Source of the DNA: Diphasiastrum complanatum
Lineage: Eukaryota; Streptophyta; Lycopodiopsida; Lycopodiales; Lycopodiaceae
Direction of reading: 5' to 3'
Length of the DNA stretch: 64,000 nucleotides
Assembly (NCBI GenBank): GCA_029204225.1
Contig: CM055092.1
Coordinates: forward strand, 81,379,464-81,443,463
Each line of letters begins with the position of its first letter. The stretch's first letter is position 1. Under the pieces are notes generated by a model. The model saw nothing but the letters and a program-made list of their open reading frames with translations, had not been told where the DNA came from and did no database searches. The translations under genes were made by a program, and so were the position numbers. This document shows positions 1 through 64,000 of this stretch, in pieces.

Positions 1-869
1 CTCAAATTTTTTAATCAGTAAATGTATATATGAAGAACACACATGTGAAAGGATTTGTTGTGATTCATCATAGTTTATGAGATATGATTTTTTGCATAAG
101 TGATTGAAATGCACACTTTTGTGCGCATTTTGTGACGACCCATGTTAAAAAAATAAAAATAAAAAAATTGTGAGAAATTTTTTGTCTAGTAAGTACATAT
201 GTAGGATTTTAAACTACTAGCTTTTGAATATATGGGATGCTTTTATATTGTTTGAATACTCCAAGAAAAAATCATGTAGAATTTTTGAAAATGGAAAAGT
301 TCTTCGTTGTAGGTGCTCGATCTTCTGTACAATTTTTTGTACAAGTGTTACATTTGTGACCTTTTGATAGATATGGCTAATTCCTAACTCCGATAGTACG
401 CATGATATTACCATGAAAATAACTTGTTGGACATTCTAACACTAGTCTCTTACCCCTAAACCAATCACCTTGACAATATAAGCTTAACACTATTTTCTTG
501 TTGTGAGATATCATGACATACTTTGCCAATGACGAGTAGGGATTTAGACCTATCTTAAATTTATACATCGAGATGCTTGGAACTGCCATAGATCACCATC
601 ATATTTATGACAGAGTTCTAACAATATGAGCTTAATATTGTTTTCCTATTGTGAGATATCATGACATACTTTGCCAATGACGTATAATGAGATGATAACA
701 AGTGAGCTTAGTGTAGAAGGAATCAATCCCATAACACAATCCTTAGTAATGACCATAGTCACCTATGTTGCAACCGGAAGGACATAATCCACGAATGGAT
801 GTTAATACACAGTTGCACCATCATGAAGAACCCTTCAAGATGATAGAACTGGAATCGCTGCAAACATAA
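1..869. other. No gene seen; one dispersed direct repeat
   Basis: AT-rich DNA with no supported coding frame. It holds a 54-bp imperfect direct repeat, at 481-534 and 629-682, sharing the core gtgagatatcatgacatact. The repeat could belong to an unrecognised transposon. Short open frames here lack any recognisable motif. Confidence 0.5.
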
Positions 870-1190
870 ATGATCGTGGATATTCTATCGAGCAAGATGG
901 ATATTACACTAGGAGAATTTGTTAAGCTGGTGCCAAAAGCAAAAGAAGTATTAGCAGAAAGATTAACTCAGATCGAACCACCAGTCCATCAAAAGCCACT
1001 TTTTGGGGCCGGTTTGAAGAAACGAATGAAGTACTCAATTTCGGAGCCTGGGAAAGTGAGCAACAAAAGATCACCCTGCCGATACAACATAGACTGTTTG
1101 GTAAAGAAGAAGCCGTGATAAATGGAGGTTTCGGAGTTAACCTGATTTCAACAAAGCTATGTAGGTGAAATGGTGGGATATTTCTTCACT
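870..1190 (+). pseudogene. Ty3/gypsy polyprotein fragment (pre-protease and protease start)
   Basis: An 82-codon open stretch (870-1118) carries a charged leader with VPKAKEVLAERL, which resembles the region just before the protease in plant gypsy polyproteins. In the frame after the stop, 1116-1157 reads as a degenerate retropepsin motif (NGGFGVNLIS, where family members usually have D-G-G-S/A-G). The presumed catalytic aspartate is therefore lost. Nothing of RT or integrase follows; the fragment is cut off by Copia sequence at about 1195. The family call rests on motif resemblance only. Confidence 0.45.
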
Positions 1191-1194
1191 GGGA

Positions 1195-1725
1195 GCCAAT
1201 TGGAGGGACCAACTTGTGGCAATTGGAGAACCAATTAGAGATGTTGAATTGGTACATACCACAATGAGTGATATATCAGAAGTCCTGTTTTAAGTGGCAT
1301 TCAAAGATTTCAAGGCTTTGGTGGAGTAGTTGGATGTAGAAATCAAAGTGCTTAGATCATATAGAGGGAGCAAATATAAATCACATGATTTTGAAGACTT
1401 TTGCAAGGAATATGGCATCCAAAGAAAAGTTACTCAAGCACACATGCCACATAGTAATGGTGTAGTAGAAATGAATAGAACCATTATAAAAAGTGCATGC
1501 TCCATGATGAAGCAAATGGTCTTACCAAATTCTTATGGGTCGACGGTGGGTAATGCGGCAACATTCTTGCAGAATAGAAGTCCCACAATTGTGATTTGAA
1601 ATGTGACTCTCGAAAAAGCTCTTACGGGGATGAAGCCTAAAATTGACAAGTTTTGTGTCTTTGGACAAAGCATCATAAAAGTCCGAGAGTGTATTGGCAA
1701 CATCAATTTCAGAGATCACCTTAAC
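1195..1725 (+). pseudogene. Copia gag snippet joined to Copia integrase core, broken
   Basis: Positions 1210-1275 encode a short gag (UBN2-type) piece containing RDVELVH, also present in the better preserved Copia gag at 25137-25170. From about 1300 the frame becomes the C-terminal half of a Copia integrase: residues around YKSHDFEDFCKEYGIQ, then the HSNGVVE motif with the last catalytic glutamate, then the QNRSPT stretch. The gag and integrase parts are brought together by a deletion of the intervening protease. A TAG lies at about 1328 and a TGA at about 1597, so it is not expressible as one protein. Confidence 0.75.
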
Positions 1726-1728
1726 AAA

Positions 1729-2710
1729 CTAAAGATTTCCGATACGAGATCCTAGAGATAGCACCCTGCTGGTTGTGCTGTTAACCAGCCTGCAGATGTC
1801 TGGGGTGAATGAAGTTTTGATTCCTATGTCTGCAAGTTTTGCAACAGATATCAAATCCTTCTTCATGGAGGGAACATACAATGTGTTCTGAAGGATCATA
1901 CTGCCAGTAGTTGTCCTCATGCTGCCAACTCCTTGAACCATGTGTCTGCTTCCATCACCAAGAATGATATGTCTTTCATTCTTCACAGGTTCAAGGTTTC
2001 TTATGACCTCTTTTGTGCAGACTATGTGAGCCGTAGCACCAAAATCAAGAACCATATCGTATTCATATTCAGTTTCACAATAGTTGCACTACATTGTTCT
2101 TCTATGCAGAAGAATACTGCGGGCCTTTAGGCCCTCTCTTCACCCATCTTGGATGATTCAGGTTGGTCACTATTTGAAGTCTGAGTGACATTGCCTCTTT
2201 CTGTAATTTTAGGGCCTTGTCTTGGTCTTCTAGGATTCTTGACGCAGTCCACGACCATGTGCCCAGGATTCTTGCAATGAATGCAAGGGATGTGTGGACT
2301 CAACCAGCATCTATCCACTGTGTGACTTGGCAAGCCCTCTTCTCTCCTTAAAGTTCTGTCTTGGCTGATTTTCCCATGAGTGTAGACCTCCTTTGACAAA
2401 CAATGCCTTTTCACCATTCTTTTTAGCTTTGAATCTTCCTTGCAGCATCATGTCTTCAGGTACAGCTTTGATGGCATCTTCAAAATTTATTTTCAGTGTC
2501 CTGCTGAGAATAGCTCTCAAAGAACTATAGGAATTAGGTAGAGATCTAAGAAAGAGAGTAAGTTGCTGGTCAGCCTTAATGTCATGCTCTTCTCCAGCTG
2601 CTATTAAAGAGGTGAAGATCTCCTCCATAGCCTTGACATGGCTTTCAAGGTCTGCTCCATCCCACTTCAAACTGAACAATTTGTCTGTGAGGTACAACAC
2701 CTCACTCTGA
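1729..2710 (-). pseudogene. Copia gag and protease, frameshifted
   Basis: Read on the minus strand, 2700-2311 encodes a UBN2-type gag (LPNSYSSLRAILSRTL is characteristic). It is followed in another frame by a CCHC zinc knuckle at about 2300-2250 (C-x2-C-x4-H-x4-C, reading CIHCKNPGHMVVDC). From 2055 down comes the protease and pre-integrase leader. The active-site triad reads DFGA where the family has DSGA, so the protease is probably dead. LYVPSMKKDLISVAKL matches the conserved segment after the protease. At least one frameshift separates gag from protease. It meets the plus-strand integrase fragment head-on at 1725-1729. Confidence 0.85.
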
Positions 2711-2739
2711 GACTTGGTCTCAAACCTTGATTTTTGTTA

Positions 2740-5197
2740 TTCATTTAAAATGGACATGGTCATATTAAATATATTTTCAATGAGTACCTCAAATAATGCA
2801 TTTTTTGCTAGCACTTTTATTTGTTGTACATTCATGCAAAAGAGTATGAAAGACTTGTCATCCAACCAAGACACCTCACTCATTTTCTTCTCTACAAGTG
2901 GAGTAGCTTTTCCACGAACAACTGGGTTGTTGCTCTTATCTATGTCATTGCAATCAGGTTAAGAGCCTCTATACTCACTTGTGGTCCTTAATCATCTATA
3001 ATTAAGGGGTTTCATTTGTTTTTATCATGTCAAAGTATTTTATTAGAAGTGTAGTTCACTAAGCTTGCAGGAAAAAAAATTCTATACATGCCACCTTCCT
3101 AGAGTTTCTTAGTGTACAATTACTAGTTATCCAACTTTGTGTATGCATACCTCCCCCGCCCCTCCATGAACAACATTTAAATTCATACGTCCTTGCACAT
3201 TTTTCCTTTTGATTTCAATGATAGCCACACATTAAGTAATGACTCTCATCTCATATGCAGTGCTTCTTGTCGTTAACTTTCAATTTAGTGCATCAATGAT
3301 AATGAGGGTTTAAAATTTGCACCTAAATACAACATGACATGTAGGGCATAAACCACATCAAATGAGCATAACAATTTTAGACTAAAGCCTTAAGGAATCA
3401 GAGTGCTTTCCATCCCTTTTTTTGAGCAAATGCAAAACAAAAAACAAAACCATAAACTGAAAAGTTTAGTTGTTGAAAATTTTGAATTATTTATTTGGTG
3501 CCACTTTACCTGTCATATTGAAGAAAATTATAAGAGCTATCCTCTTCTCTTTTTCTCATTCACTACCGCTTTCATTTTGTGCAATATTACCATCATCCTC
3601 CTCTTGCAACTCTTCTCTCGAGAGCACTCACCCTAGAGGGTTGATATACATACTACGCAAGCAGGTGGATGCATCTACGTGCAAAGATTGTGATTGTAGC
3701 TGGACTTGGGTGCTTGCAAATCATCGAAGAGTCACGCAACACTTCAATAGATAAGACTACTATTAGTGAGGAACTTAAGAGGTTTCCTTGCTGCATTTCT
3801 TATTCGGTTTATTAGAACTTATCTGTTTAATAACAATGGTACTTTGAACAGCAATTTGCTTAATGACCCTCTGTGAGGCATACTTCTCGTTGTAATCTAT
3901 CGCATGTGATTAGATAGCGCATGCGGATATGACAACCTCTATAGCCAGGGTTACAATACAAATACAGCAGCACTCAGGACGATATTGTTCAAGAATGGTG
4001 CAGCTTGTGGTGGACGCCAGAAAATCAAGTGTTGGAACAATACCCAATGGTGCAACCCTAGAAATCCATATGTGTTTATTACAATTACAAACTTATTCCC
4101 TCCAAACGATGCCCTTCTGAAATACAATGGAGGTTGGTGCAACAATCCCCGAGAGCACTTTGATATGTCATAGCCGGCGTTGGCTCAAATTACTTTCTGG
4201 CATGCAGGCATTGTGCCTATTCTCTATCGAAGGTGGCATCTTAGAAACATTGGTCGGTCAATTCTCCATAAATATACAGTGCGATCTTCTATTTCATTTG
4301 AGTTTATTGACTTTTTTCATAAGCTATTGTATAATTCCAGTCAAAAGATATCATTAACTTACCACTCAACGTGATTGCAAGTACCGTAACCTATTTGTGC
4401 ACTTGGGTATTATGGTCTTTTCAGCCTTGGAATAAAATTTATTTGCTTTCAATGATTGAGAACTGCTACTAGTACTATTCAACATCCGCTATGATTGGCG
4501 TACATGCATTCAAGCTCATACATATCTTGCACTTGTCAAAAGACTGAAATTTGTGATTGATGCATGTAGAGTGCCATGCCACATGGATGGAAGTATGTGT
4601 TTCACCATCAACGGCAACCCTTGGTTTAATCTCGTGCTGGTCAATAATGTGGGTGGCATGGGCGACATATCTGTTGTTTCAGTTAAAGGTTCCAAAACGG
4701 GCTACATTTCCATGAAGCAAAACTGGGGACAAGATTGGGAATGTGACACTGAGCTAGTAGGCCAAAGTTTATCCTTCCAAGTCATGACAACCGAAGGAAT
4801 GCAAAATCACATCTTACGATGTTGCCCCTTTAAATGTGCAGTTTGGTCAATCCTTCAGTGAAAATCAATTCTACTGAGAAATGTACTAAGGAATGGCATA
4901 TTTCATTTCAAACAAACTTTCATTGATGATTTTCAACAGTTACTGGTAGAACATAGACGAGTGTTATAAATTTTTTTGATCCATCTCAACTTTCTATAAA
5001 ATGTAATTGTAAAAGAGGCGGGCACTCTGTAGCATCCCATTACATCATAATCGAAATGCAAGAATTTCGAAACTTTATTCAGTCTAGAACTCGTTACCTT
5101 TGCACAATAAAGCATATTGTTTCGAACATGGATCTCCAACATTGTGTCATTTTCTTTTCTAGTTTACTCATTGAAGAATAGATCATTTGTGTTGAGT
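2740..5197 (+). repeat. Segmental duplication, copy 1 (expansin locus)
   Basis: This block is colinear with 54862-63037, once the 5.2-kb LTR element in the latter is removed. Shared stretches include 2820-3235 with 54945-55425 and 3270-5197 with 60760-63037, covering expansin upstream region, exons, introns and 3' flank. Copy 1 has lost the segment that holds the LTR insertion site in copy 2, the first exon and part of intron 2. The minus strand of 2750-2960 has a frame matching 55078-54890, of unknown function. The right end, after agatcatttgtgt, is the same point at which the copies at 63037 and 11383 end. Confidence 0.85.
3914..4877 (+). pseudogene. Alpha-expansin pseudogene (exon 1 deleted)
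   Basis: Exon 2 (3914-4232) and exon 3 (4570-4877) are recognisable by alignment with the fuller copy at 61396-62742 and keep ag/gt borders. Exon 2 encodes the expansin double-psi beta-barrel part, with CGYDNLYSQGY, the cysteine series, NGGWCN and an EHFD motif, but a TAG follows EHFDMS and cuts the frame. Exon 3 encodes the C-terminal wall-binding (CBM63-like) domain with WFNLVLVNNVGG and NWGQDW. It has a frameshift near 4800, around ggaatgcaaaatcac. Exon 1 with the start codon and signal peptide is missing, replaced by a junction at about 3827. It cannot make an expansin. Confidence 0.92.
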
Positions 5198-5319
5198 CTA
5201 GTATGTATCATGATGATGTACAGATTAAAGTTATAGAGCAATCAAATACAAATTGTTCAAGTTCATGATAGACTATCATATGTCTTACTAGATTTCATGT
5301 ATTTTAATAGGATTGAGTT

Positions 5320-5890
5320 GGAATCCGCTATGATTGGCATACATGCATTCAAGCTCATACATATCTTACACTTGTTATATTCCTATTAGATATTTGTTAG
5401 AGGCGATATTTCTAGAGATTAGTAGTTTAAAATTTTAGCACGGACCTTTTGACGTCAAAAGACTAAAATTTGTGATTGATGCCTGTAGAGTGCCATGCCA
5501 CATGGATGGAAGTATGTGTTTCACCATCAACAACAACCCTTGGTTTAGTCTCGTGCTGGTCAATAATGTGGGTTGCATGGGCGACATATCTATTGTTTCA
5601 GTTAAAGGTTTCCATGAAGCTAGATTTCCATGAAGCGAAACTGGGGACATAACTGGGAATGTGACACTGTTCTAGTAGGCCAAAGTTTATCCTTTCAAGT
5701 CACGACAACCGAAAGGAATGCAAAATCACATCTTATGAAGTTGCCCCTTTAAATTGGCAGTTTGGTCAAACCTTTTGTGAAAATCAATTCTACTAAGGAA
5801 TGATATATCTCATTACAAACAAACTTTCACAAATGATTTTCAACGGTTACTAGTAGAACATAGATGAGTGTTATAATTTTTTTTGATCCA
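5320..5890 (+). pseudogene. Third, partial expansin copy (intron 2 end and exon 3)
   Basis: This tandem fragment repeats the 3' part of intron 2, exon 3 (5489-5796, stop TAA) and about 90 bp of 3' flank. It keeps the intron segment attagatatttgttagaggcg, also present at 62333-62352 but deleted from the adjacent copy, so it is not a simple tandem repeat of that copy. Exon 3 contains an internal duplication of ttccatgaagc (5609-5619 and 5628-5638) and frame errors near 5710. There are no exons 1 or 2. Confidence 0.88.
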
Positions 5891-7700
5891 TATGCAGAAG
5901 ACTTATGTTTTTGCATTTTGAGTCGCCAATAGTAGAATATCATCCAATACTTAACTAGAACAAAATTTACAAAAAAATAGAACGCTGACACTGAATTTCC
6001 CAACATTTCTTTATAATGATTGTGAAACAATTTGAAAGAGATTATATGACCGTATTTCCCATTGATTTTCTGTATGTCATGCCACTTGCAAGGAGCTAGT
6101 AGATCCCATCTAGCATCATTATCGAAAGCATGAAAAAGGTTGCTCAGCAAAAACCGTAATTACGCACCAGCAAAGTACATCAATCTAACTGCGCATTAAA
6201 TAGGAAGGCCTTTAAATCGACGTAGATATTCTATAACATAAGTATGCAAAATTCTGAGAGGGGATGGTCTTTCTAGAGTATTGAGAATGTAGTGCCAAGA
6301 TCTTTGTGGACTATGGTGAAATTCGACAGTCACTGTGCCAAGCAAATCCATCATCTTCATGATTCAACATCTTTGGTATTAGATGCATGTCCTTATTGCA
6401 CGGGGTCATTCTCATAGGTGGTTCAAGTCTCGTAATTGTGTGTTGTCCTTGGAGGGAGCTAACAGTTAGGTGGTGCTTTTATCAATAACTTCTAGATTGT
6501 TGTTGAGGAAGGAACTCACAAGACAATCTTGGAGATATCTTTCAGCCACAAAGTAGATAATCATGCCATGTAAGCTTCAAGTCCTAATTTTGGTGGCCAA
6601 ATATGCTAGACTTGTCTCCTTTGCTAGAGGAATCGTGAAGACTATCAATGATTAAATTTCAAGATAGAATGTTTTTATCATCGTAGCATATGATAGGGCA
6701 TGCATGAAGATTGCATCTTGACCTTCAATGGACATGAACTTCATATGTCGTGCTCTTAGAAATTTGTACAAATTATCCTAATCTATAGCAAAGATAATGT
6801 CCAAAAGCATGTTATAGTACTTGAATGCTTGCATGGTTTGTGCTTCGCATGCTAGAATGCAGACCTCAATCCAACAAATAATTTGTTTCTTAACAATTAT
6901 AAAAGTCTAAAATCTACATCACTTGTACGACACACATTTTCAGATCCTAGAAATTATTGGCACATGACCAAATGTCACACAAAAGCAAATACATTGGATT
7001 GTGTTACATCGTTGCTAATGTTTATTAGCAAAATCATTCACATGTGTGGACCACACTTAGTTACACATACTACAACCACTATATTATCAAGATCAACATA
7101 ATCACAATTGTCAAAACATCACACTAACAATATGCTTTCTACACTCATGTTGTCATGCCTAGATACGATGGACTAGAGCTATAATTCTTGATATCCAAAA
7201 AAATGTTGCAAGGGAATGTGAGTGCTATTAGTCATGTAAATGTTATGCCATAACCATTCTATCATGAAAGGATGACTTGTGGTGGATATTTCATTTTCAA
7301 TGTGCTTTTATTGGTGTGGTGGAACTCCTTTAATGCCTAGAATGAATACATTTTCAACCTGGATTGATGAAGGCTATGATACTTTTGGTGGCTTTCTATT
7401 GCTAGTATGGATCACTTTATTCTGATGACACTTGTCATACAACTCTCCAGTTTTTTTGAACCACATCTCCATAGCTGATGAAAGATTTTAACACTCTTCT
7501 TGTTCTTGCCCAAATTTTTCCAACTTCTTCCATAGTCAATCTCCTAGTGGAAGATAAATTCCAGATGAAATGGTGACTTTACATACTCATTGGCCTTGTA
7601 TGACCGTTCCCGCATCATATTTAGAACCCTCTTTTATTTTGATTTTTCATTAAGACTGTGTTGGGGCATTTTTTTGACAAGGAATGGGTTTCAACTGAGG
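5891..7700. other. No supported gene
   Basis: AT-rich sequence with only short frames on both strands and no motif I can name. The block 6240-6900 is less AT-biased than its surroundings and may be decayed retroelement coding sequence, but no diagnostic residue supports that. Confidence 0.4.
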
Positions 7701-8130
7701 GATCTCAACGGGAAAATGGCCCACAATTGTCTTACACAAATTATGTGGAAATCGCTGCTTCCAATTCTAGGGACATCTCGATCATCTCGTACTCCTTCCC
7801 ATGAAGGTTTCTAAGGCCTTCAAGATTATGGCAATGACGAGATCTGCATGATTTCATAGAGTTAATGATTTTGAGCTCGTTTACTAAGTTCATGTTCAAC
7901 CTCTTCCTTGTAGTCCATTCATGGATCTTCACAAGCCTGTTCAATAATCTTCGCTATTTCCATAGCAGGGCGGTTTAGGCCATGGTTCCATTGCCTTCTG
8001 GTTCTAAGGATGTGAGCGGTTCTTCATTGAATTCCGGAGGAGCACAATATCATGTGCCATTTGGACAGTCATTAGCATAATGACCATTCTGGTTACAATA
8101 AAGACAAAACTAAGCACCACCATAATAAAA
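7700..8130 (-). pseudogene. Retroelement gag remnant with zinc knuckle
   Basis: On the minus strand, 8110-8053 encodes a perfect CCHC zinc knuckle (CLYCNQNGHYANDC), the nucleic-acid-binding motif of gag proteins. Downstream, to about 7740, is a charged frame without recognisable domains. Stops flank the knuckle. Gypsy or Copia membership cannot be decided from this piece. Confidence 0.6.
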
Positions 8131-8224
8131 TTCCCTACTAACTAAATCATAAGTTTTAATAAGTGCTTTTCCTTCTCTTTATTATTCTTCTTCTTATGCT
8201 TTTCAGATTTATTGTCAGTTAAAA

Positions 8225-8485
8225 AACTTAAAAGGATCAATTCAATCACACAAACACAACATTAAGTGCTTTAAGGCAAGAAGAAGTATAATTGCTCTCA
8301 CACACACCAAAACCAAAATACATGTATTCACATCATTAATTGTCAAGCACAAGGAAAAAAATTTAAGTACTTAACATAGGGCTTGTAAAAGAATCGGCCC
8401 GATAGCTCTAGAACTAAGCAAAAGGTGTTATCGTAGAACTTAGAAACTCACCATAAAAGAACCACATGTTGATTATTGCTATTTT
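8225..8485 (-). repeat. Copia-type LTR (3' LTR of the 8.5-10.9 kb remnant)
   Basis: The block is nearly colinear with 41838-42100 and, in part, with 63037-63195. All share catcattaattgtcaag-type sequence and acatagggcttgtaaaag. On the minus strand it follows a purine tract (8486-8500), as expected for a polypurine tract and 3' LTR. In the 42.1-kb copy the same block is followed on the minus strand by a degenerate initiator-Met primer site, as expected for a 5' LTR. The orientation is consistent in both. Confidence 0.7.
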
Positions 8486-8500
8486 AACTCTCTCCCTCAA
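8486..8500 (-). other. Polypurine tract of Copia remnant
   Basis: The minus strand reads ttgagggagagagtt immediately before the LTR block at 8485. This purine run at the pol-LTR junction is where plus-strand priming occurs in LTR elements. Its position between pol remnants and an LTR repeated elsewhere in the window supports the call. Confidence 0.6.
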
Positions 8501-9480
8501 TAATCAACGTCTTTCACTTAGGCTAAGAACTATGCTAGTCATGGATCATACCTCCATGATGGTATCACACTTTGGTATTGACAAGTATTTCAAAAGATTT
8601 TACATAATTGTTTCCATACCGAGCTTAGTAAAAGCCTCAAACTTGTCTTTACTTATAGCTTTTGTAAACTTATCGGCAAGTTGCAACATTGTGGAACAAT
8701 GCATAACACTAATATCTTCATACTATAATTTCTCAAGCACAAAGTGATATTCTACTTCCATGTGTGTAACACTACCATGAAATACTGGATTTTTGGCCAA
8801 CGGTATCCTGCTTTTGATATTAGTGAAGATAATAGTAGGGTGTGTTTGCTTAATACCAATCTCACTCAAACAATCTTCATAGTCATACAAGTTCTTGACT
8901 AGCAGAACTTAACACTTTATACTCAGCTTCTTGAGACCATAAAGTGCTTTTTGTAGCTTGCAAATCTTGTCTTCACATCCCTTCACAACAAAGCCTTGTG
9001 GTTGGACCATATATACTTGCTCTTCAAAAATGCGGATTTTACATCCCTTTGGTGGATCTTCCACCCAAAGTCAGATTTCAAGGCAACAATTAGGAGTAGT
9101 GCAGTTCACTTGGCTACTGGAGAAAACGTCTCCTCGTAATCGATTCCCTTACTTTGATTATAGCCTTTTACCACTAGGTATGTCTTATGCTTTGCAATTG
9201 TGTCATCTGCGTGACACTTTGTCTTATATACACAATGTTTGTTGTCATTGGCTTTCATTATAGGTGGAAGGTCAACCAACTCATAGGCATCATGCCTATG
9301 GATCTAGTCCATCTTCTCCTCTGTTGCCATTTTTTGAGATCCTTTGGTTCATCAAAAGTAAATGGCTCTTGACACCCTGGCAGATTCATTTTTGCATCCT
9401 TCATAATTTTTTTGTACTATTTTGGTGTCTTTGATTCTAGAGATACACTTCTTTGTGATTACATGTCCCAAGGAGTGCCC
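8501..9480 (-). pseudogene. Copia reverse transcriptase/RNase H remnant
   Basis: The minus-strand translation is broken by many stops and frameshifts. At 9060-8945 it still shows the Copia RT series around FLEEQVYMVQPQGF and continues into the region leading to YGLK. The 8700-8940 part corresponds to the RNase H segment. No YVDD box is readable. Position, orientation and the flanking LTR fit the 3' half of the same element as the gag remnant at 9950-10890, with most of the middle deleted. Confidence 0.7.
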
Positions 9481-9627
9481 AAGTGACGTCTCTTTCTTCC
9501 AGCATGTTTTTCCTTCATTGCACTTATTGTTAAGGACCTTCTCCTAGGATCATGGATTGGTGGAGTTCTCTCATAATCCTCATGTGCATCAACCCATGGA
9601 GTATCTTCTTCCAAGATTGATGTTGAC

Positions 9628-9805
9628 AGATGATGACATTGATAGTTTTTATACTATGTACATTCTGAGTATTATCTCCAACTATTGCTATCTAACATAG
9701 CAATCATTGTAGATAGTAGTTAGAATGTACATAGTAGATTTCCATGTTAGATGATGACATTGACAGTTCATAAACTACGTAAGTTTTGAGTACTATCTAC
9801 ATAAC
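9628..9805. repeat. Small fold-back repeat (MITE-like or hairpin transcript)
   Basis: Positions 9653-9735 fold into an 83-nt hairpin. The outer arms are a perfect 14-bp inverted repeat (9653-9666, 9722-9735), the inner arms a perfect 8-bp repeat (attgctat / atagcaat), with a 5-nt loop. About 33 of 39 arm positions pair. The segment 9628-9680 is repeated directly, with changes, at 9749-9800 (both begin agatgatgacattga). It lies inside Copia remnant sequence. It may be a MITE or a small-RNA precursor; expression is unknown. Confidence 0.6.
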
Positions 9806-9949
9806 ATAGAACGGATGAAGTAGAACTAATAAAGATGTATCACAAAAATTTCTTTTGCTCAATCACTGATCTATAATGATCATTATAATTGTATATATCA
9901 ATAGGTAAATAATCAATCAAGTAATCAACCACAGGGACATTGCCGACCC

Positions 9950-10890
9950 CATGTATCTGGCATTCCTCCTCATTAACCTACGTGACATTCTCCCCATCAT
10001 GGATTGCGAGAATTTCTCGAACCAGTCATGTTTTCTACTCACATGCCTCGTGGCGCCTAAATTGATGAACTACTTGGCACCATCATCTACCTAGAATGCT
10101 TATGTTAATGAGAAGACACTAATTTTATCATCTTCTCCATCATCTTCCACAGTATTGCCCTATTGCTTCACTTTTCCCTTCTTTATGTCAACTTTCTTCT
10201 TAGAACATTCATGTGCCCATTGACCAAATTTGTGGCAATAGTAACATTTATCTTTCTTGTTCTTTTTTGGCTTTGATGACGACTCTCCCTCTTCCTCATC
10301 ATCCTTGCCCTTCCTTGGAACCCTTTTCCAGCTCTTTTATTTGTTTTTAGCTCACAATGCTTGAATCTCCTATGTGGTTTGCCTTGACTTTACTATCTAT
10401 CATCATTTGCTCTTCTTGCATACAAATCTTTGATGGTAAGCAATCTGTCCCTCAAGGCAGTACCACTTAAAAATATTTATAGGCCTTCTGACATAGTACT
10501 CATTGTGGTATGTACCAATTCGACATCTTTGATTGGTTCTCCCTCAGCTCCCTTAGCTCCTAGTGAAGAAAGTTCCCACCATTTCACCTTTTACCATCCT
10601 AATGGTGTTCAATGTGGACTTTAAGAACATGGCTCAAGCTAGATTAGAAGTTTCAAATTGTGTTCTAAGAGCTTCCCAAGCTCCCCTGGTAGTCGTGACC
10701 TCACTGATATGGGTAATCATAGAATCCTTCACTGATAGGTTGATCAATGATAAGGCTCTCTGTACCTTCTTGTTCCTTCATTTTAAACTTCCAAATGTTA
10801 TCGTTGGAAGCCCCATCGAGTTCATCTGCATCGCCCAAAAATGCCTCATTAATGTTGGCCATCTCCAACTTGCGTAAAACTCCACCTTGT
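9950..10890 (-). pseudogene. Copia gag remnant with altered zinc knuckle
   Basis: The minus strand from about 10870 encodes a gag N-terminus (MANINEAFLGDADELDG) followed by UBN2-like sequence in several frames. At 10248-10205 it reads CYYCHKFGQWAHEC, a zinc knuckle whose histidine position is glutamine. Around 10060-9960 is the region where protease and pre-integrase would start. Multiple stops make it non-coding. It is probably the 5' half of the element whose 3' LTR is at 8225-8485. Confidence 0.7.
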
Positions 10891-11382
10891 AGGATAAAGA
10901 GAGTATTTCTAGGCCAACGGTGATGTCAAAACTAAAAAGTAATGACCTGTAATTTTTGGCTTACCAGACCACCCTCCGCTGTCAAATTGGAAGCCAGATC
11001 ACTTTCGGTTTCCAGAATACTCCTTACCATGAATTCCCAACTTCGTGACCTATAAAGTGGTGAAGTCACATCTGGCGTTCTTCAAACACTATTTTGACAT
11101 ACTGTACTTGCGGGTACAGTCAGGATGCCCTTTATTTGGAGGCTACAACCCTTGATTTCATCTAAAAAGGATAGGAGGCCCTAAATAAGGGCTTTTTAGC
11201 TTTTTGAATTATTTCTCCACCTTGAAAAAACCATTTCAAATAATGATGCTAATTTTTGTCCATTCTACGGTAAGCAAACTGTCCTATGATCATACATGAC
11301 CTATGATTGCATTTGATGGCTCTATAACTTTAATCCATACATCATCATGATTTATACTGGACCCAACACACACACACACACA
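10891..11382. other. No gene; short (CA)n tract
   Basis: No coding frame is supported. The only low-complexity feature is a (CA)n run at 11367-11382, directly against the inverted expansin fragment that begins at 11383. The rest could be LTR or leader of the neighbouring Copia remnant, but it does not match the LTR at 8225-8485. Confidence 0.4.
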
Positions 11383-11725
11383 AATGATCTATTCTTCAAT
11401 GAGTAAACTGGAAAAGAAGTTGACGCGATGCTGGAGATCCACGATTGAGACAATATGCTTTACTCTACAAAGGTAACGAGTTCTAGACTAGTTAAAGTTT
11501 TGAAATTTCTGCATTTCGAGTAAAATGCAATGGGCTCCTACAGACTGTCTGCCTCTTTTACAATTACATTTTATAGAAACTCGAAAGTCAAGATGGATAA
11601 AAAAATTTTATAACACTCGTGTATGTTCTACTAGTAACCGTTGAAAATCATCTATGAAAGATTGTTTGTAATGAGATAAGCCATTCCTCAGTATAGCTGA
11701 TTTTCACTGAAGGTTTGACCAAACA
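11383..11725 (-). pseudogene. Inverted fragment of expansin 3' flank and last codons
   Basis: Read on the minus strand, this equals the end of exon 3 plus the 3' flank of the expansin loci (compare 62705-63037 and 4850-5197). Shared sequences include gataaaaaaattttataacac and tcttcaatgagtaaactgg in inverted orientation. It begins with the last expansin codons at about 11725 and ends at the same duplication boundary (agatcatttgtgt) as the other copies. It holds no functional coding sequence. Confidence 0.85.
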
Positions 11726-12180
11726 CAATAGCATATCACACGGATTCTGACATGGGTGTCCGATGTATTTTCGAAAATTTTATAATTCGTCGCAATTCGA
11801 CATGTCGAAATCCGACGTCCAGGCAAGAAATCCCAAATTGGGATTCCGGTGATCAGGAAATTGTGGCGGAAACCAATTTTTAAAATGTACATTGGAATCC
11901 AACATGGCGGAATCCAACATCTCAACATGGATATGACGTGGCATTTTTTTCTTCAAAAAAAAAAATAACGTGTCATCTGACGTGGATGTCAGAATCCGAC
12001 GGCGACGTCCATGTCAACAATCCAAAAGCCTGTTCTTTGGCATCTAGCGTCCGGGCCTAAGCCTGTACGGGTGTCAAATTCTGACGTGTTTGAAGGACGT
12101 CAGAATCCAACGTCTGTCATTTTTCCAAATTTGAACGATCCAGCGCCTTCTTCCTCACTTTGTTTTGTGCAAGTTTGAGC
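11726..12180. repeat. GACGT/TCCGA-rich low-copy repeat tract
   Basis: This stretch is packed with variants of gtcagaatccgacg and gacgtcc in both orientations (for example near 11750, 11810, 11985, 12000 and 12100). It is GC-richer than its surroundings and has no credible coding frame. It may be the subterminal repeat region of a DNA transposon. No terminal inverted repeat was identified. Confidence 0.5.
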
Positions 12181-12635
12181 AATGGAAGGCGCCTTTGGAG
12201 CGATTATTGCGATTATTGAGATTCTTGAAGATCAGTTCATGCTTTTGATGCGTTGAGGTTAGTGCTGATGCTTTGAGGTTGATGCTTGAAGATTTGATAG
12301 CTTTTGAAGTTTTTGTTTTGCTTTTTGTTTCAAAGATAAAGCTTGTTTTGTTTGCTTATGTGAAAGAAAGTGAAGAGACGAAACATAAGTGTTTGAATAG
12401 ATAGTGTTAAGTGTTAAGTGTTTGAACAATAGTGTTTGAATAGATAGTGTTAAGTGTTTGAATAGATATTGTTAAGTGTTTTTTAGAGAGAGAGAGAGAG
12501 AGAATGCGTTTGTGTTTTTGAATTTTGTATTGATTTAGAATGGTTTTGGATATTGTTCTTCTTGTAATAGATTGTTAGTAGTATTTAGGATAGTGTTTGC
12601 TAATAATATATTATTAGATTTGTAATTTGAGAGAA

Positions 12636-12667
<32 letters not shown>

Positions 12668-12964
12668 GAGGTGGAGTGTAGGTGTATGCTTGAAAATATT
12701 GAAAGCTTTTGGAGTTTATGTTTTGCTCTTTTCTTTGAGAAATCAAGTTTGTTCTATATACTTTTGTGAAAGAAAAGTGAAAAGAGGAAAGATAGGTGTT
12801 TGAATAGATAGTGTTAAGTGTTTGAATATTAGTGTTTGATGGTAAATGAATCTTAGATTTTTGATTTGAGAGAGAGAGTGTGTGTGTGTTTTTGAATTTT
12901 GCATTGATTTAGAATGATTTAGGATAGTGTTTATGATTTAGGATAGTGTTTATAATAGATTGTT

Positions 12965-13063
<99 letters not shown>

Positions 13064-13104
13064 GTGTGTATGTGTTGTGTTTTGCATTTTGAATTTAAGA
13101 TAAT

Positions 13105-13135
<31 letters not shown>

Positions 13136-13330
13136 CAGAGAAGGAGAGAGAGAGAGAGAGTTTGTGTGTGTGTTTGATAGAAAATTTATATTGGATTTGT
13201 AATTTAAGAGAGAGAGATGGAGAGAGTGAGTGAGTGAGTGAGTGTACATGTGTTTTGCAATCTAAATTGATTTAAGATTTGAGAGAGAGAGAGAGAGATA
13301 GAGAGAGTTTTGCATTATGCATTAACACCT
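12181..13330 (+). repeat. (GA)n microsatellite cluster with tgtttgaatagatagtg repeats
   Basis: Four or more (GA)n arrays occur: about 12486-12503, 12631-12667, 12968-13061 (the longest, nearly uninterrupted) and 13106-13160, plus shorter ones to 13305. Between them are repeats of gtgtttgaatagatagtgtt (12391-12480, 12795-12835) and of the aattttgcattgatttaga type. The whole 1.1 kb looks like local duplication of a (GA)n-bearing unit. Long serine/leucine frames on the minus strand are by-products of the array, not genes. Confidence 0.85.
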
Positions 13331-13541
13331 TTGTGGTTGTGTTACTATAATCATGTGACATAGTTATTCTAGATAGTACTTGTTTTCAACTTTGGGTGGA
13401 ATTGCCAATTATTACTCACAATCTAATGGTAATGTCTTCTAGAGCTAGTAGTGCAAATCCTAGACATTCCACGATGGTTTGTGGCTTGGATATCATACAT
13501 GTGGGTCGTAGATGGACATCTACATTTCAATGTTTTAAAGA

Positions 13542-13554
13542 CACTACAAGAGAA
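13542..13554 (+). mobile_element. CACTA transposon terminus (candidate terminal repeat)
   Basis: cactacaagagaa matches the canonical end of plant CACTA (En/Spm) elements, which begin CACTACAAGAAA. It is followed by subterminal-type repeats and then by a TNP2-like transposase on the minus strand, so it would be the 3' end of that element. I did not find the opposite terminus by eye. Confidence 0.6.
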
Positions 13555-13599
13555 CGGACGATTTCCAAGGCTTTTTTTGAGCGTTTTCATAAATAGGAG

Positions 13600-13980
13600 T
13601 TTTTAATGAGTCGCGGAAGGAGTGGAATGCTTGAGCCGCGGGTCCAGTGATTGGCCTCGGTATGAGCCTACCAAATTTGAACTTGTTTTTGAAACATTTA
13701 TAGAGAGGGATATAAAGAGGGTTATCAATTCACTAGAGGGCCTCGGAACATACATCGGAATACTGAAGCTGATTTGAGGGGTATACCGAGACTGAAGTTG
13801 GTATAAGCCTACTAAATTTGAATTTCTTTTTGAGACATTTATAGAGAGGGTTATAAAGAGGGTCCAGGTGGGACACTCTGCTCAAAGAGTGTAATATCGA
13901 GACTGTTAAAAAAGAGACCCCTTGGTATAAACCACGGCATAAAATAGAATGTAAACGGATCTTACTTTTGGAATTTGTTA
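13600..13980. repeat. CACTA subterminal repeats
   Basis: A 64-bp unit at 13660-13722 recurs at 13799-13862 (both contain acatttatagagaggg and ataaagagggt). Shorter variants of ggcctcgg, ccgagactg and cttggtataa are scattered through the block. Such short, mixed-orientation repeats next to a CACTA terminus are typical binding sites for the element's own DNA-binding protein. Similar ccttggtata motifs reappear at 21355-21385. Confidence 0.55.
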
Positions 13981-14189
13981 CCTATCAACACATTGAATTC
14001 CATTTTCTATCAACATTCGTTGCCATATGCACAAGTGCATTAAGAAATTTATGTATCACAAAAAAATGATGATAAAAATTTGTGTACTCACATGCATCGA
14101 CTACTTGTTTGATGTCAACTAGTCAATTAATAAAGTGTAATTGCATCTATAAACAATATGATTAATATTACAATGAGCTGAAATACATC

Positions 14190-15690
14190 GTACTATCTTA
14201 CTCTCGGTGGTCCATCATTATTATTTGCCGCATCATCATGCGACAAATCCGCCAATTTAAATGCGTCTATCTCTAATTCTACCCAAATATCCCCTATAGC
14301 TTCATCATTAATAAGCTGATTTTCAAAAGCTAATGGAGACAGTGACAACAAGTGAGATTGAGAAGGTGTGTCGTATGTCGTTGATCCATCTGATGATGAT
14401 GCACCATGCTCAACATCATCATTAGCTTGTGAAGCTTGCACATGATCATCCTCCAAAAATGTGTCATTGAATCCGTCATCATAATATTGTTCATGAGGTG
14501 CATCAGTTGGCAGCGCCATGTCCTCTACTACATCTCTATCCTCAAAATTTTTTTTCCTTCGAGTGATATGAATCATGTACCACCATCTGGGATCTGAACG
14601 ATCAGGGTAAAAGACCACCTGTAATTGATCGATGTTACCTTAAATGTTGACTCGTAGTTAGTATCAATAGCTTTGTTACAGTTGCTAAGGTATTACTATA
14701 CACAATATACATTTTTTGTAGTACACTAAAAATCGATTGATTGACAACAAAAGAGCATAGACATGTTGAAAACATAAAATAAATGTACGTGCTCACATTG
14801 TTGAGGAAAATCAAATGTATTGCTTTGATCTTTCCAAAACTTCATAGAGTCAATGGCGAAATAACCACTATCATCTATCCTGACGGTTGCATTGGGACCA
14901 TTGCAAATAACTTTGAACCATTTGACATCAAATATAAAAAAGTTGAATTTTCCTACAATAATCAAGCTGAGAAGAGAGAAAAATGATGTTCGTCATGCTT
15001 GCTTGTGTCAATGCGCTCCATACGAAAGTGTCATCCATGCGTCCACAATGCATTGTGTTTTTTGTACTGAACAAAATGAATCCAAATTTGTTAGGGATAC
15101 TACAAGCATGTACAAAATTGCACATACAAATGTTTTAATTAATACGTGAATGATGATCTTCATAGTTTAGTGCATGTAAATTGCACCCCCTTGCATATTC
15201 CCGCTCTCTCTCTGTTACTTCATGGTTGTTTTCCAAGGTTTGGGCTCTAAGGGCCTCATGCAACCAATTAAGCATCATGTCCTTAGGTAGAAGAACGAGG
15301 TCAGGTGGACATGGTTGTCTTTTATGCTCTCTCCTAAAAGTAGCTCGAGCGGTTTGTCTACGAGCCTTGGCCTCTTCGTATAGAAAAATCCACTTTTGTA
15401 TTTCCTCGCTATTAAGAATGCAAAAGTTATTTACCTTCTCCTTGAAGGACTCACTCATTCTCATGATCACTCCTTTTTCTTAAGGAACCTCCCAACAACA
15501 CGATCAACATCCTTTTTATCCCAAAGATGATGAATAGAAGGATCACTATGAGCAAGGAACTTCGTGATGTAATCCATGCTTGCACTAGCCATCCTTCTGT
15601 TGTGCTACCCTCAGGCCTTGCTCTTTGACTTACATTGACTTACAAAGCCTTTCAATGTATTCATGAATCGTTCTAAGAAAAACATAGTCC
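14190..15690 (-). pseudogene. CACTA (En/Spm) TNP2-like transposase, C-terminal half
   Basis: Read from 15690 downward on the minus strand, ERFMNTLKGFV and ARPEGS...EGWLVQ (about 15675-15590) in adjacent frames are hallmarks of the DUF4218 region of TNP2 transposases. 15470-15135 continues with VNNFCILNSEEI and a Lys/Arg-rich stretch. 14965-14785 carries DUF4216 (WFKVICNGPNATVRIDDSG and the WKDQ segment), and 14618-14193 its end (VFYPDRSDPRWW) followed by an acidic tail. Gaps between blocks may be introns (for example 14619-14785) or decay. The N-terminal catalytic part is absent. The element would mobilise CACTA DNA in the nucleus; this copy is probably dead. Confidence 0.8.
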
Positions 15691-15692
15691 TT

Positions 15693-16100
15693 GTTTTCTT
15701 CCGTTAAAGGTGTGGTTCAAATGTTTCTTGTTGGACGATAAGTTTTACAATAAAGCCCAAATGCCATGGGGAGGGAGCATGTGGTGACATTCTGGAATAG
15801 GATATAATCATATGGTTCGGGAGTTTTGATTAGCACTCTACTATATTCTTTCTTTTTGTTCTCTTCGCGTGTGTTTAGGTTTTAGGGTTTAGGGTGTGTG
15901 TGCATGTGCATGTAAGTGTGATGCCATTCGTTTATGTTTCATGATTACTAGTTCATGCTACCATAGTATCTTGATTTATGTTTCATGCTTACTAGTTCAT
16001 GCTACTCTAATTTGTAGGATATTAATTTATTCCTGTTACTTTAATTTGCAGGATCATAATTTATGTGTTATGTATTAGTTATGTTTCATGCTTAGAGATA
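15693..16100 (+). repeat. Dispersed repeat R, copy 1
   Basis: Contains the R-family core (acaataaagcccaaatgcca, gggagggagcatgtggtgac, aggatataatcatatggttc), shared with 16110-16550, 17230-17520 and 46980-47300. After the core come the telomere-like ttttagggtttaggg and a (GT)n-rich stretch, then repeats of atgtttcatgcttactagtt. It abuts the CACTA transposase fragment without a (GA)n tract on the left, unlike the other copies. No coding capacity is apparent. Confidence 0.75.
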
Positions 16101-16555
16101 GAGAGCGAGGAAGAGAGAGAGAGAGATCATGAAAACGTTAAAGGTAACCAACAATACCAATTCTAGGAAGGTGTGTAGCCCTTGTTTTCTCAAATGTTTC
16201 TTGTTAGACGATAAGTTCCGCAAGAAAGCCCAAATGCCATAGGGAGGGAGCATGTGGTGACATTCTAAAATAGGATATAATTCTACAGTTCGAGAGTTTT
16301 GATTAACACTCAGCTATGTTCTTTATTTTTTTCCTCTTTGTGTGTGTGTAGGTTTTAGGGTTTAGGGTGTGTGTGTGCGTGTTTGTGTGTACACGCATGT
16401 AAGTGTGATGCCATTCATTTATATTTCATGATTACTAGTTCATGTTACGCTAATTTGTAGTATCTTGATTTATCTTTCATGCTTACTAGTTCATGCTACT
16501 CTAATTGACAGGATTTTAAGTTATGCATGTGTGTGTGTGCGTGCGTCATAGTCTG
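16101..16555 (+). repeat. Dispersed repeat R, copy 2, with (GA)n head
   Basis: Begins with a short (GA)n tract (about 16107-16128) followed by atcatgaaaacgttaaaggt and the R core at 16190-16330. It also carries the telomere-like ttttagggtttagggtg (16351-16368) and (GT)n. It is a near-duplicate of copy 1 in tandem and is directly followed by the inverted-repeat element S copy 1. Confidence 0.8.
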
Positions 16556-17190
16556 AGCTTTTATAGGTATTGAGTCAAAGCTATGAGGGCAATACCAATA
16601 TATAAATCAATTTTCCATCTACTATTAACCACAAACCATAACCCTAACAATATTAATGATGACATGAATCCATTGAGGATGAAAAGGGGGCTAACTGGCT
16701 CTACGATTGAGTTGTCTATGTCGATTGGGTATTTCGTCTAAAAATGACGACACCAAAGAGGAATGTGGTGTGCAGGCTGTCGATGTCCTTGAACCTCATT
16801 GTTCACCACATCGAAAAGAGAAAAGTGTGTCTGTTACTTCAAATTCAATAAATCTAAAAGGTTGCATGAGGTTTATTTGGATTCAAACAAGTATCCACAT
16901 GTAACCACTTTGAAGCGTTGAGTTCAAAGTAGTAGCATCCTTTTCTCTTTTCGATGCTATGAACTGTCAGACTCAAGGACTACCAAGGGCCTACACATCA
17001 TGTTCCTCTTTACTGTCTTCATAGAAGACACAACCCCTCATTACGTATGAGTCATTTGTGGGGCCAATGAGTCTCTTATTGATGTCTACTCCTCAATGTG
17101 GTTTAATTTGGACATCATTGTTGTTTGAACTTGAAATGGTCATGAATGGACAATATATGTGTTGTATTGACGTTGTAGCTATGAGTGAGT
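16556..17190. mobile_element. Long inverted-repeat (fold-back) element S, copy 1
   Basis: The left arm at about 16752-16850 (ccaaagaggaatgtggtgtg ... catcgaaaagagaaaag) is matched in reverse complement by 16919-17010 (cttttctcttttcgatgcta ... catgttcctcttta). About 95 bp therefore folds back around a spacer of roughly 70 bp. The same structure recurs at 17835-18175 and 47609-48060. No protein is encoded, so it would be non-autonomous (MITE or Foldback type). Flanking sequence 17050-17180 is also shared with 48090-48320. Confidence 0.7.
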
Positions 17191-17249
17191 ATACATAAAA
17201 GTTTTGGCATCCGTTTCACAATACTCTATATTTTTAGCCCACGGGATGG

Positions 17250-17301
<52 letters not shown>

Positions 17302-17520
17302 ATGAAAGAGTTAAAGATAACCAGCACTCCCAATTCCAGGAAGGTGTGTAGCCCTAGTTTTCTTCCATTAAAGGCATGTTTCACATGTTTCTTGTTGAAC
17401 AATAAGTTCCACAACAAAGCCCAAATGTCGTAGGGAGGGAGGGAGCATGTGGTGACATTCTGGAATATGATATAATCGTACAGTTTGGGAGTTTTGATTT
17501 GTGAAAAATTGCCTACATTG
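17191..17520 (+). repeat. Dispersed repeat R, copy 3, with (GA)n head
   Basis: A (GA)n array at 17251-17299 is followed by atcatgaaagagttaaagat and the R core (17330-17500, including gggagcatgtggtgacattc). It lacks the telomere-like tail of copies 1 and 2. Open frames across the array on both strands are artefacts of the dinucleotide repeat. Confidence 0.8.
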
Positions 17521-17834
17521 GTAAATCTAGCCATGTAGAATATTGTACATTTTGTCAATATTATTTGTTGGTTACTTGAATGGCCAAAGTGCCACTTGTA
17601 CATTCACACCTAAAGTAGGTTACCACAAGTCAAGAGGAGTGGTTGTGTCCATTTGGTAGTGATTCCTACTTTGTAGGATCTAGACCATGATTTATGATGA
17701 GATTTGTACCTACCATGCACCTACCAAGCATGACTCTTGGATCTAGGCTAAGGTTTTCACATTAGGGCAAGAAAGTGGAGTCTACTTCCTTATTACATGC
17801 TGGATATTCACCTAACTTAGCAAAGGAACACACA
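17521..17834. other. No gene seen
   Basis: The spacer between repeat R copy 3 and element S copy 2 has moderate complexity. It contains no coding frame of note and no repeat that I recognise elsewhere in the window. Confidence 0.4.
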
Positions 17835-18180
17835 TCCATTGAGGATGCAGAGGGGGCTAACTGGCTCCGTGATCAAGTTGTCTGTGCTGATTGGGTATTT
17901 CACCTAAAACTGATGACACAAAGAGACATGTTGTGTGCAGGCCGTTGACGTTCTTGAATCTCATGGTTCACCACATCGAAAAGAGAAAAGTGTGTCTGCT
18001 ACGTCAAACTCAAAAATTCTAAAAGCTTGCATGAGATTCATTTGGATTCAAACAAGTGTCCACATATAACCACTTTGAAGTGTTGAATTCTAAGTAGCAG
18101 CATCATTTTCTCTCTTTGATGCTACGAAACATTAGATTCATGAAGTGCGAAGGGCCTACACGTCATGTTTTTGATCAAAG
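17835..18180. mobile_element. Long inverted-repeat (fold-back) element S, copy 2
   Basis: Left arm about 17916-18013 (acaaagagacatgttgtgtg ... aaaagagaaaagtgtgtctg) and right arm about 18081-18170 (gttgaattctaagtagcagc ... gggcctacacgtcatgt) are inverted complements, as in copies 1 and 3. The copy is truncated on the right: the sequence beyond 18175 is CACTA-related, whereas copies 1 and 3 share a further 200 bp. There is no coding sequence. Confidence 0.7.
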
Positions 18181-18189
18181 TTTTCAATG

Positions 18190-18480
18190 TTTGTGCAGCG
18201 ATCCACCGTGGGGCAGTCTCCCACACATGACGAGTACATGTATGCATATTCTCATAGTATGCAAGCGGTACTAGAGTTATTGGAAAGGTAGGGCATGCAT
18301 ATAAACTGGGATGCGCTCCTCAAGAACAACATCAACTCCATTTTATGTTCTAATGTATACTTGCTATTCACTCCCACTCCCATACAATTATTCAGAAGAC
18401 TAATTCATGTGTCTTGCGCGTGTAGGAACAAAAAGTCCCACATGAAGAAGATCATGAAGAGGAATTAGATAGATCTAGCT
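18190..18480 (+). pseudogene. CACTA-associated Transposase_24-like fragment (C-terminal exons)
   Basis: One frame at 18200-18350 reads VGQSPTHDEYMYAYSHSMQA then LELLER and a stop, followed by NWDALLKNN. The same block (SPTKEEYKYAYSNNM ... LELLERQG) follows the fuller copy at 20280-20390. It is preceded by an acceptor-like tgtttgtgcag at 18189-18199. This fits the C-terminal end of the En/Spm accessory protein family (Pfam Transposase_24). No upstream exon remains attached here. Confidence 0.55.
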
Positions 18481-18889
18481 AGTGTTTTGGCTCTATAACT
18501 AGCCTTTCCATGTTTACAGATACTTATGTATATGTATTTACATCTATCATTTTTATTCGTACATTTGCCAACTATCTTTTGATGTAGCTAATTTTTTACG
18601 TAGTCTTGAACCTTGACTATATATGGTAATTGAACTGTATTTGGCCTTGAACTATGTAGAAATGCTTAATTTTTTTGTTAAAAAGTGTAATTATTGTGGT
18701 TATTTGTGATTATTATGGTGTAATGTAGTTTATTCATCTATGGTTGAATGCAAAGAGTCACTTTTGTTGTTCGACCCTAAACCTTTAACTCATTTATTTG
18801 AATTTATTTTATGCACTCATTAACTCTACAAGGTAGTATTCTCTGAAATATCTTTTATTGCTTGCAACAATTATCCCAATCATATCCTC
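18481..18889. other. No gene; AT-rich spacer
   Basis: Sequence between the two Transposase_24-like pieces. It is AT-rich, with runs such as gtaattattgtggttatttg, and has no supported coding frame. It probably represents 3' flank of the first CACTA fragment. Confidence 0.4.
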
Positions 18890-20440
18890 AATGTCTCATG
18901 ACACATCTCAAAGTCACGGATCTAGCCGCAGTCGCGGGCCATCCTATTTTTCATCCATGAGTGACGACGAGTTCCTCAGTTATATGGATGGGATGTTTCC
19001 CTCGTGTGCAAGCACGATCATGGAGAGACTGCGGGCTCATTGGGATGCACGGAGTTCGAGTAGGTTGTCCAGATCATCTCATTCTAAGGAGATCCAGTTC
19101 CCACAACCCTCCGTGATGGAGGTGTTATCCTATTCCACGAGGGTCTATCTGGCAGGAGTCCCTCCCTCGTGCACTCTAATGCTAGTGCCTCCTCCCGACA
19201 TTCCAGTCGAAAAAAGAGAGATCATAGGAGTCATCGCCTCATCAGCGACTCTTGTTGTGGCGGTGATGACGCTGATGTCATGCTTCTTGCAGCCTCAAGC
19301 CCCGCATGTCGTGCTAGCAGGCCTCATCATAGGGATTCCTTACTTCGAGAAACCCTAATCCAAGAAGCAACGTGGATGGCGCGTGATACTACGACTCCTG
19401 CATCTATCACACCTTATTACCCAGACACCCCCACACTCTCTCCTCACATTTTTCCTTCATCGGTGTCCACGCCCCCTATGGGGTCTCTATCGCATCGTGA
19501 TTCCTCTTGCCAGACCACTCCACCCATTTTTTCTCTCATTCAAACCCCTGTTGGTTACACTCCCTCTCAAACTCCTTTCCAACCTTCTCCTCTTCATACC
19601 CCTCTCCACTCTTCTCGTGATCGCCTTCAAACTCCTCCCCAAATTTCTCCTATTGTAGTCAATTCCCCCACTCCTCTGGACACTCCCTTTGGCACCTCTC
19701 CATCAGCTGACATCTTGCTATCCTATGACATAGATGCAGAGAAGCACATAGTGGAGGATGACTGTGTTGGTCTCATCATCACTCGCATGAGCAACTCACG
19801 CATGTGGTCTTCAACAGGGACATTTTCAAGGACTAGCGCAAACAAAGTGATGAGAAAAAGAATTATGTCGTTGACTTGTTGTATAGAGAATTTCCAGTCC
19901 CCTCTCTTGATTTGGAATTTGACCAAATTTGGATGGGATGACAAATGGGAGGCTTGATGAGCCACCACAAATTGGATATCTGAGATGTGATGAGAGCTGG
20001 CAAAACTAGGCCATACAATGTGCACTAAGATGATTGGAAATTTGCAAAGAAAACATTTCTAGAAAATCAGATCGTTTCAAGCAACAAAGAGAGGCAGCTA
20101 AAAAGCGTATGGAGACGCTAGGGCCCTCGCACCTGGGCAGTGGTGGCCAAGGTTCTTTTCATGCCCATGTCATAAGTCTCCCCACCCATAAGTTGAATTT
20201 GATATTGTCGTAATTCATATTTTATTTGTGAAATTAAATTACAATCACCGATTTGTTGGTTCATGTAGAAATATACCGTAAAGCGGTCTCCCACAAAAGA
20301 AGAGTACAAGTATGCATATTCCAACAACATGCAATCATTACTCGAACTATTGGAGAGACAAGGAGTGAGAATTGATTGGGATGGATATTCTGAGATATGT
20401 ATTATGGTTTCAACATATATTTTGACTTCAGCACATTCAT
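18890..20440 (+). pseudogene. CACTA-associated Transposase_24-like protein, degenerate
   Basis: The first frame (18858-19358) starts with a Ser-rich leader and a DDEFLSYMDGMF motif. A second, overlapping frame (19169-19957) is a long Pro/Thr/Ser-rich linker (PTLSPHIFPSSVSTPP and similar) ending in an acidic segment. From 19900 to 20160, broken frames carry LDEPPQIGYLRCDESW and REAAKKRMETLGPSHLG. An intron-like gap (about 20165-20265) leads to SPTKEEYKYAYSNNM. The low-complexity linker followed by a basic domain fits plant En/Spm accessory proteins, but the family call is from motif resemblance. Frameshifts and stops make it non-functional. It is transcribed opposite to the TNP2 fragment at 14190-15690. 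Confidence 0.55.
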
Positions 20441-21180
20441 TTGGTCGGACACTCTAACAACATCACTTAGAAAATTTACACATCTTCATTGCATGCAAAT
20501 ATCGTAGTCCCAATATGCATCATAGTCACATGTGTCGGATGACCATGGCCAGGATGGGAATGATTCAGCTGGGTCTAATAACTAGGCAATCTATTCTGAT
20601 ATATATTTGTAATTGGAACATTTATGTATCAATATATATAATTTGTTTAAGTTAAGTCCTCTACATGGATCTTCAATTGCATGGAGTCTAGTTTTAGGAC
20701 AAAATGGAGCCATTTGATAGGGTTATAACGATGTCCATGGGCGAACCTTAGCCACCACCACCAAGGTGAGAAGGTCCCAAAGTCTCATGTAGCTTCTTAG
20801 CGGCCTCATTTTCGGGGAATCCTTTCTTCGCAGACTTCAAGTCTTCCTTGTGCCTTGATTCAGATGGATATTCTAGATCTGAGGTAAATATGGCTTCAAA
20901 ATATACTTTAACTTTACTACATTAATGTGGTCTGACTTTCACTCTCATGACATTTCTCAGGTAACTGAATTACCTTCATTGGATGCAGGTTTCATAGTCT
21001 CAATCCCATGCATCGCAGTAACATGAGTCTGACGTCAATGGACAGGACAAGGATGACTCGAGTGGATTTAATTATAATCAGGTTTATTTCAATAATCCAA
21101 TTTGTAACATATCTCTAAACTTGGAACATTTATGTATGAAGATATATTCGTTGAAGTTAAGTTTCCCTCTTCAATTTTTA
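20376..21180. repeat. Duplicated 3' end of the Transposase_24-like unit, partly inverted
   Basis: 20376-20660 is repeated at 20861-21180 (shared gatattct, cttcattg-atgca and ggaacatttatgtat blocks). Between them, on the minus strand, 20870-20755 encodes EAAKKLHETLGPSHLGGGG. This is the same conserved segment as at 20088-20145 on the plus strand, so that exon is present inverted. The arrangement looks like rearranged pieces of two related CACTA copies. Confidence 0.6.
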
Positions 21181-21299
21181 AGTGCCTAAAATGTAACTCA
21201 TATAAATTTTGCAAATTATTTTATTAACAATTATGAACAAATGTTTTTTCTTACCAACTTCATAAGAAGTGGTGCAAAAGCCGTAAATGCTTTATTTAT

Positions 21300-21490
21300 T
21301 TATTTTATAACCCTCGGAATAATCCTTGGAACAGGGTGCCATTTGAAAGGGATATACCAAGGAATGTCCCTTGGTATATCCCCTGGAAGAAACATATGAT
21401 GGGGGTGATTGAGTATAGAGAACACGAGCGGAGAAGAGAGCAGGAATATTTGCTTAACAGCTCTCCTGCTACAATGGGCTGCTAGATGCA
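21300..21490. repeat. Fold-back and subterminal-like repeats
   Basis: 21349-21362 and 21369-21382 form a perfect 14-bp inverted repeat (gggatataccaagg / ccttggtatatccc) with a 6-nt loop. Nearby variants (cctcggaataatccttggaa) resemble the ccttggtata motifs at 13919-13930. This could be the other subterminal region of the CACTA element that begins at 13542. No terminal cactacaa was found here. Confidence 0.5.
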
Positions 21491-21997
21491 AAAATAGTCT
21501 AATGGAATGTTTATACTAATTATAATCAGAGCTTAAGTGTTCTATTGCCCAAGAAGATCTTATAAATTAGTTCATACTCACAAAAATATAGAAATGAGTA
21601 CAGTCCACCAAAGAAATTAGAAATGATTTGTGTGTGGTATTATCGAAAATGGATTTAATCAAAAGTTTAATTCTGAAATAGATTGAAAGAGTAGTATGAC
21701 AATGCAAGTTCCTCAGGCATCAAAGATAGCCATCGTCTGATTAGAGACTGAGGAGTCATAGATGTTCGTGTTTTGATCAGAGTGAGTGAACAAATGTTAT
21801 CAAACATCAATGAAATGCATTCAAATCACAACAAGCATTCATCTATATTACACATAGATAGAAAAACTTGCTGCTGCTATATTACACATCAAGTAAATTA
21901 CTACAACGCATATAGGAAAGTGATCTTGTATTCACGTGTCCAAATCGAATATGCCATAGAACAATATTATTGTTTACATTTTCATGATAGATGCTAG
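21491..21997. other. No gene seen
   Basis: AT-rich sequence with one 74-codon open stretch at 21773-21997 that lacks motifs. Its right end is the Copia fragment starting at 21998. I see no promoter or repeat worth naming. Confidence 0.4.
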
Positions 21998-22465
21998 CTA
22001 ATGCAACTGAATTAGAGAGTACGTAAAGATTTTTGACTTAGTGCATGTAGTCAGAGTAGTATCTTCATCGAAGATTTTACACTGCTCAAGTGAGAAAGTA
22101 AAAGTGTATCCCTCATTAGTTATCTTAGAAACTGACAACAAGTTCTTTGACAACTGAGGTACATGAAGAACATTCGTGACATAAATAGAAAGATCATTTT
22201 TGAATGCGATCTTGACTGTCCCTTTGCCTTCTATGCATATGGTGCTTGAATCTCCTAGATAGATGAATTGATCTCTACTGTAAGGTACATACTCGATAAA
22301 CCATTCCTTGTGAGAGATCATGTGTTGGGTAGTGCCGCTGTCCAGGTACCAGCTATCATGGTCTTCACGATTCCCTTTGTCCATTAGGTCAAATGGGACT
22401 TCTTGCAATGACCCATGTTCTTCAACAAATACATCAATGTGAGGTTGAGAAATCCTCAAGTCATC
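21998..22465 (-). pseudogene. Copia protease and pre-integrase fragment
   Basis: A continuous 153-codon minus-strand frame. It begins with an acidic linker, then the retropepsin active site in WYLDSGTTQHM, so the DSG triad is intact. It continues through the IEGKGTVKI strand and VLHVPQLSKNLLSVSKIT, the conserved segment between protease and integrase. The frame ends before the HHCC zinc-binding residues. Gag is missing because the fragment is replaced at 22465 by plus-strand gypsy sequence. It is one of the less decayed pieces, but far too short to be autonomous. Confidence 0.88.
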
Positions 22466-22475
22466 TACTTTCTTC

Positions 22476-23486
22476 TCTTGACTTTCTATCTAAAGGTCGT
22501 CTTCCTCTACCAGGCTATAATCACATAGACAATCCACCACATAGGAGTACTGTAAAGGATTACTACCCTTTACATTTCATCGACCAAATGTTTGATCAAT
22601 TAGTTGGAAAGCATATGTATACTTTCATGGACTGTTTTGCGGGCTATAACCAAATAGCCATAGCTCCTGAAGATAAGCTTAAGATGACTTTTGCGACTCC
22701 ATTTGCACATATGCTTATCATGTCATGCCGTTTGGACTTTGTAATGCCCCGGGCACATACCAGAGGTTTATGAATGAATCCTTTGGAAACCTGGTGTCTG
22801 AGCACATTAAGGTGTTTATGGATGACATATGTATAGCAACCAACAATACTAAAGATCACATCAGAGTACTCAAGGAATGTTTTGAAGTGTGCAGAGAAAA
22901 GTCTGTAGCACTAAATCCTAGAAAATGCCTTTTTGTGATTCCATAGGGTATTCTCCTTGGACATGTTATAAGCAAAAATGGGATAACTACCGATCCAGCT
23001 AAAGTCCAGGGTGCTAGAGAGATGTCTACTCCCATTAATGTAAAAGGTGTCAGATCCTTTTAAGAGAGTGTAGGGTATTATAAGAGATTCTTAAAAGATT
23101 ATAGCAAGATTACTTTGCCTTTAGTAGAGCTCCTTGCAAAAGATAAACCCTTTTTGTGGACTGAGGAGTGTCAGTATGTGTTTGACCATTTGAAAGATGC
23201 CTTGACCAAATCACCAATTCTCAGACTGCCCAAATGGGACAAAGAATTCCATCTTATTGTTGCTGCTGGACCTTTGGCCCTAAATTGTGCCTTGTTCCAG
23301 ATTGAGGAACCAAAAATGTTACACCCCATAGCCTTTGCTGGTGTCAAGTTGAAGAGTGTCGAAACTAGATATAGTTATGGAGAAAGAGTGTGCCTAGCGG
23401 TACATTTTGCTGTGTCTAAGTTCAGACACTATCTTATCCATCGGAAAGCAGTCATTTATGCTCCTACCACTGCTATTAAAAGTTAG
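22476..23486 (+). pseudogene. Ty3/gypsy reverse transcriptase and RNase H, broken
   Basis: Successive frames encode the gypsy RT: DYYPLHFIDQM, then FMDCFAGYNQI, then the LMPFGLCNAPGTYQRFM block, then VFMDDI, where the catalytic box is F-M-D-D instead of the usual Y-x-D-D. After a TAG near 22945 come ILLGHVISKNG and, past another stop near 23060, YYKRFLKDYSKI and the RNase H domain (ILRLPKWDKEFHLIV) to 23486. It has at least two stops and one frameshift (about 22715). Integrase and LTRs are absent. It abuts an oppositely oriented Copia fragment. Confidence 0.88.
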
Positions 23487-24707
23487 AATTAAAGTAGAAT
23501 CATTGTGCTACTGTACTGTGGGTCCTATCAGTTGACGAGGATCAGTTGGCCTCGCCACGAGGCAAGTCGACGGGAAGATAGTCGAGACTGTGTGGGGATT
23601 CAGAGACAAGAGTTGTCGGCTAATTAGAACCTCAGCAAACGAAATTTTGAAATTCCGAAGCAGGCTATTTGATGTTTGCAGTCAGTGTGCATTCAATCGG
23701 ACACCATTTGACAAACAGATTGAAGCATCAGAGTTCTAGCAGTAGGGTGACCTCAGAGCAAGAGGATAGGCCTGTCAGAACACTGTGAACAAGAAGCCAA
23801 GAACAGTTTTGCGTGAAAAACCCTGGTCTGGGGTTTGGGAGCACAAAATCATAGATTTCTCTCCATTCTGAACCTCTTTTGAAGCTGTGAAAATCCAAGG
23901 GAGGGTGCCCTGATTAGAAGTAAAAGATCTGAGAAGGCCGTGGACATCCGCGTTTCATTTGTGGAGCAATAAGCACTTTTGGTGGTAGCCGTAGCTACAA
24001 TTCGTGCAAGAGAGAGAGTCGAGGAGGTCGCGGGCCTGCTCGCGCGAGGAACCACAAATAGCGTGTAGCGTTTGCAAGAGGATAGCGGCTTCAAGAGTGT
24101 AGCTCAACACACCGATGCAATGAAGTCCACAAGATCAATCTTCGCAACGATTGACGGACATTATTAATTGCATCTAGACCACAGGACTGAAACCTATCCT
24201 TGGGTTTAAGTGAAGTGGGCCCGAAGGGCAGAGAAGTGCAAAGGGCACTTCATTTTCTTTAAAAATCTTCATACTAAAGTTGGAGTTGAGTCCCTTCACA
24301 AGTGAAGTGTGAAGTTTCTTCAAGGTGAAGAAACAGTTCAAAACCAAGGAAAATCCCTATTTTTGGGTCCTTTGTCCATTTTGACCCGAACGAAAGGCTA
24401 TAACCTCCAAATGAAGGGCACTTGGACTGTACCTGCAAGTATGGTATAACAAAACAAAATGATTGTAGTGGAGAAAGTGTTCGGAGTGTGCCAAAAGTGA
24501 TTTCACCATTCCACTGGGCACATAGTTGGGAGTTGACGACTGAGTGCATTTCGGAAGGCGATGCCAATTCGGCTTACAAATTGGTGGAAAAACAACGAGT
24601 GGCCTGGTAAGGAAAAGAGTGCAGGTCATTATTTTCAACTTCTAACATCACCGTTGGCCTCAACATACTATTTTTAGCCTACGACAAAAGTTTCAAGCAG
24701 TTTTGCA
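23487..24707 (+). other. Probable 5' untranslated/leader region of the Copia at 24.7 kb
   Basis: No coding frame is supported. The stretch lies directly upstream of an intact-looking gag start and is GC-richer than its surroundings, as LTR and leader sequences often are. It contains a small inverted repeat (gcctcg cca cgaggc, near 23551). No clear primer-binding site or TG...CA boundaries could be set, so LTR limits are not given. Confidence 0.4.
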
Positions 24708-25823
24708 ATGCCAAACATGGGAGATTCGATTTTGAGTGAAAGTAGCAAATTGGACGGGATTTCCAACAATGTAGTGCGGAAACTCAAAATGAAAAACATA
24801 CTGATGGAGAAAGATGTGTGGGAAGTTGTCACAGGTGATGAGAGAAGGCTGTCAAATGAAGCGGATATCAAAGTGTTCGACAAAAAGATGAGGAAAGTTT
24901 TGACCTTCATTAACTTGTCAGTGAAGGATCACATTATTACCCACATTTGTGATGTTGTTACATCCAGACAGACAAGGGATGTGCTAAAGGATCAGTTTGA
25001 GACATCAAATCCGTCTAGAGTCATGTTTTTCAAGTCAAAGCTGAATAATGCCCGAATGGAGCAAGGAGAGCACATTCAGATGTACATGACCATAATCAAG
25101 ACAATGAGGGATGAACTGCATTCTATTGGTGAGCACATACGTGATGTGGAGCTGGTGCACAATGCATTGTGCGGCATTGCAGAACCCTATCAGATGTTTG
25201 TGAGTGGAATAGCATCAAGAGAAAGGTTGCCAACCTTTGACGAGCTCACAAGAATCTTGATGCAGGAAGAGCAACGACGAGAAATAGTGAAAGCTAGACG
25301 TCAAAATACTGACGATCAGACACTTGCGACACGCCAAAAACAAGGCAAGGGCAAGGGCAAGAAGAAGTCTAAATAGCAATTTGCCAAGACTCAGGAGGAT
25401 GAGGGATCTTCCAGTAAGACCAAGAATTCCATTGTGAAAAAAAGGGCCATTGGAAGAGTGAATGTCACAAATTCCTGGCGGAACAAGGCAAGGGGAAACC
25501 AAAGCAAGCAGGTAACCTTGTCGATGAGGGTGAGATTGAAGACTCTAGCATCTTTATATTTGCATTGGCATCTAATCAAGATGATCGAGCGTGGTATATT
25601 GACTCGGGAGCCACAAGACACATGATAGGTAACAAGATTTGGTTCAGTAGCTTGAAAGTGTTGGATAATGGAACGTCCATTTCACAAGCAAACGACGATG
25701 TGTGCAAAATCAAGGGAATAGGCACCGTTTCAATCCAACTACCTTTCGATCAATCAAAATCATATGGATTGAGCAATGGGTATCAGTATTTCCCTCAATC
25801 AATAGGCTTATATCTTGTTCGTT
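24708..25823 (+). pseudogene. Copia gag-protease, nearly full-length gag
   Basis: The frame 24708-25376 encodes 222 residues of UBN2-type gag: an N-terminal segment with WEVVTGDE, a central part with DQFETSNPSRVMFFKSKL, then RDVELVHNALCGI and a Lys-rich tail. A TAG ends it. A shifted frame then gives a zinc knuckle lacking its first cysteine (FHCEKKGHWKSEC, about 25424-25465) and a protease with intact WYIDSGATRHM (about 25590). Sequence similarity breaks off after about 25770 without integrase. The family is the same as the minus-strand copies at 54366-54790 and 63200-64000. Confidence 0.88.
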
Positions 25824-25829
25824 AAAATT

Positions 25830-28190
25830 TCTTGATAGCCAAAGCAGGTATTTACAAAGTTTTGTTCTTGTTCAATGATTACACAACAATGTGATTATTT
25901 AATTAAAGCAAGACAAAATCAGATTTGACAAAGCTCTGCCTAAACATAAGTGCAATGATATAAATGGCAACTTTTATGTATGGGCTGGCTGATCGTCATA
26001 GTAATGTCAACCAGGTAGAAACCCACTAACTTCTACTTGTGTGAGACCAAGCTCTGTGGACTACTGCCTTATGCTATGGTCCTGTCTTTCTAACACTCTG
26101 TAACCTCGACGACTGTCGATGACTACCTATCACCAAAATTAGTTGGCAAGTAGGAATTGGGCTGCAGGCCAAGAAATGGGCCACAGGTCAGGAGTAGGGC
26201 ACAAATAGGCATGGCTTGAACCGCAAGCAGAGATCTATAGGGCTATTAAATCTGCACTCAAATCTATGGTGAATCTGCGCTCAAATCAGCGATGGGCAGA
26301 CTTCTTTGACAACCAGTGATCTGTGGGCATTTGGACAATCAGAAAGGGCCACAGGCAGGGCAGATGGGAAAACCCGCAGGCAGAGAATGGAAAGGAAGGA
26401 GAGTGCAGATCGCAGGTTACAGATGGGGGAAGTGGGCTTCTGAATGAGCCGCAGGTAGCAAGCAAAAGTGGCCGCAGGGCAATGAGAAGGATTTGTTGCA
26501 AGGGATCAAGTCAGATGAACGAACAGGTCGCAGGGCAGGGTTCTTCCCAGCGGGAGACAAGGCAGCGATCAGCAGCAGATCATAGGTAGGCTAATGGTGC
26601 ACACAATGACAGACCCGCAGACAGAGGTTGGGCTATTGATAGAGGACACAGCCCACAAAAGGGCCACTGATCAGATAGGAAACCGTAGGGTGGGAGAGAG
26701 CCACAGTCAGCAGACAGGTAGCGGTTCTTCCTTTTCACGCAGATAGGGAAAGGGATGGCTGTAAACTGAGGCACATTTGCGTAAACCAACCTCCTATGAT
26801 TCAGACATAGAATGTTCGATTTTTGGATTGTCACTTGAATCAAGAACCACAATCGGGTTTTTGATTCTCGATGATCAATCAATGGCAAAGCCTTCAGATG
26901 AACAGAGCAGAACACTGATTTGCAGCTCAAGAGTTTCTATTACAGAGCAATAATCTTCAAGCTGCAAATCAAAAGCACTATTTCACACTAAACATGACAC
27001 TCTCAAGAAAGTATTCTTTGAGCAGAAAACAATCATAGGTGATTCAGAGACTTCTCAGTATTAAAAACACAATTAATCACAAATAGAATCACAAGAAAGT
27101 GATTCAACACTTTCAAAGTAGTAGGAGATCAATCCACACACTTAAATCTTTGCAAATGGGATAACAAAGCTTCCCACACTTTCAACACCTGCAACCACAA
27201 GGTTAGAGGTAGCAAAGACAAGAAATAGATCTGTTAAAGGACAGCAAGTGATCTCCTAATCCCCACAATCTTCAAACAAATGTCAGAGACAACAAAGAGA
27301 TACAAAATGAAGTCCCACAATACCAAGGTCTGCAATCACAAGATTAGAGACTACAAAAGCAAACAACACCAAATCTGATTCCAAAAATGAAATGGTGAAA
27401 ATACAATGCAAACGATCAAACCAGTGAATCAATAGCAGTGAAATGGAATAGACAGCAAAGTGGAAGAGGTTGAGAGTGGAGGCACCAACCACAACAGCCT
27501 CTTCTCCTTCCTTCTCTCTTCACCTTCTCCTCAAGATCCCTCTACACACAAGCTTCTCTACAAGCTTTTTTCTCTCTCTCTCAAAGTGAACAATGGATAA
27601 TGGATGATGTTACGTAGAGGCTAGCCCTCTCTAATGCTACGGAAGGCTGGGGCCCAAAGAGGTGCACCTTTTCATGAATGGGCACCAATAGGGGCTTTTT
27701 GGTAATTGGGCCCAAACTTAAGGGCAGGGCCCCAAATTTGGTTTTAAATCACTAAAGTGGCCTACGGTGAATAAAACTACTATGTAACTGGTTTTTAAGA
27801 CGAGCTGGCTGCTCCTAGCCCTGACAAACCCGGGAACTAGAGGCATCGGCCTCTTAAATAAATTTAAGTCCAACGTAAATCAATAGATAAACAGAGTTTC
27901 AATAAAAGTGCAACCAGCCATAATGGACCATTTACGCGTTGATTTTAAACAGTTCCGCATTGGCATAATAGCTTGCGCGAATGATTTTCCGTCAAAAATA
28001 ACTTGAAAAATGGGTCTTTTTCCCCCACAAACAACATATATCTCTTAATTAGTTCACACATCTATTAATATTGATAATTTTTTTTAATTCTAAGTGATTG
28101 TGAGATGCGTTTGAAATGAAACTTTAGAAATGCAACATCGTAAAAAAAATATTAATCTTAATTTGAAAACAATATATATTGACCACAATG
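25830..28190. other. No gene; GCAGG-rich tract and Leu-type low-complexity DNA
   Basis: 25830-26150 and 26740-27560 have no supported coding frame. 26160-26720 is a purine-rich block with many variants of ccgcaggcagg and gccacaggcag, looking like a degenerate short minisatellite. 27120-27430 repeats phrases such as acaagattagagactac and ccacaaggttagaggtagca. A (CT)n run lies at 27571-27582. The remainder, to 28190, may be retroelement LTR or leader, but no boundaries are visible. Confidence 0.5.
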
Positions 28191-28192
28191 GA

Positions 28193-28837
28193 TCATTTTA
28201 TGACAAAATTATGTGTGACATGTAAAAACTTTATTTTATCATCGCAAGATTCAAATTCATCAACCAATAGATCTTGCAACTCATCTCCACTAAGATGATT
28301 TTCATCATCACTACCGAAATCCAAACCTCTCTCAACATTGTCCTCATGCAAAAAATCATTGTTGTCCTCTTCATCATCTGAGTCGTCAGAATCATGAGAA
28401 TTAATTCTTGGATTTTCAATATTTATAAAACTCAAAGATATATGTACATCTTCATCAGATATACTTGTGTTGTAAATTTAGATCTTCCATTTCATTCTCA
28501 ACATATTCATTTTCGAATACATGAATAATTTGAACAACATACCACCGATCTTTGTTTAGTCGATTTGGGTGGAAAAATATATGCACATTTAGCAATGTTA
28601 GGATTAGATATTTGTTATGATCACATTTTATTTACAATAAATAGATGTAATGAAAAAGTAGTGTAGATGATTAATATAACATTGGTCAAAATTGACAAAA
28701 AGGAAAACTGTGAAATTCATGCACACCTGTTCACAATGACGAGGCAATACCAATGTGTCTGAAAAGTCCATGCTTAATGTCTTGGTTGAATCGATAGGAA
28801 AAAATCCACTACCAAGATGGCTAAATGCAGAAATCAC
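28193..28837 (-). pseudogene. CACTA TNP2-like transposase, DUF4216 end
   Basis: The minus strand from 28837 reads GSGFFPIDSTKTLSMDFSDT then LPRHCEQV, the second half of DUF4216. After an intron-like gap (about 28730-28590) comes FFHPNRLNKDRWYVVQ at about 28580-28530, the end of that domain. A strongly acidic tail, Asp/Glu/Ser-rich, follows at 28435-28193. The order and tail match the fragment at 14190-14965. Everything upstream (catalytic region, DUF4218) is missing. Confidence 0.72.
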
Positions 28838-29293
28838 AAGACTAGTTAATGCTATTCAACTAATCAGTTTCTCTCCGTCGTTGCTCGTTTCGCCTGGGCG
28901 TGAAGTCTGCGACTCCAAGCCCGTTGAGCTGCCAGCTGGCAGCGCGAAAGGTTCTCCTTCATTTGCTTCGTTTCCTTCGTTTGCTTTTATTCTTTTTGTT
29001 TCTTTTGTAACTTTTCATTTTGTGTCCCTTTGCGGTTTGCGGTCTTGGAGGTATGTTTATGATTCGCGAATCATTCGTGCTTTGAGTCAAGGGACGTTGA
29101 CTTTGCGAATTGTTCTCATTCGACCTTCACTTTGTGTTTGTATTGCAGCAAAGTTGTAGGAGTTCACCATTTTTGACAGAGCTCGGGTCTTTTTGGATTA
29201 CTAGAGTCTAGGACATACAAAGGAACTTATATGTTTTTGTTTTCAGAGCTAGTTCATATTCTTTTTGTGTTCAATCTCTGATATTCGATTACA
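28838..29293 (+). other. Leader/LTR-like segment before Copia gag
   Basis: GC-richer than both neighbours (for example gagctgccagctggcagcgc near 28926, itself a small palindrome). A T-rich run (28965-29035) follows. It leads directly into a Copia gag start at 29294, so it is best read as LTR or 5' leader. There is no primer-binding site that I can defend. Confidence 0.4.
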
Positions 29294-30515
29294 ATGGAAG
29301 ATTCAACCTCAGAGATCCGTTTGATCAACAAGCTCAACGGAGATGATTTTCACATGTGGAAGTTCAGAATGAGGATGATCTTAATCGAGGAGGAGCCATG
29401 GGGATATGTCAACGACTCTATTGTCAAACCAGCAGGAACTGCTTCTAGCATGGAAAACAAAGGATGGCAAAGCACTTGCCATTGTATCCTTAAATCTGAA
29501 GGACACTCGGATTGCTCATGTATCAAACAACACCACCTCCAAAGAAGTGTCGGATATTCTTACAAGTATCTATGAGAATTTAGATGTATCGAGTCATCTC
29601 TTTTTGAGGAAGAAGCTCCTCACACTCAAGACGAACAAAAGCACCTCAGTCAGCGATCACCTGAACGAATTCAAATAGTTGCTGAATCAACTTGTTGTCA
29701 TAGGTCCCCCTATTTTAGAAGAAGGCTCAACAACGTCTCTTCTTGCCAGTCTTCCATCCTCCTATAACCACCTAGTATTACTTTTGAGCAATACTCCTGC
29801 ACTGTCTCTCCAGAAGCTGACAACAAGTCTATTGCAGGAAGAGGTCAAGAGAAAGAGCTTATCCACAATGAGTACCAAGTCAATGGCATTGAACTCTAGT
29901 AAGCAGCAGTCCAAGAAGAAGAACTTCAAGGACAAGAAGACAAAGGCAAAGCAGCCAGATTCAATGCAACAATCACAGCAGTAGCACAGTTGTCAATAAC
30001 AACCACCAAATACCAAACTCTTTTGTAGGTATTGCAAAAGATCCAATCATGACAAAAAGGATTATCGCATCCTCAAACACAATGAAGCGATGAAGAAGAT
30101 GCAACAGCACCAAGAAGGAGCTTCTGACTCTATCAGAAATTCCCAAGAGGACGATAAGGTGCTGATGGTACAAGAACATTCAAGTAGAGATGCCTGCCAA
30201 TGGTATCTCGATTTAGGTGCTTCACAACACATGATGCCATGTAAGAACCTTTTCTCTACTCTCACAACAATGGACTCAAAGTACATTTTCTTTGGCAACT
30301 CAAGCTCCCACAAAATCGAAGGCCAAGGCACTGTCCGACTTTAGTTCTCGGACAACAACATTATTAGGCAGTTAGATGGTCTACTTTATGTACCCAATTT
30401 AACAAAGAATTTATTGTCTATTAGCAAGATCACTGATCAAGTCTATAGAGCTTTGTTTACTGCTAGTCGATGTACTATTTTTGATTGGAATTCTAATAAA
30501 ATCCTCTCTACATAA
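29294..30515 (+). pseudogene. Copia gag-protease, frameshifted
   Basis: Starts MEDSTSEIRLINKLNGDDFH, the typical Copia gag N-terminus. A frameshift near 29440 moves into the 29406-29678 frame (LTSIYENLDVSSHLFLRKKL). A TAG at 29676 is followed in frame by the end of gag (LPSSYNHLVLLLSNTPALS) and a Lys/Gln-rich tail. The knuckle at about 30025-30070 reads CRYCKRSNHDKKDY, with the last cysteine replaced. The protease site is DLGAS where the family has DSGAS. YVPNLTKNLLSISKIT is present to about 30430. Integrase and RT are missing. The several lost catalytic residues indicate long decay. Confidence 0.85.
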
Positions 30516-30559
30516 ATATTCTGTTATTCTTGACTGTTGCACTTGTATTGTGTAAGACG

Positions 30560-31145
30560 ATGACTCACACTCACATGACTATCGGAGAATTCAAACAGAT
30601 GTTGTCATGCAATTCGCAAGATTCAGGCATGCAAGTGCATGAGAGCCACCACTTTTCTCACACATACCACATGTGGACTTACATGAAGATATGTCCCTGA
30701 GGAGACACAATAAACGAGGATGTGTGCATGATCACGAGAGGGATATGGATGACATGATGGATGCATTCTGCATGAACCCATCCGAGGCCACATTGACAAG
30801 GGAAGAAGAGATGATGTGTGGTTTGGTATCCACTCCTTTGTACGAGGGTGGACAAATGTCAAAGTTGCGAGCTTGTTTATTACTTTTGAACTTGCAAACT
30901 AAGCACGGGCGGTCGGATGCAAGCGTAACGGAGTTGTTTAGGTAAGCTTACGAGCTTCTTGTGTGATCTCATCTCATTTTATTTTTTTGTGTTTGCGAGA
31001 AATTATATATAACTAATTTCATAAATATATATTTTGTTGCAGTTTGTTCAAAAAAATGTTGCCTCCACATAACACCATGGCAGCGTCTCGACAAGAAGCC
31101 AAGAAAATGCTATCCGCGGTTTGCATTGATTACAAGAGTATTGAC
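30560..31145 (+). pseudogene. CACTA TNP2-like transposase, N-terminal exons with intron
   Basis: 30730-30941 encodes an acidic start and STPLYEGGQMSKLRACLLLL, matching the P-L-Y-x-G-x-x-x-S-K-L segment near the N-terminus of TNP2 proteins. A clean intron follows: donor gtaagc at 30942, acceptor ttgttgcag ending at 31042. The next exon continues in frame as LFKKMLPPHNTM ... EAKKML, then CIDYKSID to about 31145, again as expected for TNP2. It stops where minus-strand Copia sequence begins. It is complementary in domain content to the C-terminal fragment at 28193-28837 but in the opposite orientation. Confidence 0.75.
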
Positions 31146-31159
31146 TCTTGTCGATCTTC

Positions 31160-33273
31160 TGGGTGGTGTTTGAAGTTGATAATCTTCATCATGCTATAGT
31201 TGCTGAACTGCAACATCATCATCTTCAGCTTCATCGTCGATAAGTTGTTTGTCGAGAGTAGACGAGTTTGGACCTTCGATAGGAATACTCGACTTTGGAA
31301 TGAGAAAGTTTGATATGTCGGAAGAGTCCGATAGTACGCCTATAAGAGCTTTGCCCTTACCTTTGAGGTTGGTAAACTGACCTTTGATGAAGATGACATC
31401 CTGTCTAGTGAATATCTTCGACTCGATAGGATCATACGACTTATAAGCTTGATCTCAAGCAGTGTAGCTGATGAAAATTGATTTGATACTCTAGAAGTCG
31501 AGCTTCTTCCTGAGATCATATGGTATTTGTGCATAAGCGATACATCCAAAAACTCATAAGCTCGATAAAGAAGGTATGGAGCCTATCCAAACTTTATATA
31601 GTGTTTTGTCTGAGAGGACTTGAATAGGACATATGTTCTGAATGTAAGCTGCAGTTCAAACTACTTCAGCCCAGAAGGACTTCGGAAGTGTTGCATGTGC
31701 TAGCATGCACTTTGCCAATTCGACTAAGGTTCTGTTCTTCCTCTCAGCAAGACCATTGGACTAAGGCAAATATGAGGTAATGCATTGTTGCTCAATATCG
31801 TTGCTAAGGCAATACTCCTTGAATTCGGTAGAGATGTATTCTCCCCCATTGTCGGACCTCAGTGTTTTAATTCTTTTGCCAAATTGATTTTCTGCATGCT
31901 CTTTGAACTGTCAAAACTTGTTGAAAGCCTCCAATTTATGCTTCATGAAATAAACAGCTATTCTTCTAGAATATTCATCAATAAAAATAGTAAAATACTT
32001 TGCATCAAGCAATGACAAAGTTTGCATTGGACCACATATATCTGAATGAACAACATCTAGTAAATCTTTTGCTACATTCCTATGACTTGATGTAAAGGGA
32101 ATCCTAGTTTGCTTTCCAAGGATGCAGCTATGACAAACAAGGAGGTCGACTTTGTTGGTTGGATAGTCGAGATCAAGTGCTAGGGATTTCTTAGACATGT
32201 ATGAAACAGATGTATGATTCAAGTGTCATAAATGATGATGCCATAGTAATGCCTTATTGACAAGAACAGAGGTTTTCAAGGCTGAATAGTATCAGAAGAA
32301 TGATGTGCCAATCTATATAAGTATCCATGCCTCTTGCCGAGTGCAAAGACCTTGGTTTTCCTATCGATAATTCGACATTGATCTGACTCAAACTCTAACT
32401 TTTGACCTAAATCCGTAATTTTACTTACTGTTAATAGATTTGTAGAGAGTTTAGGACCATACAAAATAGTGGATAGTAGTAAGAATTGATCATGCTAGAA
32501 ATTCAATCTCACAGTACCTTCACCTTCGATAGTGTCAGTACTATCATCACCAAGATGAACATATCTCTTTGTATTTTAAGGCATATAGGAGTGAAAATGC
32601 TCACGATGACTAGTCATATGTTGAGTAGCTCCGGAATTCAGAAACCAAGAATTATCCAATAGTGCCTTTTGGTCTTTGACCATAAATGCTCCTTAATCCA
32701 TGTTGAGATTGGGATTGTAACTGCATTCACTTGTTGATTATGTTGCTTATTGGCATTCTTTTCTTTGAGAACCCAACAATCCTAGATCTCATTATTATTG
32801 TGCTTGCAATACTTATAGAATATCTTCTTCTTCAACTGTGGATTTGATCATTGTTCTTGACTTTGAGTCGACTCCTGATTTGATGCAGACTACTTTGAGC
32901 TTTTCTGCTTCTGTCGTTTTGAGCCTTTGTTGACACATAGAGCATGATCCTTCATAGATGTAACTTAGAAGTTACGTCCATTCACATCATATAGTGAGCT
33001 CAAGATGTCCCATACTTCTTTCAAAGTTTGAACTTCAAATATGTGGCCAATCTGAGTGACTGATATATTGAGAATAATAAGCACAAAAGATATACCATCC
33101 TTCAACTTCCATTTTGAGCTTTTTGTGTCGTCTTCAGGCTTCACTTCGATACCTATGACAACATCCCACAACTCGTTAGTGATTAGCAAGGTATTCATCT
33201 TAAATTTTCACAAGTAATAATTGGATTCATTCAGCTTGTCTGCGATAAGACCAGCTTTACTTTGAGAATCCAT
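31160..33273 (-). pseudogene. Copia gag-protease-integrase, degenerate
   Basis: The minus strand starts at 33273 with the gag N-terminus (MDSQSKAGLIADKLNE) and MNTLLITNELWDVVIG. The zinc knuckle near 32830-32790 has lost a cysteine. The protease site (about 32650-32610) reads WFLNSGATQHM, so the catalytic aspartate is asparagine. 32464-32276 is the pre-integrase region. Integrase follows with CHSCILGKQ, VVHSDICGPM and SDNGGEY-type sequence, to about 31760. The C-terminal part of integrase, ending near YDLRKKLDF, runs to about 31490. RT and RNase H are missing, with CACTA sequence joined at 31150. The gag start is the same family as at 37870-37920 and 41196. Confidence 0.88.
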
Positions 33274-33530
33274 TTTGACCTTTAGTCTGTCGATATATCG
33301 ATGATAATAAGAGAGAGATACCGTGCCACGTTACAATTCAAAATCGACTATCTGATACTGAAATCCGATACCACAAATTAAAGAATATGATAGCGTAGAA
33401 AGTATCTAATGATATCGATTTGATATCGTGAAAGATATCAAGTATTAGAGGTCTAATATAACAGGTCACTCTAATAGCATAAAGATATGCTCTAATACTA
33501 TAAACAAGAGGTCTGATACCAAGCTTACAA

Positions 33531-33541
33531 CTCTGGTACCA
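33531..33541 (-). other. Primer-binding site, initiator-Met tRNA type
   Basis: The minus strand reads tggtaccagag right after the LTR end (ccaaca). It is complementary to the 3' end of plant initiator tRNA-Met with one change from tggtatcagag. It lies about 260 bp upstream of the gag start of the same element. Confidence 0.7.
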
Positions 33542-33885
33542 TGTTGGAAACAAGTGATAATGCAATGACGACAAGTCGAAGGCAGTAAACGACTTATCGA
33601 GCGTAGCAAAATGGAACCTGCTCTCCTAATGCATGACTGCACCTATCAATTTTGAGCAAAACATAATGACAAAATATCACGTTCAATCTTATAGTAACTA
33701 ACTTTGAAGTCGTCAATACTATAGTGATTACATAGCCAAAAAAAGTATTGAATTATCAGACAAAAGCAATATGAGATTATCAGCTACAAACACAATAATA
33801 GAGATGCATACATTCTAACATAATATTGAACCCATTAAAGGATTGATTGATTCAACATAAAATAGATGATGATCAATCAATCATC
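33542..33885 (-). repeat. Truncated 5' LTR of the 31-33 kb Copia
   Basis: Starting tgttggaaacaagtgataat on the plus strand, it is homologous to the starts of the LTRs at 38152 and 44218. Shared blocks include gtgattacatagccaaa and agagatgcatacattctaac. Homology stops near 33885, well short of the roughly 1-kb full LTR, where gypsy-type sequence takes over. Confidence 0.75.
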
Positions 33886-34215
33886 CATATATATATTAAC
33901 ATTGAGTACACACTAGACGAATAGTGCTAGGCTACTGTAGATAGTGAGATTAGTGAACCTATTACTGAATTGTTACCTGAAGGTAGCTATTCTACTTTAG
34001 TCACGTTACATTTATGAAGAGTTTGGAACCCTCTTCTATATAAAACACGGTGTATCCTATAAAGATTCAGGATTGACTGATAGAGAATCATCGATACTCA
34101 TGTAAAGTGAGATATGATACTTGATTTTGATGATTTACCCCTTTGAACATTTCTAGTTAGTTCAATCCCTTGCCAGAAAATAGTTTAACATTAGTGCGTC
34201 TGTCGGGAGCCAGGA
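33886..34215 (+). repeat. Possible gypsy 5' LTR end, TATA box and primer site
   Basis: A ctatataaaa box at 34038-34047 would be the LTR promoter. The LTR seems to end at ttaaca (34190). It is followed by ttagtgcgtctgtcgggagc, which resembles the leader/primer region of Athila/Tat-type gypsy elements (ggcgccgttgccgggga). The LTR's left limit is not visible because no second copy lies in the window. Read as the promoter of the element encoding 34533-36938. Confidence 0.45.
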
Positions 34216-34532
34216 TTTGAGAAGGGATAAGATTTGTATTTGATGGCCATTTATCCTCTCCCATGAAAACTACAAATGATGGATTTTATTAAGATGAAAA
34301 TTGTGCTACAAAATTTATAGGATTTTATTCTACCAAGAGTGAAAATGAACTCCAAAACAAATTGGGTGTTAAGATTTCTTTTACGATTGTGTGATTCTCT
34401 CTTTTAATTATTTTGAATGACTTGATATGGGTCTACTAAATGAATTCTATGATTTTGGGATCTATATTATCTTTTTGATATAATTGAAATATATAAGAGA
34501 GGTTTTTACTTATCTTACAAAAAAAAAGAACC

Positions 34533-35897
34533 ATGGATGATAGTTTGTTATATGAGTATTTTGGAAACATGGATGTGGAAGCTATACATGCACCATCCAA
34601 TGTAGTAAATGTCATCTATCAACTCATTTCATGGGTATCTAGCATCATAAGTGATGATGTGATTGATTTGAGAGAGAAACAATTGTTATATAAAGAGTGT
34701 CCTATAGCTTCTCAATTCCTTGAGTGTGATGAAAAGAGTTGTATGCTCCAAGTTGATGAATATGAAAATTTTCAGACTAATAATTGTGAAAAGATACTAG
34801 ATAACTCCCATATTCAAGAAGAATTTGATACAACAAATGATGAACTATACCAATCATTGAGTGTGACAAGTGGATTCTCAATTATTGATTGAAAAGGCTT
34901 TTCTTTTAATCAAGACTATCAGCAAAATCAAGATGAAAAGACTATTGATACCGATGAGGTGCTAATAGAAGATACAAATGATACAAAGACAAGTGATGAT
35001 CACTCAATTGATAAAGAAGAGAATTTGAGTTTTGTTGTTGAACTGTCACATAATTATTCTTAGGAAATAATCCTTGATGATAATGTGATTAAAGATGGGA
35101 TTGAAAACACAGATGATAATCTCCTATATGATAAGGCTCAACCATTAGAGGGTGAAAATATATTTAACGACTATGAAAGTATAAAAAGAACTAGATTTGA
35201 AAATCTTCTAATGAATTGTAGTGAGCATAAAGATTTGCTACCTTATAGTAAGAAAAAACAAATGTTATTGTTCACTAAAGAGAGTGAAATGTTGCAAAGA
35301 ATATGTTATATGAAATGGAAACCTATTTCCATGAAAAAGAAAGTAATGATTAAGAAATTATTTTTACCCAATAATATTGGTTGGGATATGTTATAGGAGT
35401 TCAAAAAATTGTCTAGATATGACATTATTGAAATGTATCCTCACAACTTTGATTATGAGAAAATGAAACATATGGATATGGTTAATGATAAATCTCAGGA
35501 ACATTATACGTCTACTACACATTTGATTGGTTTTAATATGGATGATGATTCAAACATTAATTATATGAGCGAAGATCTAAGTGAAACAGTTCAAACATCA
35601 TATGAACACTGTGATCAACTTTATTCAAACAGTTTTCGTATTGATCATATCGATGATAATCATCATTGTGATATAGACCTTGATGCAATGAGATCCATAG
35701 TCAAGATGAAGGATTATATCAATTCTAATGATATCAAGTATGGAAGTGTAGTAGATAATTCTCTGATCCAAGAAGAATATACTTTTGAACAAAAATGTCA
35801 ACAAGATCTAAAAGAATATATAGTTGATTATGATCAAGTATTGATAGAGGATGGTTCTGATATGAGAAAATTGATGATGAGAATATCATATCATTAA
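34533..35897 (+). pseudogene. Long acidic reading frame of unknown family, 5' of gypsy gag
   Basis: About 455 codons stay in a single frame from 34533 to the TAA at 35897, interrupted only by a TGA (34890-34892) and two TAGs (35061-35063, 35394-35396). The product is rich in Asp, Glu, Asn, Ser and Ile. It has recurring phrases (DNSHIQEEFD and DNSLIQEEYT; EVLIEDTND and QVLIEDGSD), which suggest internal duplication. One basic block lies near 35250-35380 (YMKWKPISMKKKVMIKK). No zinc finger, catalytic motif or signal peptide is visible and I do not recognise the family. Its place between a gypsy-like leader and gag, in the same orientation, suggests an extra ORF of that retroelement. It could instead be captured host sequence. 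Confidence 0.55.
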
Positions 35898-36059
35898 ATG
35901 ATGACATATGTCATCAATGCAAAGAAAAACAGAGACTTGGAAAGATATTAACTGATAATGAGGTCCTATGTAAACTAAATTACATTTGAAAGAAAACAAT
36001 GAAGATGAGGATAACCTTTATGAGGATGATTTCATAGACTTACGAGAGAGAGTTCTTGA

Positions 36060-36938
36060 AAAAACCACTGCTAAAGTAATGAATGAAAGGTGACAACCAA
36101 TAAATATTTTGTATAACACTACTAGGTTGCTTAAGTTAAGGGCTTTGTTGCCAGAATATAGTTTTACATTGAATGAGGATGCTGATAGACACATACAAGT
36201 GTTTAATACATTTTGCTTTATCAATAGAATATATGATCCTGGCCATGAACTAATGTTGTTTGTTATGGCTTTGAAGGGAGAAGCTATACATTGGTATCAT
36301 AATTTACCCTTGGATTCCATTACTACTTTGGAGGAGTTCTACACCCTTTTTATAAGCAGTTTAGACCTCCTTGTGATATAGCTGAGCTAATATCTACATT
36401 GTCAACCATGCAACAAGGACCAATGGAAACTATACAACAACGTGCTCGTTGTTTTAAAGAATTGGTTTTCCAAGTGAATAAAATGACTGATTTGTCTAAA
36501 CTCATAAGACTGTCTTTTTTTTTTAGAGGATTAAAACGTGATATTCAAATAAATGTTCGCCAATCTATGCCATTTACTTTGGATGAGGCTATATGTAATG
36601 CCAAAGCTATTGAGCTAGCCATTAGTCACAGATCAATGCCAACCTGTATTGAGACCATTGGGAGAAAATGATACTATAGCAAGATATCCATCCCATCTTT
36701 TAGATAAGGAAAATATGGAATTTGATGGAGTTCATTTCTCAATGATGAATCAACTATTGAATTTTAAAATAAATCCACCAGAACAAAATACTAGAATCTT
36801 GGATTCTAGATGTAAAAGTAGAAGTGCCAATACGGATATGGATGATATGAAAAAAGTGTTGAAGAAGTGTATGGATAACATGGATAGAACTATATCTTCT
36901 TTATCTTCAGATGTTGAGCTTCTAAAAAGTCAACATTA
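36060..36938 (+). pseudogene. Ty3/gypsy gag, two frames
   Basis: 36109-36381 encodes the start of a retrotransposon gag domain: MALKGEAIHWYHNLPLDSI followed by TTLEEFYTLF, matching the W-x-x-x-L-P-x-x-S-I-x-x-x-x-E-x-x-x-x-F signature of plant gypsy gags. A frameshift at about 36370 leads to 36399-36671 (FKELVFQVNKM, FFRGLKRDIQ, FTLDEAICNAKAIELA), the usual second half. A third frame to 36938 is a Met/Asp-rich coiled segment without a zinc knuckle. Pol is absent; a Copia LTR starts at 36970. Confidence 0.75.
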
Positions 36939-36969
36939 ATCTTTAAAAAGTGTGAAAATGGAAAATGAA

Positions 36970-39213
36970 TCACGTGCATTTTGACACAAACTAAACGCAA
37001 TAAAGAAATAGTATTGATCCAAAAAACAAGATCAAATACTAATGAGCGCAAAACAATAGCGGATAAAAACTGCGCACTCTAAAGCTATCTCTGAGTAATT
37101 GATAATAAGTCCGAAATAAGAGACTCTATTGATAAGCAGTAGCGCAATCACAACTCTAAAATAAATCTCTAAAAGACTGAGTTAGAATGCTCAAGAGAGT
37201 TCAAGCTTGAAAAATTGATAGAGAGCTAACTACAATACTTTCTAGTTGTGAATGATCTGCTTGATAAGAGCACATGAAGTGTCATGTAATAACACTCAAC
37301 TCCTTCACAATTCACAATCTTCTTAATAATGAGATGTATGAACAACTGATTTACACTAAATTTTTAGGATGTCGAATGCAACTGCCAGTTGGTTGGAGTC
37401 TGCTGGCGTTCATCCAGTTCTTCTCATAAGTTGCTTGCTGATAAATGGCGACAATTGGCTGTGACCAGTCTGTTCGCATAAATGAACATAAACTGCCACA
37501 AGCAAAAAATGCGACACTGCATTTTTACACATAATTCCTAACAGGCAAAAAATGTGAAAAAGGCGACGTTGCATTTTCACACGTAATTCCTAATAGGCAA
37601 AAAATGTGAAAAAAGAAAACACTACATTTGTACACGTAATTCTTGACAGGAAAAAATTGCAACACTGTCGGGTTTGTTAATAATCCAGCACTCCCACTTA
37701 ATCTGAATCCATGAATGCCTTCATCTTTATACTTAGTTCTGCATAGAACTTTCTGTGTGCATCCAAGCTTAATGCTTTAGTAAAAAGATATGTTGTCATA
37801 TCTTGCGTTCAACAGTACTGCAATCTGACCTCTTTGTCAAGAACTATTGGATCCATTCAGCTTGCTTGCGATAAGACCAACTTTACTTTGAGAATCCATC
37901 TGGAACTTAGTATGTTGTCGATTGTATCAAGGACGCTAAGATGTAGTGGTGCCAACAATAGGAAATCAATTCTCTAATACTGAAAGGACAAAATGAACTG
38001 AAGAATATGATATCAATTTGATATCGTGAAAGATATCAAGTATTAGAGCTTTTCGCTTTGATATCAAAATAACATTAGGACCTGATAGAGATGACGGTTC
38101 AGATAAAGAAGTGTCCTAGCACTGATACTGTGATAGTATGATCTGATACCATGTCGGAAATAGGTGAGTAATGGAGTAGCGAAAACTTCCTACTTCCAAT
38201 GCATGACTACGCCTATCAAAAACTGAACAAAGCAGTAGTGATGGGAATCAGTCCAATCTTTAGCAACTAACTTTCGCTAGATACTAAGTGATTACATAGC
38301 CAAACATAAAGTATTGAATTCTCAGACAATTTCTACCAGTTACAAAGCAATATAGAGATGCATGCATTCTAACACAAACCGAACGCAATAACAAAATAGT
38401 ATTGATTCAGAAAAACAAGATCAGATGCTAATGAGCGCAAAACAATAGCGGATAGAAACCATGCACTCTAAAGCTATTTCTGAGTAACTGAGAAAAAGTT
38501 TGAAATAAGCGACTCTGCTGATGAGCAGAAGCGCAAGAGCAACTCTAAAATAAATCTCTAAAAGACTGAGCTAGAATGCTCAAGAAAGTTCAAGCTTAAA
38601 AGCTTGATAGAGAGCTAACTTCAATACTGTTTGGTTGTGAACGATCTACTTGATAATAATGCAGGAAGCGTCATGTAATAACACTCAACTCCTTCACAAT
38701 TCATAATCTTATTCATAATGAGATCTATAAAGAGCTGATTTATACTAAGTAATTAGGTCGTTGAATGCAACTGCCAGTTGGCTGGAGTCTGCTGGCATTC
38801 ATCCAGTTCTTCTCAGAAGTTCCTTGCTGATAAGCAGCGACAATCGGCCGTGAACAGTCTGTCTGCATAAATGAACCTAAACTGCCACAGGCAAAAAAAT
38901 CAAACCCTATTTTTACACGGAATTCCTGACAGGCGAAAAAAGCGAAAAAGACGACACTGCATTTTTACACGTAATTTCTGATAGGCGAAAAATGCGAAAA
39001 AGACGACACTGCATTTTTATACATAATTATTGATAGGGAAAAAATGCGACGCTGTCAGGTTTTTGTAGAGAGAGAAAACCCACCACTATTGTCAAACTCC
39101 GTGTATTTCTACAAACTGTATAAAAACACGCGAAAATCTGTAGAACTGGATAAACAGTTGGATGAAGATTTAAAATCGATTAGTCGATTAGTACGAAGGA
39201 GAATAATCCAACA
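36970..39213 (-). mobile_element. Copia deletion derivative: LTR - stub - LTR
   Basis: Two LTRs of one Copia family flank only about 460 bp. The right LTR (38152-39213, 5' LTR on the minus strand) is complete with TG...CA ends (tgtcgg ... ccaaca). The left LTR (36970-37690) is truncated on its left and has lost an internal block near its right end. Between them are the RNase H end and polypurine tract (37691-37850) joined to the gag start (about 37855-37915, MDSQSKVGLIASKLNG). These are followed by the leader and a tggtatcaga primer site (38142-38151). Almost all of gag-pol is deleted, so it is non-autonomous but retains every cis-acting site. Confidence 0.82.
38142..38151 (-). other. Primer-binding site, initiator-Met tRNA type
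   Basis: The minus strand reads tggtatcaga immediately inside the 5' LTR. It exactly matches the start of the standard Copia primer site complementary to initiator tRNA-Met. Confidence 0.75.
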
Positions 39214-39417
39214 AATTATACTGCGCTACAAATATTAAGCACTCAGATGGGTGCTATTGTGTATTTTTTAGCTCATTTTCAATAAAATCTAAAAATTCGT
39301 AACTGTTGTCTATACTTTTATATCTGAAATTCTTAGAAATCATTTAAAATTTAATCACAGTTTATGGAATCTTGTACTATGCTCAAAACATTAGACATGA
39401 TACATTAGCATAAGGGA
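39214..39417. other. No gene; flank of the Copia derivative
   Basis: AT-rich sequence between the 5' LTR end and the inverted duplication fragment. No target-site duplication can be scored because the other LTR is truncated. Confidence 0.35.
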
Positions 39418-39645
39418 TGGAGATGGTAGGCAAAGGAGATACAAGCCTCCAATATGAAGGTGAACCTCTTGTTAGAGATGTTGGTCATCAAGATGAGACT
39501 CATTACTTAATGTGTGGCTATCATTGAAATTAGATGGAAAAATGTGCAAGGATGTATGAATCAAAATGGTGTTCATGGAGGGGCAGTATGCACACACAAA
39601 GTTGGAAAACTAGTTATTGTACACTAAGAAACTCTAGGAAGGTGG
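39418..39645 (-). repeat. Inverted third copy of the duplication's left part, with unfilled LTR site
   Basis: In reverse complement this matches 3090-3240 and 55265-55478, and then continues without interruption across the point at which the 5.2-kb LTR element sits in copy 2. The reverse complement reads cttcatattggaggcttgta then tctcctttgcc, whereas 55461-55478 and 60700-60716 give the same sequence split by the element. It is therefore the empty site for that insertion. Confidence 0.85.
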
Positions 39646-39689
39646 CTTGAGAGGGATCCTGTGTGTTTGCTTTGGTTGGTATGTTCGTT

Positions 39690-40208
39690 TGTGGTGTGCT
39701 TGTTTGGACCTGAATAACCCTTGGTTGCTTAACTTCTTCCAGGTGATCTGATCTAGTTGGGAGTTGAAGGAGGAATTTGCATTTGTGGGTGGACGACATA
39801 CAAGTATGGAAAGGAGCTTCCATGGGGCAACCCCCAAGATTGGTTCAAGATTATTATTCCTATCCGGAAAGATCGCGGGGAGGAAGTCAGATTTCATGAT
39901 CGACTCCGGATCTTCACAGGAATGTAGTGGAACAGTTCAGCTTGCCGACCAGAAATGTAACATCAACGCTCAAGGTAGAAATAGCAAAGGGAGCACTGGA
40001 CGTAGACAAAGCAACATTGAACATCCCGGTGCAAATTGGGAGATGGAAGGCTAAACTTAGCTTTTTTATTTTAGAGATGGATGCCTTCGATGTAATTTTG
40101 GGCCTTCCCTGGCTAAAGGAACATTGTATTGTAGTTTTGGGTAGGAGCTCAAACTTGGTTCTCTTGGATTACAAGGGACAGATTTGTATGACAAAAGCTC
40201 TGCCTTGA
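39690..40208 (+). pseudogene. Ty3/gypsy aspartic protease, frameshifted
   Basis: 39840-39920 encodes LFLSGKIAGRKSDFMIDSGS, the retropepsin entry strand and catalytic D-S-G-S triad of a gypsy protease. A frameshift near 39925 moves to 39927-40208, whose LPTRNVTSTLKVEIAKG, MDAFDVILGLPWL and YKGQ segments are the remaining protease core. Gag and RT are missing on both sides. Nearby minus-strand frames are shadows. It may derive from the same element type as the gypsy gag at 36 kb, but this cannot be shown. Confidence 0.72.
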
Positions 40209-40857
40209 GGGAACGTGAAGGGCACTGATATTGAACAAAATCTGGTTGATAGCTTACTCTTTCTCTCTCTCCCTTTCTCTCTTACAAAAAGCATAAGAAA
40301 TAGCAATTCAAAATACATTCAGATCCAACAATTAGCAAACACAACAAAAGCACGAGAGATGGAGGAAAAGAGATAGAGACCAAGGACATTCACAAATCCA
40401 TTCCATAAGAGAACCAATCTGCTTGTATTGAAATGAGGATATGAACATGAGGAGCAGTTCGAGTTTGCCCCTATTTATAGTAGAGAGGAGGACCTTGGCC
40501 TCAAAATCCTATTGGTCCATTTCTACCTCCCTAACTATTCAAACTTAAAAAAGAGTGGAAACCCATTTCAAAATTGGAGGGAACCAATTTGAATTTAAAT
40601 TTGAACCAATTTTGGTGGGAGTCCCAACTTTATTCACTAACTTGACATTTAGGCCTTGCAACATTAAAAGTCCCGCAAAAAAACCTAAAGTCCTTTTATT
40701 GACTTTCTGATTAATTAAATAACTATGTGATCATCGGGTTGGACTCACACACGTAGGGTGCCAAATCCCTCTTATTTATTAACTAGGGTTAGGGTTGCCT
40801 TGAGTTCCGCAAACCCTCCAACGACGTGATTTTTAATACTGCCTTTTGTTCAACACT
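40209..40857. other. No gene; possible LTR remnant
   Basis: No coding motif after the protease frame ends. A CT-rich run lies at 40258-40284. No match to other LTRs of the window was noticed. Confidence 0.35.
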
Positions 40858-41335
40858 TGTAGGCATAGTCATGCACAAGAAAGAAGGTTCATTCTGTTGC
40901 GCTCAATGAAGTCATCTACCTACTTCAAGTTTGTCAAATTGTTTTCTCTCATCTCATCACCTCTTCCCAACATGGTATTGGAGCGTATTCTTTAATATGC
41001 TATTACCTTCATAGTATCAAAGCGATCTGTTATATCAGAGCTCTAATACTTGACATTATTCATGATATCAAATTGATATCATATTCTTCAGTTCATTGCA
41101 TCGGTTTTAGTATCAAAGAATTGATATTCTATTGATAGCGCAACACGACATCATTTTTAACATCATCTATACAATCAACTAACTAAAAATTTGAGATGGA
41201 TTCTCAAAGTAAAGCATGTCTTATCGCAGATAAGCTGAATGGATCCAATTACTACTTGTCGAAATTGAAGATAAAGACTTTGCTAATCATCAACGAGTTG
41301 TGGGATGTTGTTACAAGTATTGAAGTAAAGCCACC
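40858..41335 (+). pseudogene. Copia LTR end, primer site and gag start
   Basis: 40858-40974 matches, in reverse complement, the ends of the minus-strand LTRs at 33542 and 38152 and finishes cccaaca. It is followed by tggtattggagc (40975-40986), a degenerate initiator-Met primer site, a leader with repeated gatatcaaattgatatcat, and a gag start at 41196 (MDSQSKACLIADKLNGSNYY). Similarity ends around EVKPP at 41335. It is the same family as the minus-strand elements to its left but oriented the other way. Confidence 0.75.
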
Positions 41336-41837
41336 TTGGTGGCCCTCCACCACTTTACATCTTCCAAAAGTGTTATGTGTCGGGAAAGATCCGTGTTTTT
41401 ATTCTGTGAAATCTAAACTTATACTCAGCAAAGTTTTGCCTCTTTCATGACTTTTTCTAACAAAACCTCTTCCACTGAGGTTGCCCCACTACAAGTAATG
41501 CACTGATTCAAACAGTTCGTCAATCGGTGGAGTATAGAGCACACACCAACTGCAAACTCCTTCTCAAGAATTTCTTCTCTGAAAAATTCAGATTTCCGTT
41601 AACCCAAGACTCTGATTCCCACAAGAACTCGAAACACAAGTGTAGTGGAAGGCTTCTCCTATGCTTGAGAAATTTTATAAATCTCTAATCGTTTGTTTTG
41701 ATGCACCAAAGCTGCTATATAGCTCTACTTTCAAAGCCTTCACCGTCATTAAATTCACTATAGAGTTTTTCTCAAATCTGGTTCTCTTCATTGCCCACTG
41801 ATTGCAATCACCCCAAGGCTCTGGTACAAATTTCAAA
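41336..41837 (-). other. Leader of a minus-strand Copia; no coding frame
   Basis: Lies on the gag side of the LTR at 41838-42100. A degenerate initiator-Met primer site (minus strand tttgtaccagagcc) is at 41818-41831. No gag follows on the left, where plus-strand Copia gag begins instead, so the element was cut soon after its leader. Confidence 0.5.
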
Positions 41838-42100
41838 GACTTAGAAGGATCGGTTCAATAAGACAAACACAACATTAAGTTCTTTAAGGCAAGAAGAAGT
41901 AGAATTGCTCCCACGCACACCATCGCCAAAAGACATCTATTCACATCATTAATTGTCAAGTACAAAGAAAACAACTTAAGTACTTAACATAGGGCTTGTA
42001 AAAGTATCGGCCTGATAACTCTAGAACCAAGCAAAGGTGTCAACGTCGAACTTAAAAAGTAATTGTGAAAGAACCACATGTTCATTATTGTTATTTTAAC
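41838..42100 (-). repeat. Copia-type LTR, second copy
   Basis: Colinear with 8225-8485 from aaggatcggttcaat-type sequence to ttgttattttaac. The homology ends on the right exactly where the 8.5-kb copy meets its polypurine tract, which sets the LTR boundary. A primer-binding site follows on the minus strand, so this copy is a 5' LTR. Confidence 0.7.
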
Positions 42101-42869
42101 TACGTCATCAAAATATGATGTATCCGAATTAGAATGTCACGAATTATAATCCAAAGAATCATCCCTTTGATGCCTCCGATGACACAATCTATACTTCTTT
42201 CATGTCTCCTCCTCACCCAACTATCAAGCAGAGTGTTAAAATATGAAATTTTTGGACCTTAATTGGATCTACAATCAATCCACAAGAGGTGTTGGATGCC
42301 AAGTAGACCGATTAATCACTTATAGTACATTACTCATTGATATCATTCAATGCAAGAAATCACAACACAAATAGTGAAAATAACAAGGTATTGCCTCAAA
42401 ATCAAGATCTCTCATCAAGATTGGATTATTTACAATGATGATCTTATCGATCAAGCACATTTCAACCTGGTATGCTGACTCAACATGTCTGGCATGTGTG
42501 GAGAATGTCACATCATCCTAGATCAACCAATAAATGCAAGATAAGCCCCCATCTCGTTGCATCGTAACTTGGTGCCATTGCCTCACCTTTATTTGCTTGA
42601 TTTGAGGTGATTTCTCCTAGCTTATAGGAACTTGTAAGATCAAATCCTACTGATATTTTCCAGATATATACACATGTGGGAATAGCCTCTCACATGTGGA
42701 AAGCATGTCTCATTCACATGGGAATGGATGATCTATCAATGAAATGGTGCCACATGGCAATTTTCTACTTCACTATCTTCTAACTAGTTCATACTTGAGT
42801 CAATCAATCTAACTACCATTTATGACTACCATCCACACATGGGAACAGGCTCCACAAGTGTGATACCAA
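42101..42869. other. No gene seen
   Basis: Sequence between the LTR and Copia pol. It has moderate AT content and several phrases such as catgtgggaatagcctctca and acatgggaacaggctccaca, recalling local duplication. It may be the 3' LTR of the Copia element at 42870-44217; there is no second copy for comparison. Confidence 0.4.
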
Positions 42870-44217
42870 GTTATGTACAAATCAACTTAGATCAAATAGC
42901 TAGAGTGATGCTTGATTATCACAATAAATGCATGGAGTCTCCTCGGCCTTGATCACATGAAGCTCCTCGAAAAGTCTTTTGAGCCATAGAACCTCCTTGG
43001 TTATTGATGTCAATGCTTTATAGTCGGCTTCACAAGAGGATAGAGAGATAGTATCTTGCTTTTTTTAAAGCCAAGATATAAATCGTCCATTCAGGAATGT
43101 ACCAAAGGCACTTACGGATTTTATATTCATCTTATCACTTTAAAAATATGAGTCCGAGATTGCTCTCAAGCACAAATTAGTCCCTTGATAGACAATGCCA
43201 AAACTCCTAGTAGATGAAATGTATCAAAGAACTCTTTTGGTTCTTTTCCAATGACATACTAAAGGACCTTTCATATATTGGCTCAACTTGCTTACACTAA
43301 AACTTAGATCAGGTCTAGTGATTGTTAAATAGATCAAGGATCCAATAAGCTTTCTATAGAGTGTGATGTCCTCAAAGGATGCTTCATCACCATCAATAGA
43401 AACTTTCACAACTTGCTCCAGAGGGGTGTCAATCTCTTTACAATCTTTCATTCCAAACATTTCTAAGGTGGAAATAGCATACTTTGATTGTCAAATAAAG
43501 TGAAATCACTACCTCTAGAGACTACTATTCCAAATATGTGACTTAAGAAGTCCTAGATCTACCATCTTGAATTCACTAGACAGAGCAATTTTGACATCTC
43601 TTATGCCATCAACATCATTTCCTATAAGGATGATATCATCTACATACAAAACCAAAATAATGATCTTGCCATGATTACATTTGACATACAACCAAGGCTC
43701 ATAAGAGATAGAGTAGAGGTAGATGTGCAACCTAGAGTACCCAGCCCTAGGTGCTTGCTTGAGTCCATAAACTCTTCTTCAAGTAGCAAACTTTGTCTTC
43801 ATCTCCTTCCTTGATGAAGCCCCTGGGTTGCAAAATGTAGAACTCTTCTTCCAAAAATCCATTTAGGAAAGCATTAGTAACATCAAGTTGGAAAAGCTCC
43901 CATTTGAATGAAGTAGCAAGACAAATGATCATCCTTATACTAACAAGCTTAGAAGCAAGAGCAAAAGTTTCATCATAATCCAAGCCTTTAGTTTGCAAAA
44001 AAACTTTTGTTGAAAGTCTTGCTTTTTACTTATTAATGAATCCATCTTTATTATACTTCAATCTACAGATTCACTTACAAGAAAGTGGGTTCTTTCCATA
44101 TGGAAGATTCACAAGTTCCCAAGTTTGATTTTCCATCAAAGCATGAAAATCAATTTGCATATTATTTTTCCAAGATTGTGACTTAATAATAGCTTCTTCA
44201 AGCATAGTAGTCAAGAA
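42870..44217 (-). pseudogene. Copia reverse transcriptase and RNase H
   Basis: From 44217 down the minus strand reads through the RT start (WELVNLPYGKNPL, CKWICRLKY, DGFINK). The core follows (GLDYDETFALASKLVSIRMI, LFQLDVTNAFLNGFLEEEFY), then the catalytic box VLYVDDIILIGND near 43630, intact. Next come DTPLEQVV and RPDLSFSVSKLSQYM (43460-43224) and RNase H with SLSSCEADYKAL (about 43040-42990). Frames change at least four times. The 5' side is cut precisely by the LTR at 44218, which therefore inserted into or next to this element. Confidence 0.9.
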
Positions 44218-45107
44218 TGTTGGAAAGAAAGAATGCAATAATGACAAGTTGACTTATTGAGCTAAAGCCCTCTTTGCTATTGAAGAAAATATAATGACAG
44301 AAGTCACGTTCAATCTTATAGTGACCGACTTTGAAATTGTGAGCACTATAGTGATTTCATAGCCAAACAATGAAGTATCAAATTATCACACAAAACAATA
44401 AGATATCATCACTTACAAAGCAATCACAGAGATGCATACATTCTGACATAATAATAAACACAATAAAAGGAGTAGATTGATTCAGCATGTGGCATGTACA
44501 AAATCAGATGATGATGAGCACAAGAAAACTGCAGATAGAAACTGTGTACTCTAAGCTATCTCTGAGTAGTTGTAAACTCTGTCTGATTGCGCTTCCACTG
44601 ATAAGTAGTAAGCACGAGTAACAATAGTCTAATGAACTCTGAAAGAAAAACTATGCTAGAAAGTTGAGCAAGAGTTGGAGTTGTGTTTGATGATCAACTA
44701 TTTATACTAAGCAATTGATGCATGTCTAGTAGGATACCTATTAGGTCGCAAATTGTAATAGCCAGTTGGCCATGATGAATTGGCATCCATACAGTTAGGA
44801 CTTCATGGAAATTACTTGCTAATCAGTTATGACAAGTCTATAGCTTCAATTCAAGTGGAACAATAATTGTCTTTCATCGACATGGCCGAAGTGGCCATAG
44901 TTTTTGACTTCCGTAGGGGACATCGATATGTTGGAAGATGTCCGATATGTCGGAGCCACATGTGAGTGATTCCTGAGTATTTATGTAGGTTGTGTAGAAA
45001 CAGGAAGAAAACTACACAACTAGATAATAAGTGGATGAAGAATAAAAGATCGATTATTCAACTGAGCCACTTCATAGAGTAATCCAACAAGGTAGAATAA
45101 TCAAACA
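44218..45107 (-). repeat. Copia LTR (3' LTR of the 45.1-46.6 kb element)
   Basis: 890 bp, from tgttgga to tcaaaca. It is homologous to the LTRs at 33542 and 38152-39213 but shorter through internal deletions. On the minus strand it is preceded by a purine tract (ttaaaggagag, 45108-45118), as a 3' LTR should be. It contains no coding sequence. Confidence 0.8.
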
Positions 45108-46590
45108 CTCTCCTTTAATCTAAATATGCTTTGACTTTCAAACTTAGTTCTGGACAAAATTTTGCGTGTGCATCCAAGCTTAATGCTTTAGTAAAAGTAT
45201 TTGTTGTCATATCTTACGTTCGTCGACAGTACTGCAAGTCAACCTCTCTATCGATAACTTTGCTTCTAACATAGTGATACTTAATTTCAATGTGCTTACT
45301 CCTAGAATGGCATCTAGGGTTGGCTGATAAAGCAATAGAACTTATTACCAAATAAAGTTATCAGAGCATATTGATTTCGATTGATATCTGAAAGTAAGTT
45401 TCCCAACCATACTGCTTCATTTGTAGCTTGAGAGGCTGAGATATAGTCTGATTCAGTAGAAGATAGAGCAATAAAAGTTTGCTTGTGATTGTTTCATGAA
45501 ATAGGACCATTGTTGAGGAAGAATGTAAATTCAGAAGTGGATTTACGAGTGTCTACATCTCCTGTCCAACTTTCATCCAAATGACCACTAAGAATATTCC
45601 ATAACAAATGCAGAGTCCATAGTAGCTCAAAGATATCTCAAAACCCTAATAAGAGCCTATCAATGTGTAATACAAGGATTGGTCATAAACTGACTTAAGG
45701 AACTAACTGCAAAAGCTATTACATAAGAGATCCTATTATAATCTGATAGCGATACTCATGCATGTGCTCCTTCTCTTCCATTGTTCAGGGACAATGGTCC
45801 TTCGACATCTTGAGTCCTGGCTTCATTAGTGAGAGAGATAATTTGCAATTCATTAGATTATATCCGATTAAGACATTGTGAATGTATATTTGCTGAGTAA
45901 TGTAAATCAACTTTTGCTTTTTGTCTCCTTGGATTTGAATACCTAGACAGTAATGAGCTTCACCCAGATCGGTCATGTCAAATTTGTTGTTGAAAAGCAA
46001 TGCGTCGTCTACATACAAAGTGATGATATTAAAAGAATGTTGCCTTGACTTGAAGTAGACATTCAAATCTGAAGTGCTTCGTTTATAGCCGTGATCGATA
46101 AGCAAAGTATTGATCCTTTGAAACCATGCTTGAGCAGATTGCTTCAAGCCATAAACTGCATGATGGAGTTTACGAACATGATTGTGCTTACCTTCGATAT
46201 TCCAACCTATAGATTGAACCATGTAAATGTCCTCTTCAATAACTCCATTAAGATATGTTGTCTATACATCCATTTGATGTATTTCCAAATCTGCTACAGC
46301 AACAAATGACAATAGAATTTTGAAAGAAAAATGTTTAACAACTAGACTGAAGGTCTCAGTGTAGTCAACATTGTGTACCTAAGAAAATCCTCTAGTGACA
46401 AGTCAAGTCTTTCTTCAATCGATACTTTCAACTACCTTGTACTTGATTTTGAATAACCATTTGCAATCAACTACATTTTTGCTGGCAGGTAATTCGACAA
46501 TAGTCTAAGTCTAGTTCTTGATAAGAGATGAATACTCTATATCCATAGCTTCTTTCCATAGATTGGAATCGGCTGACTAAGTGCTTGTTC
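45108..46590 (-). pseudogene. Copia reverse transcriptase/RNase H, same family as the LTR
   Basis: On the minus strand 46590-46240 has broken frames with the RT entry (ELPASKNV, CKWLFKIKY). 46222-45785 is a 145-codon frame with LHHAVYGLKQSAQAWFQRIN and the intact catalytic box TLYVDDALLF, then CLGIQIQ and YITQQIYI. 45780-45120 contains RNase H pieces, including TKHIEIKYH-type sequence near 45290. It ends at the polypurine tract of the 44.2-kb LTR. Gag, protease and integrase are missing beyond 46590. Confidence 0.85.
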
Positions 46591-46979
46591 GTTGATAGTC
46601 ATCGACTCTTGTTAGTTCATGTTTCATGTTGTTAGTTTCATTTTCATAGGTTTGAGGCTTACAAGAATTGATGTTGCTTATAAGAAGTGTGAGAGAGAGA
46701 GAGCGAGAGTGTGTATAGATTTTCCCAAGAGTGGATAATCTACGGAATTGACTTAGAGTAGGTGGGTCTATTGACTGTATAGTGGCCCTTGTTCCGAGGT
46801 TTGCTGTTCCGAAGAACAATAGTATCATTTCTGATGTTTTTTTTGTTGAACTTGCAATTTTGAGTTGCTTTTTTAGTTGCAATTTTGAGTTGTTTTCTTT
46901 GTTGAACTTGGAATTTTGAGTACTTGTATATGTGTTTGGTAGAGTATATATCAGGAGATAGAGAATGAGAGAAGAAAGA
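46591..46979. other. No gene; repeats of gttgaacttg(c/g)aattttgag
   Basis: A short tandem-like repeat of about 35 bp around 46840-46925 (cttgcaattttgagttgctt, caattttgagttgttttctt, cttggaattttgagtacttg). A (GA)n patch lies at 46690-46703. No coding frame is supported. Confidence 0.45.
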
Positions 46980-47300
46980 AAATGAGAGAGAGAGAGAGAG
47001 AGAGATCATGAGAGAGCTAAAGGTAATCAAAACTCCCAATACTAGGAAGGTGTGTGGCCCTTGTTTTCTTCCATTAAAGACGTGGTTCAAATGTTTCTTG
47101 TTGGAAGTTCCACAAGAAAGCCCAAACACCGCATGTAGGGAGCATGTGGTGACATTCTAGAAACGGATATAATCGTATGGTTCGGGAGTTTTTATTAGCA
47201 CTCTATAATATTCTCTTTTTTTTTTCTTCGTGTGTGTGTGTGTGTGTGTGTGTGTTTCATGCTACTAGTTTACGCTATGTTATATATTAGTTTATGTTTC
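46980..47300 (+). repeat. Dispersed repeat R, copy 4, with (GA)n head
   Basis: A (GA)n tract at about 46985-47006 is followed by atcatgagagagctaaaggt and the R core (gcatgtagggagcatgtggt, gatataatcgtatggttcgg), then (GT)n at 47229-47255. The order is identical to copies 2 and 3, 30 kb away. It is again followed by an S element. Confidence 0.8.
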
Positions 47301-47399
47301 ATGCTTTTGTTCTCAAATCTTAACATATCATGGTTATAGAGTTTAGTTTACTTTTATTGCTCTTAGTTTAGGTTTCAATCATATTTAGTATGTGTGAGA

Positions 47400-48320
47400 G
47401 AGAGATACCGAATCAAAGGTATGGGGACAATATCAGTAGATAAATACATTTTCATCCATATATAACAATAAACCCTAAACTTTAAACAGCAATAATGAGA
47501 CCCTAAACTTTGATAAACCGGTGGGAAATAAAATAAAGAATTAAACCATGAGGGCAAATTAGGACATACAATGAATTCTTGGAATATTAATGATTAACCA
47601 AATACATTAAGGATGCACGATATGCGGGCTCACTAGCACTAGAATCGAGTTGTATGGGCCAATTGGGTGTTTCATCTAGCTATGATGCCACCAAAGAGGC
47701 ACCAAAGAGACTGATGGTGTGCAAGCCATTCGCGTCCTTGAACTTGATGGTTCACAACGTTAACATCAACGAGAGAAAAGGTTACAGCTACTTCAAACTT
47801 AATAATTATATTTGTTTGTTTAGATTTAAACAAGTATCAATGTTTTACGGATGAAGACCTTTTCTATTGTAGATCTTCCTCTGTCACATGTTGACACTTG
47901 TTTGAATTCAAATAAACCACATGCAACCACTTAGATTTATTAAGTTCAAAGTAGCAACATCATTCTCTCTTTGATTTCGCTAAGCATCATATTCAAGGAC
48001 TGCTAATGGCTCACACAGCATTTTGTTGACCTTACCGTGGCCCTCTTTTGTGGCATTATAGAAGAAATACACAATCATTGCATACAAGTCACTTGTAGGG
48101 CCAATGAGCACCTATTACAGTGTAGTCCTCAATGTGGATTAATTTGGACATCATTAATATTCCAATCATTAATAAATGCACCCTTCATTTCCCTCATAGT
48201 TTTGGCGTTGTTCATTTTTCTCACTGTTTTATGGAAGTTACGAACCCCCGTCTTGTTTGAACTTGAAATGTTAGTTAGCAGACAACATATGTATTGGTAT
48301 TGACATCGCAACAACTAGGA
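47400..48320. mobile_element. Long inverted-repeat (fold-back) element S, copy 3
   Basis: This is the best-preserved copy. Left arm 47690-47847 (caccaaagagactgatggtg ... acttcaaacttaataatta) and right arm 47888-48025 (acacttgtttgaattcaaat ... attcaaggactgctaatggc) are inverted complements separated by about 40 bp. Flanks 47400-47690 and 48050-48320 match those of copy 1, so the mobile or duplicated unit is about 0.9 kb. It encodes no protein. The arms are long enough to form a stable cruciform or a double-stranded transcript. Confidence 0.72.
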
Positions 48321-48420
48321 GTCAGTATACAGAAAAGTATTACAATGAATATAAAAGTAAAAAATGAATGCAATTATGTTCAATCATAAATCATTCTCGT
48401 CATCACACAAGCCTTTACAT

Positions 48421-48421
<1 letters not shown>

Positions 48422-48493
<72 letters not shown>
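48422..48493 (+). repeat. (GA)n microsatellite
   Basis: A pure run of about 36 GA units. It lies just right of element S copy 3, as the array at 17251-17299 lies right of copy 1, so the array belongs to the composite unit. Open frames through it on both strands are artefacts. Confidence 0.95.
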
Positions 48494-48496
<3 letters not shown>

Positions 48497-48996
48497 AAGG
48501 GAAGCTCCCTAAGATCCTATTTACAAGACAAAACACACTATGGAGCAACCACCCAACCAAGTAGAAGCAACCAATCAACTCTAGAAGCTTCACCCCCAAG
48601 CCAAGGAATAAGAAGCATGAAGGTAGAGTGAAACCCTAGCAATGAATCAATGACCACAATGAGGAGTACGGCAAGTTTGGCCTCAATATATAGAGCCAAA
48701 AGCAACTTGGGCACATAGCCATGCGTAGTCTTAAGTTCCTTATATATAGATTCACCTAGAATAGAGTCCTAAGCATGGACCAACTATTCATAGAATTGCT
48801 ATTGATAACTCTACACATTCATACACTATACCTTGTCTAAACTCCATTTAGTGTGTTCTGGGCCTCACAAGGATATTAGTTACTTTCGGGTCACATCCAG
48901 TATGAAGTGGCATAACTAACAACTTGATTTACTGGAGTACAGTGTATCTAAGACTAAGAGTATACTAAATCCTACTTGCTGGTCATGGAGATGACA
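48494..48996 (-). repeat. Candidate gypsy-type 3' LTR with polypurine tract
   Basis: The minus strand has a purine tract aaggagggaagaa (49009-48997) followed by tgtcatc at 48996. This is the classical junction of polypurine tract and LTR start in plant gypsy elements. About 300 bp on, a ctatatattgag box (about 48700-48688) would be the promoter. No second LTR was found, so the right-to-left extent and the (GA)n end are tentative. Confidence 0.45.
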
Positions 48997-49009
48997 TTCT
49001 TCCCTCCTT

Positions 49010-52000
49010 AAACTGCTTCAAGCTCACTAAACAAGAAAGAATAACAAGAACAGTTCTTTTAACTCTCAATATCAACCTAGAAAATCATTATCCTTATGTT
49101 ACTTTTCACATCAAACAAGTACTTAGAGGTAATCCTATTTTCCAAGTGATAATTTCTACTTTGGAGTACAACTCAGGTTTGAAAAGTAAACTAAGCGATA
49201 AATTTCCCATCTGGGTTATATTCACCACAAGTTATTAACATCACCTTCATGTAAAGCACTTACATAAAACACTGAGTGAAACAACCTAACTTAAGAGATT
49301 AAAGTTAAAGAAATAATAAAATGATTATAATTACAGTATGAAATTATCCACAACTATGACAGATAATCCATTAGCTTTCAAGTACACATATCCTTAGAAT
49401 CCGAATTCTAAGTTATGATGATTCATTCAATTAGAATCTCTGGGAGAATCATTAAGATATAGAATGATTGAAACTCAACTTTGAGTATTCGAGATACTCT
49501 TTTGAGTTAAATGCTCCTGTTTCTAGCACGAAATGCAAGAAAATAACATTCATTCATCTTAATATACTTGTTTGTCTCCTATGATAACTGGAGATCCAAT
49601 CAAATGAAGAACTGTACTCAAGCATCTGTAGACCATAAACTGTACCAGAATAACATCCACTAGATAAATTAAATTCTCCATAATTAGAATACTTATCTTG
49701 TGAGAATATATATGAGATCCATAGATTCTCAAATAAAATATTGGAGTAGAGAGATTCAAAACATTGATCTGAATTTTTACTTAAATAATAGATCAAGAAT
49801 TACTCATCACACTTAAGAATCATCAATTCTCAATAATCCTCTGACAATAATTAAGTACCTATTTATGATCCACCAACCATAAATATTTAGATTCATATGA
49901 TTCGTCAATCATAATTTTCTGGAATCCAAAATTATACTTAATCATTTATAGAATACTGGAGTATATGTCCAACATAAATTAGGAAAAGTAAGAGTCATTC
50001 CAAAATATTTCCATTAAGAAAATACTGGATTTAGGAATACTTCCAAAACATGATTCTTTAACTGAAGTGCAAGATTCAAGCCAAAATGACAATCATCTTC
50101 AACTACAAAAAACTTAAGATTACAATCCAGAATCACATCTAGACTTCCAAAGTCCTACTGAAAATCAAATCAGTTATTATTCTTGGATTCATTATGATTC
50201 GTTATCCAATTGAGCGCTATAGGATACAATCACTAATGAGCTAAGTCTATTCCTTAACTAAAGAATACTCTCTTCCAAGAATACTGTATATCCCATGTAC
50301 ATAATTTTAACTGATGAACCCAAATGATTCACTAATCATGTATCTTACAAGCTATATAATTCAAAACCATCAGTTCCTGGTGAAACCACATCACACTGAT
50401 CGTTTTACCAATTAACTTCATCCTGGAGTAATCAACTCCTCGAGTTAATTGCCAATGATTCAGAAATCTCAAATGTCTAGGTGAAGAATAACACCACATT
50501 TAGATCCTTACCCAAATAATTTATAAGTTAGTCCATAAATCTTCCATACAAAGATTTGTTGACTCTGCAAGTATATATCAAAACAATACTTGATCACATG
50601 TTCATGTTCACCTACTAGGTTAAGTGCACCAGATAACCTTTGTAACTAGGATTACACAATAGATTCATAAAGATTAATGGTGCACATACGTGAATAATCT
50701 CACTATGATTTAGTACATAAACACAATCTTATCTAGCAGATTCCTCCAGAACTCACATATGTTACTCACATATCTCACTGAGATCTTGTAACTCAGCCAC
50801 AAAAGATTTTTTATTCCTCGTGAGTAAATAACATATCCGGGAAATCTCTAAGATGAATAAAATTCACTCTCAGTAGTTTTCCGATCCAATTTTTTTCAAT
50901 AGCATATTTTCTTCCACTCAAACAACCTCTCTCTGATCCTAGTACTAAAACTAACTTTTAAGTTGTTCAAATACAAAACTCTCAGACTTAACTTCTGATC
51001 AAACTTACTTTTATTCCAATCGAAATGGAATTAGTAACCTTGGACCCTTTTACTGAACTACTTATCGATATTGATTCAATTATCAACAATCCCTAAAGAA
51101 TGTCTTTTATTCAAAAAGTTCCAATAACCAAAGTTGGTTTCAATCTATACCACAACTGGTTCTTTTCCGAAAACTATGCAACCCACAGATTCCCAAATAG
51201 AAATTTATCCCCTCCTAGAATTTTCTTTCCAAAATTATTGATGTCTCATACTATCAACTTTTCCTTCCAAAAAACCCTTAACTATCTTATCTGATATTCT
51301 AGAGATCCATTGATCATCTAGCTGTCCTATAATCATTTTAGGATATTATCTCTCGTTTCCAAACACTAGAGAATCCATTTATTTGGATGACTGGCATGCC
51401 TATCAGATGGATACCACAAATCCACATCGTACCTTGTGATCTAAGCAGAAGAATTAACATGGTTAAATATTACATCCTGATCCTTTTTGGTTAATGATAA
51501 ACTTCAAAACCCTACTGATGCATCATATATAGGGACAAGCTTCTGTCAACTAACAGATCCAATATAATGCACGTATCAGATTCCACTTCTAACATCACAA
51601 TTGACATCCAAAACTGTGGATAACTCAATGGTTACAAAGATATCAGTTATGGATTCAACTAAATGAATTCTAACCAAGAAATTAATAATCAGTATCAAGC
51701 AATTATTTACTAGGATTTACCTAAAATTCTAACTGCAAAATACATTTCCCATTCACACTTACTACCTCTGGTGTCCACTCTTCTTTCCTCCTTAGAATTT
51801 TCAGTTCCCTAAAAATCTATTTCATCTAAGGTACCAAGAAGACGTAACGACATTAGTAAATGTTTAAAAACTAATTACTGTAAAAAACATTTGAAACAAT
51901 TTCATTTATGTCCTATACTTGGGCTGAATATCTGATATATCAAAAATCATTTACTAGTATGTGAAATAATACTAGTTTGATCTTTTGAATATAATTCACC

Positions 52001-53060
52001 ATAGGATTTTACTGGAAATGAAATCAGTTATGTAATTCCTATTATTACAAATTTTCCAATAAAATTGGACTGTTTTTTCTTTTTATTGACTGGTTTGGCA
52101 TTACTCCGTTAATATTGACAAAACCTATCCAAACACAGAATATGAAATTACATGAATGGAAATCCCACCAATAGCATTTTAGTAATTCTTGAACCGTATC
52201 CTGTCAGATTTACTGTCTAGATAAAAAATACTATTGCCACTGATCCAACCTGGTCATTTCATATTGTTTGACGATTTTAGTTCAAATTTCACGAGTATCT
52301 TGCACAAGCGTTCACTTGACTGATTTCTAGAGATCAACATCAATTAGAAAACTATCATACAAGTAACTAATTTCAAATTTTAACCAAATTTAATTTCAAC
52401 AAAAAAAGAAAAATTTCAAATTTTAACTTTCAATCTGGGAGTTCCCAACTCCAAAACTTAAAAAAATGACAGTACAGTATAAACTGTCGTCAATTTCATT
52501 GTGGTTCCTTCTGTCAATTTTAACTTATCTATCACCGAGAAATAATTTAGACTTAGTGAAAACACTGTGACCAATTCTGACTGATAGACCTAGTTTAATC
52601 AATTCACTAATCTAAACCGATTCCATAGATAACGCTAAAATGACCGAAATTTAAATTTTTCGAAAAACTGAATTTTTGCTTTATTTCACGTAATTTGAAA
52701 ATTCTGACGAAAATACTTTTAGTACAAAAGGCAATCGAAATCGGAAAAATCAAAAGACTATCTGATTCCTAATGTTACTAACCCAATGTCAAACTCGCAT
52801 GCAAAGCACATTACATCAGTCACTTTTCTTGACATTATTTTGTGTTTCATTTTGTTTTTTTTTAAATTTTTTAATGTTTTTTCTAGTTTTTTGTTTTTTT
52901 GAGATTCTTTATATGAAATGGTGTTTTTTTAGATTGTTTTTACCATTCTAATCTTATTTGTCATTTTTTATGCTTGTATTTTGGTTTTCTTAAGTTTATT
53001 TTTTGATCTTTTATAATATTTTGATCTCTTTTGGTTTTTTTGATTTTCATGTTTTTTCCC
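49010..53060. other. Four kb without a recognisable gene
   Basis: AT-rich, moderately complex sequence. The longest frames are about 60-80 codons, without motifs. There are no simple-sequence arrays and no repeat that I recognise elsewhere in the window. If the LTR at 48494-48996 is real, part of this could be the internal region of a non-autonomous gypsy-type element. T-rich tracts begin near 52840. Confidence 0.5.
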
Positions 53061-53555
53061 CTACTTTTGTATTAGCAAGTTCATGGAAGGGATGAGGAGA
53101 AAGGAGAGCACAGTTGAAACACTTAATAATCCCATAAGCATTTAGTGCAACATTGACACTTTCCAATCTATATATACACTCTTGAACTAGTGGATTCCGC
53201 AAAAATTTGGAGCATAAATTTTGTAAAATGGTCCTCCAAAAATGGAGATTTTGGGTCTTCTTGAGATCTTATGTTCTCATGACACGTGGCATCCAATTTG
53301 CCCCATAAGTATTTATGAGATTTGGGAATGGTAAAAAAACATAAATAAAACTCCCCTACAATGATAATTTACATTGTCTTTTGAAATTTTTAACCTTTCA
53401 TATAACAGAGCTACTTACTTCAGATTTTCTTTCCTCCAATTTTTGTGCTAATACGATATGGTAAATAATTTTTTGCATTTCTCATGGTTTTTTAAGTTAA
53501 ATCTAATTTTGAGTTAAATAATGTTAATGTATACATATAATATATATAAATTTAT
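53061..53555. other. No gene; AT-rich lead into GC block
   Basis: AT-rich sequence with no coding frame. Short stretches such as catataatatatataaattt (53534-53553) precede the GC-rich tracts. There is nothing else to report. Confidence 0.4.
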
Positions 53556-53559
53556 CTCC

Positions 53560-53875
53560 CCCCCGCACACCCACCGTTGAGTGTGGGCGCGGGGGGAGCA
53601 CAATTTAAAAAAGAAGTTTTTTTTAATGGGTTTTAATTATTGATAAATTAAATTTTAAATTGATCCCCCCCGCCCGGCCACCCGCCGCGGCGAGTGGTCG
53701 TAGAGGGGAGGGGGGCGGGATAAATTAAAAATTTCATTTACTGCGGCGGGTGGGCAGAGAGGGGAAAAATTAAAAAAAACGGCGGGTGGGGGGGTCTAGA
53801 AATTTAAAATAAAAATATTTTTTTTTAATTCCAACCCCCACCCGCCTAGGCTGGTGGGCGGGGGAGGGGAATATA
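53560..53875. repeat. Cluster of C-run/G-run fold-back tracts
   Basis: Four modules (about 53560-53600, 53662-53720, 53738-53796, 53834-53872) combine C-runs and/or G-runs, several capable of imperfect fold-back (for example cccccgcacaccc with gtgtgggcgcgggg). They are separated by pure A/T tracts of 40-60 bp. Recurrent motifs are ggcgggtggg and cacccgcc. The G-runs (gaggggaggggggcggg, cgggtgggggg) could form quadruplexes. No gene. The module origin is unknown. Confidence 0.75.
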
Positions 53876-53879
53876 AAAA

Positions 53880-54245
53880 AAATTCCAAAAATTTGAGTTG
53901 TCCAAAATTTGAGTCTTTTCAGAAATTGTCGCGAGGCCTGCCTTCTTTTCAAGAAATTTTTGCAAAAAATTTCGTGATGCCTGCCTTCGGAAAAATTTCA
54001 TGCAGACATCGCAAAATTTTCGCGAAGGCATCGCGCTCAAAAATTTTGCGAAGCCTGCCTTCTCGAGAACTTATCGAAGCCTGCCTTCGCGAAATTTTTG
54101 CAAAGCCCGCCTGCGCGCAAGATTTCTGCAAATCGCGCGCGAATTTTTTGCGAAGGCATCGTGAAATTTTGAGAGCAATGCCATCGCACAATTTTCGCGA
54201 AGGCATCTCACGCGAAGATTTTGTGAATCGCGCAAGAAAATATTT
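53880..54245. repeat. Palindromic minisatellite (gcctgccttc / gcgaaggcatc units)
   Basis: Degenerate units of 30-40 bp alternate gcctgccttc with its near-complement gcgaaggcatcgc, linked by aaattttt/aaaatttt cores and cgcg steps. Examples are at 53936, 53971, 54019, 54052, 54077 and 54149. Because few stops arise in this composition, open frames exist on both strands. One, on the plus strand from 53854 to 54471, would give repeated REIFAK/REI-type residues, but it runs on into antisense Copia sequence and I do not regard it as a gene. Confidence 0.75.
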
Positions 54246-54365
54246 AGAAATTTTACGTGTGGAATCGGCATATATTTGTTACAAGACAAAAGTATATGTA
54301 AAAGAGCCCAACCTTCCTAAAATTCCTCTTGATATTAATGGTTTTAGTTTTCAAAAATCACTTGC

Positions 54366-54790
54366 CATCCGCAATAACTTTGAACTTTTGGTTCACATCC
54401 TTCACAAAGCAACGATCATGAGCGAATTCTACTTTCCACTTTTGATCAGTAATGACTCCAACAGAAAGTAGATTTTTCTTCAAACCTAGTACGTAAAGTA
54501 CCTCCCTGATCATCTTGCTTTTGCCATCAGGTAGTTGGATTGAAATGATGCCTATCCCCTTAATCTTGCACACCTTGCCATTTGCTTGTGAAACGGACGT
54601 TCCATTATCCAATACTTTCATGCTACTGAACCAATTCTTGTTACCTGTCATGTGTCTTGTGGCTCCCGAGTCAATATACCACACTTGATTATCTTGATTA
54701 GATGACAATGCAGATATGAAGATGCTAGAGTCCAAAGGCATGTGCCTCCCGAACATGATATCTTGGTGCTCCCTAGCATGGAGAAAGTAG
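54366..54790 (-). pseudogene. Copia protease/pre-integrase fragment
   Basis: The minus strand carries WYIDSGATRHMTGNKNWFSS with an intact DSG triad, then ISQLPDGKS-type protease core, LYVLGLKKNLLSVGVITDQ and ahdRCFVKDVNQKF. It is nearly the same sequence as 63583-63930 on the minus strand and related to the plus-strand copy at 25565-25770. It is truncated at both ends: by the minisatellite side at 54366, and near 54720-54790, where it passes into unrelated sequence before the segmental duplication. Confidence 0.88.
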
Positions 54791-54861
54791 CAAAATGGCT
54801 CCAATTTTTTGAACCACTAAACGTCCAGCACATGTGATACAATTATCAACATTTTTTCTAT

Positions 54862-55478
54862 TTATGTTATTCATGTAAAATCGATATGTTCATATTAAAA
54901 ATATTGTCAATAAGTTTTCTAATTCATTTAATGCATTCTTTGATAGCACTTTTATTAGTTGTACATTCATGCAAAAGAGTATCAAAGACATGTCATCCAA
55001 CCTAGACACCTCATTCATTTTCTTCTCTACATGTGGAGTAGCTTTTCCACCAGCAACTTTGTTGTTGCTCTTACCCATGTCATTGCAATCAAATTAAGAG
55101 CCTCTATACTCACTTGTGTTCCGTAATCATCTATCATTTGTTTTTATCATTTTTGTTCCTCTATCATCTATCATTTGTGTTCCTTAATCATCTATCATTT
55201 GTTTTTATCATGTCAAAGCATTTTATTAGAAGTGTAATTCACTAAGATTGTAGGAAAAAAACATTTCTATACATGCCACCTTCCAATAGTTTCTTAGTGT
55301 ACAATTACTACTTTTCCAAGTTTGTGTGTGCCTACCCCCCTCCATGAACAACATTTAGATTCATACTTTGCACACTTTTACTTCTGATTTCAATGATAGC
55401 CACACACTTAAGTAATGACTCTCGTCATGATGATGACCAACATCTCTAACAAGAGGTTCACCTTCATATTGGAGGCTT
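54862..55478 (+). repeat. Segmental duplication, copy 2, left part
   Basis: Colinear with 2740-3250. The minus-strand frame 55078-54890 (MGKSNNKVAGGKATPHVEKK ...) is shared with a broken version in copy 1; its function is unknown. A short tandem repeat of catctatcatttgt(g/t)tt occurs at 55129-55205. The block ends at the LTR element; its continuation is at 60700-63037. Confidence 0.85.
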
Positions 55479-56722
55479 TGTTGTAAAGCTACCTTTACAA
55501 GCTTTACTTCTGGCGCCATCGGTGCCAGCTATGTCCCCGGCGCCAGCAGTGCCCCTGCTGCTCCCGGCGCCAACGGCGCCGGCGCTCCTCCCGGCGCCAC
55601 TGTGACCAGAATCTAGCCGGCGCCAAGTTCCTATGGCTGAAAATCTTTAATCGGTTCTAGCGGAGTCCAGAGAGCTCAGATCGATGTGCAATCACCTCAC
55701 ACGATCTAGGCATGGTTAAAGAAAGCCCGGGATCAATAAAATCTAGAGAGAGAAAATGACTTTCTAGAAAGAGAAAATCCTAGAGAGAGAAAAACGTGCT
55801 TTACCAACTTGGGTAGAGTGCTTGGTATGAGGGGGGGTGCCGAATCACACCAATACTATAGGGGAGTGCGGGTTGCGACTCACGACGAGCTCAAACCAAG
55901 TCTCAGCCTCCCTTGCTGGAATGTTGTCATGGCTCTCGCCTTGGCATGCTAGCGCCCCGGAGACTAGGGTCGGTCACACACTTGAAATGTAACCTTCTCA
56001 GATTTATCAATAAAGTGGGATTTTTCTCAAACTGACTCTGATTACCTTCTGGGTTTCAGTGTTCGGTAAAAGCGCCAATTGTAAGGCCGCTTTCAAAATT
56101 TTTTACTTGGCACATAGCCGAGGGTCGTATCCCGGGACGCCAGCGATATGCCGTGGGGACCATTCGGTCCGTGGCGCCAGCGGTATGCTGTCGGGACCAT
56201 TTGGTCCAGGAACTAGTTGTTTCCATATCTGTCGCGGCTTGTGGTTCTGAGTGTTCCTTGCATGAACGTGAATGGGTTAAGCTCTTGGGGAACGGGTTCT
56301 AACCTGTCGGCTGAGTTGGATGGCTTGCTTGGGTGGATGTTATCTGTTTATGGCTGTCCAGTTTGGCGTGGCGCCAGGTTGGCTTCCAGTGCTCGTGACG
56401 AAGCTTTCAGTTGGTTAAGTCTGATGTAAGTCAGACCGCTTGCTTGGAATGGATGTTACTCGTTTGTAACGAAGCTTCGAGTTGGTTAAGTTTGATGTAT
56501 GTCAGGCGGCTTGCTTGGAGGGAAGTCACCCACATCGGGACCTCCGATCTGGCATGGCGCCAGGTTGGATCTCAATGTTGGTTTTCGGAACTTCAAGTTG
56601 GATAAGTCTGATCGTTGTTGGCGAGTTAGCTGCTTGTATGTCAAGTGGGTTTGGATGGCAAGAGTTGAAGGCTAGGAAGCTAAGTCGTGGTTCCCGGCTC
56701 CCTTTGGGATGCCTGCGCTACA
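55479..56722 (+). repeat. 5' LTR of the non-autonomous element
   Basis: The first 150 bp holds about eight ggcgcc hexamers in a CpG-rich stretch (55514-55640). An aataaa follows at 55993-55998 (atcaataaagtgggattttt). The LTR ends with tgcgctaca. Frames inside it (for example 56217-56429) recur in the 3' LTR and are not genes. Confidence 0.95.
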
Positions 56723-56724
56723 TG

Positions 56725-56737
56725 TGGTATCAAAGCC
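56725..56737 (+). other. Primer-binding site
   Basis: tggtatcaaagcc, two bases after the LTR end. It is complementary to the 3' end of initiator tRNA-Met with one mismatch to tggtatcagagcc. This sets the plus orientation of the element. Confidence 0.85.
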
Positions 56738-56819
56738 GACTGGCCAGTCAGCTATGCGGATCTCACAGAAATGGCCACGGTTTGGGGTTCATCAAGACAA
56801 CTGTTGTGGAAGGTGCTGC

Positions 56820-57600
56820 CCACAGTGTAAGCACGGGTGCGTCCACTGTCGGGGTGGTTGGCAGGACGAGGGCTTGATGAGTCAAAGTGCTGCGCTTGAG
56901 GTGTAAGCACGGTCAGTTTCCGCGGTTCGGGCCTGGCGCCATCTGCACGTAGGACAAATGAGGCAATGTGCTCCCATTAGGATGGTGTAAGCACGGTTTG
57001 TGCCTTGTGGGGTGCGGGGTGACATATTCGCGATGGCCACCGTTCGTTTAGCTATAAGGGCTATCGACCAAATTTGGTGGGGGCGTTACTGAGGCAATGT
57101 GCTGTCTAACGGTGAAAGCACGGGTGCGTCCACGATTTGGGTGTTATGCTGCCGATCGTTTAGCTATAAGGGCTATCGACTAAATTTGGTGGGGGCGTTA
57201 CTGAGGCAATGTGCTGCCTAACGGTGAAAGCACGGGTGCGTCCACGGGGGTGGTATATTCAAGGATAGCTGCCATTCGTTTAGCTATAAGGGCTATCGAC
57301 CAAATTTGGTGGGGGCGTTACTGAGGCAATGTGCTGCCTAACGGTGAAAGCATGGGTGCGTCCACGATTGGGGGGTACGCTGCCGATCGTTTAGCTATAA
57401 GTGCTATCGACTAGATTTGGTGGGGGCGTTACTGAGGCAATGTGCTGCCTGACGGTGAAAGCATGGGTGCGTCCACGGGGGTGGTATATTCAAGGATAGC
57501 TGTCGATCGTTTAGCTATAAGGGCTATCGACCAAAAAGTGGTGGGGCGTGACTGAGGCAATGTCCTGCTTAATGGTGAAAGCACGGATGGTTGGAGGGGT
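56820..57600 (+). repeat. Tandem repeats with alternating spacer, inside the LTR element
   Basis: Five units start at cgtttagctataag (57045, 57157, 57277, 57388, 57508), spaced 112, 120, 111 and 120 bp. Two spacer types alternate: one with gatttggg ... gctgccgat and one with ggtatattcaaggatagctg. The real period is therefore a dimer of about 231 bp. Upstream, 56827-57000, a related gtaagcacgg motif recurs about every 80 bp. No protein is encoded. Confidence 0.88.
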
Positions 57601-59440
57601 GTCCTATGTGGGCTGATTCTGTGATCGATTTGTATGGGCGCGGCCAGGCAAAGGTCCGTTGGCAGGACCATCTCAAAGGGGGACCTTGTCTTTGTTACTT
57701 GTTAGTAAACTTGCCTGAGTGTCTTACTTGTATGTATTCGTGGTGAGTCTTAGTACTCGTGCTTTGCCTAGTTTGCATGATTGCTTGTGATACAAGGAGC
57801 TGATGGCTCGAGAAGGAACCTTTTCTTTTGAAGGCTGATACCATCAAACAAAGAGGACTAGAGAATCTGTGGGGCGGATTTGCAGTTCAAGTACTCACAC
57901 GTGAACGACAACGAAACGACTGAATGTTTGCAAAGGATGGATGGCTAGCCTGTTTCTTGGGTTAGTTTCATTTGCGACAACGCCCACCAGACGCAAGCAG
58001 GAAGTCAAAAGTTGGAAAGGGCAATTTCAGGGGAGATCTTCTATGGAGCAGTTGGTCTTCATTTTGGGACGGCCACCTTCGGAACTGAAACTCACTGAGC
58101 ATGGGTGATATCCAGTATCAGTTGGGTTTTTCCTCAAAGGGGAAAAGACTAGGATCCTCTTCAGAGATTGGCAACAAGTTGGATCGAGCCATAATCCTAG
58201 CAGATGGGAAGCAAAGTGTTGGAAAGGCTTTTTGTCCGAAGAACTCTACTCTAAGTCCGATCAGCTGATTTTATAAGTGGAGGGGAACTACCACACACAC
58301 CTCTCTCTTGGGGCAAATTTTGAATGAAAGTTGATCAAAATGGGGGCAAATTCAAGGTGACCTAGCCATACTCACACGAGGAGACTGGCGAACTTTGGAC
58401 CTAATAAGTTGACAAGTTTTTGTTGTGGAAAGGAAAGTTTGTTATAGGCTTTCTCTGGACCAGCAATGATGAGGAAACATATCAGTACGCTGGCTTGTGT
58501 TACGTGTAAGGCAACTGATCAATGAAGGAACTGTGAAAGTTGAGTCTTGCATGAGAGACTTGGTATTTCGAACGGACGCTAAGGGACAGTTCGCGTTGAG
58601 ATCGGACTAGTGCAAACTCTGGGTGCATGTGTCTGATTCAAAGAGAGCTACTTGAAGCCAAGCTCGATGTACACTTCTTGTTTTGAGTGTGAGGCGATTG
58701 ACCAGTCATGGAATTGTGAAAGTCAAGTTTTGCGTGATGGACATGGTGTTTCAAACAAACGCGAAGAGATAGTTCAGATGCGGATCAAACTGGTGCAACC
58801 CTTTGGCTTTCCACGAGGTCAATGGTTATATTTGGGCTGATTCAAAGAGCTACTTCAAGCTAAGTGAGAGGTGCATTGCGGAGTACTCAATCTTTGCCTA
58901 CCTTAAAGAGCCAAGATGGAAAAGTATCAAGATCAGGCTGGGACAAGGAGAGAAATCAAGGTGCAGAAACAACAAGGCACAGAGTGGACCATAAAGTGGG
59001 CAATCAAACGATAAATCCTTTGGCTCAGGGAGCCTTGATACCTGTGCGGAACTGAACAAATCTGGAGCTCAGGGAGCTCAACACAAAGTGCATCAAGGAC
59101 AAATCAGGAGCTCAAAGGAGTTCCAAAGTCGAAAGTCAGAAGCGACAGGGGCGTACATTTCAAAGAAAGGCCTCTGTCACTAGTTAATAAGGTTCTCGGG
59201 TTTTACGAAAGCGATATCAAATCTACGCTTTTCCCAGACAAAGATATTTTTTTTTCAAGCTATGTAATTTTTCAGTACAAAGAAAGAGCTGAGCCTCCGA
59301 CTTGTGGTGTGCCAGCTTCAATGTTAATAAAAAGTGGCAAGTAAATTGAGTACTGTGCCAAGTAGCTTAAATGTATAGTCATTTTAATTCGGAGACACCT
59401 TTACTTTAATCTGACATCTGATGAGGACATCAGATTTTAT
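57601..59440 (+). other. Interior of the LTR element, no coding domain
   Basis: Unique-looking sequence between the tandem repeats and the purine tract. Two paragraphs are partly duplicated: 58490-58650 and 58670-58860 share gatggacatggtgtttc/gagagacttggtatttcg-type and gtgcaa-type phrases. The longest frames are about 60 codons. There is no similarity to Copia or gypsy domains. Confidence 0.7.
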
Positions 59441-59454
59441 AAAGGTGGGGTGGA
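59441..59454 (+). other. Polypurine tract
   Basis: aaaggtggggtgga directly before the 3' LTR. The purine run at this point is required for plus-strand priming and agrees with the orientation given by the primer site. Confidence 0.8.
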
Positions 59455-60699
59455 TGTTGTAAAGCTACCTCTACAAGCTTTACTTCCGGCGCCATCGGCG
59501 CTAGCTATGTCCCCGGCGCCAGCAGCGCCCCTGCTGCTCTTGGCGCCAACGGCGCCGGCGCTGCTCCCGGCGCCACTGTGACCAGAATCCAGCCGGCGCC
59601 AAGTTCCTATGGCTGAAAATCTTTGATCGGTTCTAGCGGAGTCCAGAGAGCTCAGATCGATGTGCAATCACGTCACACGATCTAGGCATGATTAAAGGAA
59701 GCCTGGGGATCAATAAAATCTAGAGAGAGTAAATGACTTTCTAGAAAGAGAAAATCCTAGAGAGAGAAAAACGTGCTTTACCAACTTGGGTAGAGTGCTT
59801 GGTATGAGGGGGGGTGCCGAATCACACCAATATTATAGGGAAGTGCGGGTTGCGACTCAGGGCGAGCTCCAACCAAGTCTCAGCCTCCCTTGCTGGAATG
59901 TTGTCATGGCTCTCACCTTGGCATGCTAGCGCCCCGGAGACTAGGGTCGGTCACACACTTGAAATGTAACCTTCTCATATTTATCAATAAAGTGGGATTT
60001 TCCTCAAACTGACTCTGATTACTTTATGGGTTTCAGTGTTCGGTAAAAGCGCCAGTTGTAAGGCCGCTTTCAAAATTTTTAACCTGGCACATAGCTGAGG
60101 GTCGTATCCCGGGACGCCAGCGATATGCCGTGGGGACCATTCGGTCCGTGGCGCCAGCGGTATGCTGTCGGGACCATTTGGTCCAGGAACTAGTTGTTTC
60201 CATATCTGTCGCGGCTTGTGGTTCTGAGTGTTCCTTGCATGAACGTGAATGGGTTAAGCTCTTGGGGAACGGGTTCTAACCTGTCGGCTGAGTTGGATGG
60301 CTTGCTTGGGTGGATGTTACCTGTTTATGGCTGTCCAGTTTGGCGTGGCGCCAGGTTGGCTTCCAGCGCTCGTGACGAAGCTTTCAGTTGGTTAAGTCTG
60401 ATGTAAGTCAGACCGCTTGCTTGGAATGGATGTTACTCGTTTGTAACGAAGCTTCGAGTTGGTTAAGTTTGATGTATGTTGGGCGGCTTGCTTGGAGGGA
60501 AGTCACCCACATCGGGACCCCCGAACTGGCATGGCGCCAGGTTGGATCTCAATGCTGGTTTTCGGAACTTCAAGTTGGTTAAGTCTGATCGTTGTTGGCG
60601 AGTTAGCTGCTTGTATGTCAAGTGGGTTTGGATGGCAAGAGTTGAAGGCTAGGAAGCTAAGTCGTGGTTCCCGGCTCCCTTTGGGATGCCTGCGCTACA
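59455..60699 (+). repeat. 3' LTR of the non-autonomous element
   Basis: Matches the 5' LTR end to end. Differences are mainly single transitions plus one-base indels, for example c/t changes in the ggcgcc-rich head. Its right end is 697 bp upstream of the expansin ATG, so its promoter and poly(A) signals point toward the gene. Confidence 0.95.
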
Positions 60700-61395
60700 G
60701 GCTTGTATCTCCTTTGCCACCCGGTCTCCATCTGCTTTTCCTCTACTCATATGACTTGTCGTTAACTTTCATTTCAGTGCATCAATGATAATGAGCGTTT
60801 AAAATTTGCACCTAAATACAACATGACATGTAGGGCATGAACAACATTAAATGAGCATAACACTCTTAAATTTAAGCCTTTAAGGAATCGGAGTGCTTGC
60901 CGTCCCTTTGTTTGAGCAAACACAAAACAAAAAACAAAACCAAAAAATGGTAAGTTTAGTTGCTGAAAAATTTGAATTATTTATTTGGCGCCATTCCACC
61001 CGTCGTATGTCCGGATAATCAGTATCAGCCCTAAATTGACGAAAATTTATAGGAGTGATCCTCTTCTCTTTTTCTGATTTACTACGGCTTTCATTTCGTG
61101 CATATTACCCTCATCCTCCTCCTGCCACTCTTCTCTCGAGAGCACCGGCCCTAGAGGGTTGATATACGTACAAGCAGGTGGACGCATCTACGTGCAAAGA
61201 CTGTGATTATAGCTGGACTTGAGCGCTCGCAAACCATCGAATACTCACGCAGCACTTCAATAGGTAAGCGTACTATCAGTGAGGAACTTAAGAGGTTTCC
61301 CTGCTGCATTTCTTATTCGGTTTATTAGAACTTATCTGTCGATATACCTGACACAGTTCTGTGGGAGCGTACCTATGTTTTTTGGTGACAGGACA
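60700..61395 (+). promoter_or_regulatory. Expansin upstream region and 5' UTR
   Basis: This segment is shared with copy 1 (3250-3840), so it belongs to the original locus. It contains an a/c-rich stretch (60910-60945) and a pyrimidine-rich region (61055-61135, tctctttttc, catcctcctcc) typical of plant 5' UTRs. No convincing TATA box was identified. The LTR element cuts the upstream region at 60700, displacing any more distal elements by 5.2 kb. In-frame open sequence extends upstream to 61279 but is unlikely to be translated, because a signal peptide starts at 61396. Confidence 0.5.
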
Positions 61396-62742
61396 ATGGA
61401 TCGCTTCATGGCACTATCAGCTTCATTGGCGACGCTGTTAATGCTAAGCTATTACCAAGGTTCGCAAGCACGATATTCATCTGAACCGTCTTGGAGGCAC
61501 CGGAGGCACTGGAATGAAGCGCACGCTACCTTCTATGGAGGTAGTGACGCAGCAGGCACAATGGGTAAGTCACTGGCTTTACCTGTGCAAGGAGTGCACA
61601 CATTGTTTAACAGCAACGGCACTTTGAACTTAAGTTTGCTTAATGACACTCTGCGATTCATACTTCTCGTTGTAATCTATCGGCTGTGATTAGATGGCGC
61701 ATGCGGATATGGAAACCTCTACAGCCAGGGTTACGGTACAAATACAGCAGCACTCAGCACGGTATTGTTTAAGAATGGCGCAGCTTGTGGTGGATGCTAC
61801 GAAATCAAGTGTTGGAACGATACCCAGTGGTGCAACCCTGGAAATCCATCTGTGTTTATTACGGCTACAAACTTATGCCCTCCAAACGACGCCCTTCCGA
61901 ATGACAATGGAGGTTGGTGCAACATTCCCCGAGAGCACTTTGATATGTCACAGCCGGCGTTCTCTCAAATCGCTTTTTGGCGTGCAGGCATTGTGCCTGT
62001 TCTCTATCGAAGGTAGCATCTTATAAACATTGGTCGGTCTATCCTCCATAGATATACAGTGCGAGCTTCCGAATGTTGCATATTTCATTAGAGCCTGCTG
62101 ACTTTTGTCATAAGCTATTATATAATTCCAGTCACAAGCTACCATTAATTTACCGCTCCACGCGATTGCAAGTTACCGTAACCTATTTGTGCCCTTGGGT
62201 ATTGTGGTCTTTTCGACCTTGGAATATAATTTATTTATGATTGAGAACTGCTACTAGTACTTTTCGGCATCCGTTATGATTGGGATACATGCATTCAAGC
62301 TCATACATATGTTGCACTTGCTATATTCCTGTAAGATATTCGTTAAAGGCGACATTTCTAGAGGTTAGTACTTTAAAATTTTACCAGAGACCTTTTGACG
62401 TCAAAAGACTGAAATATGTGATTGATGCATGTAGAGTGCCATGCCTCAAGGATGGAGGTATGCGTTTCACTCATCAACGGCAACCCCTGGTTTAATCTCG
62501 TGCTGATCAGTAATGTGGGTGGCGTGGGCGACATATCTGCTGTTTCAGTTAAAGGTTCCGAAACTGGCTGGATTCCCATGAAGCGAAACTGGGGACAGAA
62601 CTGGGAGTGTGACACTGTGCTGGTAGGTCAAAGTTTATCCTTTCATGTCACGACAGCCGACGGAAAGAATATCACTTCTTACGATGTTGCCCCTTTAGAT
62701 TGGCAGTTTGGTCAAACCTTCAGTGGAAAGCAGTTCTACTAA
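61396..62742 (+). CDS. Alpha-expansin (EXPA), three exons, frameshift in exon 3
   Basis: Exons 61396-61564, 61694-62012 and 62435-62742 have gt/ag introns of 129 and 422 bp at the two positions conserved in plant EXPA genes. With one extra T at 62471 discounted the length is 264 residues, normal for the family. Residues 1-25 form a signal peptide (hydrophobic LATLLML, end GSQA). The N-terminal double-psi barrel holds [23 protein letters not shown], eight cysteines between 60 and 166, and the HFD motif at 138-140. The C-terminal CBM63-like domain has [12 protein letters not shown] and WGQNWE. Expansins loosen cell walls without hydrolysis, acting outside the cell. As written, the T shifts the frame after residue 175 and a stop follows 7 codons later, removing the wall-binding domain. 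Copy 1 at 4605 lacks this T. Confidence 0.93.
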
Positions 62743-63037
62743 CGAATGACATACCTCATTACAAACAAACTTTCACAGATGATTTTCAACGCTTACTGGT
62801 AGAACAAAGACGGGTGTTATAATTTTTTTGATCCATCTCTACTTTCTATAAAAGGTAATTGTAAAAGCGGCGGGCAGTCTGTTGCAGCCCTCTCGAAATG
62901 CAGAAATTTCAAAACTTTATTCAGTCTAGAACTCGTTACCTTTGCACAGTAAAGCATATTGTTTCCATCGTGGATATCCAGCATCGCGTCAACTTCTTTT
63001 CCAGTTTACTCATTGAAGAATAGATCATTTGTGTTGA
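62743..63037 (+). other. Expansin 3' UTR/flank, end of duplication
   Basis: Shared with 4878-5197 and, inverted, with 11383-11725. Contains the ataatttttttgatccatct block. All copies end after agatcatttgtgt; here Copia LTR sequence starts immediately. No unambiguous poly(A) signal was chosen. Confidence 0.6.
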
Positions 63038-63195
63038 GTTAAGTTCTTCAAGGCAAGAAGTAGAATTGCTCTCTCGCACACCACCGCCAAAACACATCTA
63101 TTCACATCATTAATTATCAAGTACAAAGAAAACAACTTAACTACTTAACATAGGGCTTGTAAAAGTATCAGGCCTGATAACTCTAGAACTTAGAA
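63037..63195 (-). repeat. Copia-type LTR fragment, third copy
   Basis: Matches the inner part of the LTRs at 8225-8485 and 41838-42100 (caaggcaagaa, cacatctattcacatcatta, acatagggcttgtaaaagta). It is truncated on both sides, joined on the left to the expansin flank and on the right to Copia integrase sequence. Confidence 0.75.
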
Positions 63196-63199
63196 GTAG

Positions 63200-64000
63200 A
63201 TCCACGTCTTACGTGACATATCATCAATAAAGGTCATGAAATAGAAGGCTTTACCTAAGGACATGGTCCTCATAGGCTCGCGTACATCTGTGTGATTAAA
63301 TCTAGGTTGTTCTTTGCTCTTGCAACACCACCTTTATTGAACTTCTCTCGATGTTGCTTCCCATATACACATGATTCACACATCGATTTCAAGTGGTCTT
63401 CTATAGTAGGCAATCCTGTTGCCATCTTCAATCTGCTCATCAAACTGAGGCTTCCCAAGTTTAAGTGACCAAGCCTCTTATGCCACAACACAGTCTGTGA
63501 TGGAATGGATGATACGAGTCCATGTTGCCCCTTGATTGTAGCGTTCAACCTGTACAATTTTGTATTGGGCTCCCTTACTCCATCCGCAATAACTTTGAAC
63601 TTTTGGTTCACATCCTTCACAAAGCAATGATCATGGGCAAATTCGACTTTCAACTTTTGATCAGTAATGACTCCAACAGAAAGTAGATTTTTCTTTAAAC
63701 CTGGTACGTAAAGTACCACCCTGACCGTCCTGCTTTTGCCATTAGGTAGTTGGATTGAAACGGTGCCTATCCCCTTGATCTTGCACACCTCATGATTTGC
63801 TTGTGAAACAGACGTTCCATTATCCAACACTTTCAAGCTACTGAACCAATTCTTGTTACTTGTCATGTGTCTTGTGGCTCCCGAGTCAATATACCATGCT
63901 TGATCATCTTGATTAGATAACAATGCAGATATGAAGATGCTAGAGTCTTCAATCTCACCCTCATCGACAAGGTTACCTGCTTGCTTTGGTTTACCTTTGC
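63200..64000 (-). pseudogene. Copia protease and integrase start, runs off the window
   Basis: The minus-strand frame from 64000 carries the end of gag (KPKQAGNLVDEGEIEDSSIF) and the protease with intact WYIDSGATRHM. VLYVPGLKKNLLSVGVITDQ follows, then the integrase HHCC region (LWHKRLGHLNLGSL ... CESCVYGKQHREKF). A stop interrupts at about 63270, followed by broken core sequence (FIDDMSRKTW) to 63200. This is the best preserved Copia pol segment here, with 217 uninterrupted codons. The 5' half of the element lies beyond 64000. Confidence 0.9.

Follow-up and report, generated by a model that had tools for sequence, protein, structure and literature searches.

The window analysed here is a stretch of 64,000 nt on contig CM055092.1 of Diphasiastrum complanatum (GCA_029204225.1); it contains two long copies of an alpha-expansin-like locus (copy 1 and copy 2), a short inverted fragment related to both at 39.4 kb, and a 5.2-kb element flanked by long terminal repeats (LTRs) that interrupts copy 2 (Table 1). 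The repeat around this insertion consists of the region upstream of an alpha-expansin-like gene, an identity that the initial annotation had missed. Expansin domains adjoin both long copies; in copy 2, the gene downstream of the element presented matches to DPBB_1 (61690–62013, E = 1.7e-23) and Expansin_C (62422–62739, E = 2.6e-28). The gene model of copy 2, with splice sites judged by eye, includes two introns, and exon 1 encodes the motif HATFYGG, which we take to mark alpha-expansins; the label "alpha" is based on such presumed motifs, and the solved structures matching copy 2 are all beta-expansins or Phl p 1, a related pollen allergen. Both domains, the two introns, and HATFYGG are shared with alpha-expansin genes; unlike these genes, however, both copies in the window are broken. 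The reading frame of copy 2 is disrupted by a frameshift early in exon 3, and, barring an assembly error at this position, this gene is therefore probably a pseudogene. Copy 1 lacks exon 1 and carries an in-frame stop, and thus both copies look like pseudogenes. Broken pieces of exon 3 and gene-downstream sequence are also scattered at 5320–5891 (with frame breaks), 8219–8489, 11307–11724 (minus strand), and 41832–42101.

Table 1. Features of the expansin-like copies and of the LTR element in the 64,000-nt window.
Feature	Coordinates	Strand	Remarks
Copy 1, expansin pseudogene and upstream region	2730–5197	+	Lacks exon 1; about 100 bp missing across the insertion point
Paralogous target copy without the element (piece of an expansin upstream region)	39416–39649	−	GGCTT once, at 39443–39447
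Expansin upstream region to the left of the element, occupied copy	54860–55478	+	Ends in the first GGCTT
Target-site duplication GGCTT, copy one	55474–55478	+	
5′ LTR	55479–56722	+	1244 bp
Internal part	56723–59454	+	No credible Pfam match
3′ LTR	59455–60699	+	1245 bp
Target-site duplication GGCTT, copy two	60700–60704	+	
Right flank, rest of the copy 2 expansin upstream region	60705–61395	+	
Alpha-expansin-like gene, copy 2	61396–62742	+	Exon 1, 61396–61564; exon 2, 61694–62012; exon 3, 62435–62742

The element (55479–60699; 5221 bp) starts with TG, ends with CA, is flanked on each side by GGCTT, and lies 696 bp upstream of the ATG of copy 2 at 61396. Its two LTRs are 97.0% identical, with 37 differences over 1244 aligned sites (K2P = 0.0304). 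Every internal stop-free stretch of 45 aa or longer (28 in total, one of them scanned inside a longer stretch) was compared with Pfam in scans with E cut-offs of 0.001, 0.05, 0.1, 0.1, and 0.1; these yielded no credible match and no Gag or Pol domain, and the sole row reported for the internal part was UFC1, whose match (E = 0.095) falls short of the curated cut-off of this family. Barley LARDs (large retrotransposon derivatives) are larger than this element. The absence of a credible match in these internal stretches, together with paired TG...CA LTRs and a target-site duplication, points to a LARD-like, non-autonomous LTR retrotransposon; the rule for LARDs stated in PMC6022998 (two LTRs, no recognised coding domain, and a length of at least 2000 bp) describes this element in its paired LTRs, its lack of a recognised domain, and its length.

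Directly after the 5′ LTR, the element presents TGTGGTATCAAAGCC, a putative primer-binding site judged by its motif, which resembles that for initiator tRNA-Met. A purine-rich stretch ahead of the 3′ LTR, AAAGGTGGGGTGGA, is interrupted by T and did not pass a test requiring seven consecutive purines. Inside the element, at 57043–57586, lie tandem repeats whose periods range from 111 to 231 bp. Just 5′ of the 3′ LTR (59395–59460), an 8-bp perfect stem closes an AGGA loop (ATCTGATG-AGGA-CATCAGAT), and the outer stem of the predicted fold pairs with the purine-rich stretch; this hairpin has a predicted energy of −21.9 kcal/mol (z = −3.8; equalled by none of 200 shuffles) and is the sole stem of at least 6 bp with an AGGA loop in the window. 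Comparable hairpins are present in some Ty3/gypsy elements. A search of the whole window against Rfam at the gathering threshold found no family and hence no sign of a hammerhead ribozyme; identity as a retrozyme, which would place such a ribozyme in the LTRs, was rejected at this threshold. A pattern taken from the LTR start had no matches among viral contigs.

The window also contains fragments of other repeats. Two copia fragments on the minus strand, 54361–54816 (Pol_BBD) and 63273–63998 (Pol_BBD and gag_pre-integrase), lie on either side of the copy 2 locus and are 92.7% identical (54365–54732 versus 63580–63947), possibly representing a tandem duplication or two insertions. Additional copia remnants include a gag remnant adjoining copy 1 (2314–2736, minus), a Pol_BBD remnant (22001–22489, minus), a remnant with gag and Pol_BBD (24678–25822, plus), and an RVT_2 remnant (45788–46261, minus). 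Ty3/gypsy-like remnants were found at 36303–36668 (Ty3_capsid match) and at 39900–40205 (RVP_2 protease match), the latter adjoining the 39.4-kb fragment. A direct repeat of about 700 bp (36975–37675 and 38363–39062; 84.6% identical), with a 52-bp tandem array in each arm (37504–37657 and 38909–39049), could represent either a duplication or a small, old LTR element. Long GA microsatellites (12629–13160, 17252–17299, and 48423–48493; up to 46.5 copies) explain the GC-skew peak at 12–14 kb.

The initial annotation had proposed that the 39.4-kb copy reads straight across the insertion point, with GGCTT duplicated around the element in the occupied copy, and our alignments and searches bear this out. 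In a local alignment of the reverse complement of the 39.4-kb fragment with the joined flanks of the element, in which gap columns were counted as differences, 212 of 240 columns were identical (39649–39416 against 55272–55478 joined to 60705–60732). GGCTT is present once in the 39.4-kb copy, at an uninterrupted junction, as compared to one GGCTT on each side of the element in the occupied copy, and a three-way alignment runs unbroken through CTTCATATTGGAGGCTTGTATCTCCTTTGCC in the 39.4-kb copy. This 31-mer occurs a single time in the window (39429–39459, minus strand); its left part (ending in GGCTT) has one additional occurrence, at 55462 on the left edge of the element, and its right part (beginning with GGCTT) also has one, at 60700 on the right edge. 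A BLAST search of the window with the joined flanks recovered the 39.4-kb copy at E = 7e-78.

Similarity to the flanks extends over 207 bp on the left and just 27–28 bp on the right; the pairwise alignment suggested in the initial annotation favours the claim but with a right arm shorter than the one proposed (to 60760). Even this short right arm matches beyond chance: the first 14 bases to the right of GGCTT all match at 39.4 kb, whereas the best of the 127,776 other placements on either strand of the window reaches 11, and 16 of the first 20 bases match, as compared to a best of 13 among 127,764 others. The outcomes that would have spoken against an empty site (a footprint, a remnant solo LTR, or similarity on one side only) were looked for as well; the alignments and the single GGCTT rule out a solo LTR or footprint, no LTR remnant is present, and both sides are similar. 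The 39.4-kb fragment is thus a homologous copy in which both flanks of the insertion are continuous, the target-site sequence is present once, and no remnant of the element is found. This corresponds to the usage of related empty site (RES or RESite) in PMC4054914, i.e., another genomic location that is homologous to the insertion flanks, lacks the element, and has a single copy of the target site; nothing of substance differs from that usage, and the homologue described here is particular in being a short, inverted fragment of the upstream region of a gene.

Copy 1, although longer, was rejected as an empty site: about 100 bp are absent exactly at the insertion point, with 15 bp in place of the 52 bp to the left and 50 bp to the right of this point. 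Because copy 1 lacks this stretch, the empty junction is visible in the 39.4-kb fragment alone, a reason for the unsuitability of the longer copy (2.7–5.2 kb) that the initial annotation did not give.

The initial annotation had also regarded the empty junction as direct proof that the repeat was copied before, or independently of, the insertion. This interpretation is supported, with the qualification that the 39.4-kb copy is a paralogue rather than the same locus, and its lack of the element therefore gives no order of events by itself; the order is drawn from divergence, by which the copies most likely separated before the insertion. The 39.4-kb copy differs from copy 2 at 19 of 230 sites (K2P = 0.0876) and from copy 1 by a K2P of 0.0861, and four stretches compared between copies 1 and 2 presented K2P values of 0.1073, 0.1133, 0.1258, and 0.1172. 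Divergence between the LTRs is lower than divergence between host copies (K2P of 0.030 versus 0.086–0.126), suggesting that separation of the host copies most likely came first; the proportion of differing sites in the LTRs is significantly lower than that for the module shared by the 39.4-kb copy and copy 2 (Fisher, p = 0.0005) and than that for the upstream regions of copies 1 and 2 (Fisher, p = 6e-13). For the part common to all three copies, K2P was 0.0884 between copies 1 and 2 and 0.1187 between the 39.4-kb copy and copy 2; this shared stretch is short (155–160 sites), and host distances are thus rough (0.086–0.119). Rates of 1.3e-8 to 2e-9 per site per year, which are uncalibrated for this plant, would put the age of the insertion at 1.2 to 7.6 million years; only the order of events should be trusted, not the absolute age. 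Gene conversion between the LTRs could make the insertion seem younger than it is, which would weaken even the order.

Such conversion is central to one alternative, in which the insertion predates the 39.4-kb copy, this copy was itself derived from another, unoccupied expansin copy, and the LTRs were later homogenised. In the short common part, the 39.4-kb copy shows no closer relationship to copy 2 (K2P = 0.119) than to copy 1 (K2P = 0.086), and it therefore need not derive from copy 2, as this alternative supposes; nevertheless, the LTR differences (37/1244) fall well below those of the module (19/230; p = 0.0005), and we consider an older insertion improbable, even if it is the least improbable of the alternatives. 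Slightly less credible is the possibility that the 39.4-kb module is itself a small, MITE-like transposable element that is also present in expansin upstream regions. The module has sharp edges at 39.4 kb, ATCCCT was seen by eye near both of these edges, and an inverted pair of 9 nt, complementary at 8 positions, links the module end (39641–39649) with 39442–39450. However, the second arm of this pair sits at the insertion point rather than at the other module edge (39416), and by our estimate about 4 to 5 such pairs (9 nt, one mismatch) would arise by chance in 291 bp; by this estimate the pair and the ATCCCT motifs are no better than chance. In addition, similarity runs hundreds of bases beyond the module in copies 1 and 2, and the window holds only three copies of the module; a MITE-like origin is thus disfavoured.

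Two further readings are the least probable of those considered. If the 39.4-kb copy had once been occupied and had lost the element precisely, the site would be restored rather than never occupied; sequence alone would not separate a perfectly restored site from one that had always been empty, and we found nothing in favour of such a loss. LTR elements are usually lost through recombination between their LTRs, leaving a solo LTR with both copies of the target site; the single GGCTT and the absence of an LTR at 39.4 kb therefore count against precise loss, which we regard as very unlikely. The chance appears equally slight that the 3′ LTR, which has the same orientation as the gene, acts as a new promoter 696 bp upstream, with the inverted 39.4-kb fragment giving rise to small or antisense RNA directed at the upstream region; exon 3 is broken, and such regulation would therefore be unlikely to matter. 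A literature search combining expansin, LTR retrotransposon, and promoter insertion returned no match, and looser terms returned none that were relevant by title.

The simplest account is ordinary integration of an LTR retrotransposon, the target being one of several expansin upstream regions that had diverged from each other, and we place a probability of about 94% on the 39.4-kb fragment being a paralogous related empty site that was copied in inverted orientation, with the LTR insertion arising afterwards in another copy. A fragment of the alpha-expansin upstream region would have been copied, inverted, to 39.4 kb; later, the non-autonomous element would have integrated at the homologous place of another copy, ahead of the copy 2 start codon (61396); a staggered cut of 5 bp at GGCTT, followed by fill-in during repair, would have placed GGCTT on both sides. 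The enzymes for integration were presumably supplied in trans by an autonomous relative, and the 39.4-kb fragment probably has no present function. Both related empty sites and non-autonomous LTR elements close to plant genes are commonplace; the finding is real and correctly read, yet it is ordinary plant genome history that changes no general view. The empty site at 39.4 kb delimits the element at single-base resolution, which aids annotation, and within a single window it gives a relative order in which the expansin copies most likely split before the LTR element was inserted.
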